Assembly: GCF_002946835.1 (NCBI RefSeq)
Contig: NZ_CP026652.1
Coordinates: 1,116,001 to 1,180,000, forward strand
Reading direction: 5' to 3'
DNA: 64,000 nucleotides
Source: Streptomyces dengpaensis
Lineage (GTDB): Bacteria > Actinomycetota > Actinomycetes > Streptomycetales > Streptomycetaceae
Shown: in pieces, positions 1 to 64,000 of the stretch
Position numbering within the stretch: the first letter of the stretch is position 1
Layout: the number at the start of each line of letters is the position of its first letter
Notes under the pieces: generated by a model
The model's database searches: none
The model's input: only the letters and a program-made list of their open reading frames with translations
What the model was told of the DNA's origin: nothing
Position numbers and translations under genes: made by a program

Positions 1-258
1 CTTGATGACCTCGATGTTCTCGGTGACGGCCTTGTCGCCGTACTTCTTCTTGAAGTCGTCGACGGCCATCTGCACGGCCTCGACCGAGCCCGGCCCGGCG
101 ATGTCGGCGTAGATGCCGGAGAGATCGGTGAGCACCCCGAGCACGATCTTGTCGTCGCTCACCTTCCCGCTGCCCGAGCTCGGGCCGCCGCCCCCGCAGC
201 CCGCGAGCAGGGCCCCCACCGCGACTGCGGCCACGCCCGTCGACAATGTGCGCTTCAT
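1..258 (-). CDS. ABC transporter substrate-binding lipoprotein (branched-chain amino acid type), N-terminal part, runs off window
   Basis: This is the first 86 codons of a periplasmic-binding-type protein; the rest lies beyond the window. It starts at ATG 258. The N-terminus is a lipoprotein signal: Lys/Arg at residues 2-3, a hydrophobic Val/Ala stretch, and the lipobox ALLAGC followed by a Gly-rich linker. After the linker comes the VLTDLSG(x)YADIAG region typical of Leu/Ile/Val-binding family proteins. Immediately downstream in transcription should be permease genes not in the window. The two ATPase genes follow on the same strand at 321-1764, on the upstream side of this gene, so the order here is livG-livF-SBP. 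The substrate is not predictable; this family also carries aromatic acids and amides. Confidence 0.8.
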   Translation of the reverse strand, partial: MKRTLSTGVAAVAVGALLAGCGGGGPSSGSGKVSDDKIVLGVLTDLSGIYADIAGPGSVEAVQMAVDDFKKKYGDKAVTENIEVIK

Positions 259-320
259 GTGTGGTGCCTCCTGATCGGTACGTGCGGGTGAGCGGAGGGT
301 GGTTCAGAGGTGACGGTGCA

Positions 321-1013
321 TCACAGGCCGAGGTGGGCGAGGAGTTCGCCCTCGCGTTCCCGTACGCCGGTGTTGTCCAGCGATTCGACGATCCGGCCCT
401 GTGCGACGAGGTAGTGGCGGTCGGCGACCGTGGTGGCGAACCGCAGGTTCTGCTCCACGAGCAGCACGGCCACACCGTGTTCCTTCGCCTCGCGCAGGAT
501 CTCGCCGATGCGCTGGACGACGACCGGGGCGAGCCCTTCGGTCGGCTCGTCGCACAGCAGGAGGCGCGCACCGGCCCGTAGCACACGGGCGAGCGCGAGC
601 ATCTGCTGCTCGCCGCCGGAGAGCTTGCCACCGGGGAAACGGCGACGGGCCCCCAGCACCGGGAACGTGTCGTAGATCCGTTCCAGCGGCCACGGGGGGC
701 TGCCCTTGACCGGTGGAAGAGTGAGGTTCTCCTCCACCGACAGGGCCGCGTAGATGCCGCGGTCGTCGGGGACGAAACCCAGGCCGAGGCGGGCCCGCCG
801 GTGCGGGGGTGTCGTGGTGATGTCGCGGTCCGCGAACCGCACCCGGCCCGACATCGACCGGTGCAGGCCCATGACGCAGCGCAGCAGCGTGGTCTTGCCC
901 GCGCCGTTGCGCCCCACGAGGGTGACCACCTCCCCCTCGCCGACCCGCAGGGACACGTCGTGCAGGACCTTCGCCTCGCCGTAGCGGGCGCTGACGCCCT
1001 CGATCTCAAGCAA
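321..1013 (-). CDS. Liv-type ABC transporter ATP-binding protein (LivF-like)
   Basis: A 230-residue cytoplasmic ATPase that would power import with the LivG-like partner. Walker A is GRNGAGKTT (about residue 34-42), the signature is LSGGEQQ, and Walker B is LLLCDEPTEGLAP, all in the LivF arrangement and at the usual family length. The start is a TTG at 1013 with GGGAG about seven bases upstream. It overlaps the livG stop by 8 bases, so translation is probably coupled. The substrate is unknown; the neighbouring acyl-CoA ligase hints at an organic acid, but that is inference. Confidence 0.88.
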   Translation of the reverse strand: MLEIEGVSARYGEAKVLHDVSLRVGEGEVVTLVGRNGAGKTTLLRCVMGLHRSMSGRVRFADRDITTTPPHRRARLGLGFVPDDRGIYAALSVEENLTLPPVKGSPPWPLERIYDTFPVLGARRRFPGGKLSGGEQQMLALARVLRAGARLLLCDEPTEGLAPVVVQRIGEILREAKEHGVAVLLVEQNLRFATTVADRHYLVAQGRIVESLDNTGVREREGELLAHLGL

Positions 1014-1764
1014 CGTCGGCTCCCAAGTACGCCTCGATGACCTGCGGATCGGACTTCACCTGGTCGTACGGGCCCTCGGCGAGCACTTCGCCGCGCTGCA
1101 GGACGGTGACGGTGTCGGCGAGTGAGCCGACGACGCTCATGTTGTGCTCGACCATCACCACGGTGCGGCCGGCGCGGATACGGGCGATCAGCGCCGTGGT
1201 CCGGTCGACGTCCTCCAGGCCCATCCCTGACGTCGGCTCGTCCAGCAGGAGCAGCTGCGGATCCAGCGCCAGCGCGATGGCCAGCTCCAGAGCGCGTTTC
1301 TGCCCGTACGGCAGGCTTCCGGCGGGCCGCTCGGCCAGCCGGACCAGGCCGACCTCGTCGAGGAGTTCGGCGGCACGGCCGGAGAAGCGGCGCATCAGCT
1401 TGTCGCTGCGCCACAGGCGGCGTCCCAGACCGGTGCCGGACTGCAGCGCCAGCTCCACGTGCTCACGGGCCGTCATCTGCGGGAAGAGGCTGGTGACCTG
1501 GAAGGAGCGGGCCACGCCGAGGCGGGCGATGCGCTCGGGCGGCTGTCCGGTGACATCGTGCCCGGCGAAGGTGATGCGCCCGCCCGACGGTCTGAGGAAT
1601 CCGGTGAGCAGGTTGAACAGTGTGGTCTTGCCCGCCCCGTTGGGGCCCACCAGGGCGTGTACGGTGCCTTCGACGACGCTCAGGTCCACCTCGTTCACGG
1701 CGCGGAAGCCCTGGAACTCCTTGGCCAGGCCGTGTGTGACCAGAAGGGCGCGCGACTGTCTCAT
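1006..1764 (-). CDS. Liv-type ABC transporter ATP-binding protein (LivG-like)
   Basis: A 252-residue ATPase, first gene of the Liv block seen here. Walker A is GPNGAGKTT, followed by the long LivG-type Q-loop region (SFQVTSLFPQMT), the signature variant LPYGQKR and Walker B LLLLDEPTSGMG. I start it at ATG 1764 (MRQSRALLV); a longer open frame upstream runs into the intergenic region and has no homology. It is divergent from the acyl-CoA ligase at 1996, with about 230 bases between them that must hold both promoters. Confidence 0.88.
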   Translation of the reverse strand: MRQSRALLVTHGLAKEFQGFRAVNEVDLSVVEGTVHALVGPNGAGKTTLFNLLTGFLRPSGGRITFAGHDVTGQPPERIARLGVARSFQVTSLFPQMTAREHVELALQSGTGLGRRLWRSDKLMRRFSGRAAELLDEVGLVRLAERPAGSLPYGQKRALELAIALALDPQLLLLDEPTSGMGLEDVDRTTALIARIRAGRTVVMVEHNMSVVGSLADTVTVLQRGEVLAEGPYDQVKSDPQVIEAYLGADVA

Positions 1765-1995
1765 GACGACCTCGGCTGCGCGGGGGTACGTCGGCGGATG
1801 CCGATGTGACGCAGACGTTAAATTCGGCCACCCCCGGCGGCTACGGAGACAAACTCCAGACCACGCCCCCGGCGATTGTGGGATTCTTCCCGGCTCTCGG
1901 CGGCTGCCACTGCGGCGGGGTGGGAATCTGCTCCACTCCGGGCACCCCCGGACCGTGGGTTTCCTCCGTGGCCGGGCCGCTGCCGTCCGGTGACG

Positions 1996-3612
1996 ATGTG
2001 CGCCATGGCAATGATGGAGACCCCGCTCAACACGTGGCTGCTGTTCGGCCACGCCCCGCGTTACTTTCCTGACACCGAGGTGGCCACGCGGTTCCCTGAC
2101 GGCCATGTGCACCGCTACACCTACGCCGACTTCGCCCGCCGGGCCCAGCAGCTGATGCACGCTCTGGACGCCCTGGGCCTGGAGCCGGGCGAACGGGTGG
2201 CGACCCTGGCCTGGAACAGCTACCGGCACCTGGAGGCGTACTGGGGCGTGCCCTGCACCGGACGCGTCCTGCACACCCTCAACCTGCGGTTGTCACCCGA
2301 GGACCTGACGTACGTCATCAGGCACGCCGACGACCGCGCCATCCTGGTGGACCCCGACCTGCTGCCGCTGCTGGAGAAGGTGCACGCACGAGGCGGGCTG
2401 GAGGGCGTCCGGCACCTCGTCGTGCTCGGCGACACCGTCCCCGAGACCACGCTGCCGGGTGTGTCGGCCTACGAGGAGCTGATCGCCGGCCGGCCGTCCG
2501 CGTACCCGCCGCGCGACATCGACGAGATCGCTCCGCTCGGCCTGTGCTACACCTCCGGCACCACCGGCCGCCCCAAAGGTGTGGTCTATACGCACCGTTC
2601 CACCGTGCTGCACGCCATTGCCGCCTCCTCCCAGGCGGCCATGGCGATCGGCCCCGGCGACTGCGTCCTGCCGGTCGTACCGATGTTCCACGCCAATGCC
2701 TGGGGCATGCCCTACACCGCCACCCCGTACGGCGCCAAGCAGGTCTTCTCCAGCGGTCCCCTGGATCCGGCCGCGCTGGTCGAGTTGATGGCCGCCGAGC
2801 GGGTCACGGTCGCCGCCGGGGTGCCGACGATCTGGATGTCGGTCGCCGATGAGATCGAGGCCCGGGGCGGGCTGCCGGAGCTGCGGCATCTGCTGTGCGG
2901 AGGCGCCCGCCCGCCGCGCTCGCTGATCGAACGCTACCGCCGCGACTTCGGCATCCCCCTGATCCAGGTCTGGGGCATGACCGAGACGTCCCCGCTGGCC
3001 TCGCTGGCCTGGCCCAAGGAGCGGATGCGCGACTGGGACGAGCAGCGGATCACCGACGCCGTACGCACCCGGGCAGGGCTGCCGCTGCCCGGCGTGCAGA
3101 TGGACATCCGCGACGAGGAGGGCAACTCCGTCGCCTGGGACGGCGAGTCGATGGGCGACCTGCTGGTCCGCGGACCCTGGGTCGCCAACTCCTACCTCGG
3201 GGACGAGGGAGCGGCCGGCTTCACCGAGGACGGCTGGTTCCGCACGGGTGACATCGCCATCGGCTCCCCGCACGGCTACGTCGTCATCGCCGACCGCGCC
3301 AAGGACCTCATCAAGTCCGGGGGCGAATGGATTTCCTCCGTGGACATGGAGTCGGCCGTCATGGCACTGCCCGAGGTCGCCGAGGCCGCGGTCATCGCCG
3401 TCCCCGACGACAGGTGGCAGGAACGCCCGCTGATCTGTGTCGCCACCCGACCGGGCAGCACGGTCACGCTCGACCGTATACGCGACCACCTGGAGCGCAG
3501 CGGCTTCGCGCGCTGGCAGCTTCCCGACCGCATCGAGGTCATGGAGGCCATCCCGCGGACGGGGGTCGGCAAGTTCGACAAGAAAGCGCTGCGCGCCCGG
3601 TTCGACTCCTGA
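1996..3612 (+). CDS. AMP-forming acyl-CoA synthetase (long/medium-chain fatty-acid or aryl acid CoA ligase)
   Basis: About 538 residues of the ANL superfamily, which activates a carboxylic acid with ATP and transfers it to CoA. The P-loop signature YTSGTTGRPKGV is near residue 185, the A5 motif WGMTETSP near 328, the A8 hinge region GWFRTGDIA near 415 and the catalytic lysine near the C-terminus in PRTGVGKFDKK. Four in-frame ATG codons lie at 1996, 2005, 2011 and 2014, so the exact start is uncertain. It is divergent from the Liv transporter, which may import its substrate. The long open frame before 1996 is not conserved-looking. Confidence 0.88.
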   Translation: MCAMAMMETPLNTWLLFGHAPRYFPDTEVATRFPDGHVHRYTYADFARRAQQLMHALDALGLEPGERVATLAWNSYRHLEAYWGVPCTGRVLHTLNLRLSPEDLTYVIRHADDRAILVDPDLLPLLEKVHARGGLEGVRHLVVLGDTVPETTLPGVSAYEELIAGRPSAYPPRDIDEIAPLGLCYTSGTTGRPKGVVYTHRSTVLHAIAASSQAAMAIGPGDCVLPVVPMFHANAWGMPYTATPYGAKQVFSSGPLDPAALVELMAAERVTVAAGVPTIWMSVADEIEARGGLPELRHLLCGGARPPRSLIERYRRDFGIPLIQVWGMTETSPLASLAWPKERMRDWDEQRITDAVRTRAGLPLPGVQMDIRDEEGNSVAWDGESMGDLLVRGPWVANSYLGDEGAAGFTEDGWFRTGDIAIGSPHGYVVIADRAKDLIKSGGEWISSVDMESAVMALPEVAEAAVIAVPDDRWQERPLICVATRPGSTVTLDRIRDHLERSGFARWQLPDRIEVMEAIPRTGVGKFDKKALRARFDS

Positions 3613-3737
3613 CGCGCCGGCACGGCTGAGCACGGGCACGTCGACTGCTCCACCAGCACGTCCGCGGCGCCCGAGCACGCGCTGCGGACTCCCCCCGTAC
3701 CCGCACCCGCACCCTCGGAACCGGAGGCCCTCGAACC

Positions 3738-5111
3738 ATGCGCCTGAGACAACGATTCGCCTTCCTCACCACGGCGGTCCTGACGGCAGCGGCGGCCACC
3801 GCCGGCGCCCCTGCGGGAGCCGTCGGCCACCCCACCGGACAGTGCGCCACACACGGCCACATCAGTGTGCCCGGCGCCGAGTTGCAGCGGGTCTCCTGCC
3901 ACGACGACCTGACGACCAGCGCGCTGGCCGGCACGCAGTACACCGACACCACCGACCAGGCCGGCCTCACCGCACAGGGCACGCACAACCCCTCGGGCGT
4001 GCCCGGCACACAGATCGACGGCTATTTTCCGGACACCTCGCACCTGAACGCCACACACGGCTGGAACCACGACGCCCAGTTCGTCATCCGGCTGCCCGAG
4101 AAGTGGAACGGCAAGCTGGTCGTCACCGGAGCCCCCGGCGTGCGCAAGCAGTACTCGATGGACACCCTCGTCTCCGACTGGGTGCTGGCCCAGGGCTACG
4201 CCTTCGCCTCCACCGACAAGGGCAACAGCAGCCCGGATTTCTACACCGACGGCAGACGCCCGGGCGACGCCCAGGCCGAGTGGCACCGGCGCACCACACA
4301 GCTCACCCGCGCCGCCAAGGCGGTGGTGGCGCAGAGATACGGCAAGGCCCCCCGCCGCACGTACATGACCGGCATCTCCAACAGCGGCTACCTCACGCGC
4401 TGGCAGCTGGAACACCACCCGGAACTCTACGACGGCGGCGTCGACTGGGAAGGCACCCTCTGGCGGCCCCAGGGGCCGAACCTGTTCACCCTCCTGCCGA
4501 CCGCCATCGCCCGTCAGCAGGGGCGGGCGAGCGACGAGGACATGTACGCGGCCGGGTTCACCCGCGGCTCCGAGTTCCTGTGGCCGTACCACGAGAAGGC
4601 CTACTGGGGGCTGACCCAGAAGATCTACCGCGCGGAGTTCGACCCTGCCTACGACCCGGCCTGTCCCGGCGCCTCGGCGGGCTCGACCCTCGAGGAGATC
4701 CTCGCCCCCTGCTCCTCCGACGCCATGTACGACTACGCCGCCCGGCCCCGCGCGGTCCACGACGCCGTCCAGCGGATCTCCCTCACGGGCCGCATAGCGA
4801 AGCCGATGATCACCCTGCACGGCGACATGGACACGCTCCTGCCCATCGGCGTCCAGTCCGATGTGTACGCGGACATGATCGCCGATCAGGGCCGAGCCGG
4901 CCTGCACCGCTACTACACGGTCGAGGGCGGCACCCACGTCGACAGCCTCTACAACTCCCACCCGGACCGGCTGCGGCCCATCCTGCCCTGCTATCGCGCC
5001 GCGTTCACCGCGATGACGGCCTGGGTGGAGCACCGTGACGCGCCCCCGGCGAGCGGAACCGTTCCCCGGCCCGGCTCGGGCGATCTGGTCAACTCCTGTT
5101 CCCTGAGGTGA
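3738..5111 (+). CDS. Secreted alpha/beta-hydrolase, tannase / feruloyl esterase-like
   Basis: A 457-residue exported hydrolase. The start ATG 3738 follows a GGAGG box about nine bases upstream. Residues 1-30 form a Sec signal peptide ending in an Ala-rich cleavage region. The putative nucleophile is Ser214 in TGISNSGY, the acid is an Asp in HGDMDTLLP and the histidine is in GGTHVDS near the C-terminus; paired cysteines fit an extracellular fold. The nucleophile motif departs from the strict GxSxG pattern, as in tannase-type esterases. The real substrate could be a phenolic ester or a hydroxyalkanoate oligomer; the latter would suit the depolymerase gene next to it. Confidence 0.6.
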   Translation: MRLRQRFAFLTTAVLTAAAATAGAPAGAVGHPTGQCATHGHISVPGAELQRVSCHDDLTTSALAGTQYTDTTDQAGLTAQGTHNPSGVPGTQIDGYFPDTSHLNATHGWNHDAQFVIRLPEKWNGKLVVTGAPGVRKQYSMDTLVSDWVLAQGYAFASTDKGNSSPDFYTDGRRPGDAQAEWHRRTTQLTRAAKAVVAQRYGKAPRRTYMTGISNSGYLTRWQLEHHPELYDGGVDWEGTLWRPQGPNLFTLLPTAIARQQGRASDEDMYAAGFTRGSEFLWPYHEKAYWGLTQKIYRAEFDPAYDPACPGASAGSTLEEILAPCSSDAMYDYAARPRAVHDAVQRISLTGRIAKPMITLHGDMDTLLPIGVQSDVYADMIADQGRAGLHRYYTVEGGTHVDSLYNSHPDRLRPILPCYRAAFTAMTAWVEHRDAPPASGTVPRPGSGDLVNSCSLR

Positions 5112-5190
5112 GGTTGTGGTTCGGGGAACCCGGTTCTCCCCTCCCTTTCGCGCCCGGCCTTCCATCCCGCGCAATCACCAAGGCGGCACC

Positions 5191-6675
5191 ATGAATTCCC
5201 CCTCTTCCAGCGTTCCACTGACGCGTCCCGCTCGTAGACCACGCTCGCGTCGCATGTCAGCGGCGTCGCTCGTCCTGTCCCTGATCGCCCTCGTCCTGGG
5301 GCTCCTCCCCGCACCGGCCGCGCAGGCCGCGAGCCTGACCGAGGTGACCGGGTTCGGCTCCAACCCCGGCAACCTGCAGATGTTCCGCTACGTTCCCGAC
5401 GGGCTGCCTGCCGGCCGCCCGCTCGTGGTCGCCCTGCACGGCTGCACCCAGTCCGCGGCCGCCTTCGACAACGAGACCGGCTGGACGAAGTGGGCCGACA
5501 CCTGGGGCTTCGCTCTGGTGCTGCCTCAGCAGAAGGCCGCCAACAACGCCAACTCCTGCTTCAACTGGTTCCAGTCCTCCGACTTCTCGCGCGGCCAGGG
5601 CGAGGCGCTGTCCGTCAAGCAGATGGTCGACAGGATGGCCGCCGACCACGGCACCGACGCCTCGCGTGTGTACGTCACCGGCCTCTCCGCCGGTGGAGCG
5701 ATGACCTCGGTCATGGCGGCCTCCTACCCGGACGTCTTCGCCGGGGCATCGGTGCTCGCCGGCCTCCCGTTCGACTGCGCCCGCAGCGTCGCGGAGGCCT
5801 TCAGCTGTATGAACCCCGGCTCCAATCTGGGCGCGCAGCAGTGGGGCGACAAAGTCCGCGCCGCGTACCCCTCGTACGCGGGGTCGTATCCGACCGTGTC
5901 GGTGTGGCACGGCTCCAGTGACTCCACCGTCGCTCCGATGAACATGACCGAGATCGTCGAGCAGTGGACCCATGTCCACGGCACCGACGCGGTCGCGGAC
6001 CTCAGCGACACCGTCCAGGGCTATCCGCACAAGGTCTACAGAAACGCTTCCGGCCGTGCCGTCGTCGAGTCGTACAGCATCACGGGCATGGGCCACGGCC
6101 AGCCGGTCGACCCGGGCAGCGGGGTCACGCAGTGCGGCACCGCGAGCCAGTACATCCCGGACGCGAACATCTGCGCCTCGTACTGGATCGGTCGGTCCTG
6201 GGGGCTGGCCGCGCCCGACGGAGGCGGCACCCTGCCCGCGCCGTCCGGGCTCACCGTCACCGCCACCACCGACTCCTCGGTGTCCCTGACCTGGAACGCG
6301 GTCGACGGCGCGGCCTCCTACCGTGTCTACCGCGGCGGCAGCCAGGCCGGCACGCCGTCCGCGGCCTCCTTCACCGACACCGGACTCGCCCCCGGCACGA
6401 CCTACAGCTACACGGTCGCCGCCGTGGACGGCTCCGGCCAGGCCGGCGCGTCCTCCGCCGCCGTGCAGGCGGCCACCACCGGCGCCACCCACCAGTGCTA
6501 CACCGACAACAACTACAACCACGTGGCCGCCGGCCGTGCCCACCAGAGCATGGGCTACGTCTACGCCAACGGCTCCAACCAGTCCATGGGCCTGTACAAC
6601 GTCTTCGTCACACACACCCTCGAGGAGACCTCCCCCGGCTACTTCGTGATCGCCGACTCCGGCTGCCCGTCGTAA
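5191..6675 (+). CDS. Secreted PHB depolymerase-family esterase with fibronectin type III domain
   Basis: A 494-residue extracellular esterase. The start ATG 5191 follows AAGGCGG. Residues 1-46 form a long twin-arginine-rich signal peptide ending AAQA. The catalytic domain (about 50-350) has ALHGCTQS as oxyanion region and Ser166 in the lipase box GLSAGGAM, with Asp in WHGSSDSTVAP and His in GMGHGQPVDP. A fibronectin type III module follows (about 355-430, GLTVTATTDSSVSLTWNA), then a 60-residue Cys-containing tail that may bind polymer. This is the type-1 extracellular PHB depolymerase / acetyl-xylan-esterase-like family, so polyester or acetylated glycan are both possible substrates. A strong hairpin follows. 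Confidence 0.82.
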   Translation: MNSPSSSVPLTRPARRPRSRRMSAASLVLSLIALVLGLLPAPAAQAASLTEVTGFGSNPGNLQMFRYVPDGLPAGRPLVVALHGCTQSAAAFDNETGWTKWADTWGFALVLPQQKAANNANSCFNWFQSSDFSRGQGEALSVKQMVDRMAADHGTDASRVYVTGLSAGGAMTSVMAASYPDVFAGASVLAGLPFDCARSVAEAFSCMNPGSNLGAQQWGDKVRAAYPSYAGSYPTVSVWHGSSDSTVAPMNMTEIVEQWTHVHGTDAVADLSDTVQGYPHKVYRNASGRAVVESYSITGMGHGQPVDPGSGVTQCGTASQYIPDANICASYWIGRSWGLAAPDGGGTLPAPSGLTVTATTDSSVSLTWNAVDGAASYRVYRGGSQAGTPSAASFTDTGLAPGTTYSYTVAAVDGSGQAGASSAAVQAATTGATHQCYTDNNYNHVAAGRAHQSMGYVYANGSNQSMGLYNVFVTHTLEETSPGYFVIADSGCPS

Positions 6676-6702
6676 TCCACCGGTGACGGCTACGCCCTCA
6701 AG

Positions 6703-6761
6703 AGGGGCCGCAATGCCGGGTGTTCCGGCGTCGCACCCGTGCGCGCGGCATTGCGGCCCCT
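6703..6761 (+). terminator. Long hairpin terminator after PHB depolymerase
   Basis: Perfect 15-base inverted repeat GGGGCCGCAATGCCG (6704-6718) with CGGCATTGCGGCCCC (6746-6760), 27-base loop, followed by TT. It closes the esterase gene. Confidence 0.8.
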
Positions 6762-6811
6762 TGGTGACCTCGCCGACGATGCCACCACCACGAGAGACGG
6801 GAGCCGCATCC

Positions 6812-6856
6812 ATGCCTCACATGACCGCTTTCGCCAGGAACCAGTGGTACAGCTAG
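6812..6856 (+). pseudogene. N-terminal fossil of a Rieske aromatic oxygenase (VanA-like), 14 codons
   Basis: A GGGAG box stands about nine bases before ATG 6812, which opens a reading frame of 14 residues ending FARNQWYS and then TAG at 6854. FxRNQWYVAA is the start of vanillate O-demethylase-type and related Rieske oxygenases, so this looks like the ribosome-binding site and first codons of such a gene with the rest deleted. No continuation was seen in other frames. The rest of 6765-7169 (about 400 bases) holds no intact gene; a second short frame with its own GGGAG box (6977-7051, 24 residues) may be another relic or chance. Confidence 0.45.
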
Positions 6857-7169
6857 CGCACCTTTCTGACCTGTGCTTGCGTGGGGGCGCCGGCTCCCGA
6901 GCCTGCAGCGCCTGCGGTCCAGCGCATGCAGCCGGCCGAGCACGTCTCGGAGAACGGGCCGGCTCAGGGAGCTGAGATGACCGTGCGTCAGGCGCTCGAC
7001 GCTTCCCTGGCAACCATGCGCACCGCACGGCGACGCAGCTCAAGCGGGTAGGAGAGGGTCGTGCCATGACTCGACTCCACCCAACGCGGGACAGTCCGGG
7101 GTCTCTACCGAACCCGGGCCGGTTCACCTAGACTCCAGGAGGAGCACTAAGGAGCGCGGAGGTTGGGCG

Positions 7170-7247
7170 ATGTCGGAACGCTTGGCCTGGGGTGCTGGGA
7201 CAGGAGTCTGCTCCGCCGGACATCCTCGAAGTTGCTCCGATGATTGA
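7170..7247 (+). CDS. Possible 25-residue leader peptide upstream of the BTAD regulator
   Basis: ATG 7170 is preceded by a well spaced GGAGG (7158-7162). The frame encodes 25 residues and stops at TGA 7245-7247, which lies just past the regulator's likely ATG at 7240 (ATGATTGA). Such an overlap usually means translational coupling. The peptide (MSERLAWGAG...) resembles nothing I know. Its existence depends on the ribosome-binding site only; alternatively it is chance. Confidence 0.4.
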   Translation: MSERLAWGAGTGVCSAGHPRSCSDD

Positions 7248-10200
7248 ATCCGAACCCGGTCGATCGAGCAGGCCGAAGACACCAGGTCGTCACCACCGCA
7301 CGATCATCAGACGGAAACTCGCAATCCCCGAGCCTGCGAAAGAGGTTGTCTACCGCCAGAGGCTCAGCCAACGCATACACGAGCTCCTCGACCGCCACAC
7401 GGTGGTGAAAGTCTTTGCGACCGCCGGTGCTGGCAAGACAACCGCGGTCGTTCAGGCTCTTCGCGACCTCGAGAGGCCTGTTGCCTGGGTGTCGCTCGAC
7501 GGGACGGAGCAGGCGGCGGGGCGGCTGCTCGTCTATATCGAGGCGGCTGTCGAGGACATAGTCTCCAGTGCAGCGGATGTCGCCTCGGATGCTCTGAGCA
7601 GCAGCCTTCAGATCGGTGAGGCAGCTGGACTGCTTGCCGAAAGCCTGCAGGGCAGTCGGCTCATTGTGGTCTGCGACAACGTGGAGCGAATCGCTTCCGA
7701 CGAGAGCTGCACCGCGGTGCTGTCCTCCTTCGCCCGCTACCTGCCGTCCGACGCGAACCTCGTACTGATCTCGCGCGTCGACGTCCAGCTCGACTTGGGC
7801 TCGACCAGCGAGCGCGACCGGGTCGGCGAGCTGGTCGAGACCGACCTTGCCTTCGACGTCCAGGAGGCGAGCGCGGCACTTCGAACAGTCGGTGACGTCG
7901 ACGTGGACCCCGCGCAGGCCGTAGCCGCGACGGAGGGATGGGTAACCGGCGTCTTGTTCAAGGGGTGGCGCCACGCCCGGTCTCGCGAGATGGATCCTGA
8001 CTCACTACACTCCTACGTCGCCGCAAACATATTCAACTCGCTTTCCCTGGCCGAACGAACGTTACTGCTTCATACGAGCCCGTTGGGCGAGATATCGGTC
8101 GACGGAGCCCGGGCACTGGGCCAGGAGAATGCAGCGCACATCATGGCCGACCTGCGGGGCCGATATCTTCCGGTCACGTGGTCCGCCGATGGTTCGCGCA
8201 TGACGCCCCACCCCATGTTCCGCGACTTCCTACAGGTGGCTCTCGAACGGGAGGACGCCAAGACGATCGGCGAGGTGCGTCGCAGACACACAGAAGTCCT
8301 GATCGCCAACGGCGCGCACGAGGAAGCCGTCGATGAGCTGCTTCGGCTCGGCGATGTGGAGGCGGCTGGGCGGTTGGCCGCCGCCGCCCTCCCAAGCCTG
8401 GTTGCGCGGATGGACTTCGCCCTGGCGGCACGTTGGCTCGATGCACTGGGTGCGTCGGTCCGGACCCCGACTCCGGAGATCGGATCCGTCGTCTTGCACG
8501 TTGCCTTTGCACTGGAGCAATGGGGTCGCGGAGTTGAGTTCATCGATCGGCACGGCTATGACTGGCTTCCAGAGCTGGGGGCTCCCAACTCGGAGGAGGC
8601 CCGCGTCCTGGCTTGTTGGTCCCTTTGGCACTCCGGACGGATCGACGAGGCCCGATCCGTCGGCGACCAGCTGCCACCTGGTCGGAACCGGCGCATCGCC
8701 GACACGTTGATCGCGGGCGCAACCGGCGAGGAGCCGCCACCCTTCCCGGAATTCTCAACGATGCCCTCCGGCCCACTCGACGGTTTGCTGATGCGCCTGG
8801 CCTTCATCCGCGGTCGCCTTGACGGACTCGACGACCCAGGCACGTTCGACCCGTGGCGCACTATCCTCGGGGGTCCCTGGGTCGTTGCTGCATTGCGCGC
8901 CACAGGGCGCTTGGAAGCCGCGATGGCTATGTACGAGCCTCGTCGCGGTTCGTCGCAGCCGGTTTGGTTGCAGGGCGTCGACGCCGTCGATCTCATGCTG
9001 GACCTTGGCCGCGGAGAAGAAGCCTGGTCCTTGCTTAAGCGGGGGCGGGACCTCATTGCGTCAACAGGCTCGAAGGTGTACTGGAACATGAGCCTTCTCG
9101 CTGAAGCCAAGCTGTGGCTGCGCCTCGAAGGCAACAGGCAACGTGCCGACCGCGTGCTAGCGGCGGCGGCTGCCAACGGCGCCTTGGACTATGCCCTGAC
9201 GCGCGAGACGTGGCAGCTTTGGACGGGTCTTTCCATGCTGCTGCAAGGCAGAGATGCTGAGGCGCAGGAGCATCTCTCGGCATGCCTGCTGAGTATGCAG
9301 AGAGGAGACCGTCAGCTCGATCTCCCGACGGCTGCGGTGTACCTGGCCGAGGCGCAATGGCGGCTCGGCCTCGAGGATGAGTCCGACGCCACGGCAGAGC
9401 TGGCCATCGTCTCTGCCTCGACCCACGGGACTCATCACTTGCTGCTGACAGCGTTGGCGGACATGCCATCGGTTGCGATCAGGGCGGCGGACACCAAGCC
9501 CAGTCGCATGTCGAGCTATCACGAGGTCCTCGCCGTGCTCTCGGGCCGGCACCCCGTGCGCGTGAATGTGAGTGCGCCACGTCTCGTCCTCGAGGAGTTC
9601 GGAGAGCCGATTCTCACGGTCGACGGGAATGTGGTCCAGCCCCGCCTGACGAAGAGTGTTGAGCTGCTCAGCTATCTGCTCGTAAGCCCTGACCGGAGGG
9701 CTACACGCGATGAGCTTCTCGGCGCGCTCTTCGACGGCCGCAACGATGCTGCCGGCCGAAGCTACCTGCGCCAGGCCCTCTTCCGGCTTCGCCAGGCGCT
9801 CCCCGCAGACCTTGGGCCGTCGCAGGATGGGGATGTCTTCAGTTTGGTTGGCCCGGAGCTGGCGATGGGCTCGGCCCAGCGAGCTGTTGACATTATCGCG
9901 CAAGCCGGAAGGCAACACGGAGAGGTTCGACTCCAGACGCTCTTGCACGCCCTCAGCAGTGCAGAGAGGGGCGCTTTTCTGGCTACGGTGTCAGACACAT
10001 GGGCCGCGGAGCGTCGCGTGGCTCTGACCGAGATCTTGCTGTCGGCCAGAGTCGACGCAGCCAAGTTGGCCTATCGATTGAACCGTCTTCGTGAGGCGAA
10101 GGGTCTGGTCGACTATGTGCTCCGCGAGGATCCCTACCGCGAGCAGGCCTGGCAGCTCGCGATCCAGCTTGAGTATGCCAGCGGCAGCGATGACGCAGTG

Positions 10201-10296
10201 TTGGCGCTTTATCAGCGGTACGTCGCACGGATGAGGGAGCTCGACGTCGCGCCGTCCAACGAGGTTCGCCGACTTGTCACCCAACTGCGCCGATAA
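7240..10296 (+). CDS. Large STAND-type transcriptional activator with C-terminal SARP/BTAD domains
   Basis: About 1018 residues. Near the N-terminus a P-loop AAA/STAND module has GAGKTT at residues 63-68 and a Walker-B-like LIVVCDN near 145. A MalT-like helical/TPR middle region follows (about 330-770). The C-terminus has an OmpR-type winged helix (about 775-875, starting PRLVLEEFGEPILTVDG) and a BTAD all-helical domain to the end (VAPSNEVRRLVTQLRR). This architecture belongs to ATP-dependent pathway activators. It sits 0.8 kb upstream of the hydroxyquinol genes on the same strand and probably activates them (inference). It contains a rare TTA codon at 8062-8064, so it may need the bldA tRNA. 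A GTG at 7192 would add 16 residues but lacks a ribosome-binding site. Confidence 0.8.
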   Translation: MIESEPGRSSRPKTPGRHHRTIIRRKLAIPEPAKEVVYRQRLSQRIHELLDRHTVVKVFATAGAGKTTAVVQALRDLERPVAWVSLDGTEQAAGRLLVYIEAAVEDIVSSAADVASDALSSSLQIGEAAGLLAESLQGSRLIVVCDNVERIASDESCTAVLSSFARYLPSDANLVLISRVDVQLDLGSTSERDRVGELVETDLAFDVQEASAALRTVGDVDVDPAQAVAATEGWVTGVLFKGWRHARSREMDPDSLHSYVAANIFNSLSLAERTLLLHTSPLGEISVDGARALGQENAAHIMADLRGRYLPVTWSADGSRMTPHPMFRDFLQVALEREDAKTIGEVRRRHTEVLIANGAHEEAVDELLRLGDVEAAGRLAAAALPSLVARMDFALAARWLDALGASVRTPTPEIGSVVLHVAFALEQWGRGVEFIDRHGYDWLPELGAPNSEEARVLACWSLWHSGRIDEARSVGDQLPPGRNRRIADTLIAGATGEEPPPFPEFSTMPSGPLDGLLMRLAFIRGRLDGLDDPGTFDPWRTILGGPWVVAALRATGRLEAAMAMYEPRRGSSQPVWLQGVDAVDLMLDLGRGEEAWSLLKRGRDLIASTGSKVYWNMSLLAEAKLWLRLEGNRQRADRVLAAAAANGALDYALTRETWQLWTGLSMLLQGRDAEAQEHLSACLLSMQRGDRQLDLPTAAVYLAEAQWRLGLEDESDATAELAIVSASTHGTHHLLLTALADMPSVAIRAADTKPSRMSSYHEVLAVLSGRHPVRVNVSAPRLVLEEFGEPILTVDGNVVQPRLTKSVELLSYLLVSPDRRATRDELLGALFDGRNDAAGRSYLRQALFRLRQALPADLGPSQDGDVFSLVGPELAMGSAQRAVDIIAQAGRQHGEVRLQTLLHALSSAERGAFLATVSDTWAAERRVALTEILLSARVDAAKLAYRLNRLREAKGLVDYVLREDPYREQAWQLAIQLEYASGSDDAVLALYQRYVARMRELDVAPSNEVRRLVTQLRR

Positions 10297-10354
10297 GGGC
10301 TCGTGCAGATAGGCGCGATGGGATACCTCGGAAGTAGAACAGGCACAGGGCCTG

Positions 10355-10837
10355 TTGATCATGGAGTTGCGACGCTCTGTGATCACCGGGAGACCTGTGC
10401 CTGCCCTGCCATCCTGGCTGACCGAACCCCTCTGGGACCAATTCGCGGCGCTGCTGCCGGTTGGCCGGGCCCGATGCCCCGAACGCCGGCGGGCAGATGA
10501 TCGTGGTCGCGAGCTGGCCCGCGCCGAGGACCGTATCCGCACCGCCCGCTCAACCGGCCTTACCAACCTGCCTCTCCACGACACCGCGCAGAACCAGGTC
10601 TGGCTGGAGATCGTCCAGATCGCCCTCGACCTGCTGGCCTGGATGCCGATGCTGTCCCTGACCGGCCCCGCCCAGCTGAGGGAACCCAAGCGCCTGAGGC
10701 TGCGGCTGTTCTCCGCCGCCGCCCAACTCGTCACCACCGGCCGGCGCCGCATCCTCCGCCTCGCGAAGCACTGGCCCTGGACAACAGTGATCAGCGATGG
10801 CCTGACGGGCCTCGCAGCGCTTCCGAACCCCGGCTGA
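10355..10837 (+). pseudogene. Chimeric transposase scar: IS5-like N-terminal piece joined to IS1380-like C-terminal piece
   Basis: One open frame of about 160 residues. Its first 35 residues (PSWLTEPLWDQFAALLP) look like the start of an IS5-group transposase. From about residue 50 the sequence changes to the C-terminal part of an IS1380-family transposase (RIRTARSTGLTNLPLHDTAQ, then LEIVQIALDLLAWMPML and RRRILRLAKHWPW). Neither part contains a complete catalytic core, so nothing here can transpose. The two relics together, with trailing IS-end-like sequence to about 11015, fill the roughly 800-base gap between the regulator and the hydroxylase gene. Confidence 0.6.
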
Positions 10838-11042
10838 CCAGCAGCTTCCCGCCCTTACGAGCAGCACCACCCCGACCGGAGCCGTGGAACCCGGCGCCCA
10901 CCCGACGCGACAGCAGGGCCATCAACCTGCCCACAAGCTGAAATCTCCGCTCCCAACAAGCAGAAAAGGTCCGTCAGCGAGCTGACGAACCCTCATGCAA
11001 GATCGACGGTTAAACACCAAGCTAACACCCTGTTCGCGGTTT

Positions 11043-11058
11043 GGTTAACGCCTTAACC
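11043..11058. promoter_or_regulatory. Palindromic operator candidate GGTTAA-N4-TTAACC before the hydroxylase gene
   Basis: Perfect inverted repeat GGTTAACGCCTTAACC about 40 bases upstream of the hydroxylase start. An alternative nested pairing uses GCGGTT (11036-11041) with AACCGC (11055-11060). Two further TTAA/CTAAC half sites precede it at 11009-11026. A GTTAAC core recurs before the flavin reductase at 15191. It is A/T-rich against its surroundings and well placed for regulator binding; the protein that reads it is unknown. Confidence 0.45.
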
Positions 11059-11099
11059 GCGACGATGAGCCGCATCCCTGGAGAACTGGAGGCATGACC

Positions 11100-12716
11100 A
11101 TGAGAACCGGTGCCGAGTACCTGGAATCTCTGCGTGACGGGCGTAACGTCTTCATCGATGGTGAGCGCATCGAGGATGTGACCAAGCATCCTCTGACCCG
11201 TGGATACGCCGCGCAGGCCGCGCGCTTCTACGACATGCATCACGAGCCCGAAAACGAGGCCTCCCTGACCTTCGTCGACGAGGACGGCACGCGACGCCCG
11301 ATCGGCTGGTTGTATCCGCGAAACCAGCACGACCTCGAACGACGGCGCGACTACGCCAACCAGGTGATCCGCAGCTTTGGCGGCGGCGCGTTCGGCCGCC
11401 TCCCCCAGAGCAACAACGGCAACTGGTACGCCCTCGTGGACGACACCGCCCCTTGGGCTGAGCTGTCCAAGGACACGCCCGCGACCGTCGACCTCGCCCG
11501 CAACATCATCACGGACTTCGAGGCCAACCGCGACGCGGACCTCTGGACGGTCCCCCTGCTCAACGACGTGCAGCGCGACCGCTCGGACCCCGAGGCGGCC
11601 GCACGCAACCCGATGCTCCGCGTCAAGGAGCGCAATGACGAAGGCATCGTGGTCGAAGGCTGGAAGGGAGTCTCCACCGCGGTCATATTTGCCGACACGA
11701 TACTGCTCGGCAACATAGTGAAGCCCGGGACAGAACCGGAGCACATCATCTGGGCGAGCGTCCCCGTGAACCACCCGAAGATCACGCACGTGGGACGCCG
11801 TTCCAACGCCACACCCGCCGAGTCCGCCTTCGAGCGGCCTCTGTCAAGCCTCGGCGACGAGCTCGACTCCATGACGTACTTCGATGACGTCCTCATCCCG
11901 TGGGAGCACATCTACCACCTGGGCGACGTCGATCACTCCAGGCTGTATGCGCAGCGTACGTTCGATTTCGAGCACGCCGACACCCTGCACCACATGATCG
12001 TCAACGCGGAGCTCATGACCGGACTGGCGGTCCTCATCGCACAGACAACGGGAACGCTTCAGCACCCGGTCGTGGGATCCGACATCGCCGACCTCGTCCG
12101 CTTCCACGAGACGCTGCGCGCCTTCACCATCGCTTCGGAGACGACCGCGTTCGTGACTCCCAGGGGGCTGTGCAAGCCGAACAACATCTTCTACGACTTC
12201 GGCCGCGCGCACTACCTCGAGAACGTGGGCCGGCTGACGGAGAAGATCGTGGAGATGTGCGGCCGCTCAGCGGTGTTGTCGCCGAGCGACAAGGATTTCG
12301 AGGTTCCCGAGATCGGCACCAGGCTTCTGGAGATGTTCCACGGCACGACGTTGAGCGCGCACGACAAGGTGCGGCTCTTCAAGTTCGTCCAGGACCGGTT
12401 CCTCAGCGACTGGGCCGGACGCTTCAGGTCGTTCGAGAGGTTCCAGGGCACGCCGTTGTTCCTCATCAAGCTGCTGACGATGCAGCGCATCTCGACCGAC
12501 CCCGGCGGCTCCATCACTGAACTGGCCCGCGAGGCAATCGGTCTCGGCACCTCCGACGAGATGACCGCACGCGCCGTCGCCGAGCGGAAGGAGTTGTTCG
12601 CCTCGGTGACTTCCGTCGCCGGCGAGCCTGCGCGCGCTCGGGCGGCCGATGCCAATCAGGGCTTCTCGCTGGACGACAAGGATCAGCCCGACTACATCAA
12701 GACCCAGGACGCATGA
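11100..12716 (+). CDS. FADH2-dependent phenol hydroxylase, HpaB/HpaH (4-hydroxyphenylacetate 3-hydroxylase) family
   Basis: About 538 residues of the two-component flavin monooxygenase family: the oxygenase uses FADH2 supplied by a separate reductase, here probably the gene at 15265. Family features are MRTGAEYLESLRDGRNV at the N-terminus, a flavin/substrate region around FDDVLIPWEHIY and a C-terminal helical bundle including FEVPEIGTRLLEMFHG. Neighbouring maleylacetate reductase and hydroxyquinol dioxygenase genes suggest it hydroxylates a phenol to hydroxyquinol, as the gra resorcinol hydroxylase does; 4-hydroxyphenylacetate or a chloro/nitrophenol cannot be excluded. ATG 11100 fits the GGAGG at 11088 best; ATG 11094 is also in frame. 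Confidence 0.82.
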   Translation: MRTGAEYLESLRDGRNVFIDGERIEDVTKHPLTRGYAAQAARFYDMHHEPENEASLTFVDEDGTRRPIGWLYPRNQHDLERRRDYANQVIRSFGGGAFGRLPQSNNGNWYALVDDTAPWAELSKDTPATVDLARNIITDFEANRDADLWTVPLLNDVQRDRSDPEAAARNPMLRVKERNDEGIVVEGWKGVSTAVIFADTILLGNIVKPGTEPEHIIWASVPVNHPKITHVGRRSNATPAESAFERPLSSLGDELDSMTYFDDVLIPWEHIYHLGDVDHSRLYAQRTFDFEHADTLHHMIVNAELMTGLAVLIAQTTGTLQHPVVGSDIADLVRFHETLRAFTIASETTAFVTPRGLCKPNNIFYDFGRAHYLENVGRLTEKIVEMCGRSAVLSPSDKDFEVPEIGTRLLEMFHGTTLSAHDKVRLFKFVQDRFLSDWAGRFRSFERFQGTPLFLIKLLTMQRISTDPGGSITELAREAIGLGTSDEMTARAVAERKELFASVTSVAGEPARARAADANQGFSLDDKDQPDYIKTQDA

Positions 12717-12723
12717 CCGCCAC

Positions 12724-12766
12724 CGATGTGCTCGGCCCGCAAGATCCCGCGGGCCGGGCACATCGG
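12724..12766 (+). terminator. Hairpin terminator after the hydroxylase gene
   Basis: Near-perfect 17-base stem CGATGTGCTCGGCCCGC (12724-12740) with its complement at 12749-12765; one G-T pair, eight-base loop. It suggests the hydroxylase is transcribed apart from the following reductase gene. The rest of 12767-13014 shows only a 13-codon frame with AGGAGG (12805-12846), which may be chance. Confidence 0.7.
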
Positions 12767-13014
12767 CAGCGTGCTTCGCCCGCCGGCGATTCAGGAGGCC
12801 GTCCATGAACGCGGTCTGGATGCCCTCAACGGGCGTTGTCACGTAGTTGGGAGTGTGAGTGCCTGACGGTGGGCAAGGGCGTGGTCGGCCTGGGGCATTG
12901 GCCCTGGATCAGGCCGTCGCGGGCTGGCCGACGGCGCCGTTGATCTGCTCACAGTTGGCGAAGCGGAAATGTTTGTCCGGAATGCATGAGTCGGTGTCAG
13001 AGTGAGGAATTCTG

Positions 13015-14082
13015 ATGCAAGCGTTCGTTCATCGGGGACAAGTCACCAAGGTGGTGTTCGGCAGGGGGACACGCAGCCGTATCCCCGACGAGGTCGTGCT
13101 CATGGGCTGCGAGCGCATGGTGGTGCTGTCCACCCCGAACCAGGCGGGGCAGGCTGCCGAGATGGGTGACCTCCTGGGCGCAGCGACGGTCGGGCACTTC
13201 GCCGAGGCGACCATGCACACACCGGTCGAGGTCACGGAGAAGGCGGTGGCGTACGTCCAGTCGGTCAAGGCCGATGGTGTGCTCACCGTCGGAGGAGGAT
13301 CCACGATCGGTCTCGGCAAGGCCATCGCGGCCAGGACCGGACTTCCGCAGCTGGCGCTGCCCACGACGTACGCGGGATCGGAGATGACTCCGATCCTGGG
13401 GGAGACCGAAGGCGCCCGCAAGACCACGCGACGACTGCCCGAGGTCCTCCCCAGGACCGTGGTGTACGACGTCGACCTGACGCTGACGCTTCCTCCCGCC
13501 GTGGCTGCGGTCAGCGGCGTCAACGCCCTGGCGCACGCGGTGGAGGCGCTCTACGGACAGGACCACGACCCCATCGCGAACCTCATGGCCGGTGAGGCGG
13601 TCGACGCACTGATCCGTTGCCTGCCGGCGGTGATACGGCGCCCGGACGACCCGGAGGCACGCGCCGGGGCACTGTACGGCGCTTGGCTGGCCGGTACCTG
13701 CCTCGGGTCAGTCGGGATGGCGCTGCATCACAAGGTGTGTCATGTGCTGGGTGGCACGTTCAATCTGCCGCATGCCGAGACGCACACGGTGGTGCTTCCG
13801 CATGTCCTCGCCTTCAACGCGGCAGCCGCGCCCGATGCCGTCGAGCGCATCGCACGCACGCTTCCCGGCTCCGAGGGCGGTACAGCGGCCGCTCTCTTCG
13901 ACTTCGTCGGAGAACTCGGCGCCCCCCGCGCCTTGAGGGACCTGGGCATGCCGGAAGCGAGGATCGACCAGGCAGCCGACCTGATCGTCCAGAACGCCTA
14001 CTGGAATCCGCGCCCGGTGGACCGCTCATCGGCCAGGGCGCTGCTGACCCGGGCATGGGGCGGCGAACGCCCCGCAGCCTGA
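13015..14082 (+). CDS. Maleylacetate reductase (iron-containing alcohol dehydrogenase family)
   Basis: A 355-residue NAD(P)H enzyme that reduces maleylacetate to 3-oxoadipate, the last step that joins hydroxyquinol cleavage to the beta-ketoadipate pathway. Seen in the sequence are the nucleotide-binding GGGSTIGLGKA near residue 95, PTTYAGSEMTPI near 118 typical of maleylacetate reductases, and the metal-ligand histidine region MALHHKVCHVLGG with NLPHAETHTVVLPH. Length matches the family. ATG 13015 follows GAGG. It lies between the hydroxylase and the ring-cleavage gene, all on the plus strand. Confidence 0.9.
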   Translation: MQAFVHRGQVTKVVFGRGTRSRIPDEVVLMGCERMVVLSTPNQAGQAAEMGDLLGAATVGHFAEATMHTPVEVTEKAVAYVQSVKADGVLTVGGGSTIGLGKAIAARTGLPQLALPTTYAGSEMTPILGETEGARKTTRRLPEVLPRTVVYDVDLTLTLPPAVAAVSGVNALAHAVEALYGQDHDPIANLMAGEAVDALIRCLPAVIRRPDDPEARAGALYGAWLAGTCLGSVGMALHHKVCHVLGGTFNLPHAETHTVVLPHVLAFNAAAAPDAVERIARTLPGSEGGTAAALFDFVGELGAPRALRDLGMPEARIDQAADLIVQNAYWNPRPVDRSSARALLTRAWGGERPAA

Positions 14083-14134
14083 TCCTCTCCTGCGCACTTT
14101 CCACCACAACAGCTTCATCACCAGGGAGCCCCTC

Positions 14135-15001
14135 ATGCGTGACCCCAACAGTGAAACCATCACCAATGCGGTGATCGCCACCTTGGACGGCGCCAAGGAC
14201 CCCCGTACCGCCGAGATCCTCGAGGCGCTCGTCCGTCACGCCCATGCCTTCGTCCGCGAAGTAGGACTGACCGAAGAAGAGTGGGCCACCGGCATCGACT
14301 TCCTCACCCGCACCGGTCACCTGTGCACCCCGACGCGGCAGGAGTTCATCCTGCTCTCCGATGTCCTGGGCGTCACCATGCTGGTGGACGCGCTGAACCA
14401 CCAGCGCGAGTCGGTGGCCACCGAGAACAGCGTCATCGGCCCCTACTTCCGCGAGGACCGGCCGGAGCACTCCCACGCCGCCGACATCTCCGGGGGCCTC
14501 ACGGGTACCCCGCTCTTCTTCGAGGGTCTGGTGACCGATCACAAGCGCGAGCCGGTCGCCGACGCGGCTGTCGACGTGTGGCACAGCGACGCCGACGGCC
14601 ACTACGACGTCGATGTCCCGGGCCTGCAGGAGACCGCGATGCGCGCCCTGCTGCGGAGTGACGGCGAGGGTGGCTTCGCCTTTCGTTCCATCCGCCCGGC
14701 GAGCTACCCGATTCCGGGGGACGGAACGGTGGGCGAGCTCATGCGGGTCGCGGACCGGTCCTTGATGCGCCCCGCTCATGTCCACGTGGTCATCGACGCG
14801 CCCGGCTTCCAGCGGGTGACGACGATGCTGTTTCCGTCCGACGACCTGTACCTGGAGCAGGACCCGGTCTTCGGCGTCAAGGACTCGCTCGTGGTCGATT
14901 TCGCCTCCCACGAAGCCGGAACCGGACCGTACAGCGACCGCACGGACCAGCCCTACACCTTGCTCCGGCACACCTTCGTTCTCGCCCCCGACCAGGGCTG
15001 A
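14135..15001 (+). CDS. Hydroxyquinol 1,2-dioxygenase (intradiol ring-cleavage dioxygenase)
   Basis: A 288-residue non-haem Fe(III) enzyme that opens hydroxyquinol (or a catechol) between the hydroxyls to give maleylacetate, the substrate of the preceding gene's product. The N-terminal helical dimerisation domain covers about 1-100. The four iron ligands are visible as Tyr in VIGPYFRED and Tyr in RPASYPIPGDG, and two His in RPAHVHVVID. VEDxW-like VWHSDADGHYDV is also present. Pairing with maleylacetate reductase favours hydroxyquinol over catechol or chlorocatechol. ATG 14135 has AGGGAG upstream. Confidence 0.9.
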   Translation: MRDPNSETITNAVIATLDGAKDPRTAEILEALVRHAHAFVREVGLTEEEWATGIDFLTRTGHLCTPTRQEFILLSDVLGVTMLVDALNHQRESVATENSVIGPYFREDRPEHSHAADISGGLTGTPLFFEGLVTDHKREPVADAAVDVWHSDADGHYDVDVPGLQETAMRALLRSDGEGGFAFRSIRPASYPIPGDGTVGELMRVADRSLMRPAHVHVVIDAPGFQRVTTMLFPSDDLYLEQDPVFGVKDSLVVDFASHEAGTGPYSDRTDQPYTLLRHTFVLAPDQG

Positions 15002-15044
15002 GCCCTCGCCGGTGAGCGTTGCCTGTGGTGAAAAGCGGTTTCCC

Positions 15045-15121
15045 ATGGCAAGACTTCCGGCCGACCGGAGCGTAGAGCCCTCGAGAGAGATCAGGGACCT
15101 GGTGGACCGGCTGCGGCATTG
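15045..15121 (+). pseudogene. C-terminal fossil of a second BTAD-type regulator
   Basis: A 25-codon frame whose last 18 residues, VEPSREIRDLVDRLRH, match the terminal helix of BTAD domains, as at the end of the large regulator at 10296 (VAPSNEVRRLVTQLRR). The stop codon is at the expected place. Nothing upstream continues the domain, so this is probably the tail of a deleted regulator gene. The remaining bases to 15264 contain only a possible operator (CCCGTCGTTAACGGG, 15185-15199). Confidence 0.5.
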
Positions 15122-15264
15122 ACCCGCCGCCACCACCCGGAACACACGCAACACCCGCTTCGCTGCATGGATCACGTCAGTTTCCCCGTCGTTAACGGGC
15201 GCTGGAGCACGCTCCAACTCACCCACAACACAGGGCTCAGATCAATCTTCAGGGAGGTCTACCG

Positions 15265-15762
15265 ATGTCCGAGAGCCTTGAGATGCCCGAAACCCTTGAC
15301 ATGAAGCACGCCTTCCGGGCCACGATGAGCCGACTCGCCTCGGGGGTCAGCGTCATCACTACCCGGTCGGGGGACGCCCCGATCGGCATGACGGCCAGTG
15401 CCGTCACGTCCCTTTCGATGGACCCCCTGCAGCTGATCGTCTGCATCAGCAACCGCCTCTTCACCCGTGGCGCGATCGCCGAGCACGGACGATTCGCCGT
15501 CAACATCCTCGGGGAAGGCGGTCAAGCGCTCGCCAAGAACTTCGCGACCTCCAAGAAGGACAAGTTCGCAGGCGTGAGTGTCAGCGAGGAGCACGGTGTT
15601 CCGGTGCTCAAGGACGCCATCGCCTCCGTCGTGTGCGATGTGTCGGCGGCATTCCCCGGAGGGGACCACACCATTTTCGTCGGCGACGCCCGACACTTCG
15701 AGCACCAGGTGGAAGCCCGGCCACTGGTGTACTTCGCGGGCGCGTTCGGCGCCATGACCTGA
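15265..15762 (+). CDS. Flavin reductase (NAD(P)H:FMN/FAD, HpaC-like) for the two-component hydroxylase
   Basis: A 165-residue split-barrel flavin reductase. The core reads FRATMSRLASGVSVITT near residue 14 and then GMTASAVTSLSMDPLQL, followed by the flavin-contact region ISNRLFTRGAIAEHGRFAVNIL, all standard for the HpaC/FMN_red family. It would supply FADH2 to the hydroxylase at 11100. ATG 15265 follows GGGAGG. Two earlier genes separate it from its partner, an order like that of resorcinol clusters. A hairpin follows. Confidence 0.88.
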   Translation: MSESLEMPETLDMKHAFRATMSRLASGVSVITTRSGDAPIGMTASAVTSLSMDPLQLIVCISNRLFTRGAIAEHGRFAVNILGEGGQALAKNFATSKKDKFAGVSVSEEHGVPVLKDAIASVVCDVSAAFPGGDHTIFVGDARHFEHQVEARPLVYFAGAFGAMT

Positions 15763-15771
15763 GGGCATCGG

Positions 15772-15805
15772 CGGCCTCATCCGGTCATGCCAGCGGGTGA
15801 GGCCG
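15772..15805 (+). terminator. Hairpin terminator closing the aromatic cluster
   Basis: CGGCCTCATCCG (15772-15783) pairs with CGGGTGAGGCCG (15794-15805) with one G-T pair and a ten-base loop, 10 bases after the flavin reductase stop. Confidence 0.6.
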
Positions 15806-15896
15806 TTGAAGTCCCGGCCTTCGGTGCCCGGCCCTCGGTCAGACGCCGAAGGCGCCGAATGATCGCCATCGCACTGGAGGAGGGGCAACGCGGCCT

Positions 15897-16076
15897 GTCG
15901 TCCAAGAGTTCCAGTTCCAGCGCGGCTTCGCGATCCCCGACATGTGGACCGGCACCCTGCTGCTCGGTCTGCTCGGCTTCCTGCTCTCCGTCGTCTTCCA
16001 GCTGGTCGAGCGGCGGGTGCTCGGCTGGTACCACGGTCTGCGCGCCGCCTCCCTTTCAAGGCTCGGTTCGCCTCCG
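15897..16076 (+). pseudogene. 3' relic of an SsuC-like ABC permease
   Basis: The frame reads VVQEFQFQRGFAIPDMWTG, then LLLGLLGFLLSVVFQLVERR and VLGWYHGLR, which is the last transmembrane segment and cytoplasmic tail of sulfonate/nitrate/taurine-type permeases. The rest of the permease is missing, and no binding protein is nearby. The usual stop codon after the tail is also absent, so this frame runs straight into the ATPase gene. Confidence 0.6.
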
Positions 16077-16130
16077 GGGCGCTTGAGTCGGTGTCGAGCG
16101 GCTGCCGTGAACCTCGTGAAAGGGCGGTCC

Positions 16131-16943
16131 ATGCACGCGTTTCTTGCCGTATCCGGGCTGCAGAAGGTCTACGAGGGGTCGGGGCGGCGGGTGGAGGCGG
16201 TCCGCGACCTCACCTTCACCGTCGAGGCCGGCGAACTCGTCTGTCTGGTCGGCCCGTCGGGCTGCGGCAAGACGACCCTGCTGAAGTGCGTGGGCGGGCT
16301 GCTCACCCCGACGGCGGGTGAAGTCCGCCTGGCCGGGCGCCCGGTGAGCGGGCCACCGCCCGGGATGGCGTTTGTGTTCCAGGAGTACGGGCAGAGCCTG
16401 TTCCCCTGGATGCGGGTGCGCGACAACGTCGAACTCCCCCTCAAACAGAATCCGTTGAGCAAAACGCGGCGACAGGAACTGGTCGCCGACGCGCTGGAGT
16501 CGGTCGGGCTGACGGATGCCGCGAAGGCGTACCCGTGGCAGCTCTCGGGCGGCATGCAGCAGCGTGTCGCCATTGCCCGCGCGCTGGCGTACGAGCCCGA
16601 GGTGCTGCTGATGTACGAGCCGTTCGCGGCGGTCGACACGCAGACCCGTGCCGATCTGGAGGACCTGGTGCGCGGGCTGTGGCGCCGGCGCGGGTTCACG
16701 ATCCTGTTCGTGACCCACGACATCGACGAGGCCGTCTACCTCGGCGAGCGGGTGCTGATCCTCTCCGCCTCCCCGACTGTCGTCCAGGAACAGTTGAAGG
16801 TCGATCTCCCTGACGAGCGCGACCAGTTGCACACACGGGTGGCCCCGCGCTTCGCCGAGTTGCGGACCCATGTGTACGAGCAGGTCCAGGCGGCGAAGCG
16901 CGGGACACCGGTCACGAAGTCAGATACGCCTCCACCTCGCTGA
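16131..16943 (+). CDS. SsuB/TauB-like ABC transporter ATPase with altered Walker B (probably decayed)
   Basis: A 270-residue ATPase counted from ATG 16131 (MHAFLAVSGLQKVYEG). Walker A is GPSGCGKTT, the Q-loop region FVFQEYGQSLFPW, the signature LSGGMQQR and the switch His in VTHDID. Walker B, however, reads LLMYEPF: the aspartate expected in LLMDEPF is Tyr (codon TAC). This aspartate coordinates magnesium, so the protein is probably inactive. Its partner permease is only a stub and no binding protein is present. The reading frame overlaps the convergent beta-helix gene by 32 bases. Confidence 0.72.
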   Translation: MHAFLAVSGLQKVYEGSGRRVEAVRDLTFTVEAGELVCLVGPSGCGKTTLLKCVGGLLTPTAGEVRLAGRPVSGPPPGMAFVFQEYGQSLFPWMRVRDNVELPLKQNPLSKTRRQELVADALESVGLTDAAKAYPWQLSGGMQQRVAIARALAYEPEVLLMYEPFAAVDTQTRADLEDLVRGLWRRRGFTILFVTHDIDEAVYLGERVLILSASPTVVQEQLKVDLPDERDQLHTRVAPRFAELRTHVYEQVQAAKRGTPVTKSDTPPPR

Positions 16944-19095
16944 ACTGGGCCGCGGGCCAGCCGGTGTTGGCGGTGACCTGCAGCCGCAGGTAGCGCAGGT
17001 TCGTTCCGCTGGGCAGGGACACGGTCACCGTGTTCCCGGTCGCCGGGTCGAAGCGGTAGTCCCTCGACGCGACGACCGTCGAGTACGACGAGCCGTCGGT
17101 GCTGCCCAGGACGGACAGGGTCTGCGTGCGCGCCTGCCAGACGGAGGCGGGCGGCAGCTTCAGGACGAGGCGGCGGGCGGCCAGGGTCGACCCGAGGTCG
17201 ACGGTCAAGGCCTGCGGGAAGGCATTGTTGGCGGACTCCCAGTAGGTGTTCGCGTCGCCGTCGACCGCCTTGCCGGGCGTGTAGACGTCCTGCGAACCGG
17301 TGGCGGTCGCCGGGCGGCCCTGGGCGAGGTTGCGGTTCGGATCAGGGTCCGGGATCCCGGAGCCGGGCTGCGGCCAGGTGGAGCAGTCGGCCCAGACGCT
17401 GTCCCAGCCGGAGTTGCCGCCGCCGTTGGTCAGCGTGAACACGCCGGAGCCTGTCGGGTACGGGCAGTTGTAGATGCCCGCGGCACCGACCCCGGTCGCC
17501 CGGACGTTGCGGAACGTGGCCGCGCCCTGCGATTCGGCCTGGACGACGACGGTGCCGGCCTCGTCGACGGTGGCGCCGTCGACGGTGATGTTCTTCGTCG
17601 CGTAGCCGCGCCCGCTGCCCGACACGAACTCGAAGGCGCTGTACGGGCTGTCGGTGATGGTCGTGCCGGTGATGCTGACGTTCGCCTCGATGGCGCTGTC
17701 GTACGAGTCGACGCGCAGCGCACCCATCGGATGGTTCCAGTTGGGGTTCATCGCACCCGCGCGGACGAGGGTGTTCCCGGAGACGGTGATGGTTCCGGCG
17801 AGTGGGTGGAAGGGGTCGAGGAACTTCTGGTTGGAGATGGCGATACCGCTGCCGAGGGCGTTGGTGTCGGCGACCAGGTTGTTCTTGACGGCGATGTCGG
17901 TGCCGCCGTAGATGGCGATGCCGTTGGCGAGGTTCGGCTGGGTGATGGTGTTGTTCTCGAAGCTGCTGTCGGTGTCGGGCGCGTAGAGCGACCACATGGC
18001 GAGCGCGTCGTCGCCCTGGTTGCGCAGGAAGTTGTTGCGGACGCGGACTCCGCGCGCGTTGCCGTTGAGGTTGAGGCCGTCGGCGGTCATGTCGAGGAAG
18101 CGGTTGTTCTCGACGATAAGGTTGTCGTTGTTGCCCGTCAGCCAGAGGCCGACCTTGAGGTGCTGGAGCCACATGCCGGAGACGCTGGAGTTCGGCCCCA
18201 GCGATCCGTTGACGAAGTTGTCGGGATTGGAGTCGACGCGCTCGGTGACCTCGCCGATGACCGCGAAGTCCCTGATGCGGACGTTGCCCGAGGAGCTGGA
18301 CTGGTCGATGAAGCGCGAGGTGCGCACCACGGAGTGCCAGCTGCCGGCGCCCTGGAGCGTGACGTTCTGGACGCCGCTGAGGGAGGACGTCAGCTTGTAC
18401 TCGCCCGGCGGGATCCAGACGACTCCGCCCTGGGCCGAGGAGATGGCGTCCCGGAAGGCCTGCGTGGAGTCGCCCTGGCCGCTGGGGTCGGCGCCCTTGG
18501 ACGTGACGGACACCGATCCCGCGGGCTGGCCGACGGGATCGGCGACCTGTTCGAAATCGGCGACGTCGACGGTGACCTGGGTTCCCGTCGACTGGAAGGC
18601 GACCTTGTCGCCCGCCTGGACGTTCTGGCCGAGCAACAGCCGGGCGTTGTCGAAGAGATGGTGGGTCTTGGAGCCCGCGATCCAGCCGGTGTCCACGTAC
18701 GAGTACTTGGAGGTGACGGCGAGGGTCTTGGCGAGCTTGGTGCCGTTGACATACACGTCGAGCGTGCCCGACTGGCCGTCGGGGACGCTGTACGAGACGT
18801 TCACCGCGTTGGCCGCGCTCGGCACGGTGAACGCGACGCGCTGGCCGGAGGTGAGGCGTACGGCCTGGCGCCCGGAGGCCTCCGAGGCGAGGGTGCCCTG
18901 GGTGTAGTCGGGGCCGATCTTCGTGCCCGTCGAGGTGGCGGACTCGGCTTCCACCGAGGTGAAGGGCAGGTCGGCGCCGGCGGCCGCGGCCGCTTGGGCG
19001 GTGGGGGCGAGTGCCACGAGCGTGCCGGCCGCCAGGGCGACGGCCACGCCGATGGCCGGAATGCGCCGGACCGGTCTGAGACTGGTGCTGTGCAT
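16912..19095 (-). CDS. Secreted beta-helix glycanase, GH87 alpha-1,3-glucanase-like, with CBM35-like and F5/8 type C (CBM32) domains
   Basis: A 727-residue exported protein; ATG 19095. The signal peptide covers about 1-37 (ending TAQA). A CBM6/35-like module follows (about 42-190), then a right-handed parallel beta-helix (about 205-560) and a discoidin-type domain (about 585-727, NLAQGRPATATGSQDVYTPG). In the helix, Asp339 in TADGLNL and Asp362-Asp363 in QGDDALAMW give the D...DD layout known for GH87 mycodextranases/alpha-1,3-glucanases. It is the last gene of a sugar-transport operon (glucosidase, two permeases, binding protein), so it probably cuts an extracellular alpha-glucan to feed them. 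A pectate-lyase-like activity is the alternative. Confidence 0.65.
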   Translation of the reverse strand: MHSTSLRPVRRIPAIGVAVALAAGTLVALAPTAQAAAAAGADLPFTSVEAESATSTGTKIGPDYTQGTLASEASGRQAVRLTSGQRVAFTVPSAANAVNVSYSVPDGQSGTLDVYVNGTKLAKTLAVTSKYSYVDTGWIAGSKTHHLFDNARLLLGQNVQAGDKVAFQSTGTQVTVDVADFEQVADPVGQPAGSVSVTSKGADPSGQGDSTQAFRDAISSAQGGVVWIPPGEYKLTSSLSGVQNVTLQGAGSWHSVVRTSRFIDQSSSSGNVRIRDFAVIGEVTERVDSNPDNFVNGSLGPNSSVSGMWLQHLKVGLWLTGNNDNLIVENNRFLDMTADGLNLNGNARGVRVRNNFLRNQGDDALAMWSLYAPDTDSSFENNTITQPNLANGIAIYGGTDIAVKNNLVADTNALGSGIAISNQKFLDPFHPLAGTITVSGNTLVRAGAMNPNWNHPMGALRVDSYDSAIEANVSITGTTITDSPYSAFEFVSGSGRGYATKNITVDGATVDEAGTVVVQAESQGAATFRNVRATGVGAAGIYNCPYPTGSGVFTLTNGGGNSGWDSVWADCSTWPQPGSGIPDPDPNRNLAQGRPATATGSQDVYTPGKAVDGDANTYWESANNAFPQALTVDLGSTLAARRLVLKLPPASVWQARTQTLSVLGSTDGSSYSTVVASRDYRFDPATGNTVTVSLPSGTNLRYLRLQVTANTGWPAAQFSEVEAYLTS

Positions 19096-19168
19096 GTGCT
19101 GATCCCTTCGTGTGGGGGGCCGGCGACACCGCCGGCCGTACGGGATAGCTCGGTGGAGCGCGGCGGTC

Positions 19169-20776
19169 TCAGGCGTGCAGCCAGACCGCCGTGTCCTGCG
19201 GGAGCAGGCCCTTGTCGTCCAAGGGGCCACTGCTGAGCAGGAGTTGGGTGTGTTCCGGGAGGTCGACCGGGCGTTCGGAAAGGTTGACGGCGCAGGTGAG
19301 GCCGTCCGTGCGCGTGAAGGCGAGGACGCCGTCGGGGGCGGGCAGCCAGCTGAGCGGGCCGTCGCCGAAGCCCGGTGTGGTGCGGCGGATGCGGAGCGCC
19401 GCACGGTAGAGGCGGAGCATCGAGCCGGGGTCCTCGGACTGGCGGTCGGCCGCGTAGGCGGGCCAGTCGGCGGGCTGTGGCAGCCAGGGTTCGTCCCGGG
19501 AGCCGAAGCCCGCGTACGGCGCCCCGGCCGCCCACGGCAGCGGCACCCGGCAGCCGTCGCGGCCCGGGTCGGTGCCGCCGGAGCGGAAGTGCATCGGGTC
19601 CTCGATGCGGTCGAGGGGGATGTCGGCCTCGGGCAGGCCGAGTTCCTCTCCTTGGTAGAGGTAGACGGCGCCGGGCAGGGCCAGCGACAGCAGGGCGGCG
19701 GCCCGGGCCCGGCGGGTACCAAGGGCGAGATCGGTAGGGGTGCCGAAGGCCTTGGCCGCGAAGTCGAATCCGGTGTCCGCGCGGCCGTAGCGGGTGACCG
19801 TGCGGGTCACGTCGTGGTTGCAGAGCACCCAGGTGGCGGGCGCGCCGACCGGCGCGTGCTCGGCGAGGGTCTCGTCGATCGACGTACGCAGCCGTGCCGC
19901 GTCCCAAGGGCAGGACAGGAAGGAGAAGTTGAAGGCGGTGTGCAGTTCGTCGGGGCGCAGATAGCGGGCGAAGCGCTCGGTGTCGGGGAGCCAGACCTCG
20001 CCGACGAAGATGCCGTCGTAGGCGTCGGCGACCGCGCGCCAGGAGCGGTAGATGTCGTGGAGTTCGTCGCGGTCGACGTACGGGTGCGGGCCGCGGCCAT
20101 CGACGAAGTCGGGCAGGGCGGGGTCCTTGGCGAGCAGCGCGGCCGAGTCGATCCGGACGCCCGCGACGCCCCGCTCGAACCAGAAGCGCAGGACGTCCTC
20201 GTGCTCCTGGCGGACGGCCGGATGCGCCCAGTTGAGGTCGGGCTGTTCCGGCGTGAACAGATGGAGGTACCAGTCGCCGTCGGGAAGCCGGGTCCAGACG
20301 GGCTCGGCGGAGCCCAGGAACTGGGACGGCCAGTCGTTGGGCGGGAGTTCGCCGTGCGCGCCGCGTCCGGAACGGAAGTGGAAGAGCTCGCGCTCGGGGC
20401 CTCCGGCGAGGGCGGCCCGGAACCAGGGGTGCTGGTCGGAGACGTGGTTCGGCACGATGTCGACGAGGGTGCGGATGCCCAGCTCCCGTGCCTCGGCGAT
20501 GAGTTTCTCCGCCTCGGCGAGCGTCCCGAAGGCGGGGTCGATGGCGCGGTAGTCGGCGACGTCGTAGCCGCCGTCCTTCATCGGCGACAGGTACCAGGGG
20601 CTGAACCACAGGGCATCCACGCCGAGTTCGGCGAGGTACGGGAGTCTGGCGCGGACCCCCGCGAGGTCGCCGGTGCCGTCGCCGTCGCCGTCCGCGAAGC
20701 TGCGGACGTACACCTGGTAGATGACGGCGGAGCGCCACCAGTCGTGCTGCGTGAGGGCATGGGTGGGCTGTCCCAC
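19169..20776 (-). CDS. GH13 alpha-glucosidase / oligo-1,6-glucosidase type
   Basis: A 535-residue cytoplasmic glucosidase. Start is GTG 20776 with AAAGGCAGG upstream. GH13 conserved regions in order: DIVPNH (I), GVRIDSAAL (II, nucleophile Asp), GEVWLPD (III, acid/base Glu) and CNHDVTR (IV, Asp). Region II has Ser after Asp where Val is common. A TIM barrel fills about 15-420, then a small beta domain. It sits 34 bases after the MalG-type permease stop and would hydrolyse imported alpha-gluco-oligosaccharides. With the GH87-like neighbour, nigero-oligosaccharides are a plausible substrate (inference). Confidence 0.87.
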   Translation of the reverse strand: MGQPTHALTQHDWWRSAVIYQVYVRSFADGDGDGTGDLAGVRARLPYLAELGVDALWFSPWYLSPMKDGGYDVADYRAIDPAFGTLAEAEKLIAEARELGIRTLVDIVPNHVSDQHPWFRAALAGGPERELFHFRSGRGAHGELPPNDWPSQFLGSAEPVWTRLPDGDWYLHLFTPEQPDLNWAHPAVRQEHEDVLRFWFERGVAGVRIDSAALLAKDPALPDFVDGRGPHPYVDRDELHDIYRSWRAVADAYDGIFVGEVWLPDTERFARYLRPDELHTAFNFSFLSCPWDAARLRTSIDETLAEHAPVGAPATWVLCNHDVTRTVTRYGRADTGFDFAAKAFGTPTDLALGTRRARAAALLSLALPGAVYLYQGEELGLPEADIPLDRIEDPMHFRSGGTDPGRDGCRVPLPWAAGAPYAGFGSRDEPWLPQPADWPAYAADRQSEDPGSMLRLYRAALRIRRTTPGFGDGPLSWLPAPDGVLAFTRTDGLTCAVNLSERPVDLPEHTQLLLSSGPLDDKGLLPQDTAVWLHA

Positions 20777-20810
20777 GGTGCCTGCCTTTCTGTGTCGGAG
20801 AGGGGCGGTG

Positions 20811-21671
20811 TCAGCCCTTCGTGCTGCCCGCGCTGATCCCGGCGATGATGTGCCGCTGGAAGATCAGGAACATCGCGACCATGGGGATGCTGGCGATCAC
20901 CATCGCGGCGATGAGCACGGTCAGCTGGATGTTCTGCGACAGCTGGACGAGTGCCACGCTGATCGGCTGTTTGCCGGTGTCGGAGAAGACCATCAGCGGC
21001 CAGAGGAAGTCCTGCCAGACCGCGACCAGCGCGAAGATCGACACGACCCCGAGCACCGGCCGTGACATCGGCAGGACGATCGACCAGAGGATGCGCAGCT
21101 TTCCGGCGCCGTCGATCTCGGCGGCCTCCAGCACATCACGCGGGATCTGGTCGAAGAACCGTTTCAGTAGATACAGGTTGAAGGCGTTGGCGGCCGCCGG
21201 GAGCCAGATGGCGAGGGGGTCATTGAGCAGGCCCAGGTCCGCCACGGTCAGGTACTTCGGTACGACGAGCGCCTGGGCCGGGACCATGAGCGTGGCGAGG
21301 ATGCCGCCGAGGATCACCGTGCCGAAGACCGGCCTCAGCCGGGACAGCGCGTAGGCGGCGGCCGTGCACAGGACCAGCTGGAACAGCCAGGCGCCGGCCG
21401 CCTGGACCACCGTGTTCCACAGGTGCGTCGGCAGTTGCATCAGGTCCCAGGCGTCGGTGTAGCCGCTGAGGTGCCACCCCTCCGGGACGAGGGTGGGTGG
21501 GGTCCGCGCCACTTCGTCCGGCGACTTCACGGCGCCGGTCACCATCCAGTAGACGGGGAAGAGGAAGGCGAGTGCGAAGAGGAGTACGACGGAGGTGAAG
21601 ACGGTCCAGTACACCGCCTTGCCGCGCGGGCGGGCGAGCGCGGCCGGGGAGACGAGGGTCCGGGTGCTCAT
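20811..21671 (-). CDS. Carbohydrate ABC transporter permease (MalG type)
   Basis: A 286-residue inner-membrane protein with about six transmembrane segments; the N-terminal segment is near residues 20-42. The EAA loop reads EAAEIDGAGKLRILW, which docks the ATPase (in streptomycetes usually a shared MsiK-type protein, none encoded here). The start codon ATG 21671 originally overlapped the stop of the MalF-type gene; an IS110-type element now separates them by about 1.5 kb. Translation would now depend on AAGGG within the element ten or so bases upstream, and transcription on read-through or an IS promoter. Confidence 0.88.
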   Translation of the reverse strand: MSTRTLVSPAALARPRGKAVYWTVFTSVVLLFALAFLFPVYWMVTGAVKSPDEVARTPPTLVPEGWHLSGYTDAWDLMQLPTHLWNTVVQAAGAWLFQLVLCTAAAYALSRLRPVFGTVILGGILATLMVPAQALVVPKYLTVADLGLLNDPLAIWLPAAANAFNLYLLKRFFDQIPRDVLEAAEIDGAGKLRILWSIVLPMSRPVLGVVSIFALVAVWQDFLWPLMVFSDTGKQPISVALVQLSQNIQLTVLIAAMVIASIPMVAMFLIFQRHIIAGISAGSTKG

Positions 21672-23147
21672 TAGAGGACCATCCCTTCTGCAGCCCTCAC
21701 GAGTAGGGTTGTGACCTCTCGGTCCCGGTGGGTGCATGGCCAAGTGTGCGAGCCGTTCGACGGCCAGCATGAGTTCCGCCAGCCCTGCCGGGCCGAGGCC
21801 GTCTGATCGGCTTCAGGGACACGCCCCGCTGAGGGCCGATTAATGAGCTCCCGGCAGACGACCTCACCACCGGGCAGGTGCTCCTCGAACCGCCTTGGAG
21901 TACGACGCACGTGTTCATCGGATGGGACTGGGCGACTGAGACCCATGACGTGACGGTCATGGACGCCACCGGCAAGCGCATCGATCGGTGGGAACTCGCC
22001 CATACCGAAGAAGGGTTCACCAAGACCCTGGCCCGGCTGCGCAAGCACGGAGCCCCGGCGGATCTGCCCGTGGCCATCGAGACCAGCCGCGGCCTGGCCG
22101 TCGACAGACTGCTCGCCGCCGGCCACCCCGTCGTGCCGGTCCACCCCAACGCCTTCAACGCGATGCGGGCACGCTGGGGTGCCTCCAAGGCCAAGACGGA
22201 CGCCGGCGACAGCATGAAACTCGCCGACTACCTGCGCACCGACGGGCATCTCCTGCCCCGGCTGGAGCCCACTGAGCAGGCTACCTTGGACCTGCAGGCA
22301 CTCACCCGGCAGCGGGCCGACCACATCGAAGCCAAGGTCGCCGCTGTCAACCAGCTCGCCTCGCTGCTGGACGAGCACTGGCCCGGCGGCAAGGCCGTCT
22401 TCGCCGACCTCGACAGCGACATCGCCATGGCTTTCCTGGAGCGTTACCCCACCCCCACCAAAGCGGCCAAGCTCACCGCTGGACGCCTCGAAGCGTGGTG
22501 CAAACGCCGCGGCTACTCCGGCAAGAAGCCCGGCAGTGTCCTCATCGAACGCCTGCGCTCGGCCCCGAAGGCCGCGTCCCGCCTGAGCGATGCCGTCGCC
22601 GAACAACTCGTCCGCGTCCAAATCCAGCTCGTGCAGGGCATACGCGCGACCATCCGCACGCTGGACAAGGCCATCACCGAGGCCACCGGGACGCATCCCT
22701 ACGCGCCATTGTTCGCCACCATGCCGCGCATCGGCAAGGTCAGCCTCGGCCAGGTCATCGGGGAGATCGGCCCGATCCTGGAACGCGCCCAGAGCTGCGA
22801 ACAGCTCATCGCCGAGGCCGGCGTCGTCCCCGTCACCCGCGCCTCGGGCAAGTCCCGCACGGTCGCCTTCCGCTTCGCGACCAACCGCAGGGCCCGCGTC
22901 GCGCTGACCACCTTCGTCGACAACAGCCGCCACGGCAGCGCTTGGGCCGCCAAGATCTACAACGACGCCAGAGCCCGCAAGAAGCGACACCCCCACGCCA
23001 TCCGCATCCTGGCCCGTGCCTGGCTGCGCGTGATGTGGGCCTGCTGGCGCGACGGAACCTGCTACGACCCCGCCATCCACCAAGCCAACGACAAGATCAA
23101 CGCACCCGCCGACGAGCCTCTGGCGGCATAGAGGTTGACTCAGGAAA
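21672..23147. mobile_element. IS110-family insertion sequence interrupting the sugar permease operon
   Basis: The element is about 1,476 bases, carries a single DEDD transposase and lacks terminal inverted repeats, as usual for IS110. It is bounded by CTCAT on both sides (21667-21671 and 23148-23152). On the operon strand both copies read ATGAG, so the element sits in the ATGA stop/start overlap of two adjacent permease genes. The boundaries are inferred from the flanking genes; the CTCAT pair could be a target duplication or a sequence carried on the element. Confidence 0.75.
21878..23131 (+). CDS. IS110-family transposase (DEDD recombinase)
   Basis: A 417-residue transposase starting at GTG 21878; ATG-type or internal GTG 21911 (VFIGWDWATETHDV) could also serve. 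The RuvC-like N-terminal domain shows the acidic residues D in IGWDWAT, E in VAIETSRG, and D...D in KTDAGDSMKLADYL. The C-terminal part has the helix-hairpin-helix MPRIGKVSLGQVIGEIG and the serine-containing VTRASGKSRTVAFR of the second domain. The gene is intact, so the element may be active and recent. It lies antisense to the interrupted operon. Confidence 0.92.
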   Translation: MLLEPPWSTTHVFIGWDWATETHDVTVMDATGKRIDRWELAHTEEGFTKTLARLRKHGAPADLPVAIETSRGLAVDRLLAAGHPVVPVHPNAFNAMRARWGASKAKTDAGDSMKLADYLRTDGHLLPRLEPTEQATLDLQALTRQRADHIEAKVAAVNQLASLLDEHWPGGKAVFADLDSDIAMAFLERYPTPTKAAKLTAGRLEAWCKRRGYSGKKPGSVLIERLRSAPKAASRLSDAVAEQLVRVQIQLVQGIRATIRTLDKAITEATGTHPYAPLFATMPRIGKVSLGQVIGEIGPILERAQSCEQLIAEAGVVPVTRASGKSRTVAFRFATNRRARVALTTFVDNSRHGSAWAAKIYNDARARKKRHPHAIRILARAWLRVMWACWRDGTCYDPAIHQANDKINAPADEPLAA

Positions 23148-23148
23148 C

Positions 23149-24105
23149 TCATGCGGTGTCCTCCCCTTCGGTACGGGTGAGCCGCAGATAGACGGCGGAG
23201 AAGATGCCGAGGAACACCAGCAGCATCACGCTGAGCGCGCAGGCGCCGCCGAAGTCGTTGTAGAGGAAGGCGTACTTGTAGATGAGGTAGAGGACGGTGA
23301 CCGTGGCGTTCTCCGGGCCGCCGCCCGTGATCACGAACGGTTCGGTGAAGACCTGCATCGTCGCGATGACCTGAAGGAGCATCAGCATGAGGATGACGAA
23401 CCTGGTCTGCGGGATCGTCACATGGCGGATGCGTTGCAGCAGATTCGCGCCGTCCAGTTCGGCCGCCTCGTACAGCTCGCCGGGGATGGACTGGAGGGCG
23501 GCCAGGTAGATCAGGACGGTACCGCCCATGTTGGCCCAGGTCGCCACGATGACCAGGGAGACGAGTGCGGTGTCGGCGCCGTTGGACCAGTTCGAGGTGG
23601 GCAGGTGCAGGAGGCGCAGTGCCTCGTTGGCGAGGCCGGCGCCGGGGTCGTAGAACCACTTCCACAGCAGGGCGGTGACCACCGGCGGGATCATCACTGG
23701 CAGGTAGACCACGATGCGGAAGAAGGCCTTCGCGTGCCGGAGTTCGTTGAGGACGAGCGCCAGCACGAAGGGGATCGCGAAGCCGATGAGCAGGGCGAGC
23801 AGGGTGAAGGTGAGGGTGTTGCGCCAGGCCGCCGTGAACTCCGGGTCGTCGAAGACGCGGGTGAAGTTGGCGGCGCCGACCCACTCGGGATCCGAGCCGG
23901 GCGTGTACTTCTGGAAGGCGATCACGACGGCGCGGATCGCCGGGTACCAGGAGAACAGGGCGAAGCAGACGAGGCCGCCGAGGAGGAAGGCGTAGGCGCG
24001 GGCCTGGTCGGCGAGGCGGCGCCGCCTCCGGTCCCCTGCCGGGGGCGGCGCCTGCACCGGGCGTACCGCGATCGCCTCGACGGGTCGCGCGGTGGTCTTC
24101 GTCAT
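23149..24105 (-). CDS. Carbohydrate ABC transporter permease (MalF type)
   Basis: A 318-residue membrane protein from ATG 24105 (MTKTTARPVEA); the longer frame upstream overlaps the binding-protein gene and is less likely. It has a cytoplasmic Arg-rich N-terminus (RRRRRLADQ), about six transmembrane helices and the EAA loop EAAELDGANLLQRIRHV. It begins 4 bases after the binding-protein stop. Its own stop TGA formerly overlapped the MalG start and is now the insertion point of the IS110-type element. Confidence 0.9.
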   Translation of the reverse strand: MTKTTARPVEAIAVRPVQAPPPAGDRRRRRLADQARAYAFLLGGLVCFALFSWYPAIRAVVIAFQKYTPGSDPEWVGAANFTRVFDDPEFTAAWRNTLTFTLLALLIGFAIPFVLALVLNELRHAKAFFRIVVYLPVMIPPVVTALLWKWFYDPGAGLANEALRLLHLPTSNWSNGADTALVSLVIVATWANMGGTVLIYLAALQSIPGELYEAAELDGANLLQRIRHVTIPQTRFVILMLMLLQVIATMQVFTEPFVITGGGPENATVTVLYLIYKYAFLYNDFGGACALSVMLLVFLGIFSAVYLRLTRTEGEDTA

Positions 24106-24109
24106 GGGG

Positions 24110-25462
24110 TCAGCCCCGGGCCAGAACGCTGTCGATCTTGCCGGAGGCATCCTTCAGGAGCTGGTCGATGTCGGCGTCCTTCTTGGTGAGGACGGCGGAG
24201 ACGGTCCCGTCGAGGACGGAGTAGATCTGCTGGGCGTGCGGCGGCTCGATCTTCATCTCGAGGTTCTGGTTGCCGTCGAGAAAGGACTGGTAGTTCTCGA
24301 CGGGCACGTTGGCGTTGGCCTCCTTGACCTGCTGGTCCTTGACGTCGGCGGCGCCGGTGAACAGCCGTGGCTCGGGCAGGCCCACCGGTGCGTCGGCCTT
24401 CTTCGCACGGACGTAGTCGCCGAGGAAGCCGTCGCCGGGGGTGAGGAACATGTGGTCGAGCCACTTCAGGCCCGCCCGGATCTGCTCGGCACTCGCCTTC
24501 TTGTTGAACATGTAGCCGTCGCCGCCGATGAGGGTGCCCTGGCCGCCGGGCATGGGTGCGAGGGCGAGGTCCTTGTAATTGCCGCCCTTCTCCTTGACCA
24601 GGATCGGGATGTTGTCGGGGGCGGAGAGGTACATGCCGAGCTTGCCGGAGCCCATCATCTGCTGGACGTCGTTGATGACCAGGAGTTGCTTGCTGCCCAT
24701 GGAGTTGTCGGTCCAGCGCATGTCGTGCAGGTTCTGCAGGACGGCCCGGCCCACGGGGGTGTCGATCGTCGCCTTCTTGCCGTCGGCGCTGACGACGTCG
24801 CCGCCCTGGGAGTACAGCTCGGCGGTGAAGTGCCAACCGCCCTGGTTCTGGGCGCTGTAGTCGGCGTAGCCGATGGTGCCGTTGCCGAGTCCGGCGATCT
24901 TCTTGGCGGCGGCGCGGAGTTCCTCCCAGGTGGCGGGCGGCTGGTTCGGGTCGAGCCCTGCCTCCTCGAAGAGCTTCTTGTTGTAGATCAGGCCCATCGA
25001 GTAGCCGGTGCGCGGGATGCCGTAGATCTTGCCGTCGACGGTGTAGATGTCGCGCAGCTGCTGCTGGATGGTCTCGTAGCTCTTCAACTCCTTGACGTAC
25101 GGCGTGAGATCGGCGGCCTGGTTGATGTCGACGACGTGCTTGGCGTCGGTGAAGTACGTGTAGAAGACGTCCTCCATCTGGCCGCCGGCGAGCTTGGCGT
25201 CGAACGTCTTCGGGTCCTGGCAGGGGAACGCGTCGTGCGCGACGACGTCGATGTCCGGGTTGGCCTTCTCGAAGGAGGCGATGTCCTGCTCGAAGAACTG
25301 CCGGTCGACCTTGGCGCTCTTGGGCGGCATGCAGTTGACCGTGATGCGTGTCTTGCCGCCCCCTGAATCGTCGGCGGTGTCGTCGTTCGACCCGCAGGCG
25401 GTGAGGGCAAGGGAACAGATGCTGAGCGCGACGAACGTACGGCGGAACCCGCTGCTTCTCAT
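24110..25462 (-). CDS. Carbohydrate ABC transporter substrate-binding lipoprotein
   Basis: A 450-residue extracellular solute-binding protein of the sugar (family 1) type. It has a lipoprotein signal with LALTAC as lipobox, a Ser/Asp/Gly linker, and then a two-lobe binding fold; AWGTNKGVPR-like contacts appear as GKIYGIPRTGYSMGLIYN. It is the first gene of the operon, divergent to nothing and 150 bases downstream of the LacI gene. A GCAAG half site (25567-25571) lies about 100 bases upstream and may be a LacI operator. Ligand likely an alpha-gluco-oligosaccharide from context. Confidence 0.9.
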   Translation of the reverse strand: MRSSGFRRTFVALSICSLALTACGSNDDTADDSGGGKTRITVNCMPPKSAKVDRQFFEQDIASFEKANPDIDVVAHDAFPCQDPKTFDAKLAGGQMEDVFYTYFTDAKHVVDINQAADLTPYVKELKSYETIQQQLRDIYTVDGKIYGIPRTGYSMGLIYNKKLFEEAGLDPNQPPATWEELRAAAKKIAGLGNGTIGYADYSAQNQGGWHFTAELYSQGGDVVSADGKKATIDTPVGRAVLQNLHDMRWTDNSMGSKQLLVINDVQQMMGSGKLGMYLSAPDNIPILVKEKGGNYKDLALAPMPGGQGTLIGGDGYMFNKKASAEQIRAGLKWLDHMFLTPGDGFLGDYVRAKKADAPVGLPEPRLFTGAADVKDQQVKEANANVPVENYQSFLDGNQNLEMKIEPPHAQQIYSVLDGTVSAVLTKKDADIDQLLKDASGKIDSVLARG

Positions 25463-25612
25463 CGGTGGACCCCTCTGGGCGGAAGCAAGGAAGGCCCACG
25501 GCGGCGCCCGCGAGCGCTAACCGCCGTGCCTGGCGCCGCACACTCAAGCACCGCCGACATCGGTCCGCAAGATGTCGCGCAGATTCTGTAATTATTTGAC
25601 AGAGGCCGGAGA

Positions 25613-26611
25613 TCAGCCTCGCGGGGCTTGCGCCGTCGAGCCCCGCACCACCAGCTCCGGCTCGAACAGCAGCTCGTCCGCCGGTACGGCCGTGCCGCCG
25701 ACCTGGGCGTTCAGCAGCTCGACCGCCGCCCTGCCCATGGCCTCGATGGGCTGGCGGACGGTGGTGAGCGGCGGCTCCGTGCAGTTCATGAACGCGGAGT
25801 CGTCGTAGCCGACGACGGAGATCTGAGACGGAACGTCACGTCCCTTGCGCCGTACGGCCCTTACGGCGCCCAGCGCGAGCGGGTCGCTGGCGCAGATGAT
25901 GCCGGTGACCCCCCGGTCGATGAGCCGGGAGGCGGCCGCGTGGCCGCCCTCGATCGAGAACATGGCGCGGGCGACACGCTCGTCCGGCAGGTCCCCGGCG
26001 AGCGCCCGCGCCGCGGCCAGCTTGCGTGCCGACGGCACATGGTCGCCGGGGCCGAGCACGAGCCCGATGCGCTCGTGGCCCAGCGAGGCCAGATGACGCC
26101 AGGCCTGCTCCACGGCCACGACGTCGTCACAGGAGACGGCCGGGAAGCCGAGGTGCTCTATGGCCGCGTTGACCAGCACCACCGGAATGTTGCGGTCCGC
26201 CAGCCGCCGGTAGTGGTCGTGCGGGGCGTCGGCCTGCGCGTACAGACCGCCAGCGAACACCACTCCGGAGACCTGCTGCTGGAGCAGCAGCTCCACATAG
26301 TCCGCCTCGGAGACGCCACCCTTGGTCTGGGTGCAGAGCACGGGGGTCAGGCCTAGCTGGGCCAGCGCCCCGCCGATCACTTCGGCGAACGCCGGGAAGA
26401 TCGGGTTCTGCAGCTCCGGCAGCACGAGGCCCACGAGCCGCGCGCGTTCGCCGCGCAGCTGCGTGGGCCGCTCGTAGCCGAGGACGTCCAGGGCGGAGAG
26501 CACCGCCTGCCGGGTGGGCTCGGAGACTCCGGGCTTGCCGTTGAGCACCCGGCTGACCGTGGCCTCGCTGACCCCGACCTTCTTCGCCACCTGAGCAAGT
26601 CGTCGCGTCAT
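25613..26611 (-). CDS. LacI-family transcriptional repressor of the sugar locus
   Basis: A 332-residue regulator from ATG 26611. The N-terminal helix-turn-helix reads RLAQVAKKVGVSEATVSRVL, followed by hinge NGKPGVSEPTRQAVL and a periplasmic-binding-like sensor domain (about 60-330) ending in the typical SVVGYDDSAF and LTTVRQP. The start lies directly beside a set of GCAAG repeats that may be its own operators. Same strand as the transport genes, it probably represses them until an oligosaccharide binds, as MalR or CebR do. Confidence 0.92.
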   Translation of the reverse strand: MTRRLAQVAKKVGVSEATVSRVLNGKPGVSEPTRQAVLSALDVLGYERPTQLRGERARLVGLVLPELQNPIFPAFAEVIGGALAQLGLTPVLCTQTKGGVSEADYVELLLQQQVSGVVFAGGLYAQADAPHDHYRRLADRNIPVVLVNAAIEHLGFPAVSCDDVVAVEQAWRHLASLGHERIGLVLGPGDHVPSARKLAAARALAGDLPDERVARAMFSIEGGHAAASRLIDRGVTGIICASDPLALGAVRAVRRKGRDVPSQISVVGYDDSAFMNCTEPPLTTVRQPIEAMGRAAVELLNAQVGGTAVPADELLFEPELVVRGSTAQAPRG

Positions 26612-26615
26612 GCAC

Positions 26616-26648
26616 GCAAGAATAGCGCAAGTAATGCAAGTCACTTGC
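26616..26648. promoter_or_regulatory. Cluster of GCAAG/CTTGC half sites before the LacI gene
   Basis: GCAAG occurs at 26616-26620, 26627-26631 and 26636-26640 and its complement CTTGC at 26644-26648, so the last two form the palindrome GCAAGtcaCTTGC. They lie just upstream of the repressor start. CTTGC-type half sites are known for streptomycete MalR. The arrangement suggests autoregulation by the adjacent LacI protein. Confidence 0.55.
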
Positions 26649-26659
26649 GTAACCGACGC

Positions 26660-27316
26660 TCAGACCGCCCGCAGTTCCGCCGCCCCGTTGCGGGTCTTGC
26701 GTGCCCTGCGCGGTCCGGCGGCCGCGCCGCGCCCCTCGCGCGGGACCAGCGTCATCCGCGTATAGCCCATGTCCTGAAGGGTCTTGGGGGTGTCGTCGAC
26801 GATCCGGCAGAGCGTGCTGCCCCAGCGCGGGTCGGGGTGCAGCAACGGGCGTACGGCGCCGTCGTGCTCGACGGCGTCCGGGCCGACCGCGCGGATCCAG
26901 TGCGGCAGTCCGTGCCGGTAGGCGGCGTCCATGATCGGGTCCTGGGCGATGTCCCGGCGGATCGACTGGAGTCCGCGGTCCTGGCCGTGCCGCTCCACGG
27001 CGGCCGCGAAGTGGGCCAGCATCGGCAGGCACCAGCTCGATTCGTGCTCGCCGAGGACGGTGCCCGCGTCCGGGTGAAACAGGACGAACCGCAGGAAGTT
27101 GTCACCCGGCATGGCCGTCGGATGCGGGCTGACGCCGTCGAAAAGTGTCTCGAACGCGGCGTTGGACAGAACGACGTCCCAGCGGTGGTCGAAGACGACG
27201 GAGGGGAACGGCACCGCCTCTAGGAGGGCGGCGTAGTCCTGGAGATACGCCTGAGCCTCGAGACTCTCGGGGACAGGTCGCGGCCGGGACCGCTGCCTTC
27301 CTGCCTGGTACGCCAT
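26660..27316 (-). CDS. MmyB-like ligand-binding domain protein without a DNA-binding domain
   Basis: A 218-residue protein. Most of it (about 20-190) matches the PAS-like ligand domain found C-terminal in MmyB-type streptomycete regulators: LEAVPFPSVVFDHRWDVVLSN and NFLRFVLFHPD are visible. The N-terminal XRE helix-turn-helix of those regulators is absent, and the C-terminus is a basic tail (RRARKTRNGAAELR). It could be an orphan sensor or a shortened regulator. It faces away from the XRE regulator at 27539, about 220 bases between them. Confidence 0.62.
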   Translation of the reverse strand: MAYQAGRQRSRPRPVPESLEAQAYLQDYAALLEAVPFPSVVFDHRWDVVLSNAAFETLFDGVSPHPTAMPGDNFLRFVLFHPDAGTVLGEHESSWCLPMLAHFAAAVERHGQDRGLQSIRRDIAQDPIMDAAYRHGLPHWIRAVGPDAVEHDGAVRPLLHPDPRWGSTLCRIVDDTPKTLQDMGYTRMTLVPREGRGAAAGPRRARKTRNGAAELRAV

Positions 27317-27426
27317 CGGGAGGTCACCCCTCTTGCCTCTGCGGCCTTCACGCGGCGCCCCGATCCTGCTGCCCCGGGCACAGGCATGTCAACTATCGTG
27401 GCATTTGGCGCCTGTTGACGGCTGAA

Positions 27427-27448
27427 TCTCGCCACAGTTGTGGCGAGA
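27427..27448. promoter_or_regulatory. Perfect palindrome in the XRE regulator promoter
   Basis: TCTCGCCACA-GT-TGTGGCGAGA: ten-base arms with a two-base centre. A TTGACG box lies just upstream (27414-27419), so the palindrome covers the spacer/-10 region of a likely promoter for the gene at 27539. It probably serves as operator for that gene's helix-turn-helix protein or for the MmyB-like neighbour. Confidence 0.55.
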
Positions 27449-27538
27449 CCTGGATGTGAGTTCGACCCAGCCGCTAGTCTCCGGGGGGTTCCTGACCTTC
27501 GTGCGCGCAACCTGTAGAGAGACGTAGGAGATCTGTCG

Positions 27539-28195
27539 GTGACGGATGGCTTCGAGGTTCCGGGCGCCACGGCGACGGTTCTGCTGCAGGCCGTCGTGGC
27601 CCGGGTCACCGCGCTCGCCGACCGGCTCGGCGTGCAGCACGCCGAGGTTTTCGACGTCCAGCGGCTGTCGGCCGAGTCCGGCGTCCCCGAACCCGTGGTG
27701 AAGGCGCTGCTGAGCGGCCGCTGTGCCGGGGAGCCCGATCTGCAGGCCCGTTTCCTGCAGCGCCTGGACCTGCTGCGCCGCACCCGGCTCAAGCCGAACG
27801 GCCGTAAGTACACCCAGCAGGAGATCGCCGACGGCGCCGGCATGTCGCGCCAGCAGGCGGGCGCCCTCATCAACGGTGACCGGCGCCCCACCATGGAGCA
27901 CTGCGACGCCATCCAGCGCTTCTTCCGGGTCCATGCCGGGTTCCTCACGGCCGAGGACTCGGAGGCGCTCGTGGGCGCGCTGCAGCGCTCGGAGCAGGAG
28001 CTCCTGCAGCGACTCGCCGACCGCGAGCGTGCGGCGGCCTCGGTCGCGGACGACCCGCTGGAGCGGCTGCTCCTGGACCACGGCGTCCGCGGAATCGCCT
28101 GGCGGGCCGCGCAGTTGCCCACCGACCAGCACCGGGACAAGGTCACCGAATGGCTGGACATGCTCCTGGAGAGCGTCAAGCGGCCCGATTCGTGA
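27539..28195 (+). CDS. XRE-type helix-turn-helix regulator
   Basis: A 218-residue protein starting at GTG 27539 after TAGGAGA. The helix-turn-helix lies at about residues 80-120 (YTQQEIADGAGMSRQQAGAL, then INGDRRP) and is followed by a helical C-terminal half of unknown role. The next gene is an ImmA/IrrE metallopeptidase 14 bases on, a pairing in which the peptidase commonly cleaves or modulates the XRE repressor. It probably controls its own four-gene set through the palindrome at 27427. Confidence 0.8.
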   Translation: MTDGFEVPGATATVLLQAVVARVTALADRLGVQHAEVFDVQRLSAESGVPEPVVKALLSGRCAGEPDLQARFLQRLDLLRRTRLKPNGRKYTQQEIADGAGMSRQQAGALINGDRRPTMEHCDAIQRFFRVHAGFLTAEDSEALVGALQRSEQELLQRLADRERAAASVADDPLERLLLDHGVRGIAWRAAQLPTDQHRDKVTEWLDMLLESVKRPDS

Positions 28196-28209
28196 GCCGG
28201 GGGAGAGCT

Positions 28210-28758
28210 GTGGGCATCGGAAGGGAAATGCGCCGCCTGTGCGGCGAGTTGGTCGCGGAGCTCTCGCTCCCGGCACCGGCGGAACCCGCCGAGCTGTACG
28301 CGGCGCTGTGCGACGCGATGAGCAGACGCCGCGGCCGTCCCGTCCAGTTCCGTACGGCCCCGTTCCCGCCCGGCACCGCCAGCGGGCTGTGGCTCGACAT
28401 GGCCGAGCAGGACCTCGTCGTCATCGAGGAACGCACCGCGCCCGACCACCAGTTGGTGATCCTCGGCCACGAGCTGTGGCACATGAAGGCCGGGCACTGC
28501 GGCCACGACGTCGAGGGCGCGGCCGTCGCGGCCCGCTTACTCAGCGACAGCGCGGATCTGCAGGCGACCGTCCTGAAGGTGGCCGCGCGCACCCGCTTCG
28601 ACCTCGCCGACGAGAAGGACGCCGAGAGCTTCGGGCTGCTGCTCGCCAGCAAGTGCCGGACGTGGCTGGCCGGTTCGTCGCTGCGCGGCCCCGTGCAGCG
28701 CGACGGTCTGGCCGGCCGTATCGAGGCATCGCTGGGCTATCGCGGACCGCAGGGCTGA
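28210..28758 (+). CDS. ImmA/IrrE-family metallopeptidase
   Basis: About 182 residues with the zinc motif HELWHMKAGH (HExxH, about residue 94) and a downstream Glu-containing segment EKDAESFGLLLASK which may give the third ligand. ImmA/IrrE proteases act with XRE repressors in phage, ICE and stress switches. GTG 28210 has GGGGAG at seven bases; an overlapping GTG at 28192 is an alternative. The gene contains a rare TTA leucine codon (28537-28539), so its production may depend on bldA and be tied to development. Confidence 0.8.
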   Translation: MGIGREMRRLCGELVAELSLPAPAEPAELYAALCDAMSRRRGRPVQFRTAPFPPGTASGLWLDMAEQDLVVIEERTAPDHQLVILGHELWHMKAGHCGHDVEGAAVAARLLSDSADLQATVLKVAARTRFDLADEKDAESFGLLLASKCRTWLAGSSLRGPVQRDGLAGRIEASLGYRGPQG

Positions 28759-28771
28759 GGCACCCCCGTAC

Positions 28772-29992
28772 ATGGATGGGTCCAGCTACTACATTCCCGC
28801 CGTCGTCATGGGCGCCGCCATCGCCTTCAAGGGTCCCGCCCTGATCCGCGGCTGGCGCGATCCGCTGCTGCGGTCGGTGGGCGTGCTCCTGGCGCTGGCC
28901 GGCCTGGTGTTCCTCTTCGCGGCCCCGCCGACCATCGCCGAGGTCAACGTACTCACCGGGGTTCCCAACATCTCGGCGCCCCTGGTCTATTGCCTGCTCA
29001 GTGCCTACAGCGCGTCCTGTCTCGCGCTGATCATCAACTGGCGCGGCGGGCCGCCGGAGGTGACCCGCAGGCTCTCGCGCCGCTGGACGGCCGTGTACAG
29101 CGTGGTGGCTGTGGCGCTGATGGTGCTGTTCGCCCTGGGGGACGCCCCCGAGGAGCGGCTGCGGGACTTCGACACCCACTACGCCAACACTCCGTACACA
29201 CGCGAGATGATCGTGCTCTACCTCGCGTCGCTCACCGTCGCGGGCGTCGCGATGAACGTCATGTGCTGGCGCTGGGCGATCCAGGTGCACGGCTGGCTGC
29301 GCGCCGGACTGGTGATCATCGCGTTGGGGTCGTTGTTCAACATCCCTTATTCGGCGGCCAAGTTCACCGCCGTGGCGGCCCGCTGGAACGGCGGGAACCT
29401 GGACGGCCTGAGCACCGACGTGGCGCCCGTGCTGGCCTCCGTCGGGGCCCAGATCACGGCGGTCGGCTTCTGTCTCCCGCTGGCCTGCCGCAGCATCGGG
29501 GACAGCTGGACGACCTGGTCGACGTACCGCCGGCTCGGGCCGCTGTGGCGTGAGCTGAAGCCGGTCTCCGTGCACGAGGACCGGGTGGTGCGGATCTCCT
29601 GGTGGTCCCCCGCCGAACTCCAGGTGACCCAGCGGGAGTCCGACATCCACGACGGCATGCTCAGCCTGTACCCCTACTTCGACTCCGAGGTGCGCTCCCA
29701 TGCCTACGGCGCGGCCCTGGCGGCGGGCTCGCCGCCCGGCCAGGCGCAGGCCGAGGCGGACGCGGCGATGGTGACGGCGGCGGTGCGGGCCAGAGCCGCC
29801 GACCCGGAAGGCAGGGTCATCAGCTCGGCAGAGGCGGGCACCGCCCCGGCAGGATCGGCGTCCGCGTACACCGAGGGTCCACGCGACCTCGTGCGGATGT
29901 CCATCGCCCTGCGTCAGTCCCCCGTCGTCGCGGCCGCCCGAGAGCAGGCCACGACCAGGTCAGAGAGCGACTTCCATGAACGAACCAGCTAG
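28772..29992 (+). CDS. Multi-pass membrane protein of the MAB_1171c family
   Basis: A 406-residue protein. Hydrophobic segments fill about residues 5-240 (roughly seven helices), followed by a soluble tail rich in Ala and acidic residues (WWSPAELQVTQRESDIHDGM). This pattern fits the actinobacterial MAB_1171c 'putative transporter' family, often found with XRE/ImmA genes and a monooxygenase as here. No transport function is established. It starts 14 bases after the peptidase stop and overlaps the next gene by 17 bases, indicating one operon. Confidence 0.65.
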   Translation: MDGSSYYIPAVVMGAAIAFKGPALIRGWRDPLLRSVGVLLALAGLVFLFAAPPTIAEVNVLTGVPNISAPLVYCLLSAYSASCLALIINWRGGPPEVTRRLSRRWTAVYSVVAVALMVLFALGDAPEERLRDFDTHYANTPYTREMIVLYLASLTVAGVAMNVMCWRWAIQVHGWLRAGLVIIALGSLFNIPYSAAKFTAVAARWNGGNLDGLSTDVAPVLASVGAQITAVGFCLPLACRSIGDSWTTWSTYRRLGPLWRELKPVSVHEDRVVRISWWSPAELQVTQRESDIHDGMLSLYPYFDSEVRSHAYGAALAAGSPPGQAQAEADAAMVTAAVRARAADPEGRVISSAEAGTAPAGSASAYTEGPRDLVRMSIALRQSPVVAAAREQATTRSESDFHERTS

Positions 29993-31391
29993 TGCCGCTT
30001 CCCGTCGGGCCGTCGTCGTGGGCGCAGGTCTGGCCGGCCTGCTGGCCGCCGCGGCGCTGCACGAGTACGCCGACGTCACCGTCGTCGAGCGCGACGCGCT
30101 GCCGGACGGGCCCGAACCGCGCAAGGGCCTGCCGCAGGCCCGCCACGCCCATCTGCTGTGGTCGGGTGGCGCCCGCGCGATGGAGGAGCTGCTGCCCGGC
30201 GTGACCGACGCCTCGCTGGCCGCGGGCGCCCGGCGCATTCCGCTGCCGACCGGACTGGTGTCCATGTCGGCGCAGGGCTGGCTGCGGCGTTTCCCCGAGA
30301 TGCAGTTCATGATCGCGTGCAGCCGGGACCTGCTCGACTCGGTCGTACGCGCACAGCTCGCCCAGCGGGAACGGATCACCCTTCTGCAGCGCACCGAGCT
30401 CCTCGGCCTGGAAGGCGATGCCTCCCGGGTGACGGGAGCGCGGATCCGGACCTCCGGGGGCGAGGAGCGCGTCCTGGAGGCCGATCTGGTCGTGGACGCC
30501 TCGGGGCGCGGCTCACGCGCGAGTGCCTGGCTGGAGGCGCTGGGCGTCACCGAGGCGCCGATGGACGAGGTCGACTCCGGACTCGCGTACGCCAGCCGGA
30601 TCTTCCGCGCGCCCGCGGGCACGGCGGACTTCCCGGTGGTCAACGTCCAGCCGGACGCCGCGCAGCCGGTTCCCGGCCAGTCCTCGACGATCGTGCCCAT
30701 CGAGGGCGGGCGCTGGCTGGTGACGCTGTCCGGCACCCGCGGCGGCCAGCCGACCGACTCCGCCGAGGAGTTCGCGGCGTTCGCGCGCGGCGTCAGGCAT
30801 CCGGTCGTGGGCGAGCTGATCGCGGACGCGGAGCCGTTGACGGAGGTGGTGCTCTCCCGCAGCACGGTCAACAGGCGGCGCTTCTTCGAGAAGGTGAAGG
30901 ACTGGCCCGAGGGGTTCGTCGTGCTCGGCGACGCCGTCGCCACGTACAACCCGGTCTACGGGCACGGCATGTCGGTGGCCGCGCAGGGCGCCGTGGCACT
31001 GCGCGGCCTGGTGGCCGAGCACGGGCCGGCGGCGCCGGGGCTGGCGCGGTCGGTGCAGCGTGCCGTGTCCCGTCCGGTGTCGACCGCCTGGGAACTGGCC
31101 ACGAGCACGGACATCCGTTACCCCGGCGCGATCGGCAAGCAGCCCGGGGCCGCGCAGAATCTGCTCGGCCGCTATGTGAACCGGCTGATGCTGACCGCGA
31201 CCGGACGTCCGCTGGTCACTCAGGCGCTGTTCAGCGCGATGACGCTGTCCGGCCCGCTCCCGGCCCTCTTCAAGCCGGAGATCGCCCTGGCGGTCCTGCG
31301 CGGCCCACGGCTTCCTGCCCTGGCCGAGCCGCCGTTCACGGAGCAGGAACGTGAGGCGGTCGGCGCGGCCGAGTCACCCACCCCGAGCTGA
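29976..31391 (+). CDS. FAD-dependent monooxygenase/oxidoreductase
   Basis: A 471-residue flavoprotein. The Rossmann motif is VVVGAGLAGLLAAAAL near the N-terminus, then the NADP/flavin motif VDASGRGSRASAWL near residue 175 and GDAVATYNPVYGHGMSVAAQ near 315, the standard three sites of the phenol-hydroxylase/squalene-epoxidase-like group. A helical C-terminal part follows. It is the last gene of the XRE/ImmA/MAB_1171c set and overlaps the membrane gene. Its substrate is unknown; a lipid or small signal molecule is possible. Confidence 0.8.
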   Translation: MNEPASAASRRAVVVGAGLAGLLAAAALHEYADVTVVERDALPDGPEPRKGLPQARHAHLLWSGGARAMEELLPGVTDASLAAGARRIPLPTGLVSMSAQGWLRRFPEMQFMIACSRDLLDSVVRAQLAQRERITLLQRTELLGLEGDASRVTGARIRTSGGEERVLEADLVVDASGRGSRASAWLEALGVTEAPMDEVDSGLAYASRIFRAPAGTADFPVVNVQPDAAQPVPGQSSTIVPIEGGRWLVTLSGTRGGQPTDSAEEFAAFARGVRHPVVGELIADAEPLTEVVLSRSTVNRRRFFEKVKDWPEGFVVLGDAVATYNPVYGHGMSVAAQGAVALRGLVAEHGPAAPGLARSVQRAVSRPVSTAWELATSTDIRYPGAIGKQPGAAQNLLGRYVNRLMLTATGRPLVTQALFSAMTLSGPLPALFKPEIALAVLRGPRLPALAEPPFTEQEREAVGAAESPTPS

Positions 31392-31430
31392 CCTCGCGAA
31401 CCGGCGGGGGGTGAGCGGGCGTCAGGTCGC

Positions 31431-31539
31431 CTGCGTTCGCTCGCCTCTCCGGGTTTCGTCGCGCTGCGTTCGCTCGCCTCTCCGGGTTTCGTCGCGCTGC
31501 GTTCGCTCGCCTCTCCGGGTTTCGTCGCGCTGCGTTCGC
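31431..31539. repeat. 33-base tandem repeat, three full copies plus a partial
   Basis: The unit begins CTGCGTTCGCTCGCCTCTCC and continues GGGTTTCGTCGCG. Copies start at 31431, 31464, 31497 and (partial, 10 bases) 31530, and are essentially identical. The period is a multiple of three but no convincing protein spans it. There are no spacers, so it is not CRISPR. It lies in a 360-base gap between the FAD enzyme and a small gene; the rest of the gap holds the hairpin at 31578. Confidence 0.85.
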
Positions 31540-31577
31540 CCACCCTCCCATGGTCACGTCACCGCAGCGCATGCTCG

Positions 31578-31616
31578 CCTCGCGCAAGTCCCGTTCCACA
31601 AGGGATTTCCGCGAGG
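31578..31616. terminator. Imperfect 15-base hairpin in the gap after the tandem repeat
   Basis: CCTCGCGCAAGTCCC (31578-31592) pairs with GGGATTTCCGCGAGG (31602-31616) with two mismatches and a nine-base loop. It may terminate the FAD operon or be part of a mobile repeat. Confidence 0.5.
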
Positions 31617-31752
31617 TTGCGCCTCCGCTGAGCGGGCGAACCTCCGCGTACCGAAACGGGATTGTCAGTGGCGGACGGCAAGCTGGAGTGACGCACCGCC
31701 ATGTGCCGCTGTGCCGCTTACGGCCAGCCGACCGACCCGGGAGAGCCGTCCG

Positions 31753-31989
31753 ATGCCCACCGCCGTACTGACCGACCACGAACGCGCCGCCGTGCAGGCC
31801 TACCTCCGTCTCCTGCAGAGCGTACGAGCCGCCTTCGACAGCCCGCCGGACCGGCGCCGACCATCCGTGGTGCCGCCCTCCGCGCTGGCCGAGGCGGAGC
31901 GGGCGCTGGCGGCGGCCGGGCTCGCGGGAAACGAGGAGGCGTTCTTCCGGCTGCTGCAGGCCTGGTGCCCTCCGCCGCCTCAGGTGTGA
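31753..31989 (+). CDS. Small hypothetical protein, 78 residues
   Basis: ATG 31753 follows GGGAGAG. The 78 residues are Ala/Leu-rich and predicted helical (ERAAVQAYLRLLQSVRAAF, later ALAEAERALAAAGLAG), with a short Pro-rich end. No known domain. It converges on, and overlaps by 10 bases, the phosphopantetheinyl transferase gene. Codon use is typical of the host, so it is probably real; function unknown. Confidence 0.55.
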   Translation: MPTAVLTDHERAAVQAYLRLLQSVRAAFDSPPDRRRPSVVPPSALAEAERALAAAGLAGNEEAFFRLLQAWCPPPPQV

Positions 31990-32663
31990 GGCACGACGAC
32001 CACGGTGGCGACCAGACCTCGCTGGACGGTCCAGCGCCCGTCGAAGGCCCCGACGCGCTCGCCGTCCACCAGCGGGCCCGGTACGAGAAGTTGGGCGCGG
32101 AACCGCCCTGACAGGGCGGGGCCGCCGGCCGGGCCGGGGACGATGTCGATGTCCGCCTCGGAGAAGTCCAGCCACTGCGCGGTGAGCGGGAACCACGCCT
32201 TGTAGACCGACTCCTTGGCGCTGAACAGCAGCCGGTCCCAGTGGACGGAGGGGATCTCGGCGCCGAGCCGGTCGAGGCGGCTCACCTCCGTGGGCAGGGC
32301 CACGGCCTCGAGGACCCCCTCCGGAAGCGCCAGGTGGGGTTCGGCGTCTATGCCGAGCGAGACCAGATCGGTGGCGCGGGCGAGCGCGGCGGCGCTGTAG
32401 CCCTCGCAGTGCGTCATGCTGCCGATCAGGCCCGCAGGCCAGAGCGGTGCTCCGCGCTCGCCCGGCAGAATGGGCCCCGGGGGCACGCCGAGCTTCTCCA
32501 TGGCGCGCCGGGCGCAGAAGCGCACGGTCGTGAACTCGCGGCGCCGCTTCTCCACGGCCCGGGTCAGGAGCGCCTGCTCCTCGGGGTACAGGGTCGCGCC
32601 GGCCACCCCGTCGTCACCGTAGGTCTCCACGGCCACGACCGACTCCGGGAGCAGCTCCTCCAT
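31980..32663 (-). CDS. 4'-phosphopantetheinyl transferase (Sfp/EntD type)
   Basis: A 227-residue enzyme that loads CoA-derived phosphopantetheine onto carrier proteins of polyketide and peptide synthases. Motifs are RRREFTTVRFCARRAM near residue 36, the conserved GSMTHCEGY, then the magnesium-binding GIDAEPH near 106 and FSAKESVYKAW near 155. The start ATG 32663 lies inside the metallophosphoesterase gene, giving a 50-base overlap that suggests translational coupling. No carrier-protein genes are nearby, so it probably serves clusters elsewhere in the genome. Confidence 0.92.
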   Translation of the reverse strand: MEELLPESVVAVETYGDDGVAGATLYPEEQALLTRAVEKRRREFTTVRFCARRAMEKLGVPPGPILPGERGAPLWPAGLIGSMTHCEGYSAAALARATDLVSLGIDAEPHLALPEGVLEAVALPTEVSRLDRLGAEIPSVHWDRLLFSAKESVYKAWFPLTAQWLDFSEADIDIVPGPAGGPALSGRFRAQLLVPGPLVDGERVGAFDGRWTVQRGLVATVVVVPHT

Positions 32664-33531
32664 CACCGGCTTTGACCTCCATCGGCAGAATGCGGCGCAG
32701 CGTGGCCGGCGGTCCCGGACGCAGACGCCATTCCCGGGGGTAGCCGACCGACACCTCTTCGAAGCGGACCCCCTCGTGCCAGGTGGTCCGCGGGATGTGG
32801 AGATGACCGTAGACCATGGCCTCGGCACGGAACCTGCGGTGCCAGTCGGCGGTCAGCCGGGTGCCGCACCACATCGCGAACTCGGGGTAGCGCAGGACGT
32901 CCGTCGGATGGCGGTCCAGCGGGTAGTGGTTGACCGGAATCGTGGGCAGATCGTCCGGCAGCTCGGCGAGCCTGCGCTCGGTCTCGGCGACCCGGGCCCG
33001 GCACCAGGCCTCGCGGCTCGGGTAGGGGTCGGGGTGGAGCACATGCTCGTCGGTGCAGATCACTCCGGTGCCCTGGGCGTAGGCCATCCCCTGTTCCTTG
33101 GTCGCGCAGCCCTGCGGCAGGAACGAGTAGTCGTAGAGCAGGAAGAGCGGCGTGACGACCGCGGGGCCGCCCGGCCCCTCCCAGACGGGGTACGGGTCCT
33201 CGGGGGTGATGACGCCCAACTCCCGGCACACGGCGACCAGATGCTCGTAACGGGCGACGCCGCGCAGCTGCACCGGGTCCTTGGGGTGCGTCCACAGCTC
33301 GTGGTTGCCGGGCACCCAGATCACCTTGCGGAAGCGTCCGCTGAGCGTTTCCAGGGCCCAGCGGATGTCGGCGACGACCTCCCCGACGTCACCGGCCACC
33401 AGGAGCCAGTCGTCGTCCGACTCGGGGCGCATCTTCTCGACGAGGGCGCGATTCTCGTCGTATCCGATGTGCAGATCGCTGATGGCCAGCAGGTTTCCGT
33501 GACCGCCGTCTGTCGACCGCACCCGTGACAC
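32614..33531 (-). CDS. Metallophosphoesterase (calcineurin-like)
   Basis: About 305 residues. The dinuclear metal motifs are LLAISDLHIGY near the N-terminus, VAGDVGEV, WVPGNHELW, a His in VNHYPLD and the C-terminal VYGHLHIPR. The start is uncertain: GTG 33531 and GTG 33522 are both plausible, and ATG 33567 would add 12 residues. It overlaps the PPTase gene by 50 bases. This pairing suggests the phosphoesterase handles CoA-related or 3',5'-ADP-like by-products, but that is only inference. Confidence 0.85.
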   Translation of the reverse strand: MSRVRSTDGGHGNLLAISDLHIGYDENRALVEKMRPESDDDWLLVAGDVGEVVADIRWALETLSGRFRKVIWVPGNHELWTHPKDPVQLRGVARYEHLVAVCRELGVITPEDPYPVWEGPGGPAVVTPLFLLYDYSFLPQGCATKEQGMAYAQGTGVICTDEHVLHPDPYPSREAWCRARVAETERRLAELPDDLPTIPVNHYPLDRHPTDVLRYPEFAMWCGTRLTADWHRRFRAEAMVYGHLHIPRTTWHEGVRFEEVSVGYPREWRLRPGPPATLRRILPMEVKAGDGGAAPGVGRGRGDLR

Positions 33532-33820
33532 CCCCGAAGAAGACGAATGGAATCCACAAGAACACATCCGCGCCCCGGGGGACAAGAACGGCCCGCGCCA
33601 TTGATCAGGTCGGGGGATGCGCGGCGACGCGGAAGGGTGGGCGGGAATCCAGCAATCCGTAACACGCTCGTAGCAGCGCATTCGCCACGCGCCCCCTATG
33701 ATCGCCCCAACACGGCCGCTTCGAACCTTCGTTGGCGTACGGCGGCTCGGTGTTCCTCCCTCCCCCCTGGCCGGGCACGGCCTGCTCCGCCGTGCCCGCG
33801 AACTGTGAAAGGCGGCCTGC

Positions 33821-34990
33821 ATGGGATTCCGCGTACGCGTCTGGCTCAACCGCACGTACGCGGAGAATGTGTTCTTCATGGATCAGCTGCGAAGTAATCC
33901 GCAGAGCCGCCCGGTCGAGATCCATGCCACCCACGGCGACCCCGACTCCCCCATCCTGGCCGCCGCCGACACCGCCGCCATGGAGCCGGAGGGCCTCTCC
34001 CCGCGGGCGTACGTCGAGTACGCCCTCGACCAGTGCGCGCGCCACGACATCGACGTGTTCGTGCCGGTCCTGCACCAGGCCGCGATCGTGGCCCATCGCG
34101 CGGAGTTCGCCGCGCTCGGTACGGCCCTGCTCGCGCCGCCCGCCGAGGCCGTGGCCGTCTTCCAGGACAAGGCCACCGCCTACCAGGCGGTCCAGGCGGT
34201 GGGTGTGCCGGTGCCGCCGTGGTGGCGGGTGCGCACCGAGGAGGAACTGCTCACGGCGGTCGAGGCGCTGGAGTCCGCGGGACACAAGGCGTGCTTCAAA
34301 CCGGCGGCGGGGGCCGGCGGGGTGGGCTTCCGCATCATCACGCGTTCCTCCTTCTCACTCGCGCACCTCGGCGGATTTCCGAGCCCGTACGTGCCGCTGA
34401 ATCTGGTCCTGGACGCGCTGCGGGCGGCCGACCACCCCGTCGACTGGCTGGTGATGCCGCTCCTGGACGAGCCGGAGGTGTCCGTCGACTGTCTGACCGG
34501 GCCCGACGACCGGGTCCGCATGGCGGTGGGCCGCACCAAGAACGGGCGCCGTCGCGGGTTCACACTCCACCCGTCCTGGATCGAGCCCGCGCGTCTCCTC
34601 GCGGAGGCGTTCGGGCTTCACTATCTGACGAACATCCAGTTCCGCATGTTCGGCGACGAGCCCGTCCTCATGGACGTCAACACGCGTCCGGCTGGCGGAC
34701 TGCACCAGCTCTCCCTGTGCGGCGTCAACGCGCCTTGGGCGGCTGTGCGGTTGGCGCTCGGTGAGGAGACGGGTGAGATGGCTCCGCCGTTCCTCGGGCA
34801 GGACTACGCGGTGGTCGCGGGCCCGCGTGCGGTGCGGGCGGTGGCGGTGCCGCAGCAGCGGAGCGACTCGCCCTCGGTGCCGTTGTCCGCGGTGGGCGCG
34901 GCGGCTCCGGGCGGCGGGGCCGCGCCCTCGGCCGCGGCCTCTGCGACGGCGCCGGGAAGCGCGGCCGCCGCCGCCGTCGCGCCCGCCTAG
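33821..34990 (+). CDS. ATP-grasp domain protein
   Basis: A 389-residue cytoplasmic ligase-type protein. Start ATG 33821 has AAAGGCGG upstream. The ATP-grasp core covers about 110-320: AVFQDKATAYQAVQAVG, CFKPAAGAGGVGFR (ATP-binding loop) and FGDEPVLMDVNTRPAGG with the metal-binding acidic/Asn residues. The last 55 residues are a low-complexity Ala/Gly/Pro tail. It resembles carbamoyl-phosphate-synthase-like ATP-grasp enzymes that join carboxylates to amines. Substrate unknown. It is divergent from the metallophosphoesterase; the 289 bases between show no other gene. Confidence 0.75.
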   Translation: MGFRVRVWLNRTYAENVFFMDQLRSNPQSRPVEIHATHGDPDSPILAAADTAAMEPEGLSPRAYVEYALDQCARHDIDVFVPVLHQAAIVAHRAEFAALGTALLAPPAEAVAVFQDKATAYQAVQAVGVPVPPWWRVRTEEELLTAVEALESAGHKACFKPAAGAGGVGFRIITRSSFSLAHLGGFPSPYVPLNLVLDALRAADHPVDWLVMPLLDEPEVSVDCLTGPDDRVRMAVGRTKNGRRRGFTLHPSWIEPARLLAEAFGLHYLTNIQFRMFGDEPVLMDVNTRPAGGLHQLSLCGVNAPWAAVRLALGEETGEMAPPFLGQDYAVVAGPRAVRAVAVPQQRSDSPSVPLSAVGAAAPGGGAAPSAAASATAPGSAAAAAVAPA

Positions 34991-35061
34991 TCCCGCCCGC
35001 AGATCGGTTTTCGCCCCCTCCGCCCCTACCCCTCCCGTTCTTGGGGCTCCCCCAGACCCCG

Positions 35062-35082
35062 CCAGGGGGCTCTGCCCCCTGG
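35062..35082 (+). terminator. Terminator hairpin after ATP-grasp gene
   Basis: CCAGGGGGC-TCT-GCCCCCTGG, a perfect nine-base stem with a three-base loop. Confidence 0.65.
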
Positions 35083-35098
35083 ACCCCCGCTCCTCAAA

Positions 35099-35164
35099 CG
35101 CCGGAGGGGCTGAAATTACCGAGCGCCGGAGGGGCTGAAATGGTCCAGCGTCGGAGGGGCTGAA
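35099..35164. repeat. Three short direct repeats CGCCGGAGGGGCTGAA, 25-base period
   Basis: Copies at 35099, 35124 and 35149 (the last with one change, CGTCGG). Each is followed by A/T-rich bases, about 100 bases before the chitinase gene. Such GGAGGGGCTGAA repeats are scattered in streptomycete intergenic DNA; they could bind a protein or be an insertion family. Confidence 0.75.
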
Positions 35165-35184
35165 CATTCGACGGCCGCAGTACC

Positions 35185-35211
35185 TTGACAGCTGGATTGG
35201 TCCATACCAAC
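35185..35211 (+). promoter_or_regulatory. Chitinase promoter with DasR-like palindrome
   Basis: A TTGACA -35 box (35185-35190) is followed by ATTGGTCCATACCAAC (35196-35211), containing the perfect inverted repeat TTGGT-CCAT-ACCAA. It matches the streptomycete DasR consensus (ACTGGTCTAGACCAGT) at 11 of 16 positions, and other chitinase promoters carry such sites. N-acetylglucosamine-responsive repression is therefore likely (inference). Confidence 0.55.
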
Positions 35212-35266
35212 TTGGTGGCGCACCTCTCTGTACTCCCGAACACCCCCATTTCTTCAGGGAGATCGC

Positions 35267-36952
35267 GTGCCCATCACCTATTTCAGACGTTCCAGACGTC
35301 GCTTCCTCGCTCTGCTCGGCGCTGCCGCCCTGGCCCTGGCCGGGGCGGTCGCCCTTCCCACCACGGCCCACGCAGCCAACATCCTGACCAATGCCGGCTT
35401 CGAATCGGGCAGCCTCTCCCCGTGGACCTGCACCGGGAACCTGGGCTCGGTCGTCTCCAGTCCCGTGCACGGTGGCTCCAAGGCCCTTGCGGGGGCGGTG
35501 AGTTCCAGTGACAACGCGCAGTGCAGCCAGACCGTCTCCGTCCAGCCGAACACGGCGTACACCCTCTCGGGCTGGGTGCGCGGCAGCTATGTGTACCTGG
35601 GCGTGGACGGCGGTGCCTCGACCTGGACGACGTCCCCGTCGGCGTACAGCCGGCTCACGGTCTCGTTCACGACCGGTGCCTCGCAGACCAGCGCCAAGAT
35701 CTACATCCACGGCTGGTACGCGCAGGGCACGTACTACGCCGACGACATCAGCCTCGACGGGCCGGGCGGCGGTGGCTCCGACACCCAGGCGCCGACCGCG
35801 CCCGGGAACCTGACCTCCACCGGCAAGACCGCCTCCAGCGTGTCCCTGTCGTGGGGCGCGTCGAGCGACAACGTCGGCGTGAGCGCGTACGACATCTACA
35901 GCGGCTCGAACCAGGTGCTCAGCGTGTCGGGCACGAGCGCCACGGTCAGCGGGCTGTCGGCGAGCACCTCCTACACGTTCACCGTCAAGGCGCGGGACGC
36001 GGCCGGAAACACCTCGGCGGCCTCCAACTCCGTGACCGTCACGACGAACGCGGGCGGTGGCGGCGGCACCGGCTTCAAGCAGGCGGCGCCCTACCTCTAC
36101 CTCGGCTGGGGCGATCCGCCGAGTGCCACCTCGGTGATGAGCTCCACCGGGATCAAGTGGTACACGATGGCGTTCATCCTCTCCTCGGGCGGCTGCAACC
36201 CGGCCTGGGACGGATCGCGCGCGCTGACCGGCGGCAACGACCAGGCGGTCATCAACTCGATCCGTTCCGCGGGCGGTGACATCGTGCCGTCGATCGGCGG
36301 CTGGAGCGGCAACAAGCTCGGGCCGAACTGCTCGACGCCGGACGCGCTGGCGGGCGCGTACCAGCGGGTGATCGACGCGTACGGGCTCAAGGCGATCGAC
36401 GTCGACATCGAGAACACCGACGAATTCGAGAATGCCGTCGTGCAGGACCGGATCCTCAACGCCCTGAAGATCGTCAAGGCGAACAACCCGGGCCTGCGCA
36501 CGATCATCACTTTCGGCACCTCGACGACCGGCCCGACCTACTGGGGCGGCCGCCTCATCGACCAGGCCAAGGCCCTGAACGCGAACATCGACGTGTTCAC
36601 GATCATGCCGTTCGACTTCGGCGGCGGCGCCGACATGTACGGCAACACCGTGGGCGCCACCGAAGGGCTGAAGACCAAGCTGAAGTCCACCTTCGGCTGG
36701 GACGACGCCACGGCCTACGCCCACATCGGCATCTCCGGCATGAACGGGCTCAGCGACCAGCAGGAGCTCACGAGTCCGTCGACCTGGACCCAGATCCGTG
36801 ACTGGGCCAACTCCCACCACATCGCCCGGCTGGCCTTCTGGTCGGTCAACCGTGACCGGCCCTGTCCGGGCGGCGGCGTGGTGAGCAACTGCTCCGGCAT
36901 CAGCCAGAACGCCTGGCAGTTCACCTCCATCACGGCCGGCTTCACGGGCTGA
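35267..36952 (+). CDS. Secreted chitinase, GH18, with N-terminal carbohydrate-binding and fibronectin type III domains
   Basis: A 561-residue exported enzyme. Start GTG 35267 follows AGGGAGA. Residues 1-38 form a signal peptide with an Arg-rich n-region. A CBM (family 4/9-like beta-sandwich, about 40-165) is followed by an FnIII domain (about 175-260, APTAPGNLTSTGKTASSVSL) and the GH18 barrel (about 270-561). The catalytic motif reads AIDVDIEN: the last two Asp and the acid Glu of DxxDxDxE are kept, but the first Asp is Lys, as in one sub-branch of bacterial chitinases. IGGWSG and the C-terminal FWSVNRD complete the fold. Likely induced by chitin products through the site upstream. Confidence 0.9.
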   Translation: MPITYFRRSRRRFLALLGAAALALAGAVALPTTAHAANILTNAGFESGSLSPWTCTGNLGSVVSSPVHGGSKALAGAVSSSDNAQCSQTVSVQPNTAYTLSGWVRGSYVYLGVDGGASTWTTSPSAYSRLTVSFTTGASQTSAKIYIHGWYAQGTYYADDISLDGPGGGGSDTQAPTAPGNLTSTGKTASSVSLSWGASSDNVGVSAYDIYSGSNQVLSVSGTSATVSGLSASTSYTFTVKARDAAGNTSAASNSVTVTTNAGGGGGTGFKQAAPYLYLGWGDPPSATSVMSSTGIKWYTMAFILSSGGCNPAWDGSRALTGGNDQAVINSIRSAGGDIVPSIGGWSGNKLGPNCSTPDALAGAYQRVIDAYGLKAIDVDIENTDEFENAVVQDRILNALKIVKANNPGLRTIITFGTSTTGPTYWGGRLIDQAKALNANIDVFTIMPFDFGGGADMYGNTVGATEGLKTKLKSTFGWDDATAYAHIGISGMNGLSDQQELTSPSTWTQIRDWANSHHIARLAFWSVNRDRPCPGGGVVSNCSGISQNAWQFTSITAGFTG

Positions 36953-37131
36953 GGAACGGAACGGCCGAACGTACGGCGGTGGGTCGTCACGCACGACGGT
37001 GGGTCGTCGCGGACTTCCCGGCGGCCCACCGCACCATCGAACGAGAGGATGATGGCGTCCCACGGGCGCCCTCGCACCGGCCCGCGCCCTCGGCCACCCG
37101 GCGGCGCTCGCGCGGGCCGAGGCGGCGCTCG

Positions 37132-38013
37132 TCACTCCGGATAACCCCAGGCCTGCGCCAACTCCCTGAGCCTGGGCGACAGTTCCACCGACGGATCGGC
37201 GCCGCGGGCGGGCTGGACGCGGCCCGACTTGATGGTGTCGCTCCAGTCGCCGAGCTGGGGACGGAACGTGCCGTGGTCCTGGGTGCCGTAGTCGAGCATG
37301 GCGCTCTCCCAGGGGACGCCGAGGTACTCGCACAGGCCCCGGGTGGTCGTCTCCGGGTCGGCGGTGAGCCGTTCGTACGTGATCACGTGGGCGTCGAGGT
37401 TGTGGCGCGCCTCTTCGAGCTTCTCGCTGTAGTCGAGGACCTCGGCGTGGATGGCCGCGTGGTCGGGGTCCGAGCGGCGGTTGGTCAGGGAGGTGATGAC
37501 CGCGCCCGGGTGGCGCAGCAGCACGATGTAGCGGGCGTTCGGCCAACATCGGTGCAGGCGGGGCCAGACGAGGGTGTTCGGCGGGGTCTTGTCGACGATG
37601 ATCCGCTTGCCGCTGCGGGTGAGTTCGAGGTGCAGCAGCCGGTCCCACAGGGCGTGTTCCAGCTCGTCCTTGTCGAGTTCGAGCGCCTGCATGGCGTCCG
37701 CGGTGAAGTCCCGGGACAGGTGGACGTGGACGGTGCGCAGATGCATCTCGTGCGGGCCGCGTATCTGGCTGTGGCTGTTGAGCAGCACGCGCAGCAGGGT
37801 CGAGCCGGAGCGCACGGACGAAAGGACGAAGACGGGCGAGTCCACCAGGCGCGGGGCGCGCGGGGCGACGTACGGCTGCTCGTCGGGGCTGCCGGAGGTC
37901 CTCGGTGACGGCACGGCGTCGAGACTCCGGCGCGGCGGCCGCACCGCCTCCGCCATCAGCCTCCCCCGACGCCTCAGCCCCTTGCCGATCGCGGACATAC
38001 GCGGGTCTCGCAC
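37132..38013 (-). CDS. Sulfotransferase-family protein
   Basis: About 293 residues from GTG 38013, which follows GAGGAAGG by six or seven bases. The PAPS-binding 5'-phosphosulfate loop is visible as VLSSVRSGSTLLRVLLNSH (near residue 68) and the 3'-phosphate motif as YIVLLRHPGAVITSLTNRR (near 165). This domain is common in streptomycete natural-product and glycolipid sulfotransferases, but also in PAPS-independent relatives. The N-terminal 60 residues are basic and disordered. Substrate unknown. Its neighbours (chitinase, GH4) give no clear partner. Confidence 0.78.
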   Translation of the reverse strand: MRDPRMSAIGKGLRRRGRLMAEAVRPPRRSLDAVPSPRTSGSPDEQPYVAPRAPRLVDSPVFVLSSVRSGSTLLRVLLNSHSQIRGPHEMHLRTVHVHLSRDFTADAMQALELDKDELEHALWDRLLHLELTRSGKRIIVDKTPPNTLVWPRLHRCWPNARYIVLLRHPGAVITSLTNRRSDPDHAAIHAEVLDYSEKLEEARHNLDAHVITYERLTADPETTTRGLCEYLGVPWESAMLDYGTQDHGTFRPQLGDWSDTIKSGRVQPARGADPSVELSPRLRELAQAWGYPE

Positions 38014-38252
38014 CGTGACACCTTCCTCTCGCCGTTCCCTCGCATCACAAAGGGGAAGGGCGAACTCCAGATGTCGAGCGGGCAACGTGCCGGGGTCACG
38101 ACGGGCGTGGCACCCGCCGTGACCAGGCCTCTTGCCTCTTCCTTAATTCTTCATGGGAAGTACGGTCATATTTTCGCGAAGCGCGGTCACCGCATCACCA
38201 CATGCCGCGCCGACCGGCGCCCGCGGGGCCCCGCGGCACGGTTTCCGGCCGC

Positions 38253-39590
38253 TTACGCGAGGTAGGCCAGGCCGGGGTGGACCGAGGTGTATCCGTCGAC
38301 CAGCCTGCGGGCCACGTTCACCGAGTCCACGAGCGGGTGCAGGGCGAAGGCCTTCACCGCGGTCGTCCGCGAGCCCGACTCGGCCGCGGACAGGACCTCG
38401 CGCTCCACCGCCTTGACCGCGCACACCAGGCCGGCGGCGTGGCCGGGCAGCGGGTCGACGGCGACGGGATGCGCACCGTTGGCGTCGACCAGGCAGGGCA
38501 CCTCGATGACGGCCTCCGCGTCGAGCACGCTCAACGTGGAGCGGTTGCGGACGTTGAGGATCAGGGTCGTGCGCTCGTCACGCGCGATGGCCCGCATCAG
38601 CGCGAGGGCCACCTTCTCGTAGCCGCCGGACAGGTCGTCGGCCTCGCGCTCCCCGGCGCCCGCCGCCTCCCGGTTCTCCGCCATGTACGTGGCCTCGCGC
38701 TCGGCACGGGTGCGGTCCCAGGCGAGCAGGGCCGAGGCGCTCGGGTCCTTCATCTCCTCATAGAACCGAGCCTGTTGGTCGCGCAGGAAGGCGCCGCGGG
38801 TCTTCTCGGCCTCCTGGTAGGCCCGTACGGCTTCCCGGTTGAAGTAGTAGTAGTGCAGGTACTCGTTCGGGACCGCCCCCAGGGACTGGAGCCACTCCAC
38901 GCCGAAGAGCCTGCCCTCCTCGAAGGAGCCGAGCAGTCCGGGGTCGGCGAGCAGGCGCGGGAGTACGTCACGGCCGGCTACGCGCAGCCCGCGCACCCAG
39001 CCGAGGTGGTTGAGGCCGACGTAGTCGATCCAGGCCTCGCGCGGGTTGGCGCCGAGGACCTTGGCGATACGACGGCCGAGGCCGACCGGCGAGTCGCAGA
39101 TGCCGATGACGCGGTCGCCGAGGTGGCGGGACATGGCCTCGGTGACCAGGCCGGCCGGGTTGGTGAAGTTGATGACCCAGGCGTCCGGCGCCAGCCGGGC
39201 CACGCGCCGGGCGATGTCCACGGCGACGGGCACGGTCCGCAGACCGTACGCGATCCCGCCCGCCCCGACCGTCTCCTGCCCGAGGACACCCTCCGCCAGC
39301 GCCACCCGCTCGTCGTCGGCACGCCCCTCCAACCCGCCGACGCGGATCGCGGAGAAGACGAAGTCGGCGCCGCGCAGGGCCTCGTCGAGGTCGGTGGTGG
39401 CGGTGACCTCGGGCGCGTCCGGCACACCCGCCGCCTGTTCGGTCAGTACGCGGGCCACGGCGGAGAGCCGCTCCGCGTCCAGGTCGTGCAGGACGACGTG
39501 GGTGACGCGGCCCTCGGCGCGGTCCCCGAGGAGCGCCCCGTACACAAGCGGGACGCGGAATCCACCGCCGCCCAGAATAGTCAGTCTCAC
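38253..39590 (-). CDS. 6-phospho-beta-glucosidase (GH4, NAD/metal dependent)
   Basis: A 445-residue enzyme hydrolysing 6-phospho-beta-glucosides by the unusual NAD-dependent redox mechanism of GH4. Seen are the N-terminal Rossmann motif LTILGGGGFRVPL, NFTNPAGLVTEA (about 130), the metal-binding GICDSPVG near 152 and YVGLNHLGW near 180 with the second metal ligand. Length is typical. It would need a phosphotransferase system or kinase for its substrate. It is divergent from the secreted protein at 39730. The 239-base gap downstream (38014-38252) shows nothing clear. Confidence 0.9.
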   Translation of the reverse strand: MRLTILGGGGFRVPLVYGALLGDRAEGRVTHVVLHDLDAERLSAVARVLTEQAAGVPDAPEVTATTDLDEALRGADFVFSAIRVGGLEGRADDERVALAEGVLGQETVGAGGIAYGLRTVPVAVDIARRVARLAPDAWVINFTNPAGLVTEAMSRHLGDRVIGICDSPVGLGRRIAKVLGANPREAWIDYVGLNHLGWVRGLRVAGRDVLPRLLADPGLLGSFEEGRLFGVEWLQSLGAVPNEYLHYYYFNREAVRAYQEAEKTRGAFLRDQQARFYEEMKDPSASALLAWDRTRAEREATYMAENREAAGAGEREADDLSGGYEKVALALMRAIARDERTTLILNVRNRSTLSVLDAEAVIEVPCLVDANGAHPVAVDPLPGHAAGLVCAVKAVEREVLSAAESGSRTTAVKAFALHPLVDSVNVARRLVDGYTSVHPGLAYLA

Positions 39591-39729
39591 ATAGGCACCC
39601 TACTGACCATCCCTGCCCATCGGCTCCGCCGACCGTCCTTGCCGAACTGGCCGATTCAAGCCTCGCCAATTTTGGCCATGTCCGCGACAATGACCTCGAC
39701 GATCGGCCCAAACGATCCTCGGGGGACCC

Positions 39730-40281
39730 ATGAAGCCTCTCCGGTTTCGCCAGACAACCAGGGCGCTGGCAGTCGTCGCGCTCGCTGGCAGCACTCTCGC
39801 GGTGTTCACGCCGCCCGCCCAGGCGGCTGATCCCCTCTACAGCGGAAGCCGCGTCTTCGACGTCGCGATACCCGGTGCCCGCTACCAGGGCACCCTCACG
39901 TGGTGGATCACGGGCGACCCTCAACTCATCGAGTCCGTGCCGCCAACCACCCATGCGCAGATCGCGGGCCTTGTCAGTGACACCGCTCCTGACGACGCGC
40001 GCGCGGTGGCCTATGTCGCCTACGAAACCGTTCCCTATGAGCGGAATTGCGTGGACTTCGGGCAGCCGCCCCCGCTCTGCACGTTCGACCCCGATGAAAG
40101 CCGACGCCAGTTCAACCTTCCGCAGTACGTGGGGGACGCCACTCCCAACGGCGCCACAAGGACCGCGAATTGGTCCCACTCGGAAGAAGGCGGCCAAATC
40201 GAGAACGCGCAGGTCGTAGTCTGCATCGAGCAGTGGAGGTACGACCCCGACCGGGTGATCACTTGCAGCGACGGCGGCTAG
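39730..40281 (+). CDS. Secreted protein of unknown function, 183 residues
   Basis: A Sec signal peptide (about 1-32, ending AQAA) precedes a 150-residue mature protein with four cysteines (for example CVDFGQPPPLCTFD), probably disulfide-bonded. There is no recognised domain. Its DNA is less G/C-rich than its neighbours and the protein has few charged repeats, which could mean recent acquisition. It converges on the next gene through a shared hairpin. The two proteins have almost the same length, and a paired role (for example secreted toxin/inhibitor) is conceivable but unsupported. Confidence 0.6.
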   Translation: MKPLRFRQTTRALAVVALAGSTLAVFTPPAQAADPLYSGSRVFDVAIPGARYQGTLTWWITGDPQLIESVPPTTHAQIAGLVSDTAPDDARAVAYVAYETVPYERNCVDFGQPPPLCTFDPDESRRQFNLPQYVGDATPNGATRTANWSHSEEGGQIENAQVVVCIEQWRYDPDRVITCSDGG

Positions 40282-40294
40282 TAATCCAGCCGGA

Positions 40295-40334
40295 CTCCTG
40301 TGTGTCCCGCCCGCCGGGCGGGACACAAGAGGAG
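40295..40334. terminator. Bidirectional terminator between two convergent small genes
   Basis: TGTGTCCCGCCCG (40301-40313) pairs perfectly with CGGGCGGGACACA (40315-40327), extended by CTCCT and AGGAG outside. Confidence 0.8.
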
Positions 40335-40338
40335 CCAG

Positions 40339-40887
40339 TCAGTCCCAGGTGAACTGGAACCCGGAGTCGAGCGGGCCGCCGTCGGGAGAGGTCACGGTCT
40401 GTTCCAGCCTGACCGCCCCGCCGTCCCGAACCAGGCGGAGATGGACGTCCCACTCGTTCGCGATGTAGCACGAGCCGTCGAAGACCCAGTCTGTAGGGTC
40501 GATGAAGTCCGGGCAGTGCCTCTGGAGGACGCGAAGGTCGTAGGTGCGATCAGTGGGCGTGACGGGGCCGGTGTTGAGGATTCCCTGGACCTGCATCTCG
40601 AACCTCTCGCCCCACCAGCTGACGTTTTCCTCAGTGTTCTTGCTGACGCTCCAGGCGGCGGTGTCCTGGTGAGGGCAGGCGGCGAGGTTGATGCCCACCG
40701 AGGCGTACGTCGGGTGTTCGCATTCCCCGGCTCCGCCGGGCAGCTGTGCGGACGCTCCGCGCCTGGCAGAAAGCAGATGCGGCAAGGCTCGGCGTCGCCG
40801 CCACAGGAGGCGATTCCCCCCTGGAGTGAACGCCGGGGCATCCTCGCCAGAACCAGGTGAACCTCCCTGCGTCGAAAGGACTTTCAC
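40339..40887 (-). CDS. Hypothetical protein, about 182 residues
   Basis: I start it at GTG 40887 with AGAGG eight bases upstream. The N-terminal 70 residues are Arg/Ser/Gly-rich without a clear signal peptide, while the C-terminal 110 residues look like a folded Cys-containing domain (NVSWWGERFEMQVQG, later CPDFIDPTDWVFDGSCYIA, ending GFQFTWD). A signal peptide would suit the cysteines, so the N-terminus may be misread or frameshifted. No family recognised. A CebR-like operator lies 50 bases upstream of this start and also serves the divergent GH16 gene. Confidence 0.5.
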   Translation of the reverse strand: MKVLSTQGGSPGSGEDAPAFTPGGNRLLWRRRRALPHLLSARRGASAQLPGGAGECEHPTYASVGINLAACPHQDTAAWSVSKNTEENVSWWGERFEMQVQGILNTGPVTPTDRTYDLRVLQRHCPDFIDPTDWVFDGSCYIANEWDVHLRLVRDGGAVRLEQTVTSPDGGPLDSGFQFTWD

Positions 40888-40937
40888 GGTTTTACCTCTT
40901 GACGACCGGAGTGACCGGGAGCACATTGGCCGCACTT

Positions 40938-40951
40938 TGGGAGCGCTCTCA
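40938..40951. promoter_or_regulatory. CebR-like operator before the GH16 glucanase
   Basis: TGGGAGCGCTCTCA differs at one base from the CebR box TGGGAGCGCTCCCA used by streptomycetes to control cellulose and beta-glucan genes. It lies 56 bases upstream of the GH16 start. Cello-oligosaccharide or laminaribiose induction is the likely meaning. Confidence 0.7.
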
Positions 40952-41006
40952 AGCGAGGCTCTCCACGACACCGGCGCACCCCACTCCGTACCGAGAGGCA
41001 CCCCCC

Positions 41007-42407
41007 ATGAGCGAAAGCTCCGGCATATCCCACAGACGAGGGCGGCCCCTGCGGCGCGCCCTCATCGCCGTCCTCAGCACGCTCGGCCTGGCGGCCGCCG
41101 TCGCCACGGCCGCCACCCTGCCCGCGAACGCCTCCGCGCCCCCGCCGCCGTCGGGCTGGACGCAGGTCTTCCTCGACGACTTCAACGGCGCCGCGGGCTC
41201 CGGCGTCAACACCGCCACCTGGCAGTACGACATCGGCACTTCGTATCCCGGCGGTCCGCCCAACTGGGGCACCGGCGAGGTCGAGACGATGACCTCCAGC
41301 ACCAGCAACGTCTCACTCGACGGCAACGGCAACCTGCGGATCACCCCGCGGCGCGACGCCGCCGGCAACTGGACCTCCGGCCGCATCGAGACGCATCGCA
41401 CCGACTTCCAGCCGCCCTCGGGCGGCAAGCTGCGCGTCGAGTCGCGGATCCAGATGCCGAACGTCACCGGCGCCGCCGCCAAGGGCTACTGGCCCGCCTT
41501 CTGGATGCTGGGCGCGCCGTACCGCGGCAACTACCAGAACTGGCCGAGCGTCGGTGAGCTGGACATCATGGAGAACGTCCAGGGCCTCAACACCGCGTGG
41601 GCCGCGATGCACTGCGGCACCAACCCGGGCGGGCCCTGCAACGAGACGAGCGGCATCGGCGGTTCGACGCCCTGCACCGGCACGACCTGTCAGGCCGGCT
41701 TCCACACGTACTCCATGGAGTGGGACAGGTCGACGAGCGTCGAGGAGATCCGCTTCTACGTCGATGGGGCCAACTTCCACACGGTGAGGGCGAATCAGGT
41801 CGACGCGACGACCTGGGCGAACGCCACCAACCACGGCTTCTTCATCATCCTGAACGTCGCGATGGGCGGCGGCTTCCCGGCCGCGTTCGGCGGCGGCCCG
41901 GACAGCGGCACGCAGCCGGGCCACCCCATGGTCGTCGACTACGTGCAGGTCCTTCAGTCGAGTGGCGGCGGCACCACACCTCCCCCGTCCGGCAACCGTG
42001 ACGCGTACAGCGCCATCCAGGCCGAGTCGTACGACGCCCAGTCCGGCCTGAGCACCGAGACGACGTCGGACACGGGCGGCGGGCAGAACATCGGCTGGCT
42101 CGCCAACGGCGACTGGGCGCTCTACCGGGGCGTCAACTTCGGCTCCACGGCGGCCACTCAGTTCCGCGCCCGCGTCGCGAGCGGTGCGGCGAGCGGGGTC
42201 AGCGGACTGGTCGAGGTGCGCCTCGACAGCCGTACCAGCGCACCCATCGGCAGCTTCGCCTTGGGCAACACGGGCGGCTGGCAGTCGTGGCGGACGGTCC
42301 CGGCGAACATCAGCTCCGTCACCGGAACCCACGACGTCTATCTGACCTTCACCAGCGGCCAGCCCGCGGACTTCGTGAACGTGAACTGGTTCGACTTCGC
42401 TCACTGA
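41007..42407 (+). CDS. Secreted endo-beta-1,3-glucanase (laminarinase), GH16, with C-terminal CBM6
   Basis: A 466-residue exported enzyme from ATG 41007 (GAGAGGCA upstream). A signal peptide fills about 1-45 (twin-arginine RRGRPLRR followed by a hydrophobic core). The GH16 jelly-roll (about 50-315) carries the catalytic GELDIMENV with Glu184 (nucleophile) and Glu189 (acid/base). WPAFWMLG and the later GFHTYSMEW are family features. A short Gly/Pro linker leads to a CBM6 (about 330-466, YSAIQAESYDAQSG ... NWFDF). It degrades fungal or plant beta-1,3-glucan outside the cell. The CebR-like box upstream gives its control. Confidence 0.92.
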   Translation: MSESSGISHRRGRPLRRALIAVLSTLGLAAAVATAATLPANASAPPPPSGWTQVFLDDFNGAAGSGVNTATWQYDIGTSYPGGPPNWGTGEVETMTSSTSNVSLDGNGNLRITPRRDAAGNWTSGRIETHRTDFQPPSGGKLRVESRIQMPNVTGAAAKGYWPAFWMLGAPYRGNYQNWPSVGELDIMENVQGLNTAWAAMHCGTNPGGPCNETSGIGGSTPCTGTTCQAGFHTYSMEWDRSTSVEEIRFYVDGANFHTVRANQVDATTWANATNHGFFIILNVAMGGGFPAAFGGGPDSGTQPGHPMVVDYVQVLQSSGGGTTPPPSGNRDAYSAIQAESYDAQSGLSTETTSDTGGGQNIGWLANGDWALYRGVNFGSTAATQFRARVASGAASGVSGLVEVRLDSRTSAPIGSFALGNTGGWQSWRTVPANISSVTGTHDVYLTFTSGQPADFVNVNWFDFAH

Positions 42408-42431
42408 CACGGACGCGGTCACTGACGCGGA

Positions 42432-42477
42432 CGTCGGCGATGCCCCGCGAGGCGATCCTCGCGGGGCATCGCCGACG
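42432..42477 (+). terminator. Very strong 21-base-pair terminator after the GH16 gene
   Basis: CGTCGGCGATGCCCCGCGAG(G) at 42432-42452 pairs perfectly with its complement at 42457-42477 across a four-base loop CGAT. Confidence 0.85.
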
Positions 42478-42589
42478 CGTACGGCATCACCACCGCGATC
42501 TGGGCCGTCGCCGCGCTCACCGCGGCGTCCGGCGTACTCGTCGCGGTCCGTATGTCCGAGACCCGGCCGAGAGGACTCCAAGCCCGGTA
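42460..42589 (+). pseudogene. C-terminal relic of an MFS transporter
   Basis: A plus-strand frame that begins in the right arm of the terminator reads GIADAYGITTAIWAVAALTA then ASGVLVAVRMSETRPRG and stops at TAG 42587. A hydrophobic helix followed by a short basic tail is the usual end of a major-facilitator drug exporter. Nothing upstream continues it. It is a non-functional tail between the GH16 gene and the convergent AraC gene. Confidence 0.45.
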
Positions 42590-42629
42590 GCGGTCGGCCC
42601 GTCGGCCCCAACCGGTAGCGGGCGGCCCC

Positions 42630-43517
42630 TCAGCGCAGCTCGGCCCGGAACGCCACCGGAGTCGTCCCGGTGTGCTGGTGGAAGAACTTGGAGAAGTTGC
42701 CGGAGTCGAGGAAGCCCACGGCGACGCCGATGCGGCCTATGGGCATCTCCGTATGGGCGAGGAGCCGCTTGGCCTCCAGGATCACCCGCTTGTCGATGAA
42801 GCCCTTCGGCGTCTGCCCGGTGGCCGCGCGCACCGCGCGGACCAGGGTGCGGCGGGAGTAACCGAGGGCGTCGGCGTACATGCTGACGCTGTGGTTGGTG
42901 GCGAAGCCCTTCTCGACCGCGTCCCGGAAGCGGGTGAAGGTGGTGTCGGCCTGCTCGGCGGCCGCCTCCGCGGAGCTCACCTCGAGATGGGCGAGGCGCA
43001 GCAGGAACGCGGTCAGGGAGTGCCGCAGCACGGAGGTGTGCAGGCTGAGCGGCAGCGTGGTCGTGTCGACGTACTCGCGTTCCAGCTGGGCGAGCGAGTG
43101 CTCCAGGGCGGCCAGCTGGTCGGGGTCGGGGCGCAGCAGCGGAGGCAGGTCGTAGCGGTAGAGGCCGGTCGCCTCGACGGTCGACCGGGGCAGGAAGCCG
43201 GGCTGCATGGTCAGGACGGCTCCGCGGTAGCGGTCGGTCTTCGAGAAGCGGTGCACCTGGCCCGGGCGGATCCACAGGATGTCACCGGCGGAGACCTCGT
43301 ACTCGGCGAAGTCGATCATGTGCCGGACGGGGCCCTCGCGGAAGAGCATCACCGTGTGGAAGTCGATGCGGTGCACGCGGTCCAGCGGCGCGTTGGTGTG
43401 CCAGACACGCTCGGTGCTCATCGAGCCGATCTGCATGCCGACGCCGCAGACGCTCAGGTCGGCCGGGAAGGAAAAGGTTCGGATCCCGTCGCCGTCTTGG
43501 GGCTTTCTGTCCGCCAT
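42630..43517 (-). CDS. AraC-family transcriptional regulator
   Basis: A 295-residue regulator from ATG 43517. The N-terminal cupin-like sensor (about 20-170, ILWIRPGQVHRF) is followed by a double helix-turn-helix (about 195-295): SVSMYADALGYSRRTLVRAV and IGRIGVAVGFLDSGNFSKFF, ending with the standard TGTTPVAFR. It is divergent from tkt and the pentose-phosphate operon, with 145 bases between, so it may regulate that operon in response to a sugar (inference). An A/T-rich palindrome lies between them. Confidence 0.88.
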   Translation of the reverse strand: MADRKPQDGDGIRTFSFPADLSVCGVGMQIGSMSTERVWHTNAPLDRVHRIDFHTVMLFREGPVRHMIDFAEYEVSAGDILWIRPGQVHRFSKTDRYRGAVLTMQPGFLPRSTVEATGLYRYDLPPLLRPDPDQLAALEHSLAQLEREYVDTTTLPLSLHTSVLRHSLTAFLLRLAHLEVSSAEAAAEQADTTFTRFRDAVEKGFATNHSVSMYADALGYSRRTLVRAVRAATGQTPKGFIDKRVILEAKRLLAHTEMPIGRIGVAVGFLDSGNFSKFFHQHTGTTPVAFRAELR

Positions 43518-43594
43518 GTCCTTCTCGCCCCGCCTCGGTCCCGCTGACGATGTCCCACTTTCACCGAAGCCTGGCACACGGACACCTTCAAATC

Positions 43595-43617
43595 CAAAAG
43601 TCATACTTTTACTTTTG
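43595..43617. promoter_or_regulatory. A/T-rich operator candidate between araC-type gene and tkt
   Basis: CAAAAGT (43595-43601) and ACTTTTG (43611-43617) form an inverted repeat around CATACTTTT; ACTTTT also repeats directly at 43605 and 43611. This is the only A/T-rich patch nearby and lies about 50 bases before tkt, where an AraC-type protein would bind. Confidence 0.5.
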
Positions 43618-43662
43618 AAGGCGTCCGACCAGTTGTTTCGCACTATCGAGGACTTCTTGAAG

Positions 43663-45738
<2,076 letters not shown>

Positions 45739-45766
45739 TCCGTTCACACCAAGGAAGATGATTACT

Positions 45767-46903
45767 GTGACTGAAGCAACCGCGACCGCGGTACCCCTGA
45801 AGCGCCTCTCCGACGAAGGCGTCTCCATCTGGCTGGACGACCTTTCCCGCAAGCGGATCGCGTCCGGCAACCTCGCCGAACTCATCGCGACGAAGCACGT
45901 GGTGGGCGTCACCACCAACCCGTCCATCTTCCAGGCCGCCATCGGCTCCGGAGAGGGATACGAGGAGCAGCTGGCCGACCTCGCCGTGCGCGGTGTGACG
46001 GTCGACGAGGCCGTCCGCATGATGACCACCGCCGACGTGCGCGACGCCGCCGACATCCTGCGCCCGGTGTACGACGCGACCGGCCGCCGCGACGGCCGGG
46101 TCTCCATCGAGGTCGACCCCCGCCTCGCCCACAACACCGCCGCGACCGTCGCCGAGGCCAAGCAGCTCGCCTGGCTGGTCGACCGTCCGAACGTGATGAT
46201 CAAGATCCCGGCGACGAAGGCCGGTCTCCCCGCGATCACCGAGGTCATCGGCCTCGGCATCAGCGTCAACGTCACGCTGATCTTCTCGCTGGAGCGCTAC
46301 CGCGAGGTCATGGACGCCTACCTGGCGGGCCTGGAGAAGGCGCGGGCGGCCGGCATCGACCTGTCCACGATCCACTCCGTCGCCTCCTTCTTCGTCTCCC
46401 GCGTCGACAGCGAGATCGACAAGCGCCTGGCGAAGGCCGGCACGGACGAGGCCCTCGCCCTCAAGGGCAAGGCGGCGCTCGCCAACGCGCGGCTCGCCTA
46501 CGAGGCGTACGAGGACGTGTTCGGGGGCGCCCGCTGGACCGCCCTCGCGCCGTCCGGCGCCCACAAGCAGCGCCCCCTGTGGGCCTCGACGGGCGTCAAG
46601 GACCCCGCGTACAAGGACACGCTGTACGTCGACGAGCTGGTCGCGCCGGGCACGGTCAACACCATGCCGGAGGCCACCCTCGACGCCACCGCCGACCACG
46701 GCGACATCCACGGCGACTCGGTGACCGGCGGCTATGAGCAGGCCCGCGCCGACCTGGCGGCCGTCGAGGCGCTCGGGGTCTCGTACGACGAGGTCGTGAA
46801 GCAGCTGGAGGACGAGGGCGTCGCCAAGTTCGAGGTGGCCTGGGAGGACCTGCTCGAGGCGGTCGCGACCTCGCTGAAGAGCAAGGGAGTTGACGGGGAA
46901 TGA
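45767..46903 (+). CDS. tal: Transaldolase
   Basis: A 378-residue enzyme transferring dihydroxyacetone between sugar phosphates through a Schiff-base lysine. GTG 45767 ([18 protein letters not shown]) sits nine bases after AAGGAAG; the in-frame ATG 45758 touches that box and is less likely. Signature [14 protein letters not shown] is near residue 50. The lysine of [16 protein letters not shown] near 145 is the catalytic one. It overlaps zwf by four bases (ATGA), so the two are coupled. Confidence 0.95.
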
Positions 46904-48618
46904 GCGCGGCGCATTCCGAGCAGGCGGCTCCCGGGGCGCCTGGGGCGGCGGCTCGCGACGCGGCTGTCGCGGCGGCTTCCGAAGCGGCTGCCGCGGTGGC
47001 TGCCGAGGCCACGGCCTCAGCGGCTCCCGAAACCGCCCCTGAGGCCGCCGAGGTGACCGCGGAAGCGGTCGCCGAGGCGCTCGGCATCCCTGCCGCCGAC
47101 TGGGACAACCCCCTGCGCGACCCGCGCGACCGCCGGCTCCCCCGGATCGCGGGCCCGTCCGGGCTCGTCATCTTCGGTGTGACCGGTGACCTGTCCCGCA
47201 AGAAGCTGATGCCGGCCGTGTACGACCTCGCCAACCGCGGTCTGCTGCCGCCGGGCTTCTCGCTCGTGGGGTTCGCCCGCCGCGAGTGGGAGGACCAGGA
47301 CTTCGCGCAGGTCGTCCACGACTCGGTGCGCGAGCACGCCCGTACGGAGTTCCGCGAGGAGGTCTGGCAGCAGCTCGCCGAGGGCATGCGGTTCATCCCG
47401 GGTGACTTCGACGACGACGACGCTTTCGAGCAGCTGCGCGCGGCGGTCGACGAGCTGGACTCCTCGCGCGGCACCAGCGGCAACTACGCCTTCTACCTCT
47501 CCGTACCGCCGAAGTTCTTCCCGAAGGTCGTCCAGCAGCTCAAGAAGCACGGGCTCGCGGACGCTCCGGAGGGCTCCTGGCGGCGCGCGGTCATCGAGAA
47601 GCCGTTCGGCCACGACCTGGTGAGCGCGCGCGAGCTGAACGCGATCGTGCACGAGGTGTTCGACCCGGACCAGGTGTTCCGCATCGACCACTACCTCGGC
47701 AAGGAGACCGTCCAGAACATCCTGGCGCTCCGCTTCGCCAACCAGATGTACGAGCCCGTCTGGAACCGGTCGTACGTCGACCACGTCCAGATCACGATGG
47801 CCGAGGACATCGGCATCGGCGGCCGGGCGGGCTACTACGACGGCATCGGATCCGCCCGGGATGTGATCCAGAATCACCTCCTCCAGCTGATGGCGCTGAC
47901 CGCCATGGAGGAGCCGGCCGCCTTCGACGCCGAGTCGCTGCTGACCGAGAAGCTCAAGGTCCTCAGGGCCGTGAAGCTGCCGGAGAACCTGGGCGAGCAC
48001 ACCGTGCGCGGCCAGTACACGGCCAGCTGGCAGGGCGGCGAGCAGGTGCGCGGCTATCTGCAGGAGGACGGCATCGACCCCGCGTCGACGACCGACACCT
48101 ACGCGGCCGTCAAGCTGGAGGTCGACAACCGCCGTTGGGCGGGCATCCCCTTCTACCTGCGCACCGGCAAGCGTCTGGGCCGCCGGGTCACGGAGATCGC
48201 GGTCGTCTTCCAGCGCGCCCCGCACTCCCCGTTCGACTCGACGGCCACCGAGGAGCTCGGCGCGAACGCGATCGTCATCCGCGTCCAGCCCGACGAGGGC
48301 ATGACGGTGCGCTTCGGATCGAAGGTGCCGGGTACCTCGATGGAGATCCGGGACGTCACGATGGACTTCGCCTACGGCGAGTCGTTCACCGAGTCCAGCC
48401 CGGAGGCGTATGAACGCCTGATCCTGGATGTGCTGCTCGGCGACGCCAATCTCTTCCCCCGCCACCAGGAGGTGGAAGAGTCCTGGAAGATCCTCGACCC
48501 CATCGAGGGGTACTGGGAGAGCCATGGCAAGCCGGCGCAGTACCCCTCGGGCAGCTGGGGCCCGGAGGAAGCCGACGAGATGCTCGCACGAGACGGACGG
48601 AGCTGGCGCAGGCCATGA
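46900..48618 (+). CDS. zwf: Glucose-6-phosphate 1-dehydrogenase with Ala-rich N-terminal extension
   Basis: A 572-residue enzyme making 6-phosphogluconolactone and NADPH. The first 60-75 residues are a low-complexity Ala/Glu/Val run ([20 protein letters not shown]) not present in usual ~510-residue forms. The catalytic part starts near [18 protein letters not shown], with coenzyme motif [16 protein letters not shown], active-site [14 protein letters not shown], and substrate region [17 protein letters not shown]. It overlaps both neighbours by four bases. An internal start would give a standard protein, but no better ribosome-binding site was found. Confidence 0.95.
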
Positions 48619-49550
48619 AGATCGACCTGACCGACACCACGGCAAGCAAGATCAACAAGGCCCTCGTGCAGGGGCGCCGGGCCATCGGCACCCCCGCCGT
48701 GGGCATGGTCCTGACGATGGTCATCGTCACCGACGAAGAGAACGCGTACGACTCGATCAAGGCGGCCGAGGAGGCCTCGCGCGAGCACCCCTCGCGCACC
48801 CTGGTCGTCATCAAGCGCGTCGCCCGCACCCCGCGTGACCGCACCAACTCCCGCCTGGACGCGGAGGTGCGCGTCGGCTCGGACGCGGGCACCGGTGAGA
48901 CGGTCGTCCTGCGGACGTACGGCGAGGTCTCCGACCACGCCGAGTCCGTGGTCCTGCCGCTGCTGCTGCCCGACGCCCCGGTCGTCGTGTGGTGGCCGGT
49001 GGACGCGCCCGAGGTCCCGGTCAAGGACCCGCTGGGCGCCCTCGCGCAGCGCCGGATCACCGACATGTACGCCGTCGAGGCGCCGCTGGTCGCCCTGGAG
49101 TCCCGGGTCGCCTCGTACGCGCCCGGCGACACCGACCTGGCGTGGACCCGCCTGACGCCGTGGCGCTCGATGCTGGCCGCCGCGCTCGACCAGGCCCGTA
49201 CGAACGTGATCTCGGCGGCCGTCGAGAGCGAGGCCGACAACCCGAGCGCCGAACTGCTGGCCCGCTGGCTGGAAGCACGGCTCCAGGTCCCGGTCGACCG
49301 GGTCGTGACCGCGGGGCCCGTGGTGACCGCCGTGCGGCTCGGCGCCGAGAACGGCGAGATCGTGATCGACCGCCCCGAGGGCCCGCTCGCCACGCTGTCC
49401 CTGCCCGGCCAGCCGCCGCGCACCCTCGCGCTGAAGGTGCGCTCCACCTCCGAGCTGATCGCCGAGGAGCTGCGCCGCCTCGACGCGGACGAGATGTACG
49501 CCGTCGCCCTGCGGGGCGAGGGCTCCAAGGAGAACCCCCGTCATGTCTGA
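48615..49550 (+). CDS. opcA: OpcA, allosteric assembly protein of glucose-6-phosphate dehydrogenase
   Basis: A 311-residue protein; known in cyanobacteria and actinobacteria as an activator/assembly partner of Zwf. N-terminus [20 protein letters not shown] and the [20 protein letters not shown] region are characteristic. ATG 48615 overlaps the zwf stop by four bases, and it overlaps pgi by eight bases, so expression is coordinated with both. Confidence 0.92.
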
Positions 49551-51195
49551 CTCCCCCAAGCTCACGCGGCGCCCCGAGTGGACGGCCCTGGAGGACCACC
49601 GCGGCGGTGCGCTCCTGCACCCGCGGCTGCGTGAGCTGTTCGCCGCCGACCCCGCACGCGCGGAGCGTTATGTCGTCCGGGTCGGCGACCTGCGCATCGA
49701 CTACTCCAAACATCTGATCACCGACGAGACCCTCGCCCTGCTCCGGGAACTGGCCACCGCCACCGGTGTGTTCGCGCTGCGCGACGCCATGTTCCGCGGG
49801 GAGAAGATCAACGTCACCGAGCGCCGGGCGGTGCTGCACACGGCGCTGCGCGCCCCTCGGGACGCGGTGATCGAGGTCGACGGCGAGAACGTCGTCTCCG
49901 CGGTGCACGCGGTGCTCGACAAGATGGCCGACTTCGCCGACCGGGTCCGCTCGGGCGAGTGGACCGGCCACACCGGCAAGCCCATCAAGAACATCGTCAA
50001 CATCGGCATCGGCGGCTCGGACCTCGGCCCGGCGATGGCGTACGAGGCGCTGCGCTCCTTCACGGACCGCGATCTGACGGTCCGCTTCGTGTCGAACGTG
50101 GACGGCGCGGATCTGCACGAGGCCGTCAGGGACCTGGACCCGGCCGAGACGCTGTTCATCATCGCGTCCAAGACCTTCACCACGATCGAGACCATCACCA
50201 ACGCCACCTCGGCGCGCTCCTGGCTGCTCGCCGGGCTCGGAGGCGAGGAGAAGGCGGTCGCGAAGCACTTCGTGGCGCTGTCGACGAACGCCGCGAAGGT
50301 GTCGGACTTCGGCATCGACACGGCCAACATGTTCGAGTTCTGGGACTGGGTCGGCGGACGCTACTCGTACGACTCGGCGATCGGTCTCTCCCTGATGATC
50401 GCCATCGGCCCGGACCGTTTCCGGGAGATGCTCGACGGGTTCAGGGTCGTCGACGAGCACTTCAGGACGGCTCCCGCCGAGGCCAACGCGCCTTTGCTGC
50501 TGGGCCTGCTGGGCATCTGGTACGGCAACTTCTTCGACGCCCAGGCGCACGCCGTGCTGCCGTACTCGCACTACCTGTCCAAGTTCACGGCGTACCTGCA
50601 GCAGCTGGACATGGAGTCCAACGGCAAGTCGGTGGACCGGGACGGCCGCCCCGTGGAGTGGCAGACCGGGCCGGTCGTCTGGGGCACGCCGGGCACCAAC
50701 GGCCAGCACGCGTACTACCAGCTCATCCACCAGGGCACGAAGCTGAACCCGGCCGACTTCATCGGCTTCGTCAACCCGGTCGACGAGTTGAGTGACGAAC
50801 TCGGCGACCAGCACGACCTGTTGATGGCGAACTTCTTCGCGCAGACGCAGGCGCTGGCCTTCGGCAAGACGCCGGAGGAGGTGCGCGCCGAGGGGGTGCC
50901 CGAAGAGCTCGTGCCGCACAAGACGTTCAAGGGCAACCACCCGACGACCACCATCCTCGCGAGCGAACTGACGCCCTCCGTCCTCGGCCAGCTGATCGCG
51001 CTGTACGAGCACAAGGTGTTCGTCCAGGGCGCGATCTGGAACATCGACTCCTTCGACCAGTGGGGCGTCGAACTCGGCAAGGTCCTCGCCAAGCGCATCG
51101 AACCCGCGCTGACCGAGGGCACCGACGTGCCCGGCCTCGACCCCTCCACCGCCGCCCTCGTGGCCGCCTACCGCACTCTCCGGAAAGTGAACTGA
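49543..51195 (+). CDS. pgi: Glucose-6-phosphate isomerase
   Basis: A 550-residue cytoplasmic enzyme linking glycolysis and the pentose phosphate pathway. It shows the GPI signatures [20 protein letters not shown], the active-site segments [36 protein letters not shown] and, near the C-terminus, [19 protein letters not shown]. It follows opcA with an 8-base overlap, and gnd begins 1 base after its stop. Confidence 0.96.
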
Positions 51196-51196
51196 T

Positions 51197-52072
51197 ATGC
51201 AGCTCGGACTTATCGGCCTCGGCAAGATGGGCGGCAACATGCGCGAGCGGATACGCCGCGCGGGCCACACCGTCATCGGCTACGACCACAATCCCGACCT
51301 CGCCGACGTGAGCAGCCTGACCGAACTGGTCGAGAAGCTCGAAGGCCCGCGTGTGGTGTGGGTGATGGTGCCCGCGGGCACCGCCACCCAGTCCGTCGTC
51401 GACGCGCTCGGTGACCTCCTCGCGCCCGGCGACACCGTCGTGGACGGCGGCAACTCCCGCTGGACGGACGACGAGAAGCACGCCGAGGAACTGGCGGCCA
51501 AGGGCATCGGCTTCGTGGACGCGGGCGTCTCGGGCGGCGTGTGGGGCCTGCAGAACGGCTACGCCCTGATGGTCGGCGGCGACGCCGAGCACATCGCCAA
51601 GGTGCAGCCGATCTTCGACGCGCTCAAGCCCGAGGGCGACTTCGGCTTCGTACACGCGGGCAAGGTCGGCGCGGGCCACTTCTCCAAGATGGTCCACAAC
51701 GGCATCGAGTACGCCATGATGCAGGCCTATGCCGAGGGCTGGGAGCTCCTGGAGAAGGTCGACTCGGTCACCGATGTGCGCGAGGTCTTCCGCTCCTGGC
51801 AGGAGGGCACGGTCATCCGCTCCTGGCTGCTCGACCTCGCCGTCAACGCGCTGGACGACGACGAGCACCTCGACAAGCTCGGCGGCTACGCCGAGGACTC
51901 GGGCGAGGGCCGCTGGACGGTGGAAGCCGCCATCGACAACGCGGTGCCGCTCCCGGCGATCACCGCTTCGCTGTTCGCGCGCTTCGCCTCGCGGCAGGAC
52001 GACTCGCCGCAGATGAAGATGATCGCGGCGCTGCGCAACCAGTTCGGCGGTCACGCCGTCGAGTCGAAGTAG
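51197..52072 (+). CDS. gnd: 6-phosphogluconate dehydrogenase, decarboxylating (short form)
   Basis: A 291-residue NAD(P)-dependent enzyme oxidising 6-phosphogluconate to ribulose-5-phosphate and CO2. The dinucleotide-binding motif is MQLGLIGLGKMGGNM and the catalytic segment FGFVHAGKVGAGHFSKMVHN(G). At about 290 residues it is the short YqeC-type form, not the ~470-residue GntZ form. It is the last pentose-phosphate gene. It begins immediately after pgi; the histidine phosphatase gene follows 5 bases after its stop. Confidence 0.95.
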   Translation: MQLGLIGLGKMGGNMRERIRRAGHTVIGYDHNPDLADVSSLTELVEKLEGPRVVWVMVPAGTATQSVVDALGDLLAPGDTVVDGGNSRWTDDEKHAEELAAKGIGFVDAGVSGGVWGLQNGYALMVGGDAEHIAKVQPIFDALKPEGDFGFVHAGKVGAGHFSKMVHNGIEYAMMQAYAEGWELLEKVDSVTDVREVFRSWQEGTVIRSWLLDLAVNALDDDEHLDKLGGYAEDSGEGRWTVEAAIDNAVPLPAITASLFARFASRQDDSPQMKMIAALRNQFGGHAVESK

Positions 52073-52077
52073 CGGCC

Positions 52078-52671
52078 ATGGGCGACCTCCTCCTCGTCCG
52101 CCACGGTGAGACCGAGTGGAGCGCGTCGGGCCGGCACACCAGCAGGACCGACCCTCCCCTCACCCGGCGCGGCGAGGAACAGGCCAAGTCCCTGGCCCCC
52201 CTGCTCGCCGACCGGACGTTCGCCCTCGTGCTCACCAGCCCGCTGGCCCGCGCGGTCCGCACCGCGGAACTCGCCGGCCTGTACGGCGCCGTACCCGATC
52301 CCGATCTCCGCGAGTGGGACTACGGTGCGTACGAAGGCGTCAGGACCGTCGAGATACACCGCACCCGGCCCGACTGGTACCTGTGGAACGACGGGGTGCC
52401 GCCGGGTCCGGCCGGTCACCCGGGCGAGTCGCCGACGGAGGTGGGACAGCGCGCCGACCGCGTGCTGTCCCGGATCGAGCCGGCGCTCGCCGGCGGTGAC
52501 GTGGTCCTCGTGGCCCACGCCCACTTCCTGCGGGTGCTCACGGCCCGCCGCCTCGGGCTCGCCCCTGCGGACGGGCGGCTGTTCCAGCTGGCCACGGGCA
52601 CGCTCAGCAGGCTCTCCACCGAGCACGGACGACCCGTGATCGCCGGGTGGAACGCCGGGGCCGTTCGCTAG
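52078..52671 (+). CDS. Histidine phosphatase family protein (phosphoglycerate mutase-like)
   Basis: A 197-residue protein from ATG 52078. The phosphohistidine motif LLLVRHGETEWS lies at residues 4-15 and the second histidine in VVLVAHAHFLRVL near 145. This group hydrolyses phosphoesters such as sugar phosphates, so it may trim or recycle intermediates of the operon it ends. It has no clear ribosome-binding site, suggesting translational coupling to gnd. Confidence 0.88.
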   Translation: MGDLLLVRHGETEWSASGRHTSRTDPPLTRRGEEQAKSLAPLLADRTFALVLTSPLARAVRTAELAGLYGAVPDPDLREWDYGAYEGVRTVEIHRTRPDWYLWNDGVPPGPAGHPGESPTEVGQRADRVLSRIEPALAGGDVVLVAHAHFLRVLTARRLGLAPADGRLFQLATGTLSRLSTEHGRPVIAGWNAGAVR

Positions 52672-52680
52672 CCGCTCCGC

Positions 52681-52720
52681 CGACGTCCCGGTCCGCGCGC
52701 GCGGGCGGACCGGGACGTCG
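52681..52720. terminator. Bidirectional terminator between the pentose-phosphate operon and the conflict-system operon
   Basis: Perfect 16-base stem CGACGTCCCGGTCCGC (52681-52696) with GCGGACCGGGACGTCG (52705-52720), eight-base loop; both operons converge on it. Confidence 0.85.
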
Positions 52721-52739
52721 GGCGAGTACAGGACGCTCT

Positions 52740-55700
52740 CTACGGAGCGAGCAGGAGATCCCCGTCGTCGTCGCGGAGCGGGGTGGTGGGGTCGTCGTAG
52801 AGGAGGGCGAGGCCGTGCGCCCACTCCGGGCCGTGGCCTGCGGCGGCTCTGTCCCTCAACTCCCATACGGCCTCCGGGAGTTGCTCCAATCGCTGGGCCC
52901 TGTCGAGGAGAGCGTCGATCCCCGCGCGGAACGCTTCGCCCTCGGAACCGAACGCGACCGAGGAGCGGGCGTTGGTCACCCAGAGCGCGACGCTGAACCC
53001 GGCGTCCAGCACACGGCCCATGGACGACTCGCCGAAGCCGTACGCCCCCGGTCCGTACAACACCGGGATGTCGCCGGCCGGCGTGAACCACGTCGTGCCG
53101 TGGGCCCGTACGAAACTCTCCTGCCGCGGGAGGTGCAGGGCCGTGAGCCGTTCGGCGTGCAGCAGGTCCCGCCAACGGCGCACACGCTCATCGATGTCGG
53201 CCTCCGGACGGTCGAGGGCGCGGATCACCACGGGGCGGCGCGCACCGAGCGGGTCCGACGGCGCCTGCGGAAGGCACCAGTGGTGCACGTTCAGGTCGAA
53301 GAGTTCGACGGGCAGGGCGAATTCGACCATGGCGGGGCGGTCCGGAAGGTCCGCCCTGCGCAACGCGTCGGCAAGTGAGGGCCCCAGCCTCGCCGGCAGA
53401 TCCCCCAGCCGGGTGCCGTACGAATCCTCGGCGAACGGCACCGGGTTCGGCAGTCCGGCCGCCACCTCCCAGTCCACGTACCCCTGCTGCCACAACCGGG
53501 ACCGTACGGTCACCACGACGCGCCCGCGCACCACCTGTCCCGACGTCTGCGCGAAACGCCTCCGGAGGTCCTCGACGCGCTCGATGTCGGTGCGGTCTCC
53601 GTCCGTGTACACCCGGTCGGCGCGGCCGCGGGCCTCCTCGGCCTCGACGAAGAGACCGAGGCCTTCGTACGCCCGGGTCAGGCCGCAGAGAGCGAGCCAT
53701 TCCGGGAGGCGGTCGTCGCCCACCCTCTCGTATCGCTGGACGACGCGGAGCAGATCGTCCCTCGCCTCGTCGAACCTGTCCATGGCGCACAGGGCGACGG
53801 CGAGGCTCGTCACCGCCCCGGCCTCCGCCCGCACGTCCCCCAGCCGCAGGAACTGTCGAAGGGCCGCGTCGTAGGCGCCTCGCGCCGCCTCCCACTCGCC
53901 CCGCTCGGCCAGTACTGATCCGGTCTCGTGCCACATGTGGGCGGCCCCCTGCCGGTCGCCCTCCTGCTCGTAGAGGGAACGGGCGAGCTCGTAGGCTTCG
54001 AGAGCGTCAGACGTGCGGTTCAGTCCCAGGTACGCGGCTCCGAGGAGGCCGGAGACGACCGCCAGCCGGTCGCGGCCCACCCCGACGGGATCCGTCAGAG
54101 CGGCGGTGCAGCACCGTGCGCAGTCGTCGAAGCGCCGGTGCTCCAGCAGATAGGGCCCGAGCGTCGTGGACAACTGGACCGCGGCCTCGAACCGGCTCCT
54201 GTTCGCCGCCTCCGCCGTGACCGCGACCAGGTTCGCGCACTCGCCCTCCAGCCAGGCCGCCGCGTCCTCGCGCCGTCCGAACCAGCGGCCGTCCGGCTCC
54301 TCGGACGCCAGGCCGACGCGGCTCACGGCCTCCGCGGCGCAGGCGGCGTAGTACTCCAACAGGCGGGTGAACGCGGCCTCTTCGTCCTCCGCGGCCGTCT
54401 CCTCATCGGCCATCGCTCGTGCGTACTCCCGCACGGGCGGGGGCAGTCGCCAGCGCTCCGCGGAGCCCTCCCGTACGACGAAGTTGCCCTGGACGAGTGC
54501 CGTCAGCCGGTCGACGGCCCGCTCCTCGCTCCCGTCGAGCGCCACCGCGGTCGCGGTGCCGAAGGGCTCGGACAGCGGCGACAGCAGGCACAGCAGGCGG
54601 GCTTGGTCGGGAGGGAGGCCGCGATACCAGTCGTCGAACACGCGCTGGAGGCCGGCCACGGAACCGAAGAACCTGCCTTCGCCGGCCGATTCGCCGGCCG
54701 CGTCCTCCAGGGGTTGGCGGCGCAGCGCCGCGAGGCTTTGAGCGAGCCAGCGCAAGGCGCCCGGCATCCGCCCGCACAGGGACACCAGTTGCCGCGCGGG
54801 CCCGGGACTCGTCTCGACCCGTGTGTCCGTGGGATCCACGCTCATCAGGCACTGGTCGAGGAGTCGCACCGCGGCTTCCTCGCCGAGCGGCTCGACGTCG
54901 AGGACGGTCGCCGCGTGGCGGAAGGCGTACGGGGCCGGCATCCGCGTGCGCGAGGCGATGAGCACCGGATGGCGTCCGCGGGCACGCAGCAGGGGCTCGA
55001 TCTCGTCGAGCGAGGAGACCTGGTCCAGGACCAGCAGCGTCGGCCGCAGTCCGTTCAGAGCGCGTCGGCAGACGCTCTCCGCCTGATCCGGGTCGAAGGC
55101 GAGTGACGAGCGGGGGGCGCCGATGCGGGAGAGCACCTCGACGACGAGCCGGTGGCCGTCGTGCGGCTCGGAGTCGTACTCCCTCGCGGCGGCGTACAGA
55201 ACGCCGCCGGGGAACCAGTCCGAGCCTACGAGCGTGTGTGCGGCCCGCAGCGCGAGCTGCGTCTTGCCGACCTGCGGCATTCCCGTCACCAGGACGACGG
55301 GCCCCTGCTCGGTCGCGTCGGCTGTGATCGCCCGGATGAGCCGCTCCAGGTCCTCGTCGCGCCCGGTGAAGTGCTCGTCCAGGGGCGGCAGCACGGTCTG
55401 GGCCGTGCCGACCCGGCTCTCCGCGCTCTCGTGGCCCGGACTCCTCGGCGCAGCCGAAGTCACCGTCTCCAGGCCCCACTTCGCGGCGGTCCCCGCACCC
55501 GCGCCGCACCCCCGCACCGGAAGCCGCTCGGTGCGGAACGGCATCCCGCCCGCCGTGATCAGGGAGAGCCGGAGCTCCAACTGCCCGTCGGGCGCCGCCT
55601 GTCCGAGGAGGTAGACGACGAACCGCGCCGGGCCGTAGGTCCCGCCGAAGCGGTGCAGGACGAGGGTCGCGTCGCCTACGGTCTCCACCGCTAGCTCGGG

Positions 55701-55865
55701 ACCGCCCTCCAGCATGCAGCCGATCGCGTACTCCTCCTGGTCGTACGGCCACTCCTGAGGGTCGTCGTCGTGTTCCAGGTCGACGGTGACCAGGTACTTC
55801 TGACCGGCCTCCGCCTCGCGGGGCCAGCTCACGACGGGGCGCAGACGTACGACGGGACTCGTCAT
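52740..55865 (-). CDS. NB-ARC (STAND) NTPase with TPR repeats and VMAP-C-like C-terminal domain
   Basis: A 1041-residue protein, likely the sensor/adaptor of a conflict system. Residues 1-115 form a beta-rich domain (LRPVVSWPREAEAGQKYLVT). A STAND ATPase follows (about 160-500), with Walker A GMPQVGKTQ near residue 195 and a Walker B-like LLVLDQVSS. TPR-like helices fill about 580-760 (LGAAYLGLNRTSDALEAYEL). The C-terminal 280 residues look like VMAP-C: VVVTVRSRLWQQGYVDWEV, ARRPVVIRALDRP and the terminal LALLYDDPTTPL. VMAP proteins form ternary systems with MoxR ATPases and vWA proteins, which are encoded upstream. It overlaps the CHAT protease gene by four bases. Confidence 0.7.
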   Translation of the reverse strand: MTSPVVRLRPVVSWPREAEAGQKYLVTVDLEHDDDPQEWPYDQEEYAIGCMLEGGPELAVETVGDATLVLHRFGGTYGPARFVVYLLGQAAPDGQLELRLSLITAGGMPFRTERLPVRGCGAGAGTAAKWGLETVTSAAPRSPGHESAESRVGTAQTVLPPLDEHFTGRDEDLERLIRAITADATEQGPVVLVTGMPQVGKTQLALRAAHTLVGSDWFPGGVLYAAAREYDSEPHDGHRLVVEVLSRIGAPRSSLAFDPDQAESVCRRALNGLRPTLLVLDQVSSLDEIEPLLRARGRHPVLIASRTRMPAPYAFRHAATVLDVEPLGEEAAVRLLDQCLMSVDPTDTRVETSPGPARQLVSLCGRMPGALRWLAQSLAALRRQPLEDAAGESAGEGRFFGSVAGLQRVFDDWYRGLPPDQARLLCLLSPLSEPFGTATAVALDGSEERAVDRLTALVQGNFVVREGSAERWRLPPPVREYARAMADEETAAEDEEAAFTRLLEYYAACAAEAVSRVGLASEEPDGRWFGRREDAAAWLEGECANLVAVTAEAANRSRFEAAVQLSTTLGPYLLEHRRFDDCARCCTAALTDPVGVGRDRLAVVSGLLGAAYLGLNRTSDALEAYELARSLYEQEGDRQGAAHMWHETGSVLAERGEWEAARGAYDAALRQFLRLGDVRAEAGAVTSLAVALCAMDRFDEARDDLLRVVQRYERVGDDRLPEWLALCGLTRAYEGLGLFVEAEEARGRADRVYTDGDRTDIERVEDLRRRFAQTSGQVVRGRVVVTVRSRLWQQGYVDWEVAAGLPNPVPFAEDSYGTRLGDLPARLGPSLADALRRADLPDRPAMVEFALPVELFDLNVHHWCLPQAPSDPLGARRPVVIRALDRPEADIDERVRRWRDLLHAERLTALHLPRQESFVRAHGTTWFTPAGDIPVLYGPGAYGFGESSMGRVLDAGFSVALWVTNARSSVAFGSEGEAFRAGIDALLDRAQRLEQLPEAVWELRDRAAAGHGPEWAHGLALLYDDPTTPLRDDDGDLLLAP

Positions 55866-57217
55866 GGCCCGGCGTCCTCCCCTCGAACCGTGGTCGTGCG
55901 CAACGTGGTGCCCGGATGTCCGAAGTACACGTACATACAGCTGTTGAAGAAGCGTCTGATCTCCTTCTCGGCGACCGCGGGGTTCCCGCCCCGCAGGGCT
56001 CGCTCGGCCCTCTCCAGACAGCCGCGCCGGTACTCCGTCAGGGCCGCGGCGAGGTTGAGCCCGCGGTCGTCCTCCCCTTCATGCTGCGCATCCGCCGCCC
56101 GGTCCACCAGCCACAGGGCGAATTCGTGCGACGGCAAGAGCTCCACGTCGCCCACGGTGGCGATGACCGCGCCGGCGCCCTTGCGCAGAAAGATCTCGGC
56201 GAAACTGCGCGGCTCGACGGACGGTTGCGCGGAGTCGGTGACGGTCCGCCCCGACACACAGGAGTTGATGAGGACGACGGCCCCGGTCCGCTGCAGCGCC
56301 GGCATGGGCTTGTACGCGAGCTGGTTGTACGGGATGTCGCCGAGGGTGAAGGTGTTCAGGTCCGTGGAGTAGCGGCCGTGACAGCGGATCAGCAGCAGGC
56401 CGAACGTCTCGTCCGAGGTGCTGAGCCGGTCGAGCAGGTGCTCCATCTTCTTGGACCGCTCGCCCACCTGGTACGCGGCGAAGGTGTCGGGGGCGAACTC
56501 CAGTTGCTCGTCCTCGCAGACCAGGACGCCGCCGCGCAGCTTGCTCATGGCGGCCGAGTAGGACAGAGCGCGCCGGCCGGCGTGCACCGTGGTCCAGCGG
56601 ATGAGGGGGAGGAGCGCGCCGAGCCAGCCGGCCGGCTTCCGCAGCCGGGCGCAACGGCTCTCCGGGTCCGGGTCGTGGTAGTAGAGCTCCCAGGGGATCT
56701 CGAAGGCCGTCTGGTCCCAGACGACGAGCTGGGGATCGGGCTGCTCCGCGCGGAGCCGGTCGATCCACTGCTCGAGGCGGTGCTTGGTCCGCCACCACTC
56801 GGCGATCTCGTAGTACTTGGCCGCCCAGGGGTTGGCGGCCTTGCTGCTCGCGATGTGGGCGCCGAGGTCCGCGAGCGCCAGTTTCGGGGGACGCTGTTCC
56901 TCCAGCTCGTGGGGGCGGTCGGCTCGCCTGACCTTCTGGCGGTAGTGGAAGAAGAGGGTGAAGCTGGGCTCGCCGCGGGAGTGCCTGGCCATCACGCGGA
57001 GCATGGCCGCGTCGGCGGGCAGGGATCCCGTGATGTCGGACTTCTTGGGGCGCAGGCGCTTCGGTTTCGATGCCGTGTCGACGTCGTCCGGAATCTCGTC
57101 CAGGTCGTCGCCCGGCTCGCGACGGGCCGGCTGCCGGGGCGGCACGCTCTCCGCCGCCGTCATGCTCTCGGCCGCCCGCAGATAACTCCCCATCGTCGGG
57201 TGCCCGTCACCGGTCAC
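55862..57217 (-). CDS. CHAT-domain (caspase-like) cysteine protease
   Basis: A 451-residue protein. The first 70 residues are disordered and acidic; residues 200-430 make a CHAT caspase fold. The catalytic dyad is visible as His280 in LLLIRCHGRYS and Cys320 in VVLINSCVSGRT, with the FLRKGAGAVIATVGDVE strand after it. CHAT proteases are effectors of several bacterial defence systems (for example with gasdermins or CRISPR type III-E). Here it is coupled by four-base overlaps to the STAND/VMAP gene downstream and the vWA gene upstream, so it is probably the executioner of this set. Confidence 0.8.
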   Translation of the reverse strand: MTGDGHPTMGSYLRAAESMTAAESVPPRQPARREPGDDLDEIPDDVDTASKPKRLRPKKSDITGSLPADAAMLRVMARHSRGEPSFTLFFHYRQKVRRADRPHELEEQRPPKLALADLGAHIASSKAANPWAAKYYEIAEWWRTKHRLEQWIDRLRAEQPDPQLVVWDQTAFEIPWELYYHDPDPESRCARLRKPAGWLGALLPLIRWTTVHAGRRALSYSAAMSKLRGGVLVCEDEQLEFAPDTFAAYQVGERSKKMEHLLDRLSTSDETFGLLLIRCHGRYSTDLNTFTLGDIPYNQLAYKPMPALQRTGAVVLINSCVSGRTVTDSAQPSVEPRSFAEIFLRKGAGAVIATVGDVELLPSHEFALWLVDRAADAQHEGEDDRGLNLAAALTEYRRGCLERAERALRGGNPAVAEKEIRRFFNSCMYVYFGHPGTTLRTTTVRGEDAGP

Positions 57218-59151
57218 GCGCCGCCCCCGATCCCCGAGCCCGATCCCGTTCCCGTCCCCGCTCCTCGCTCCGGTACGACCTCCTGACGGGCCCCCAGCGC
57301 GTCGGCGAGCTCGCCGGGCAGCTCGGGGTACTGGTCGGTCTCGGGTGCGACGACATACGTGCGCACCCGTCCCAGCGCCCGGATCGTCCCGGCGATGCGC
57401 AGCGCGTCGTCGAGGCCCTCCCGGCGCACGCGCGACGGGACGCGGCCGCGCAGGCTGGCATCGAGCGGTACGTTGCCGCGGCCGTCGGTGACGACGACGA
57501 GCACGGTCTCGTCCACGACGCCGCGGCCGCGTCGCAGGAAGCGGCGTACTTCATGGGCGGCGAGGTCGACGGCGTGCGCCAGGGGGCTGGCGCGCCCGGG
57601 GGTCCGCTGGAGCGCCTGGACGACCTCGGGGTCGAGCAGCGACGCGGCGCGGAAGCGTTCCGCGCACAGCTCGGACGCGGCACCGGCGTGCCCGAACTCG
57701 ACCACGCTGACGGCGGCGTTCGTCTCGTACGCCCAGCGCAGATGCGGCGCGAGCGCCGGCGCCCAGTCGACGTCGTCGTGACAGGAGTGGTCGAGGACGA
57801 GCACGAGCGCCTGCGCGGGCTCGGCCTTGCGGCGGTACTGGCGGAGGTCCTCGGGGCGGACGATGAGGGTGCCGGGTGCGCTGTCCGTCTCGCGCCGCCG
57901 CACCGTCTGGAACCTCGCCGCCTCGACCAGGCTGGCGACGAGCGCCAGGTCGTGTACGTCCCGGGCGCGCACCGTTCCGAGCGGGCATCCGTGCAGCCGC
58001 CGTGAGGAGGTCCTGCGGTGTCCGGGCGGCCGGAGCGAGGCGAGTTGGGGCAGGGCGTCGGGGGCGTCCTCCGGGTAGCCGGAGGCAGCCGGTCCCGCCG
58101 GTCCGGCCGTCTCGACGGGGTCCATCGGGCGGGCGGGGCCCGAGCCCGCCACCGTGACCGGCGTGGCGACGGGCTCCTGCGGGGGCGCGCTGTCGGAGCG
58201 GTCCGTCCGCGAGAACGCGGGGGCGGGCGCGGGCGGCGGCAGGGCGGGCGGCTCGGAGGGCTCCGGGTCGTCGCGGCGGTGGGGTGCGGCGATGCCCAGC
58301 AGTTCGGCGGCGGCGTCGACATGGCGGGGCTCGACCTCCGCGTCGTGCGCCCGCGCCGCGAGGGCCCGCGCCAGCCGCGCCAGGGTCAGGCTCCGGCGCA
58401 GGCCGGGCGTACGGGTGGTGAGGGCGACCACCTGCCGGGCGGCCTCCGGCGCGAGCACCGGCAGGTTGCGGCCCTCCGTACGGTCGAGCCGCGGAAGCGC
58501 GGCGCCGAGGGCGGCCCGTTCGGTCCACTCGTCCGGGCGCGCGGGGGACCCGCCGGCCCGACCAGCGCCGGCCAGGCGCCACAACTCCCCGTTCAGGCGC
58601 GCCGCGTCCATCCGTACCGGAAACCTGTCGAGCAGGTGCGGCGAGAGGCGGGACGCCTCGGAACGGCGCAGGGCGGCGAGCCAGTGACCGCCGGGACGCC
58701 ACAGCATGCTGTGGCCGTGCCGCTCGGCGGACGCCGCGTCCGCGTCCAGGACCGCGAGAGCCGCGCGGACGACGGCGGGGCCCGCCCGGCACAGGTCGGG
58801 GACCAGCAGGACGGGCGGCGGCGTACCCGGCTCCTCCACCAGGAGGCCCGGCAGCAGGCGGAGGCCGTCCCGCGACAGCAGCGTCCGCAACCACAGATCG
58901 TCCTCACTGAGCCACGAGCCGAGCGCCCGCACCGCGGGCGTCGGCCGCTCGTCGCCCACGCCCGGCTCGCGCACACCCGGTTCACCCGCGCCCGGCTCCG
59001 CCTGGCTCAGATGCGCGGCCAGCCAGTCTCCGAGCGCGGGCAGCAGCTCGGGGTCGAGGTCGAGGAAGACCACACCCGTGGACCGCGGTTGGGCCGCGAC
59101 GCAGGCGAGGACCGTCAGAGCCCGGTCGACGGGGTCGACGAGCGCGGGCAC
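57214..59151 (-). CDS. ChlD/BchD-like vWA protein of the conflict system
   Basis: A 645-residue protein starting at GTG 59151, 3 bases after the MoxR stop. Its N-terminal half (about 1-270) resembles the degenerate AAA part of magnesium-chelatase D subunits, with no Walker A. A Pro/Ala/Ser-rich linker (about 270-390) leads to a C-terminal vWA domain (about 430-620). The metal-site motif DxSxS appears as DHSCH, so its second serine is missing; VVVTDGRGN is present near 570. It probably pairs with the AAA ATPase upstream as a ChlI/ChlD-like motor-adaptor and not as a chelatase, since no porphyrin genes are near. Ends overlap the CHAT gene by four bases. Confidence 0.75.
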   Translation of the reverse strand: MPALVDPVDRALTVLACVAAQPRSTGVVFLDLDPELLPALGDWLAAHLSQAEPGAGEPGVREPGVGDERPTPAVRALGSWLSEDDLWLRTLLSRDGLRLLPGLLVEEPGTPPPVLLVPDLCRAGPAVVRAALAVLDADAASAERHGHSMLWRPGGHWLAALRRSEASRLSPHLLDRFPVRMDAARLNGELWRLAGAGRAGGSPARPDEWTERAALGAALPRLDRTEGRNLPVLAPEAARQVVALTTRTPGLRRSLTLARLARALAARAHDAEVEPRHVDAAAELLGIAAPHRRDDPEPSEPPALPPPAPAPAFSRTDRSDSAPPQEPVATPVTVAGSGPARPMDPVETAGPAGPAASGYPEDAPDALPQLASLRPPGHRRTSSRRLHGCPLGTVRARDVHDLALVASLVEAARFQTVRRRETDSAPGTLIVRPEDLRQYRRKAEPAQALVLVLDHSCHDDVDWAPALAPHLRWAYETNAAVSVVEFGHAGAASELCAERFRAASLLDPEVVQALQRTPGRASPLAHAVDLAAHEVRRFLRRGRGVVDETVLVVVTDGRGNVPLDASLRGRVPSRVRREGLDDALRIAGTIRALGRVRTYVVAPETDQYPELPGELADALGARQEVVPERGAGTGTGSGSGIGGGA

Positions 59152-59154
59152 GGC

Positions 59155-60207
59155 TCAGTCCGTCCGGTCGTCGAGCACGGCGCGTACGCGTTCGTCGTCC
59201 TGATCGGTCCAGGCCGCGAACGTTCCGGTGTCGCCCCGTCCCCGGCGGTGCACGAGCGCCGGTTTCGCGACGCGCCGGACATGGTCGCGGGACACCCGCT
59301 CGGCCCCCTCGATCGCGGCCAGCGCCCGCGCCGCCCTCATCAGCACGAGTTCGCCGCGGTGGCCCGCGAGGGCGAAGTCCTGGGCGAGTCGTGCGCAACG
59401 GGCGACGACGTCGGTGTCGTACCGCACCGTCGCCACACGCTCGCGTGCCGTGTCGAGCGTGGCCTTGCGCTCGCCGTCGCGGCGCAGGGCCTCGGCGATG
59501 AACTCCGAGGCGGGGGCCTCCCGTTCGGCTTCGAAGCGCAGCACGGTCTCCACGATCCGCTGCCGCTGCTCGTCGGTGGCTTCGGACTCGACCGTGGCCA
59601 CCAAGCCGAATCGGTCGAGGAGTTGGGGCCGCAGTCCACCCTCGTCCGGGTTCATGGTGCCCACCAGGGTGAACTCCACGTTCCGCAGGTCCTCCGAGTG
59701 GTGGTCCCGTTCCAGCGGCAGTACGCCGGTGGAGGCGACGTCCAGGATGATGTTGACCAGATAGTCGTCGAGCAGATTGATCTCATCGACGTACAGCATC
59801 CGGGACGCGGAGCGAGCCGCCCGTTCCAGGAGACCCTCGGCTCTCGTCGACTTGCCGTGCATCAGCTCCGGAATCTCCCAGCCGCCCAGCACCCGGTCGT
59901 CGGTCGCGCCGATCGGCAGCGTCACCGGGAACTCGCTGACGGCCATCGTCGTGAAGGCCCGCACGGTCGTCGTCTTGGCGGTGCCGCGCTGTCCGGTGGC
60001 GAGGACGCCGCCGACGCCGGGACTGACGTACGCGATCTCCAGAGCGGTCCGCAGCTCCTCCTGCCCGACGATGAGCGAGTAGGGGAGCATGCGCCGCTCG
60101 CCCTGGTGCCGCTCCCCTTTGGGCTCCTCGGCCTCGGCCTCCTGGGCCTTGGCCTCCTCGGCCTTCGGCTTCTCGCCCGCGTCCGGTGTCCGGTCTTCCG
60201 TCGTCAT
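59155..60207 (-). CDS. MoxR/ChlI-like AAA+ ATPase
   Basis: A 350-residue ATPase from ATG 60207. After a 35-residue Glu/Lys/Ala-rich lead comes the AAA core: Walker A GQRGTAKTTTVRA near residue 75, Walker B MLYVDEINLLDD near 140 and sensor/arginine region GTMNPDEGGLRPQLLDRFG near 185. These are features of the ChlI branch of the MoxR family. It overlaps the membrane gene by four bases and is followed at once by the vWA gene. It probably remodels or licenses the VMAP/CHAT module. Confidence 0.85.
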   Translation of the reverse strand: MTTEDRTPDAGEKPKAEEAKAQEAEAEEPKGERHQGERRMLPYSLIVGQEELRTALEIAYVSPGVGGVLATGQRGTAKTTTVRAFTTMAVSEFPVTLPIGATDDRVLGGWEIPELMHGKSTRAEGLLERAARSASRMLYVDEINLLDDYLVNIILDVASTGVLPLERDHHSEDLRNVEFTLVGTMNPDEGGLRPQLLDRFGLVATVESEATDEQRQRIVETVLRFEAEREAPASEFIAEALRRDGERKATLDTARERVATVRYDTDVVARCARLAQDFALAGHRGELVLMRAARALAAIEGAERVSRDHVRRVAKPALVHRRGRGDTGTFAAWTDQDDERVRAVLDDRTD

Positions 60208-61181
60208 GGCTGCTCCCCCTGGCCGGTCTCCTCGACCGTGTACCGAAACGCGGGCGGCAGCGGTATGCCCTGCCGCCACAGGTCGCACCACCACGCCGCG
60301 ACCATCCGCTCCTCCGCCGGATCGTTCGGCAGCTTCGTCCCGAGCGCCGTGAGGAGGGCGAACCGGTGCAGGTCGAAGGCGGCGTGGAGGGAGTCCCCGT
60401 AGGCGAGTGCCGCCTGCACGGCCCCGCGGTAGGCGATCCAGGACAGGACGAGCGGGATCAGGGCGAGCGCGAGCCATCCTCCGCAGCGGACCAGCACCAC
60501 GGCGGAGACGACGGCGGTGACGGCCATGGTCACCGCCATCCGCACCGCACCGTCCACGGCGTCCCTGCGGTCGTCGACGATGGCGCGCGTCTCGTCGCCG
60601 AGCAGCGGATACAGGCGCGGCCAGGCCACCACCGCGTCGAATCCGAAGGCTCGGCCCACGCCGTCGTCGGCCGCCGCGAGGGCGTTGCCGAGCGCGGTGG
60701 GCCGCACCAGGTGGTCGGGGAGCGGGTAGCGCCGCCGCAGCTCGCTGCCCGCGAAGCCCGCCTCCTGGACGACCGGTTCGGTGAGGGCGGCGGGGTTGCC
60801 CTGGGCCAGGGTCGCCCGGTCCTGCCACTTCTTCTTGCGGGCCCGCTGGCGTTCGCGGGCCCGGCCGGACCCCGGCCAGGCGGGACCGTACCCTTCCAGC
60901 AGGCGGACCATGGCGGTCTGGAAAGGGTTCAGCAGGACCGCGGTCAGCGTGATGGCCAGGACGAGGAAGACCACCTCGCCCACGCCGAGCGCGGCCGCCG
61001 TCTGCCAGGCGCGTCCGAAGCTCAGCCCGCCCTGGGGAGGCTCCACCCAGGCGCGCGCTCCCGCCCAGAACAACAGCAGGACGAAGAGCAGCGCGGCGTA
61101 CGTCGGCAGATAACCGACCATGAAGAACCGGCGTCCGGAGCCGAGCCCCGCGGGCGGCGTGACCGCGTCGCCCAGCTTCAT
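60204..61181 (-). CDS. Membrane protein of the conflict system, function unknown
   Basis: About 325 residues from ATG 61181, which overlaps the Zn-ribbon gene by four bases. Hydrophobic helices lie near residues 22-45 and 65-95 and again at about 205-245; the rest is soluble and charged (RARERQRARKKKWQDRATLA). It has no recognised domain. In the six-gene set it could anchor or sense at the membrane. It is coupled by overlap on both sides and transcribed before the ATPase. Confidence 0.6.
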   Translation of the reverse strand: MKLGDAVTPPAGLGSGRRFFMVGYLPTYAALLFVLLLFWAGARAWVEPPQGGLSFGRAWQTAAALGVGEVVFLVLAITLTAVLLNPFQTAMVRLLEGYGPAWPGSGRARERQRARKKKWQDRATLAQGNPAALTEPVVQEAGFAGSELRRRYPLPDHLVRPTALGNALAAADDGVGRAFGFDAVVAWPRLYPLLGDETRAIVDDRRDAVDGAVRMAVTMAVTAVVSAVVLVRCGGWLALALIPLVLSWIAYRGAVQAALAYGDSLHAAFDLHRFALLTALGTKLPNDPAEERMVAAWWCDLWRQGIPLPPAFRYTVEETGQGEQP

Positions 61182-61606
61182 CGCACCAGCTCCATCGGTC
61201 CCGGGCAGTCGGCGGTGTCGGCGCACGTGGGCAGGAACCGGTCGTCGTAGTACGACAGTACGGCGGTCCGCCCGCAGCCGCCGCAGACGAAGCCGACGGC
61301 ACGGAACCGCGTCGAGCGGCCCAGCAGTCCTGCGCGGTCCGCGGCTCCCACGTCGGCATCGGCACCGCCGGCGACGCCCTGCGCCCGGCGCAGTCGTGCC
61401 GCGTCGCTGATGCCCACGTCCGCACCGTCGAGCCGGAGCACCACGCGCTCGCGCGGATGCCGCCGGAAGTGCTCCGCCAGCCGTTCGGCGACGTCCTCCG
61501 CGCGGTCGTCCGCGGCCAGGTCGAGCGAGGCGTCGTACGTGGTCAGAGTCGGGTCGATGAGTCCCCCGTACCGCCGTCTGGCACGCGCGACGGTGTCATC
61601 CCTCAC
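61178..61606 (-). CDS. Small putative zinc-ribbon protein, first gene of the conflict-system operon
   Basis: A 142-residue protein starting at GTG 61606 behind an AGGGGG box. The N-terminal 100 residues are charged and helical; the C-terminal 40 contain the Cys pairs CGGCGR and PTCADTADCP, which look like a zinc ribbon. No known family. It is the promoter-proximal gene; its stop overlaps the membrane gene by four bases. It might be a nucleic-acid or ubiquitin-like binding sensor, but nothing proves it. Confidence 0.55.
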   Translation of the reverse strand: MRDDTVARARRRYGGLIDPTLTTYDASLDLAADDRAEDVAERLAEHFRRHPRERVVLRLDGADVGISDAARLRRAQGVAGGADADVGAADRAGLLGRSTRFRAVGFVCGGCGRTAVLSYYDDRFLPTCADTADCPGPMELVR

Positions 61607-61759
61607 GGCTGTCCCCCTGCCCCCTGGTGCGGGCTGCCCTGTCCTGCGGATAGCCGTGAATTCTACGGAGCCGAGGGCCCCTTGTATCCCGTTGTGCCCA
61701 AGTCGTCTGCCGCCGTTCGCCGTGCAAGCCGGGGGAAATGACGTAACCCCCGCGCCGCG

Positions 61760-62528
61760 TCAACGCCCCGGTCGCGCCGCGTGCTGCGCGGCGAGGCGCA
61801 CCGGGGCGTTCTGCGCGCCGTAGCCGCGGTATCCGCCGTCGCGCTGGACGAGTTCGAAGAAGACGCGGCCGACGGTCTGCGTGTAGCAGTGGCGGAACTC
61901 GCCGTCGTGGTCGCGGTCGTAGAGGATGCCGAGTTCGCGGTACGCCTCCAGCTCGCCGTCGGCGAACTCATGCCGTGCGGCGAGGTCGTCGTAGTAGTTC
62001 GCGGGCATCGGCAGCAGGAGGCCGCCCGCCGCGCGGAAGCGGCGGGCCGCGGCGACCACGTCGTCCGTGGCGAGCGCGATGTGCTGGGCGCGGGCGCCCT
62101 CGTCGGTGGGGCGGGGCCGACGCCGAGAGCGATGCGTACGCTGCCGTCGGCGTTGGCGACGGCGCGGCTGCGGTGCAGCCCGTACGGGTCGGCGACGTCG
62201 ACGCTCTCCTGTGCGTCCAGCCCGAGCACGCTGCGGTGGAAGAAGCGCGACTTCGTCGAACTGGTGCCAGGGCTGGGTGAGCGCGAGATGGTCGATGCGG
62301 GTCACGGAGCGCGCGGTCGGCTGCTGCTCGACGGACTCGAAGTCGCCTGTCCAGTCGGGGAGTTCGGGGCGTCCGGTGGCGCAGATGAAGAGTTCGGTGC
62401 CGTCGGGGGCGGCCACCGCGTCGAGGGGCGCGTCCTCGAGGGCGCGGGGGACTCGGGCATCAGCCCGGCAGTAGTCGGGCAGAAAGCGGCCATCGCGCGG
62501 AAAGCGGCCATCGGGCGGACGCCGGCAG
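61760..62528 (-). pseudogene. Truncated, frameshifted relic of an HPPD-like / 3-dehydroshikimate dehydratase-type protein
   Basis: Two frames must be combined. One gives the start (DAVAAPDGTELFICATG to TQPWHQFDEVAL) and the end (ARAQHIALATDDVVAAARRF to RVFFELVQRDGGYRGYGAQN); a second gives the middle (VLGLDAQESVDVADPYGLHR, IALGVGPAPPT). The two shifts, near 62250 and 62115, compensate each other. The parts match the C-terminal dioxygenase-like half of fused sugar-isomerase/HPPD proteins. The N-terminal barrel is absent, and the frame stops against the glycosyltransferase gene. The shift at 62115 is in a G run, so a sequencing error is possible, but the missing N-terminus is not explained by that. 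Confidence 0.6.
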
Positions 62529-64000
62529 TCAGCCGGACACCAGCAGCTCGGTCCAGGTCCGCGCCACCCCGTCCAGCGAGAAGGACTCCCGCACCTGCTT
62601 GCGGGCCACCTCCCCGGCAAAGAGCCAGTCCTCCCGCTCCTCCAGCCCGGCGATCGCCTCCGCCATCGCCTCCGGACTCTCGTGGATCCACCGCCGGTCG
62701 TAGATCTCGTCCGCCCCGGGCCACGGCAGCAGCGCGGGTACGGCGCCGGAGGCCATGCCCTCGGCCGGCGCGAGGTGGAAGCTCTCGTCGTCGCTGGTGG
62801 ACAGGACGTGTCCGATCCTGCGCAGCCAGCCCGCCACGTCAGGGCCGAACTCGTCGAAGACGACGGCCCCTTCGAGCAGCGGCGACCGCTGCATGCGGCG
62901 CAGTACGGCGTCGTAGTGCGCGCGCTCCTCGGGCTTGTTCCAGATCCACCAGTACTCCCATGGCGGCTTGGACTTGACCGACAGATGCCAGCGCCGGTCG
63001 CGGGCGCGCAGCGCTTCGAGGACGTCGAGGCCGAGGTCGAGGCGTTTGCGGCTGGGCGCGATGCCGATCATGCCGAGGCGGAAACGGGCACCCGGCGCCT
63101 TGGGCCGGTCGAGCTGATCGGTGTCGACCCAGTTCGGGATGGTCTGGATCTTCACCGCGGGCCAGCCCGTGCGCTCAAGGGTGCTGCGGGCGTAGTAGGG
63201 ACTGACGCACACCACCCGGTCGACCGCGTCGATGTCGACCTGCTCCGGGTACCCGGCGTCCAGTTCGAAGCGGTGCAGCCGGACGACGAGCCGGCTTCCG
63301 GGCCGCTTGTGGCGGCTGTACCAGACGGCCGCAGGACCGCACCACTCGACGACCACCACGTCGGCCCAGTCGGCGAGTTCACGGCTGGCGGCCTGGTCGT
63401 GGCGGGCAAGCGCGGGCCAGGCGTCGATCCGTACCTCGACACCGGGCAGCGCGCGGACGTGGTCGAGCAGCCGCGAGAGGAACTTCAGGTCGTGCCCCGC
63501 GACGGCGATCCGCAGCGGCTGCGGCCGGGCGGCGACGGCGGGGGGCGCGGACGGAAGGGCCCGGTCGAGTTGCGTACGCCAGCGGACCGCCGCGTTCTTC
63601 ATGGTGTACCGCCGGGCGGCGTCCCGGCAGCGGTCGGCGGCCATGCGCCGTGTCTCGGGCTCGCGTACGGCGCGGGCGACGGCTGCGGCGGCGTCCGTGA
63701 GTTCGGCGCCTCCGGGGACGTACAAGGGATAGTCGCTCCCGAGGAGCGCCTCGTGCGCGGGTGTGCGGTTGAGGATGACGGGCAGGCCGAGCGACCCGAA
63801 CTCAAGGACTTTGGTGGAGAGTTCGAGGCTGGCGTCCAGGACCGGGTCCCGCCAGCCGAGGCCCAGATCGCAGTCGGCGGCGATGCGCATGGCTTCCTCG
63901 CGCGGCTGCCCGCCGTGGTGGTGGACGCCGGGGGTGGAGCGCAGCGCCTCGGCCATGGCGACCGGGAAGCCGGGGTGGGCGGGGTCTTTGTGGATCTTGT
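62529..64000 (-). CDS. Glycosyltransferase with two GT-like modules, partial (runs off window)
   Basis: At least 490 codons; the frame is open to the window edge and the true start is outside. The first part (before about residue 130 of the visible protein) resembles the C-terminal half of a GT4-type enzyme (CDLGLGWRDPVLDASLELST, KVLEFGSLGLPVILNRTPAH). A second, complete GT module follows (LRIAVAGHDLKFLSRLLDHV, IPNWVDTDQL, FRLGMIGIAPSRKRLD and the nucleotide-sugar loop FHLAPAEGMASGAVPALLPW). The arrangement suggests a capsular-polysaccharide or teichoic-acid type synthase. It ends 1 base from the pseudogene on the same strand. Confidence 0.72.
   Translation of the reverse strand, partial: KIHKDPAHPGFPVAMAEALRSTPGVHHHGGQPREEAMRIAADCDLGLGWRDPVLDASLELSTKVLEFGSLGLPVILNRTPAHEALLGSDYPLYVPGGAELTDAAAAVARAVREPETRRMAADRCRDAARRYTMKNAAVRWRTQLDRALPSAPPAVAARPQPLRIAVAGHDLKFLSRLLDHVRALPGVEVRIDAWPALARHDQAASRELADWADVVVVEWCGPAAVWYSRHKRPGSRLVVRLHRFELDAGYPEQVDIDAVDRVVCVSPYYARSTLERTGWPAVKIQTIPNWVDTDQLDRPKAPGARFRLGMIGIAPSRKRLDLGLDVLEALRARDRRWHLSVKSKPPWEYWWIWNKPEERAHYDAVLRRMQRSPLLEGAVVFDEFGPDVAGWLRRIGHVLSTSDDESFHLAPAEGMASGAVPALLPWPGADEIYDRRWIHESPEAMAEAIAGLEEREDWLFAGEVARKQVRESFSLDGVARTWTELLVSG

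Follow-up and report, generated by a model that had tools for sequence, protein, structure and literature searches.

A candidate modular conflict system in Streptomyces dengpaensis combining ChlI- and ChlD-like proteins, a predicted CHAT protease and a beta-domain payload protein

The six-gene operon and its products

In this study we analysed a 64,000-nt stretch of the Streptomyces dengpaensis genome (GCF_002946835.1, contig NZ_CP026652.1, positions 1,116,001 to 1,180,000), hereafter the window, in which six genes form a single run on the minus strand with neighbours either overlapping by 4 nt or lying 3 nt apart. The genes and the parts of the last protein are as follows, with the basis of each assignment in brackets.

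61178..61606, minus strand: Zn-ribbon-like protein, accessory, 142 aa (ORF)
60204..61181, minus strand: membrane protein, accessory, 325 aa (start of database copy P0148 and ATGA overlap)
59155..60207, minus strand: ChlI/BchI-type AAA+ ATPase, 350 aa (Pfam, NCBIfam, conserved residues)
57214..59151, minus strand: ChlD/BchD-like protein, 645 aa (TIGR02031 E 8e-26, MIDAS aspartates)
55862..57217, minus strand: CHAT (caspase-like) predicted protease, 451 aa (PF12770 in the family, H280/C320 dyad)
52740..55865, minus strand: payload protein, 1041 aa, with beta domain, linker, NB-ARC, TPR and VMAP-C (ORF and Pfam)
55512..55865, minus strand: constant N-terminal beta domain, residues 1-118 (48/49 loci; AF2 model)
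55371..55511, minus strand: linker/payload junction, about residues 119-165 (pLDDT, identity drop in close pairs)
54726..55370, minus strand: NB-ARC/AAA_16 NTPase, about residues 166-380 (Pfam)
53631..54068, minus strand: TPR repeats, about residues 600-745 (Pfam)
52788..53462, minus strand: VMAP-C domain, residues 802-1026 (Pfam E 6e-34)

The longest ORF of the membrane gene encodes 340 aa from 61226; database copy P0148 begins at 61181, a start that yields the 4-nt ATGA overlap with the Zn-ribbon gene. Overlaps of 4 nt also join the membrane gene to the ATPase gene, the vWA gene to the CHAT gene and the CHAT gene to the payload gene, and a 3-nt gap separates the ATPase and vWA genes. The six-gene operon is thus confirmed, and these coordinates bear out the single, closely coupled run of a preliminary description of this DNA; a scan for promoters and terminators added nothing informative.

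The ATPase has cobaltochelatase and BchI/ChlI as its nearest NCBIfam models and the vWA protein BchD/ChlD, all far under the equivalog cut-offs. Walker A and B, sensor-1 and the region of R199 are intact in the ATPase, where G72, G75, K78, D141, E142, N186 and R199 are each kept in all 40 aligned proteins. Its ChlD-like partner combines an AAA-like N-terminal half lacking a recognisable Walker A with a vWA domain whose two MIDAS aspartates, D112 and D214 as counted within the C-terminal piece, are kept in 46 of 46 aligned proteins. The usual vWA metal motif is DxSxS; here both aspartates are present and the second serine is not kept. No effector is fused behind the vWA domain of this protein, which soon passes into a low-complexity tail with no further Pfam domain. 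Such pairing of an active AAA protein with an AAA-like plus vWA protein recalls subunits I and D of magnesium chelatase, but in the loci found the pair adjoins a CHAT gene, and classification as a magnesium or cobalt chelatase was rejected on the sub-equivalog scores and on Pfam and NCBIfam searches that returned no H or CobN subunit among the operon's six products.

The 451-aa protein has no Pfam CHAT match of its own; among the 27 proteins of its family, this one counted, 12 carry PF12770 and every one keeps H280 and C320. The dyad, already pointed out in the preliminary description, is therefore conserved across homologues, and in a wider set it is kept in 50 of 51 aligned proteins, the exception being that of locus L050. 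By fold family and His/Cys dyad, the protein qualifies as a predicted CHAT/caspase-like peptidase.

In the last protein Pfam places VMAP-C (PF20028, E 6e-34), AAA_16 (E 3e-8) and TPR_12 above cut-off and NB-ARC (E 1.6e-4) just under it, supporting both the NB-ARC-TPR architecture and the VMAP-C tail first proposed from the letters alone and pointing to a STAND NTPase (NB-ARC/AAA_16 with P-loop). PADLOC-DB gave no more than weak matches to this protein (best E 0.002). Its first 118 residues are an undescribed domain, with no Pfam match above cut-off and no PDB match by sequence search; the AF2 model shows nine strands, with pLDDT of 85-97 per block over residues 1-120. The linker that follows is unconserved, and its modelled part (121-150) is predicted disordered at pLDDT 48-66.

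A constant four-gene unit and its relation to known systems

Among 49 loci fetched through CHAT alone, the four core genes occur in the same order in 39, which argues that the arrangement is not due to chance, and the beta domain is present in 48. Conversely, CHAT lies directly upstream in all 17 loci fetched by a beta-domain search. At 43 of 48 loci the two genes lie no more than 11 nt apart, so that CHAT and payload protein are probably made together. Judged by sequence, the constant unit is a ChlI protein, a ChlD-vWA protein, a CHAT protein and then a protein starting with the beta domain, and it spans four phyla. Its occurrence in the genus is patchy (16 of 246 genomes, counting the window's own); an initial scan of genome contigs for the vWA protein yielded no confirmed relative.

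The two upstream genes behave differently. Homologues of the Zn-ribbon-like protein, which carries C-x2-C ... C-x5-C near its C-terminus (incomplete in some homologues, that of L002 lacking one Cys), were found in 7 of the 49 loci, and homologues of the membrane protein, with hydrophobic segments at residues 19-37, 65-83 and 228-246, in 8. These genes are, on this distribution, accessories of one actinobacterial branch, and the system is therefore defined by four genes and not six. A survey of gene neighbourhoods, as the preliminary description had proposed, upholds co-occurrence of the core and not of all six genes, which are together in 7 of 49 loci.

The operon had been likened to vWA-MoxR-VMAP ternary systems, and a version of that view would make it a member with a separate CHAT gene. 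VMAP-C is genuine, and the operon does pair an ATPase of the MoxR clade with a vWA protein; swapped C-terminal modules and mostly filamentous hosts are further likenesses to the systems of Kaur et al. 2020 (PMC7159879). According to that paper, those systems follow the strict order VMAP, MoxR, vWA. Their MoxR proteins are defined by the N-terminal motifs WxhapG and PsWRxa, and variable effectors are fused C-terminally to the vWA protein. In the window the order is ChlI, vWA, CHAT, VMAP-C protein, and modules are swapped on the separate beta-domain protein. Scored with self-made regular expressions, the MoxR motifs occur in 0 of 42 ChlI proteins of the window's family versus both MoxR proteins of VMAP systems in the same genome. 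Those two genuine systems (L108 and L109) follow the published order, blastp of the window's ATPase and vWA protein against them gave chance-level matches only, and hmmsearch with models of the window's family, at a threshold of E 1, matched nothing in L108, L109 or L110. The VMAP-C domain is the sole common part, and among the carriers of the constant domain that were listed it occurs in 5 of 120, the window's included. Membership is thus very improbable, and VMAP-C is by its distribution one of many exchangeable modules in the window's family.

Other systems share particular components. As far as the consulted parts of their descriptions go, iSTAND, FtsH and beta-propeller ternary systems (PMC7159879) and iSTAND2 and TERNS3 (PMC8195603) likewise join a MoxR-vWA core to a third component of another kind, but none of them matches the CHAT protease and beta-domain payload carrier found here.

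A likeness to FxSxx-COOH systems (FxsA/FxsB/FxsT) comes from two scanned Streptomyces payloads, those of L011 and L055, whose NB-ARC-TPR part is matched by the NCBIfam model FxSxx_TPR; this model leaves out the beta domain, CHAT and ChlI/ChlD, and an FxSxx-type model is not reached by any product of the six window genes. L011 carries FxsB radical-SAM peptide-maturase genes and a headless payload copy upstream. Together with the chelatase ancestry of ChlI and ChlD, this neighbourhood would suit a housekeeping or developmental device, for metal chelatase-like maturation or peptide signalling, and not immunity. We consider such a role improbable given the lack of an H/CobN subunit among the operon's six products, the patchy occurrence and a payload turnover atypical of housekeeping genes.

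Craspase, a type III-E gRAMP with TPR-CHAT, offers a further parallel, as its CHAT protease is held off until a trigger and is thought to cut a partner. The window differs in having no CRISPR part among its six products and, as gate, a chelatase-type AAA/vWA pair.

Payload variety and the predicted direction of signalling

Modules attached behind the beta domain in other carriers include TIR, caspase, trypsin, amylase, NYN, WD40, LRR-Roc-COR, C-lectin, CHAT, exoribonuclease, TPR, HEAT and FGE/C-lectin folds. On the ChlI+vWA tree, with 38 of the 40 rows labelled (L008, L024, L026 and L035 by similarity to scanned relatives), parsimony needed 19 changes to account for 19 states, only one above the minimum, and so does not by itself show swapping. 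Swapping is shown by close pairs with an abrupt change near the junction, where identity drops at about the linker position. One Nostoc pair has flanks that are 94% identical around a payload that has been either replaced or hyper-diverged. In L023/L026 CHAT is 97% and the payload 40% identical. A 108-nt repeat beside the C-lectin payload of L045 did not establish a diversity-generating retroelement: no C-lectin reading frame contains it, and it varies at positions other than A as well.

The conflict-system character proposed at the outset is retained as a predicted role, and our tentative reading is of a modular system in which an ATPase-gated CHAT protease unleashes a tethered, exchangeable payload. 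The ChlI/ChlD ring would hold and remodel a CHAT-adaptor complex via the vWA domain, setting an ATP-dependent threshold past which a signal of invasion or damage would activate CHAT. Active CHAT would cut the payload or release it from its tether. In the window the freed NB-ARC-TPR-VMAP-C protein might assemble into oligomers and arrest or kill an infected hypha, and in other species TIR, caspase, trypsin, nuclease or carbohydrate-active modules would be freed. The Zn-ribbon and membrane proteins would probably place the complex of the window's branch at the membrane.

Several observations favour this release model. Payloads include the usual effector enzymes (TIR, caspase, trypsin, CHAT, NYN, exoribonuclease), and proteases among them whose sites look active by eye (L020, L025, L017, L034) suit zymogen activation. 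The conserved residues of ChlI, the MIDAS aspartates and the CHAT dyad also speak for it, and the low-confidence, unconserved stretch after the beta domain would be a suitable protease site. In the window's closest relatives, though not in the window, a nucleosidase-type module (PF01048) sits between the tether and the NB-ARC part, which we also count in favour.

Against release, 128 dereplicated linkers contain no common cleavage motif beyond module starts; the best motif (score 620 versus 511-528 in three shuffles) was rejected as a cleavage site, being by eye the module starts common to related payloads. Nor does CHAT diverge consistently with differing payload over four bins of core identity, in comparisons whose pairs are not independent: CHAT identity for different versus same payload was 32.4 versus 40.2% at 50-60%, showed no effect at 60-70% (42.3 versus 41.5%) and 70-80% (59.7 versus 55.7%), and was 62.7 versus 87.3% at 80-100%, from a single different-payload pair. 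The unkept second serine of DxSxS also counts against it, as do payload enzymes that seem dead by eye (L009, L010, L015, L048), while pure binding payloads (WD40, TPR, C-lectin) better suit a sensor.

A close rival, which we regard as possible though doubtful, reverses the polarity: the swapped module would do the sensing or serve as bait, and CHAT, the constant part, would be the executioner, freed by ChlI/ChlD when the module is engaged. Sensing falls to the variable part in other immune receptors; payloads with WD40, LRR, TPR, HEAT and FGE/C-lectin folds, apparently inactivated enzymes that could act as decoys and the fast payload divergence of L023/L026 would all fit, and PMC10907252 proposes retroelement-diversified C-lectin proteins as antigen sensors. 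Many payloads, however, already combine effector, switch and repeats (TIR-NB-ARC-TPR), and some enzymes (caspase, trypsin, amylase) have no recognisable sensor repeats.

Close to the core, L011, L022, L032, L035, L036, L038, L049, L055, L026 and L045 also encode payload homologues devoid of the beta domain. They could indicate homotypic seeding, in which a free copy encoded nearby is recruited or licensed by the tethered one, like the published EAD principle, but most loci searched, the window included, have no such copy within the stretch examined, and we judge this explanation unlikely.

A putative plug-in immune chassis

The unit may tentatively be viewed as a plug-in immune chassis, a ChlI/ChlD-gated CHAT engine with a beta-domain socket, to which linker recombination with nearby free homologues would bring new modules, such that neighbouring filamentous strains would share the engine and differ in warheads or sensors. 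Our search, which covered open-licence literature, found no description of a ChlI-ChlD-CHAT-beta-domain unit. If the view is right, the MoxR/vWA-type conflict systems would gain another member, one having a motor subfamily, a protease and an adaptor domain of its own, and the window's family would suggest that chelatase subunits have been recruited to conflict. Since a carrier of the beta domain is probably a payload, the domain serves as a handle to spot new effectors or sensors, and since close pairs share an engine and differ in payload, the question of effector or sensor is directly testable.

The window operon and its relation to vWA-MoxR-VMAP systems

The operon comprises six genes on the minus strand, running from 61606 to 52740 and coupled by 4-nt overlaps or 3-nt gaps, as the preliminary description had stated:

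First gene, minus strand: Zn-ribbon-like protein
60204-61181, minus strand: membrane protein, 325 aa (taking 61181, the start used in the database copy)
Third gene, minus strand: AAA ATPase (ChlI; nearest models cobaltochelatase and ChlI/BchI)
Fourth gene, minus strand: vWA protein (nearest models ChlD/BchD)
Fifth gene, minus strand: CHAT protein (PF12770 in family members; H280 and C320)
Last gene, minus strand: protein of 1041 aa (NB-ARC, TPR, VMAP-C)

The VMAP-C-like tail proposed for the 1041-aa protein was recovered as a strong match (Pfam, E 6e-34). The His280/Cys320 dyad proposed for the CHAT protein likewise held, both residues being kept in all 27 CHAT family proteins, the window's own included; PF12770 is carried by 12 of these 27, and the window's own CHAT protein has no Pfam CHAT match. 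The membrane protein has 448 database relatives, against 27 from the CHAT protein search, and may therefore serve other systems as well. Upstream of the operon, a dioxygenase-like gene (61663-62620, minus) appears by eye to span more than one reading frame, which seems to reflect sequence error or decay.

The operon had also been placed among the vWA-MoxR-VMAP ternary systems, an assignment that we reject. Kaur et al. (2020, PMC7159879) define those systems by the order VMAP-MoxR-vWA and by two N-terminal MoxR motifs, with effectors fused to vWA; VMAP-C is common to both, but the order here is ChlI-vWA-CHAT-last gene. The window's genome encodes three further VMAP-C proteins (loci L108, L109 and L110). 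L108 (6276-12714) and L109 (4048-10856) are genuine VMAP ternary systems with a trypsin-type VMAP, in which a trypsin and VMAP-C protein is followed by an AAA ATPase (MadB the nearest model, with a score far below it) and then, in the vWA place, by a large protein without a Pfam domain, SAV_2336-type in L108 and, in L109, a relative of the L108 protein. The third VMAP-C protein, L110, lies near 8.46 Mb, and its neighbours were searched with family models only. Both MoxR N-terminal motifs are present in 2/2 MoxR proteins of L108 and L109 versus 0/42 ChlI proteins of the ChlI-vWA-CHAT family, whose models gave no match in L108-L110 at E 1. By blastp, VMAP-C alone is shared with L109 (36%, E 1e-21) and nothing with L108, whose VMAP-C is too distant for blastp.

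A four-gene unit and its constant N-terminal domain

A pattern-based scan of genome contigs with the CHAT alignment, taking one genome per species across 84,980 species, returned 49 loci (L020 and L021 being both ends of one chromosome), in which neighbouring genes were sought by tblastn with the window's proteins. Of these loci, 40 have ChlI, 46 have vWA and 48 have the N-terminal portion of the last gene; the distance from CHAT to the last gene is at most 11 nt in 43/48. Co-occurrence of all six genes, as originally envisaged, thus stands for the core four, which are complete and in the order ChlI, vWA, CHAT, last gene in 39/49 loci; the full set occurs in only seven (L002, L004, L005, L007-L010), all Actinomycetota, and the membrane gene in eight. 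Among the ten incomplete loci, six are truncated by a contig end (L003, L012, L013, L033, L039, L044), and four rows (L020/L021, L030, L046) have one or two core genes absent despite available sequence, ChlI and vWA not being found within 10 kb upstream of CHAT in L020 and L021. These two loci (10001-12357 in each) represent a CHAT and trypsin-EAD2 payload pair that a linear Streptomyces chromosome carries at each end. Hosts belong to Actinomycetota and Cyanobacteriota, together with a single Chloroflexota (Herpetosiphon) and a single Pseudomonadota (Parabeggiatoa); nearly all of the genera are filamentous or multicellular, Prochloron and Crocosphaera being exceptions.

Residues 1-118 of the last-gene protein, here termed the beta domain, can be aligned from Streptomyces to Nostoc (38 sequences). 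AlphaFold2 predicts nine beta strands in this N-terminus, with block pLDDT of 85-97 over residues 1-120 falling to 48-66 at residues 121-150. No Pfam model scored over its cut-off inside the domain in the last-gene proteins scanned, one sub-threshold match touching it (L038, residues 95-140, E 0.008), and no PDB chain matched it in sequence.

In loose first-look searches, the beta domain was present in 16 of the 246 genomes searched from the window's genus, its own included (15 candidates scored per genome), and in one of 296 genomes sampled phylum-wide, again its own (13 candidates scored). Two plasmid-collection records also carry it, and no phage record matched the window's domain as query. 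Taking one locus per genome for the other 15 genomes, plus the two plasmid records, CHAT lies directly upstream of the beta-domain gene in 17/17, with vWA in 16 and ChlI in 15; L086 runs to a contig end, L087 and L020/L021 come from one and the same record, and further genomes are possibly common to both searches. Given this and the 48/49 CHAT loci with the domain, the two travel together in the sampled loci, whichever is the query. With CHAT as query, a loose first-look search matched one of 21 near relatives, the window's own genome.

A second copy of the system lies in that genome at 2.87 Mb (L055, G000:C1:2862000-2880000), about 7 kb from the VMAP ternary system of L109, with a TIR-NB-ARC-TPR payload. 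Upstream in L055 are a headless copy (a payload homologue without the beta domain) and a gene encoding an aKG-HExxH domain (related to FxsB; below cut-off); for the 1291-aa protein after the payload gene (L055:1571-5443), neither Pfam nor NCBIfam gave a match within the thresholds applied.

Payload diversity and turnover

Payloads, meaning everything after the beta domain, were scanned with Pfam in the window, 38/49 CHAT loci, L055 and 9/17 reverse-search loci (L008, L012, L013, L021, L024, L026, L030, L033, L035 and L047 were left out, and the L044 contig is without the last gene). The window's NB-ARC-TPR-VMAP-C is one of many architectures, the others being STAND alone, STAND-TPR, TIR-NB-ARC-TPR, NACHT-TIR, caspase, CBM48-alpha-amylase, VMAP-C-NYN, CHAT-FHA, CHAT with DUF7363, CHAT-STAND-TPR, trypsin-like with or without EAD2, WD40, NACHT-HEAT, NACHT, LRR-Roc-COR, TPR and FGE/C-lectin; the L028 payload has a weak family match only and that of L046 has no Pfam family. 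A protein-database search with residues 1-118 gave 130 matches, and the 120 listed add exoribonuclease, lipase/acyltransferase and nucleosidase modules; VMAP-C occurs in five of these 120, including the window's own. In its nearest relatives (P0029, P0030) a nucleosidase-type module of ~230 residues, which the window is without, lies between tether and NB-ARC. Read by eye, payload enzyme sites look active in L017, L020, L025 and L034 and are lost in L009 (His), L010, L015 and L048. The payload gene of L038 (11139-14469) seems broken, with TIR-NB-ARC-TPR pieces running on downstream in other reading frames.

Payload exchange is visible between close pairs. In the Pseudanabaena pair L028/L037, ChlI, vWA and the beta domain are 87%, 94% and 81% identical, and the payloads (a short protein versus LRR-Roc-COR) have no blastp match at E 1; DNA identity (86%) ends 112 codons into the last gene and is back (91%) 285 nt after it. 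The same pattern is seen in L017/L027, L027/L034 and L015/L019, whose core identity is lower (75-78%). For L024/L026 (Nostoc), DNA is 94.4% identical across the core and the first 141 codons of the last gene, protein identity beyond codon 141 is only about 40%, and 94.3% DNA identity resumes 19 codons ahead of the gene's end. Against exchange, other close pairs keep their payload (L022/L035, 85% identical). On the ChlI+vWA tree, differing payloads occur with SH-aLRT 100 in sisters L015/L019, L028/L037 and L025 with L016/L018; overall, the 38 labelled rows require 19 changes for 19 states, just one more than the minimum, so payload turnover is mostly between clades.

Ten loci or copies have headless payload homologues close to the core (L011, L022, L026, L032, L035, L036, L038, L045, L049, L055), and FxsB radical-SAM genes adjoin those of L011. 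Two headless STAND genes in L026 (14318-19192, minus), kin of the upstream payload, are possible donors for payload change.

Polarity of the system

The ChlI motifs are intact in 40/40 aligned proteins, the MIDAS aspartates are kept in 46/46 vWA proteins and the CHAT dyad in 50/51 (exception L050), conservation which suggests that the ChlI/vWA/CHAT engine is functional. Two polarities are considered. In one, which we regard as nearly as likely as the other, the payload would be the sensor and CHAT the killer; since the linkers have no common motif and CHAT-payload covariation is mixed, these features do not separate it from the reverse arrangement. We favour a gate-and-release model, in which the ChlI and vWA motor pair would hold CHAT together with the tethered payload, and CHAT would free that payload upon a trigger.
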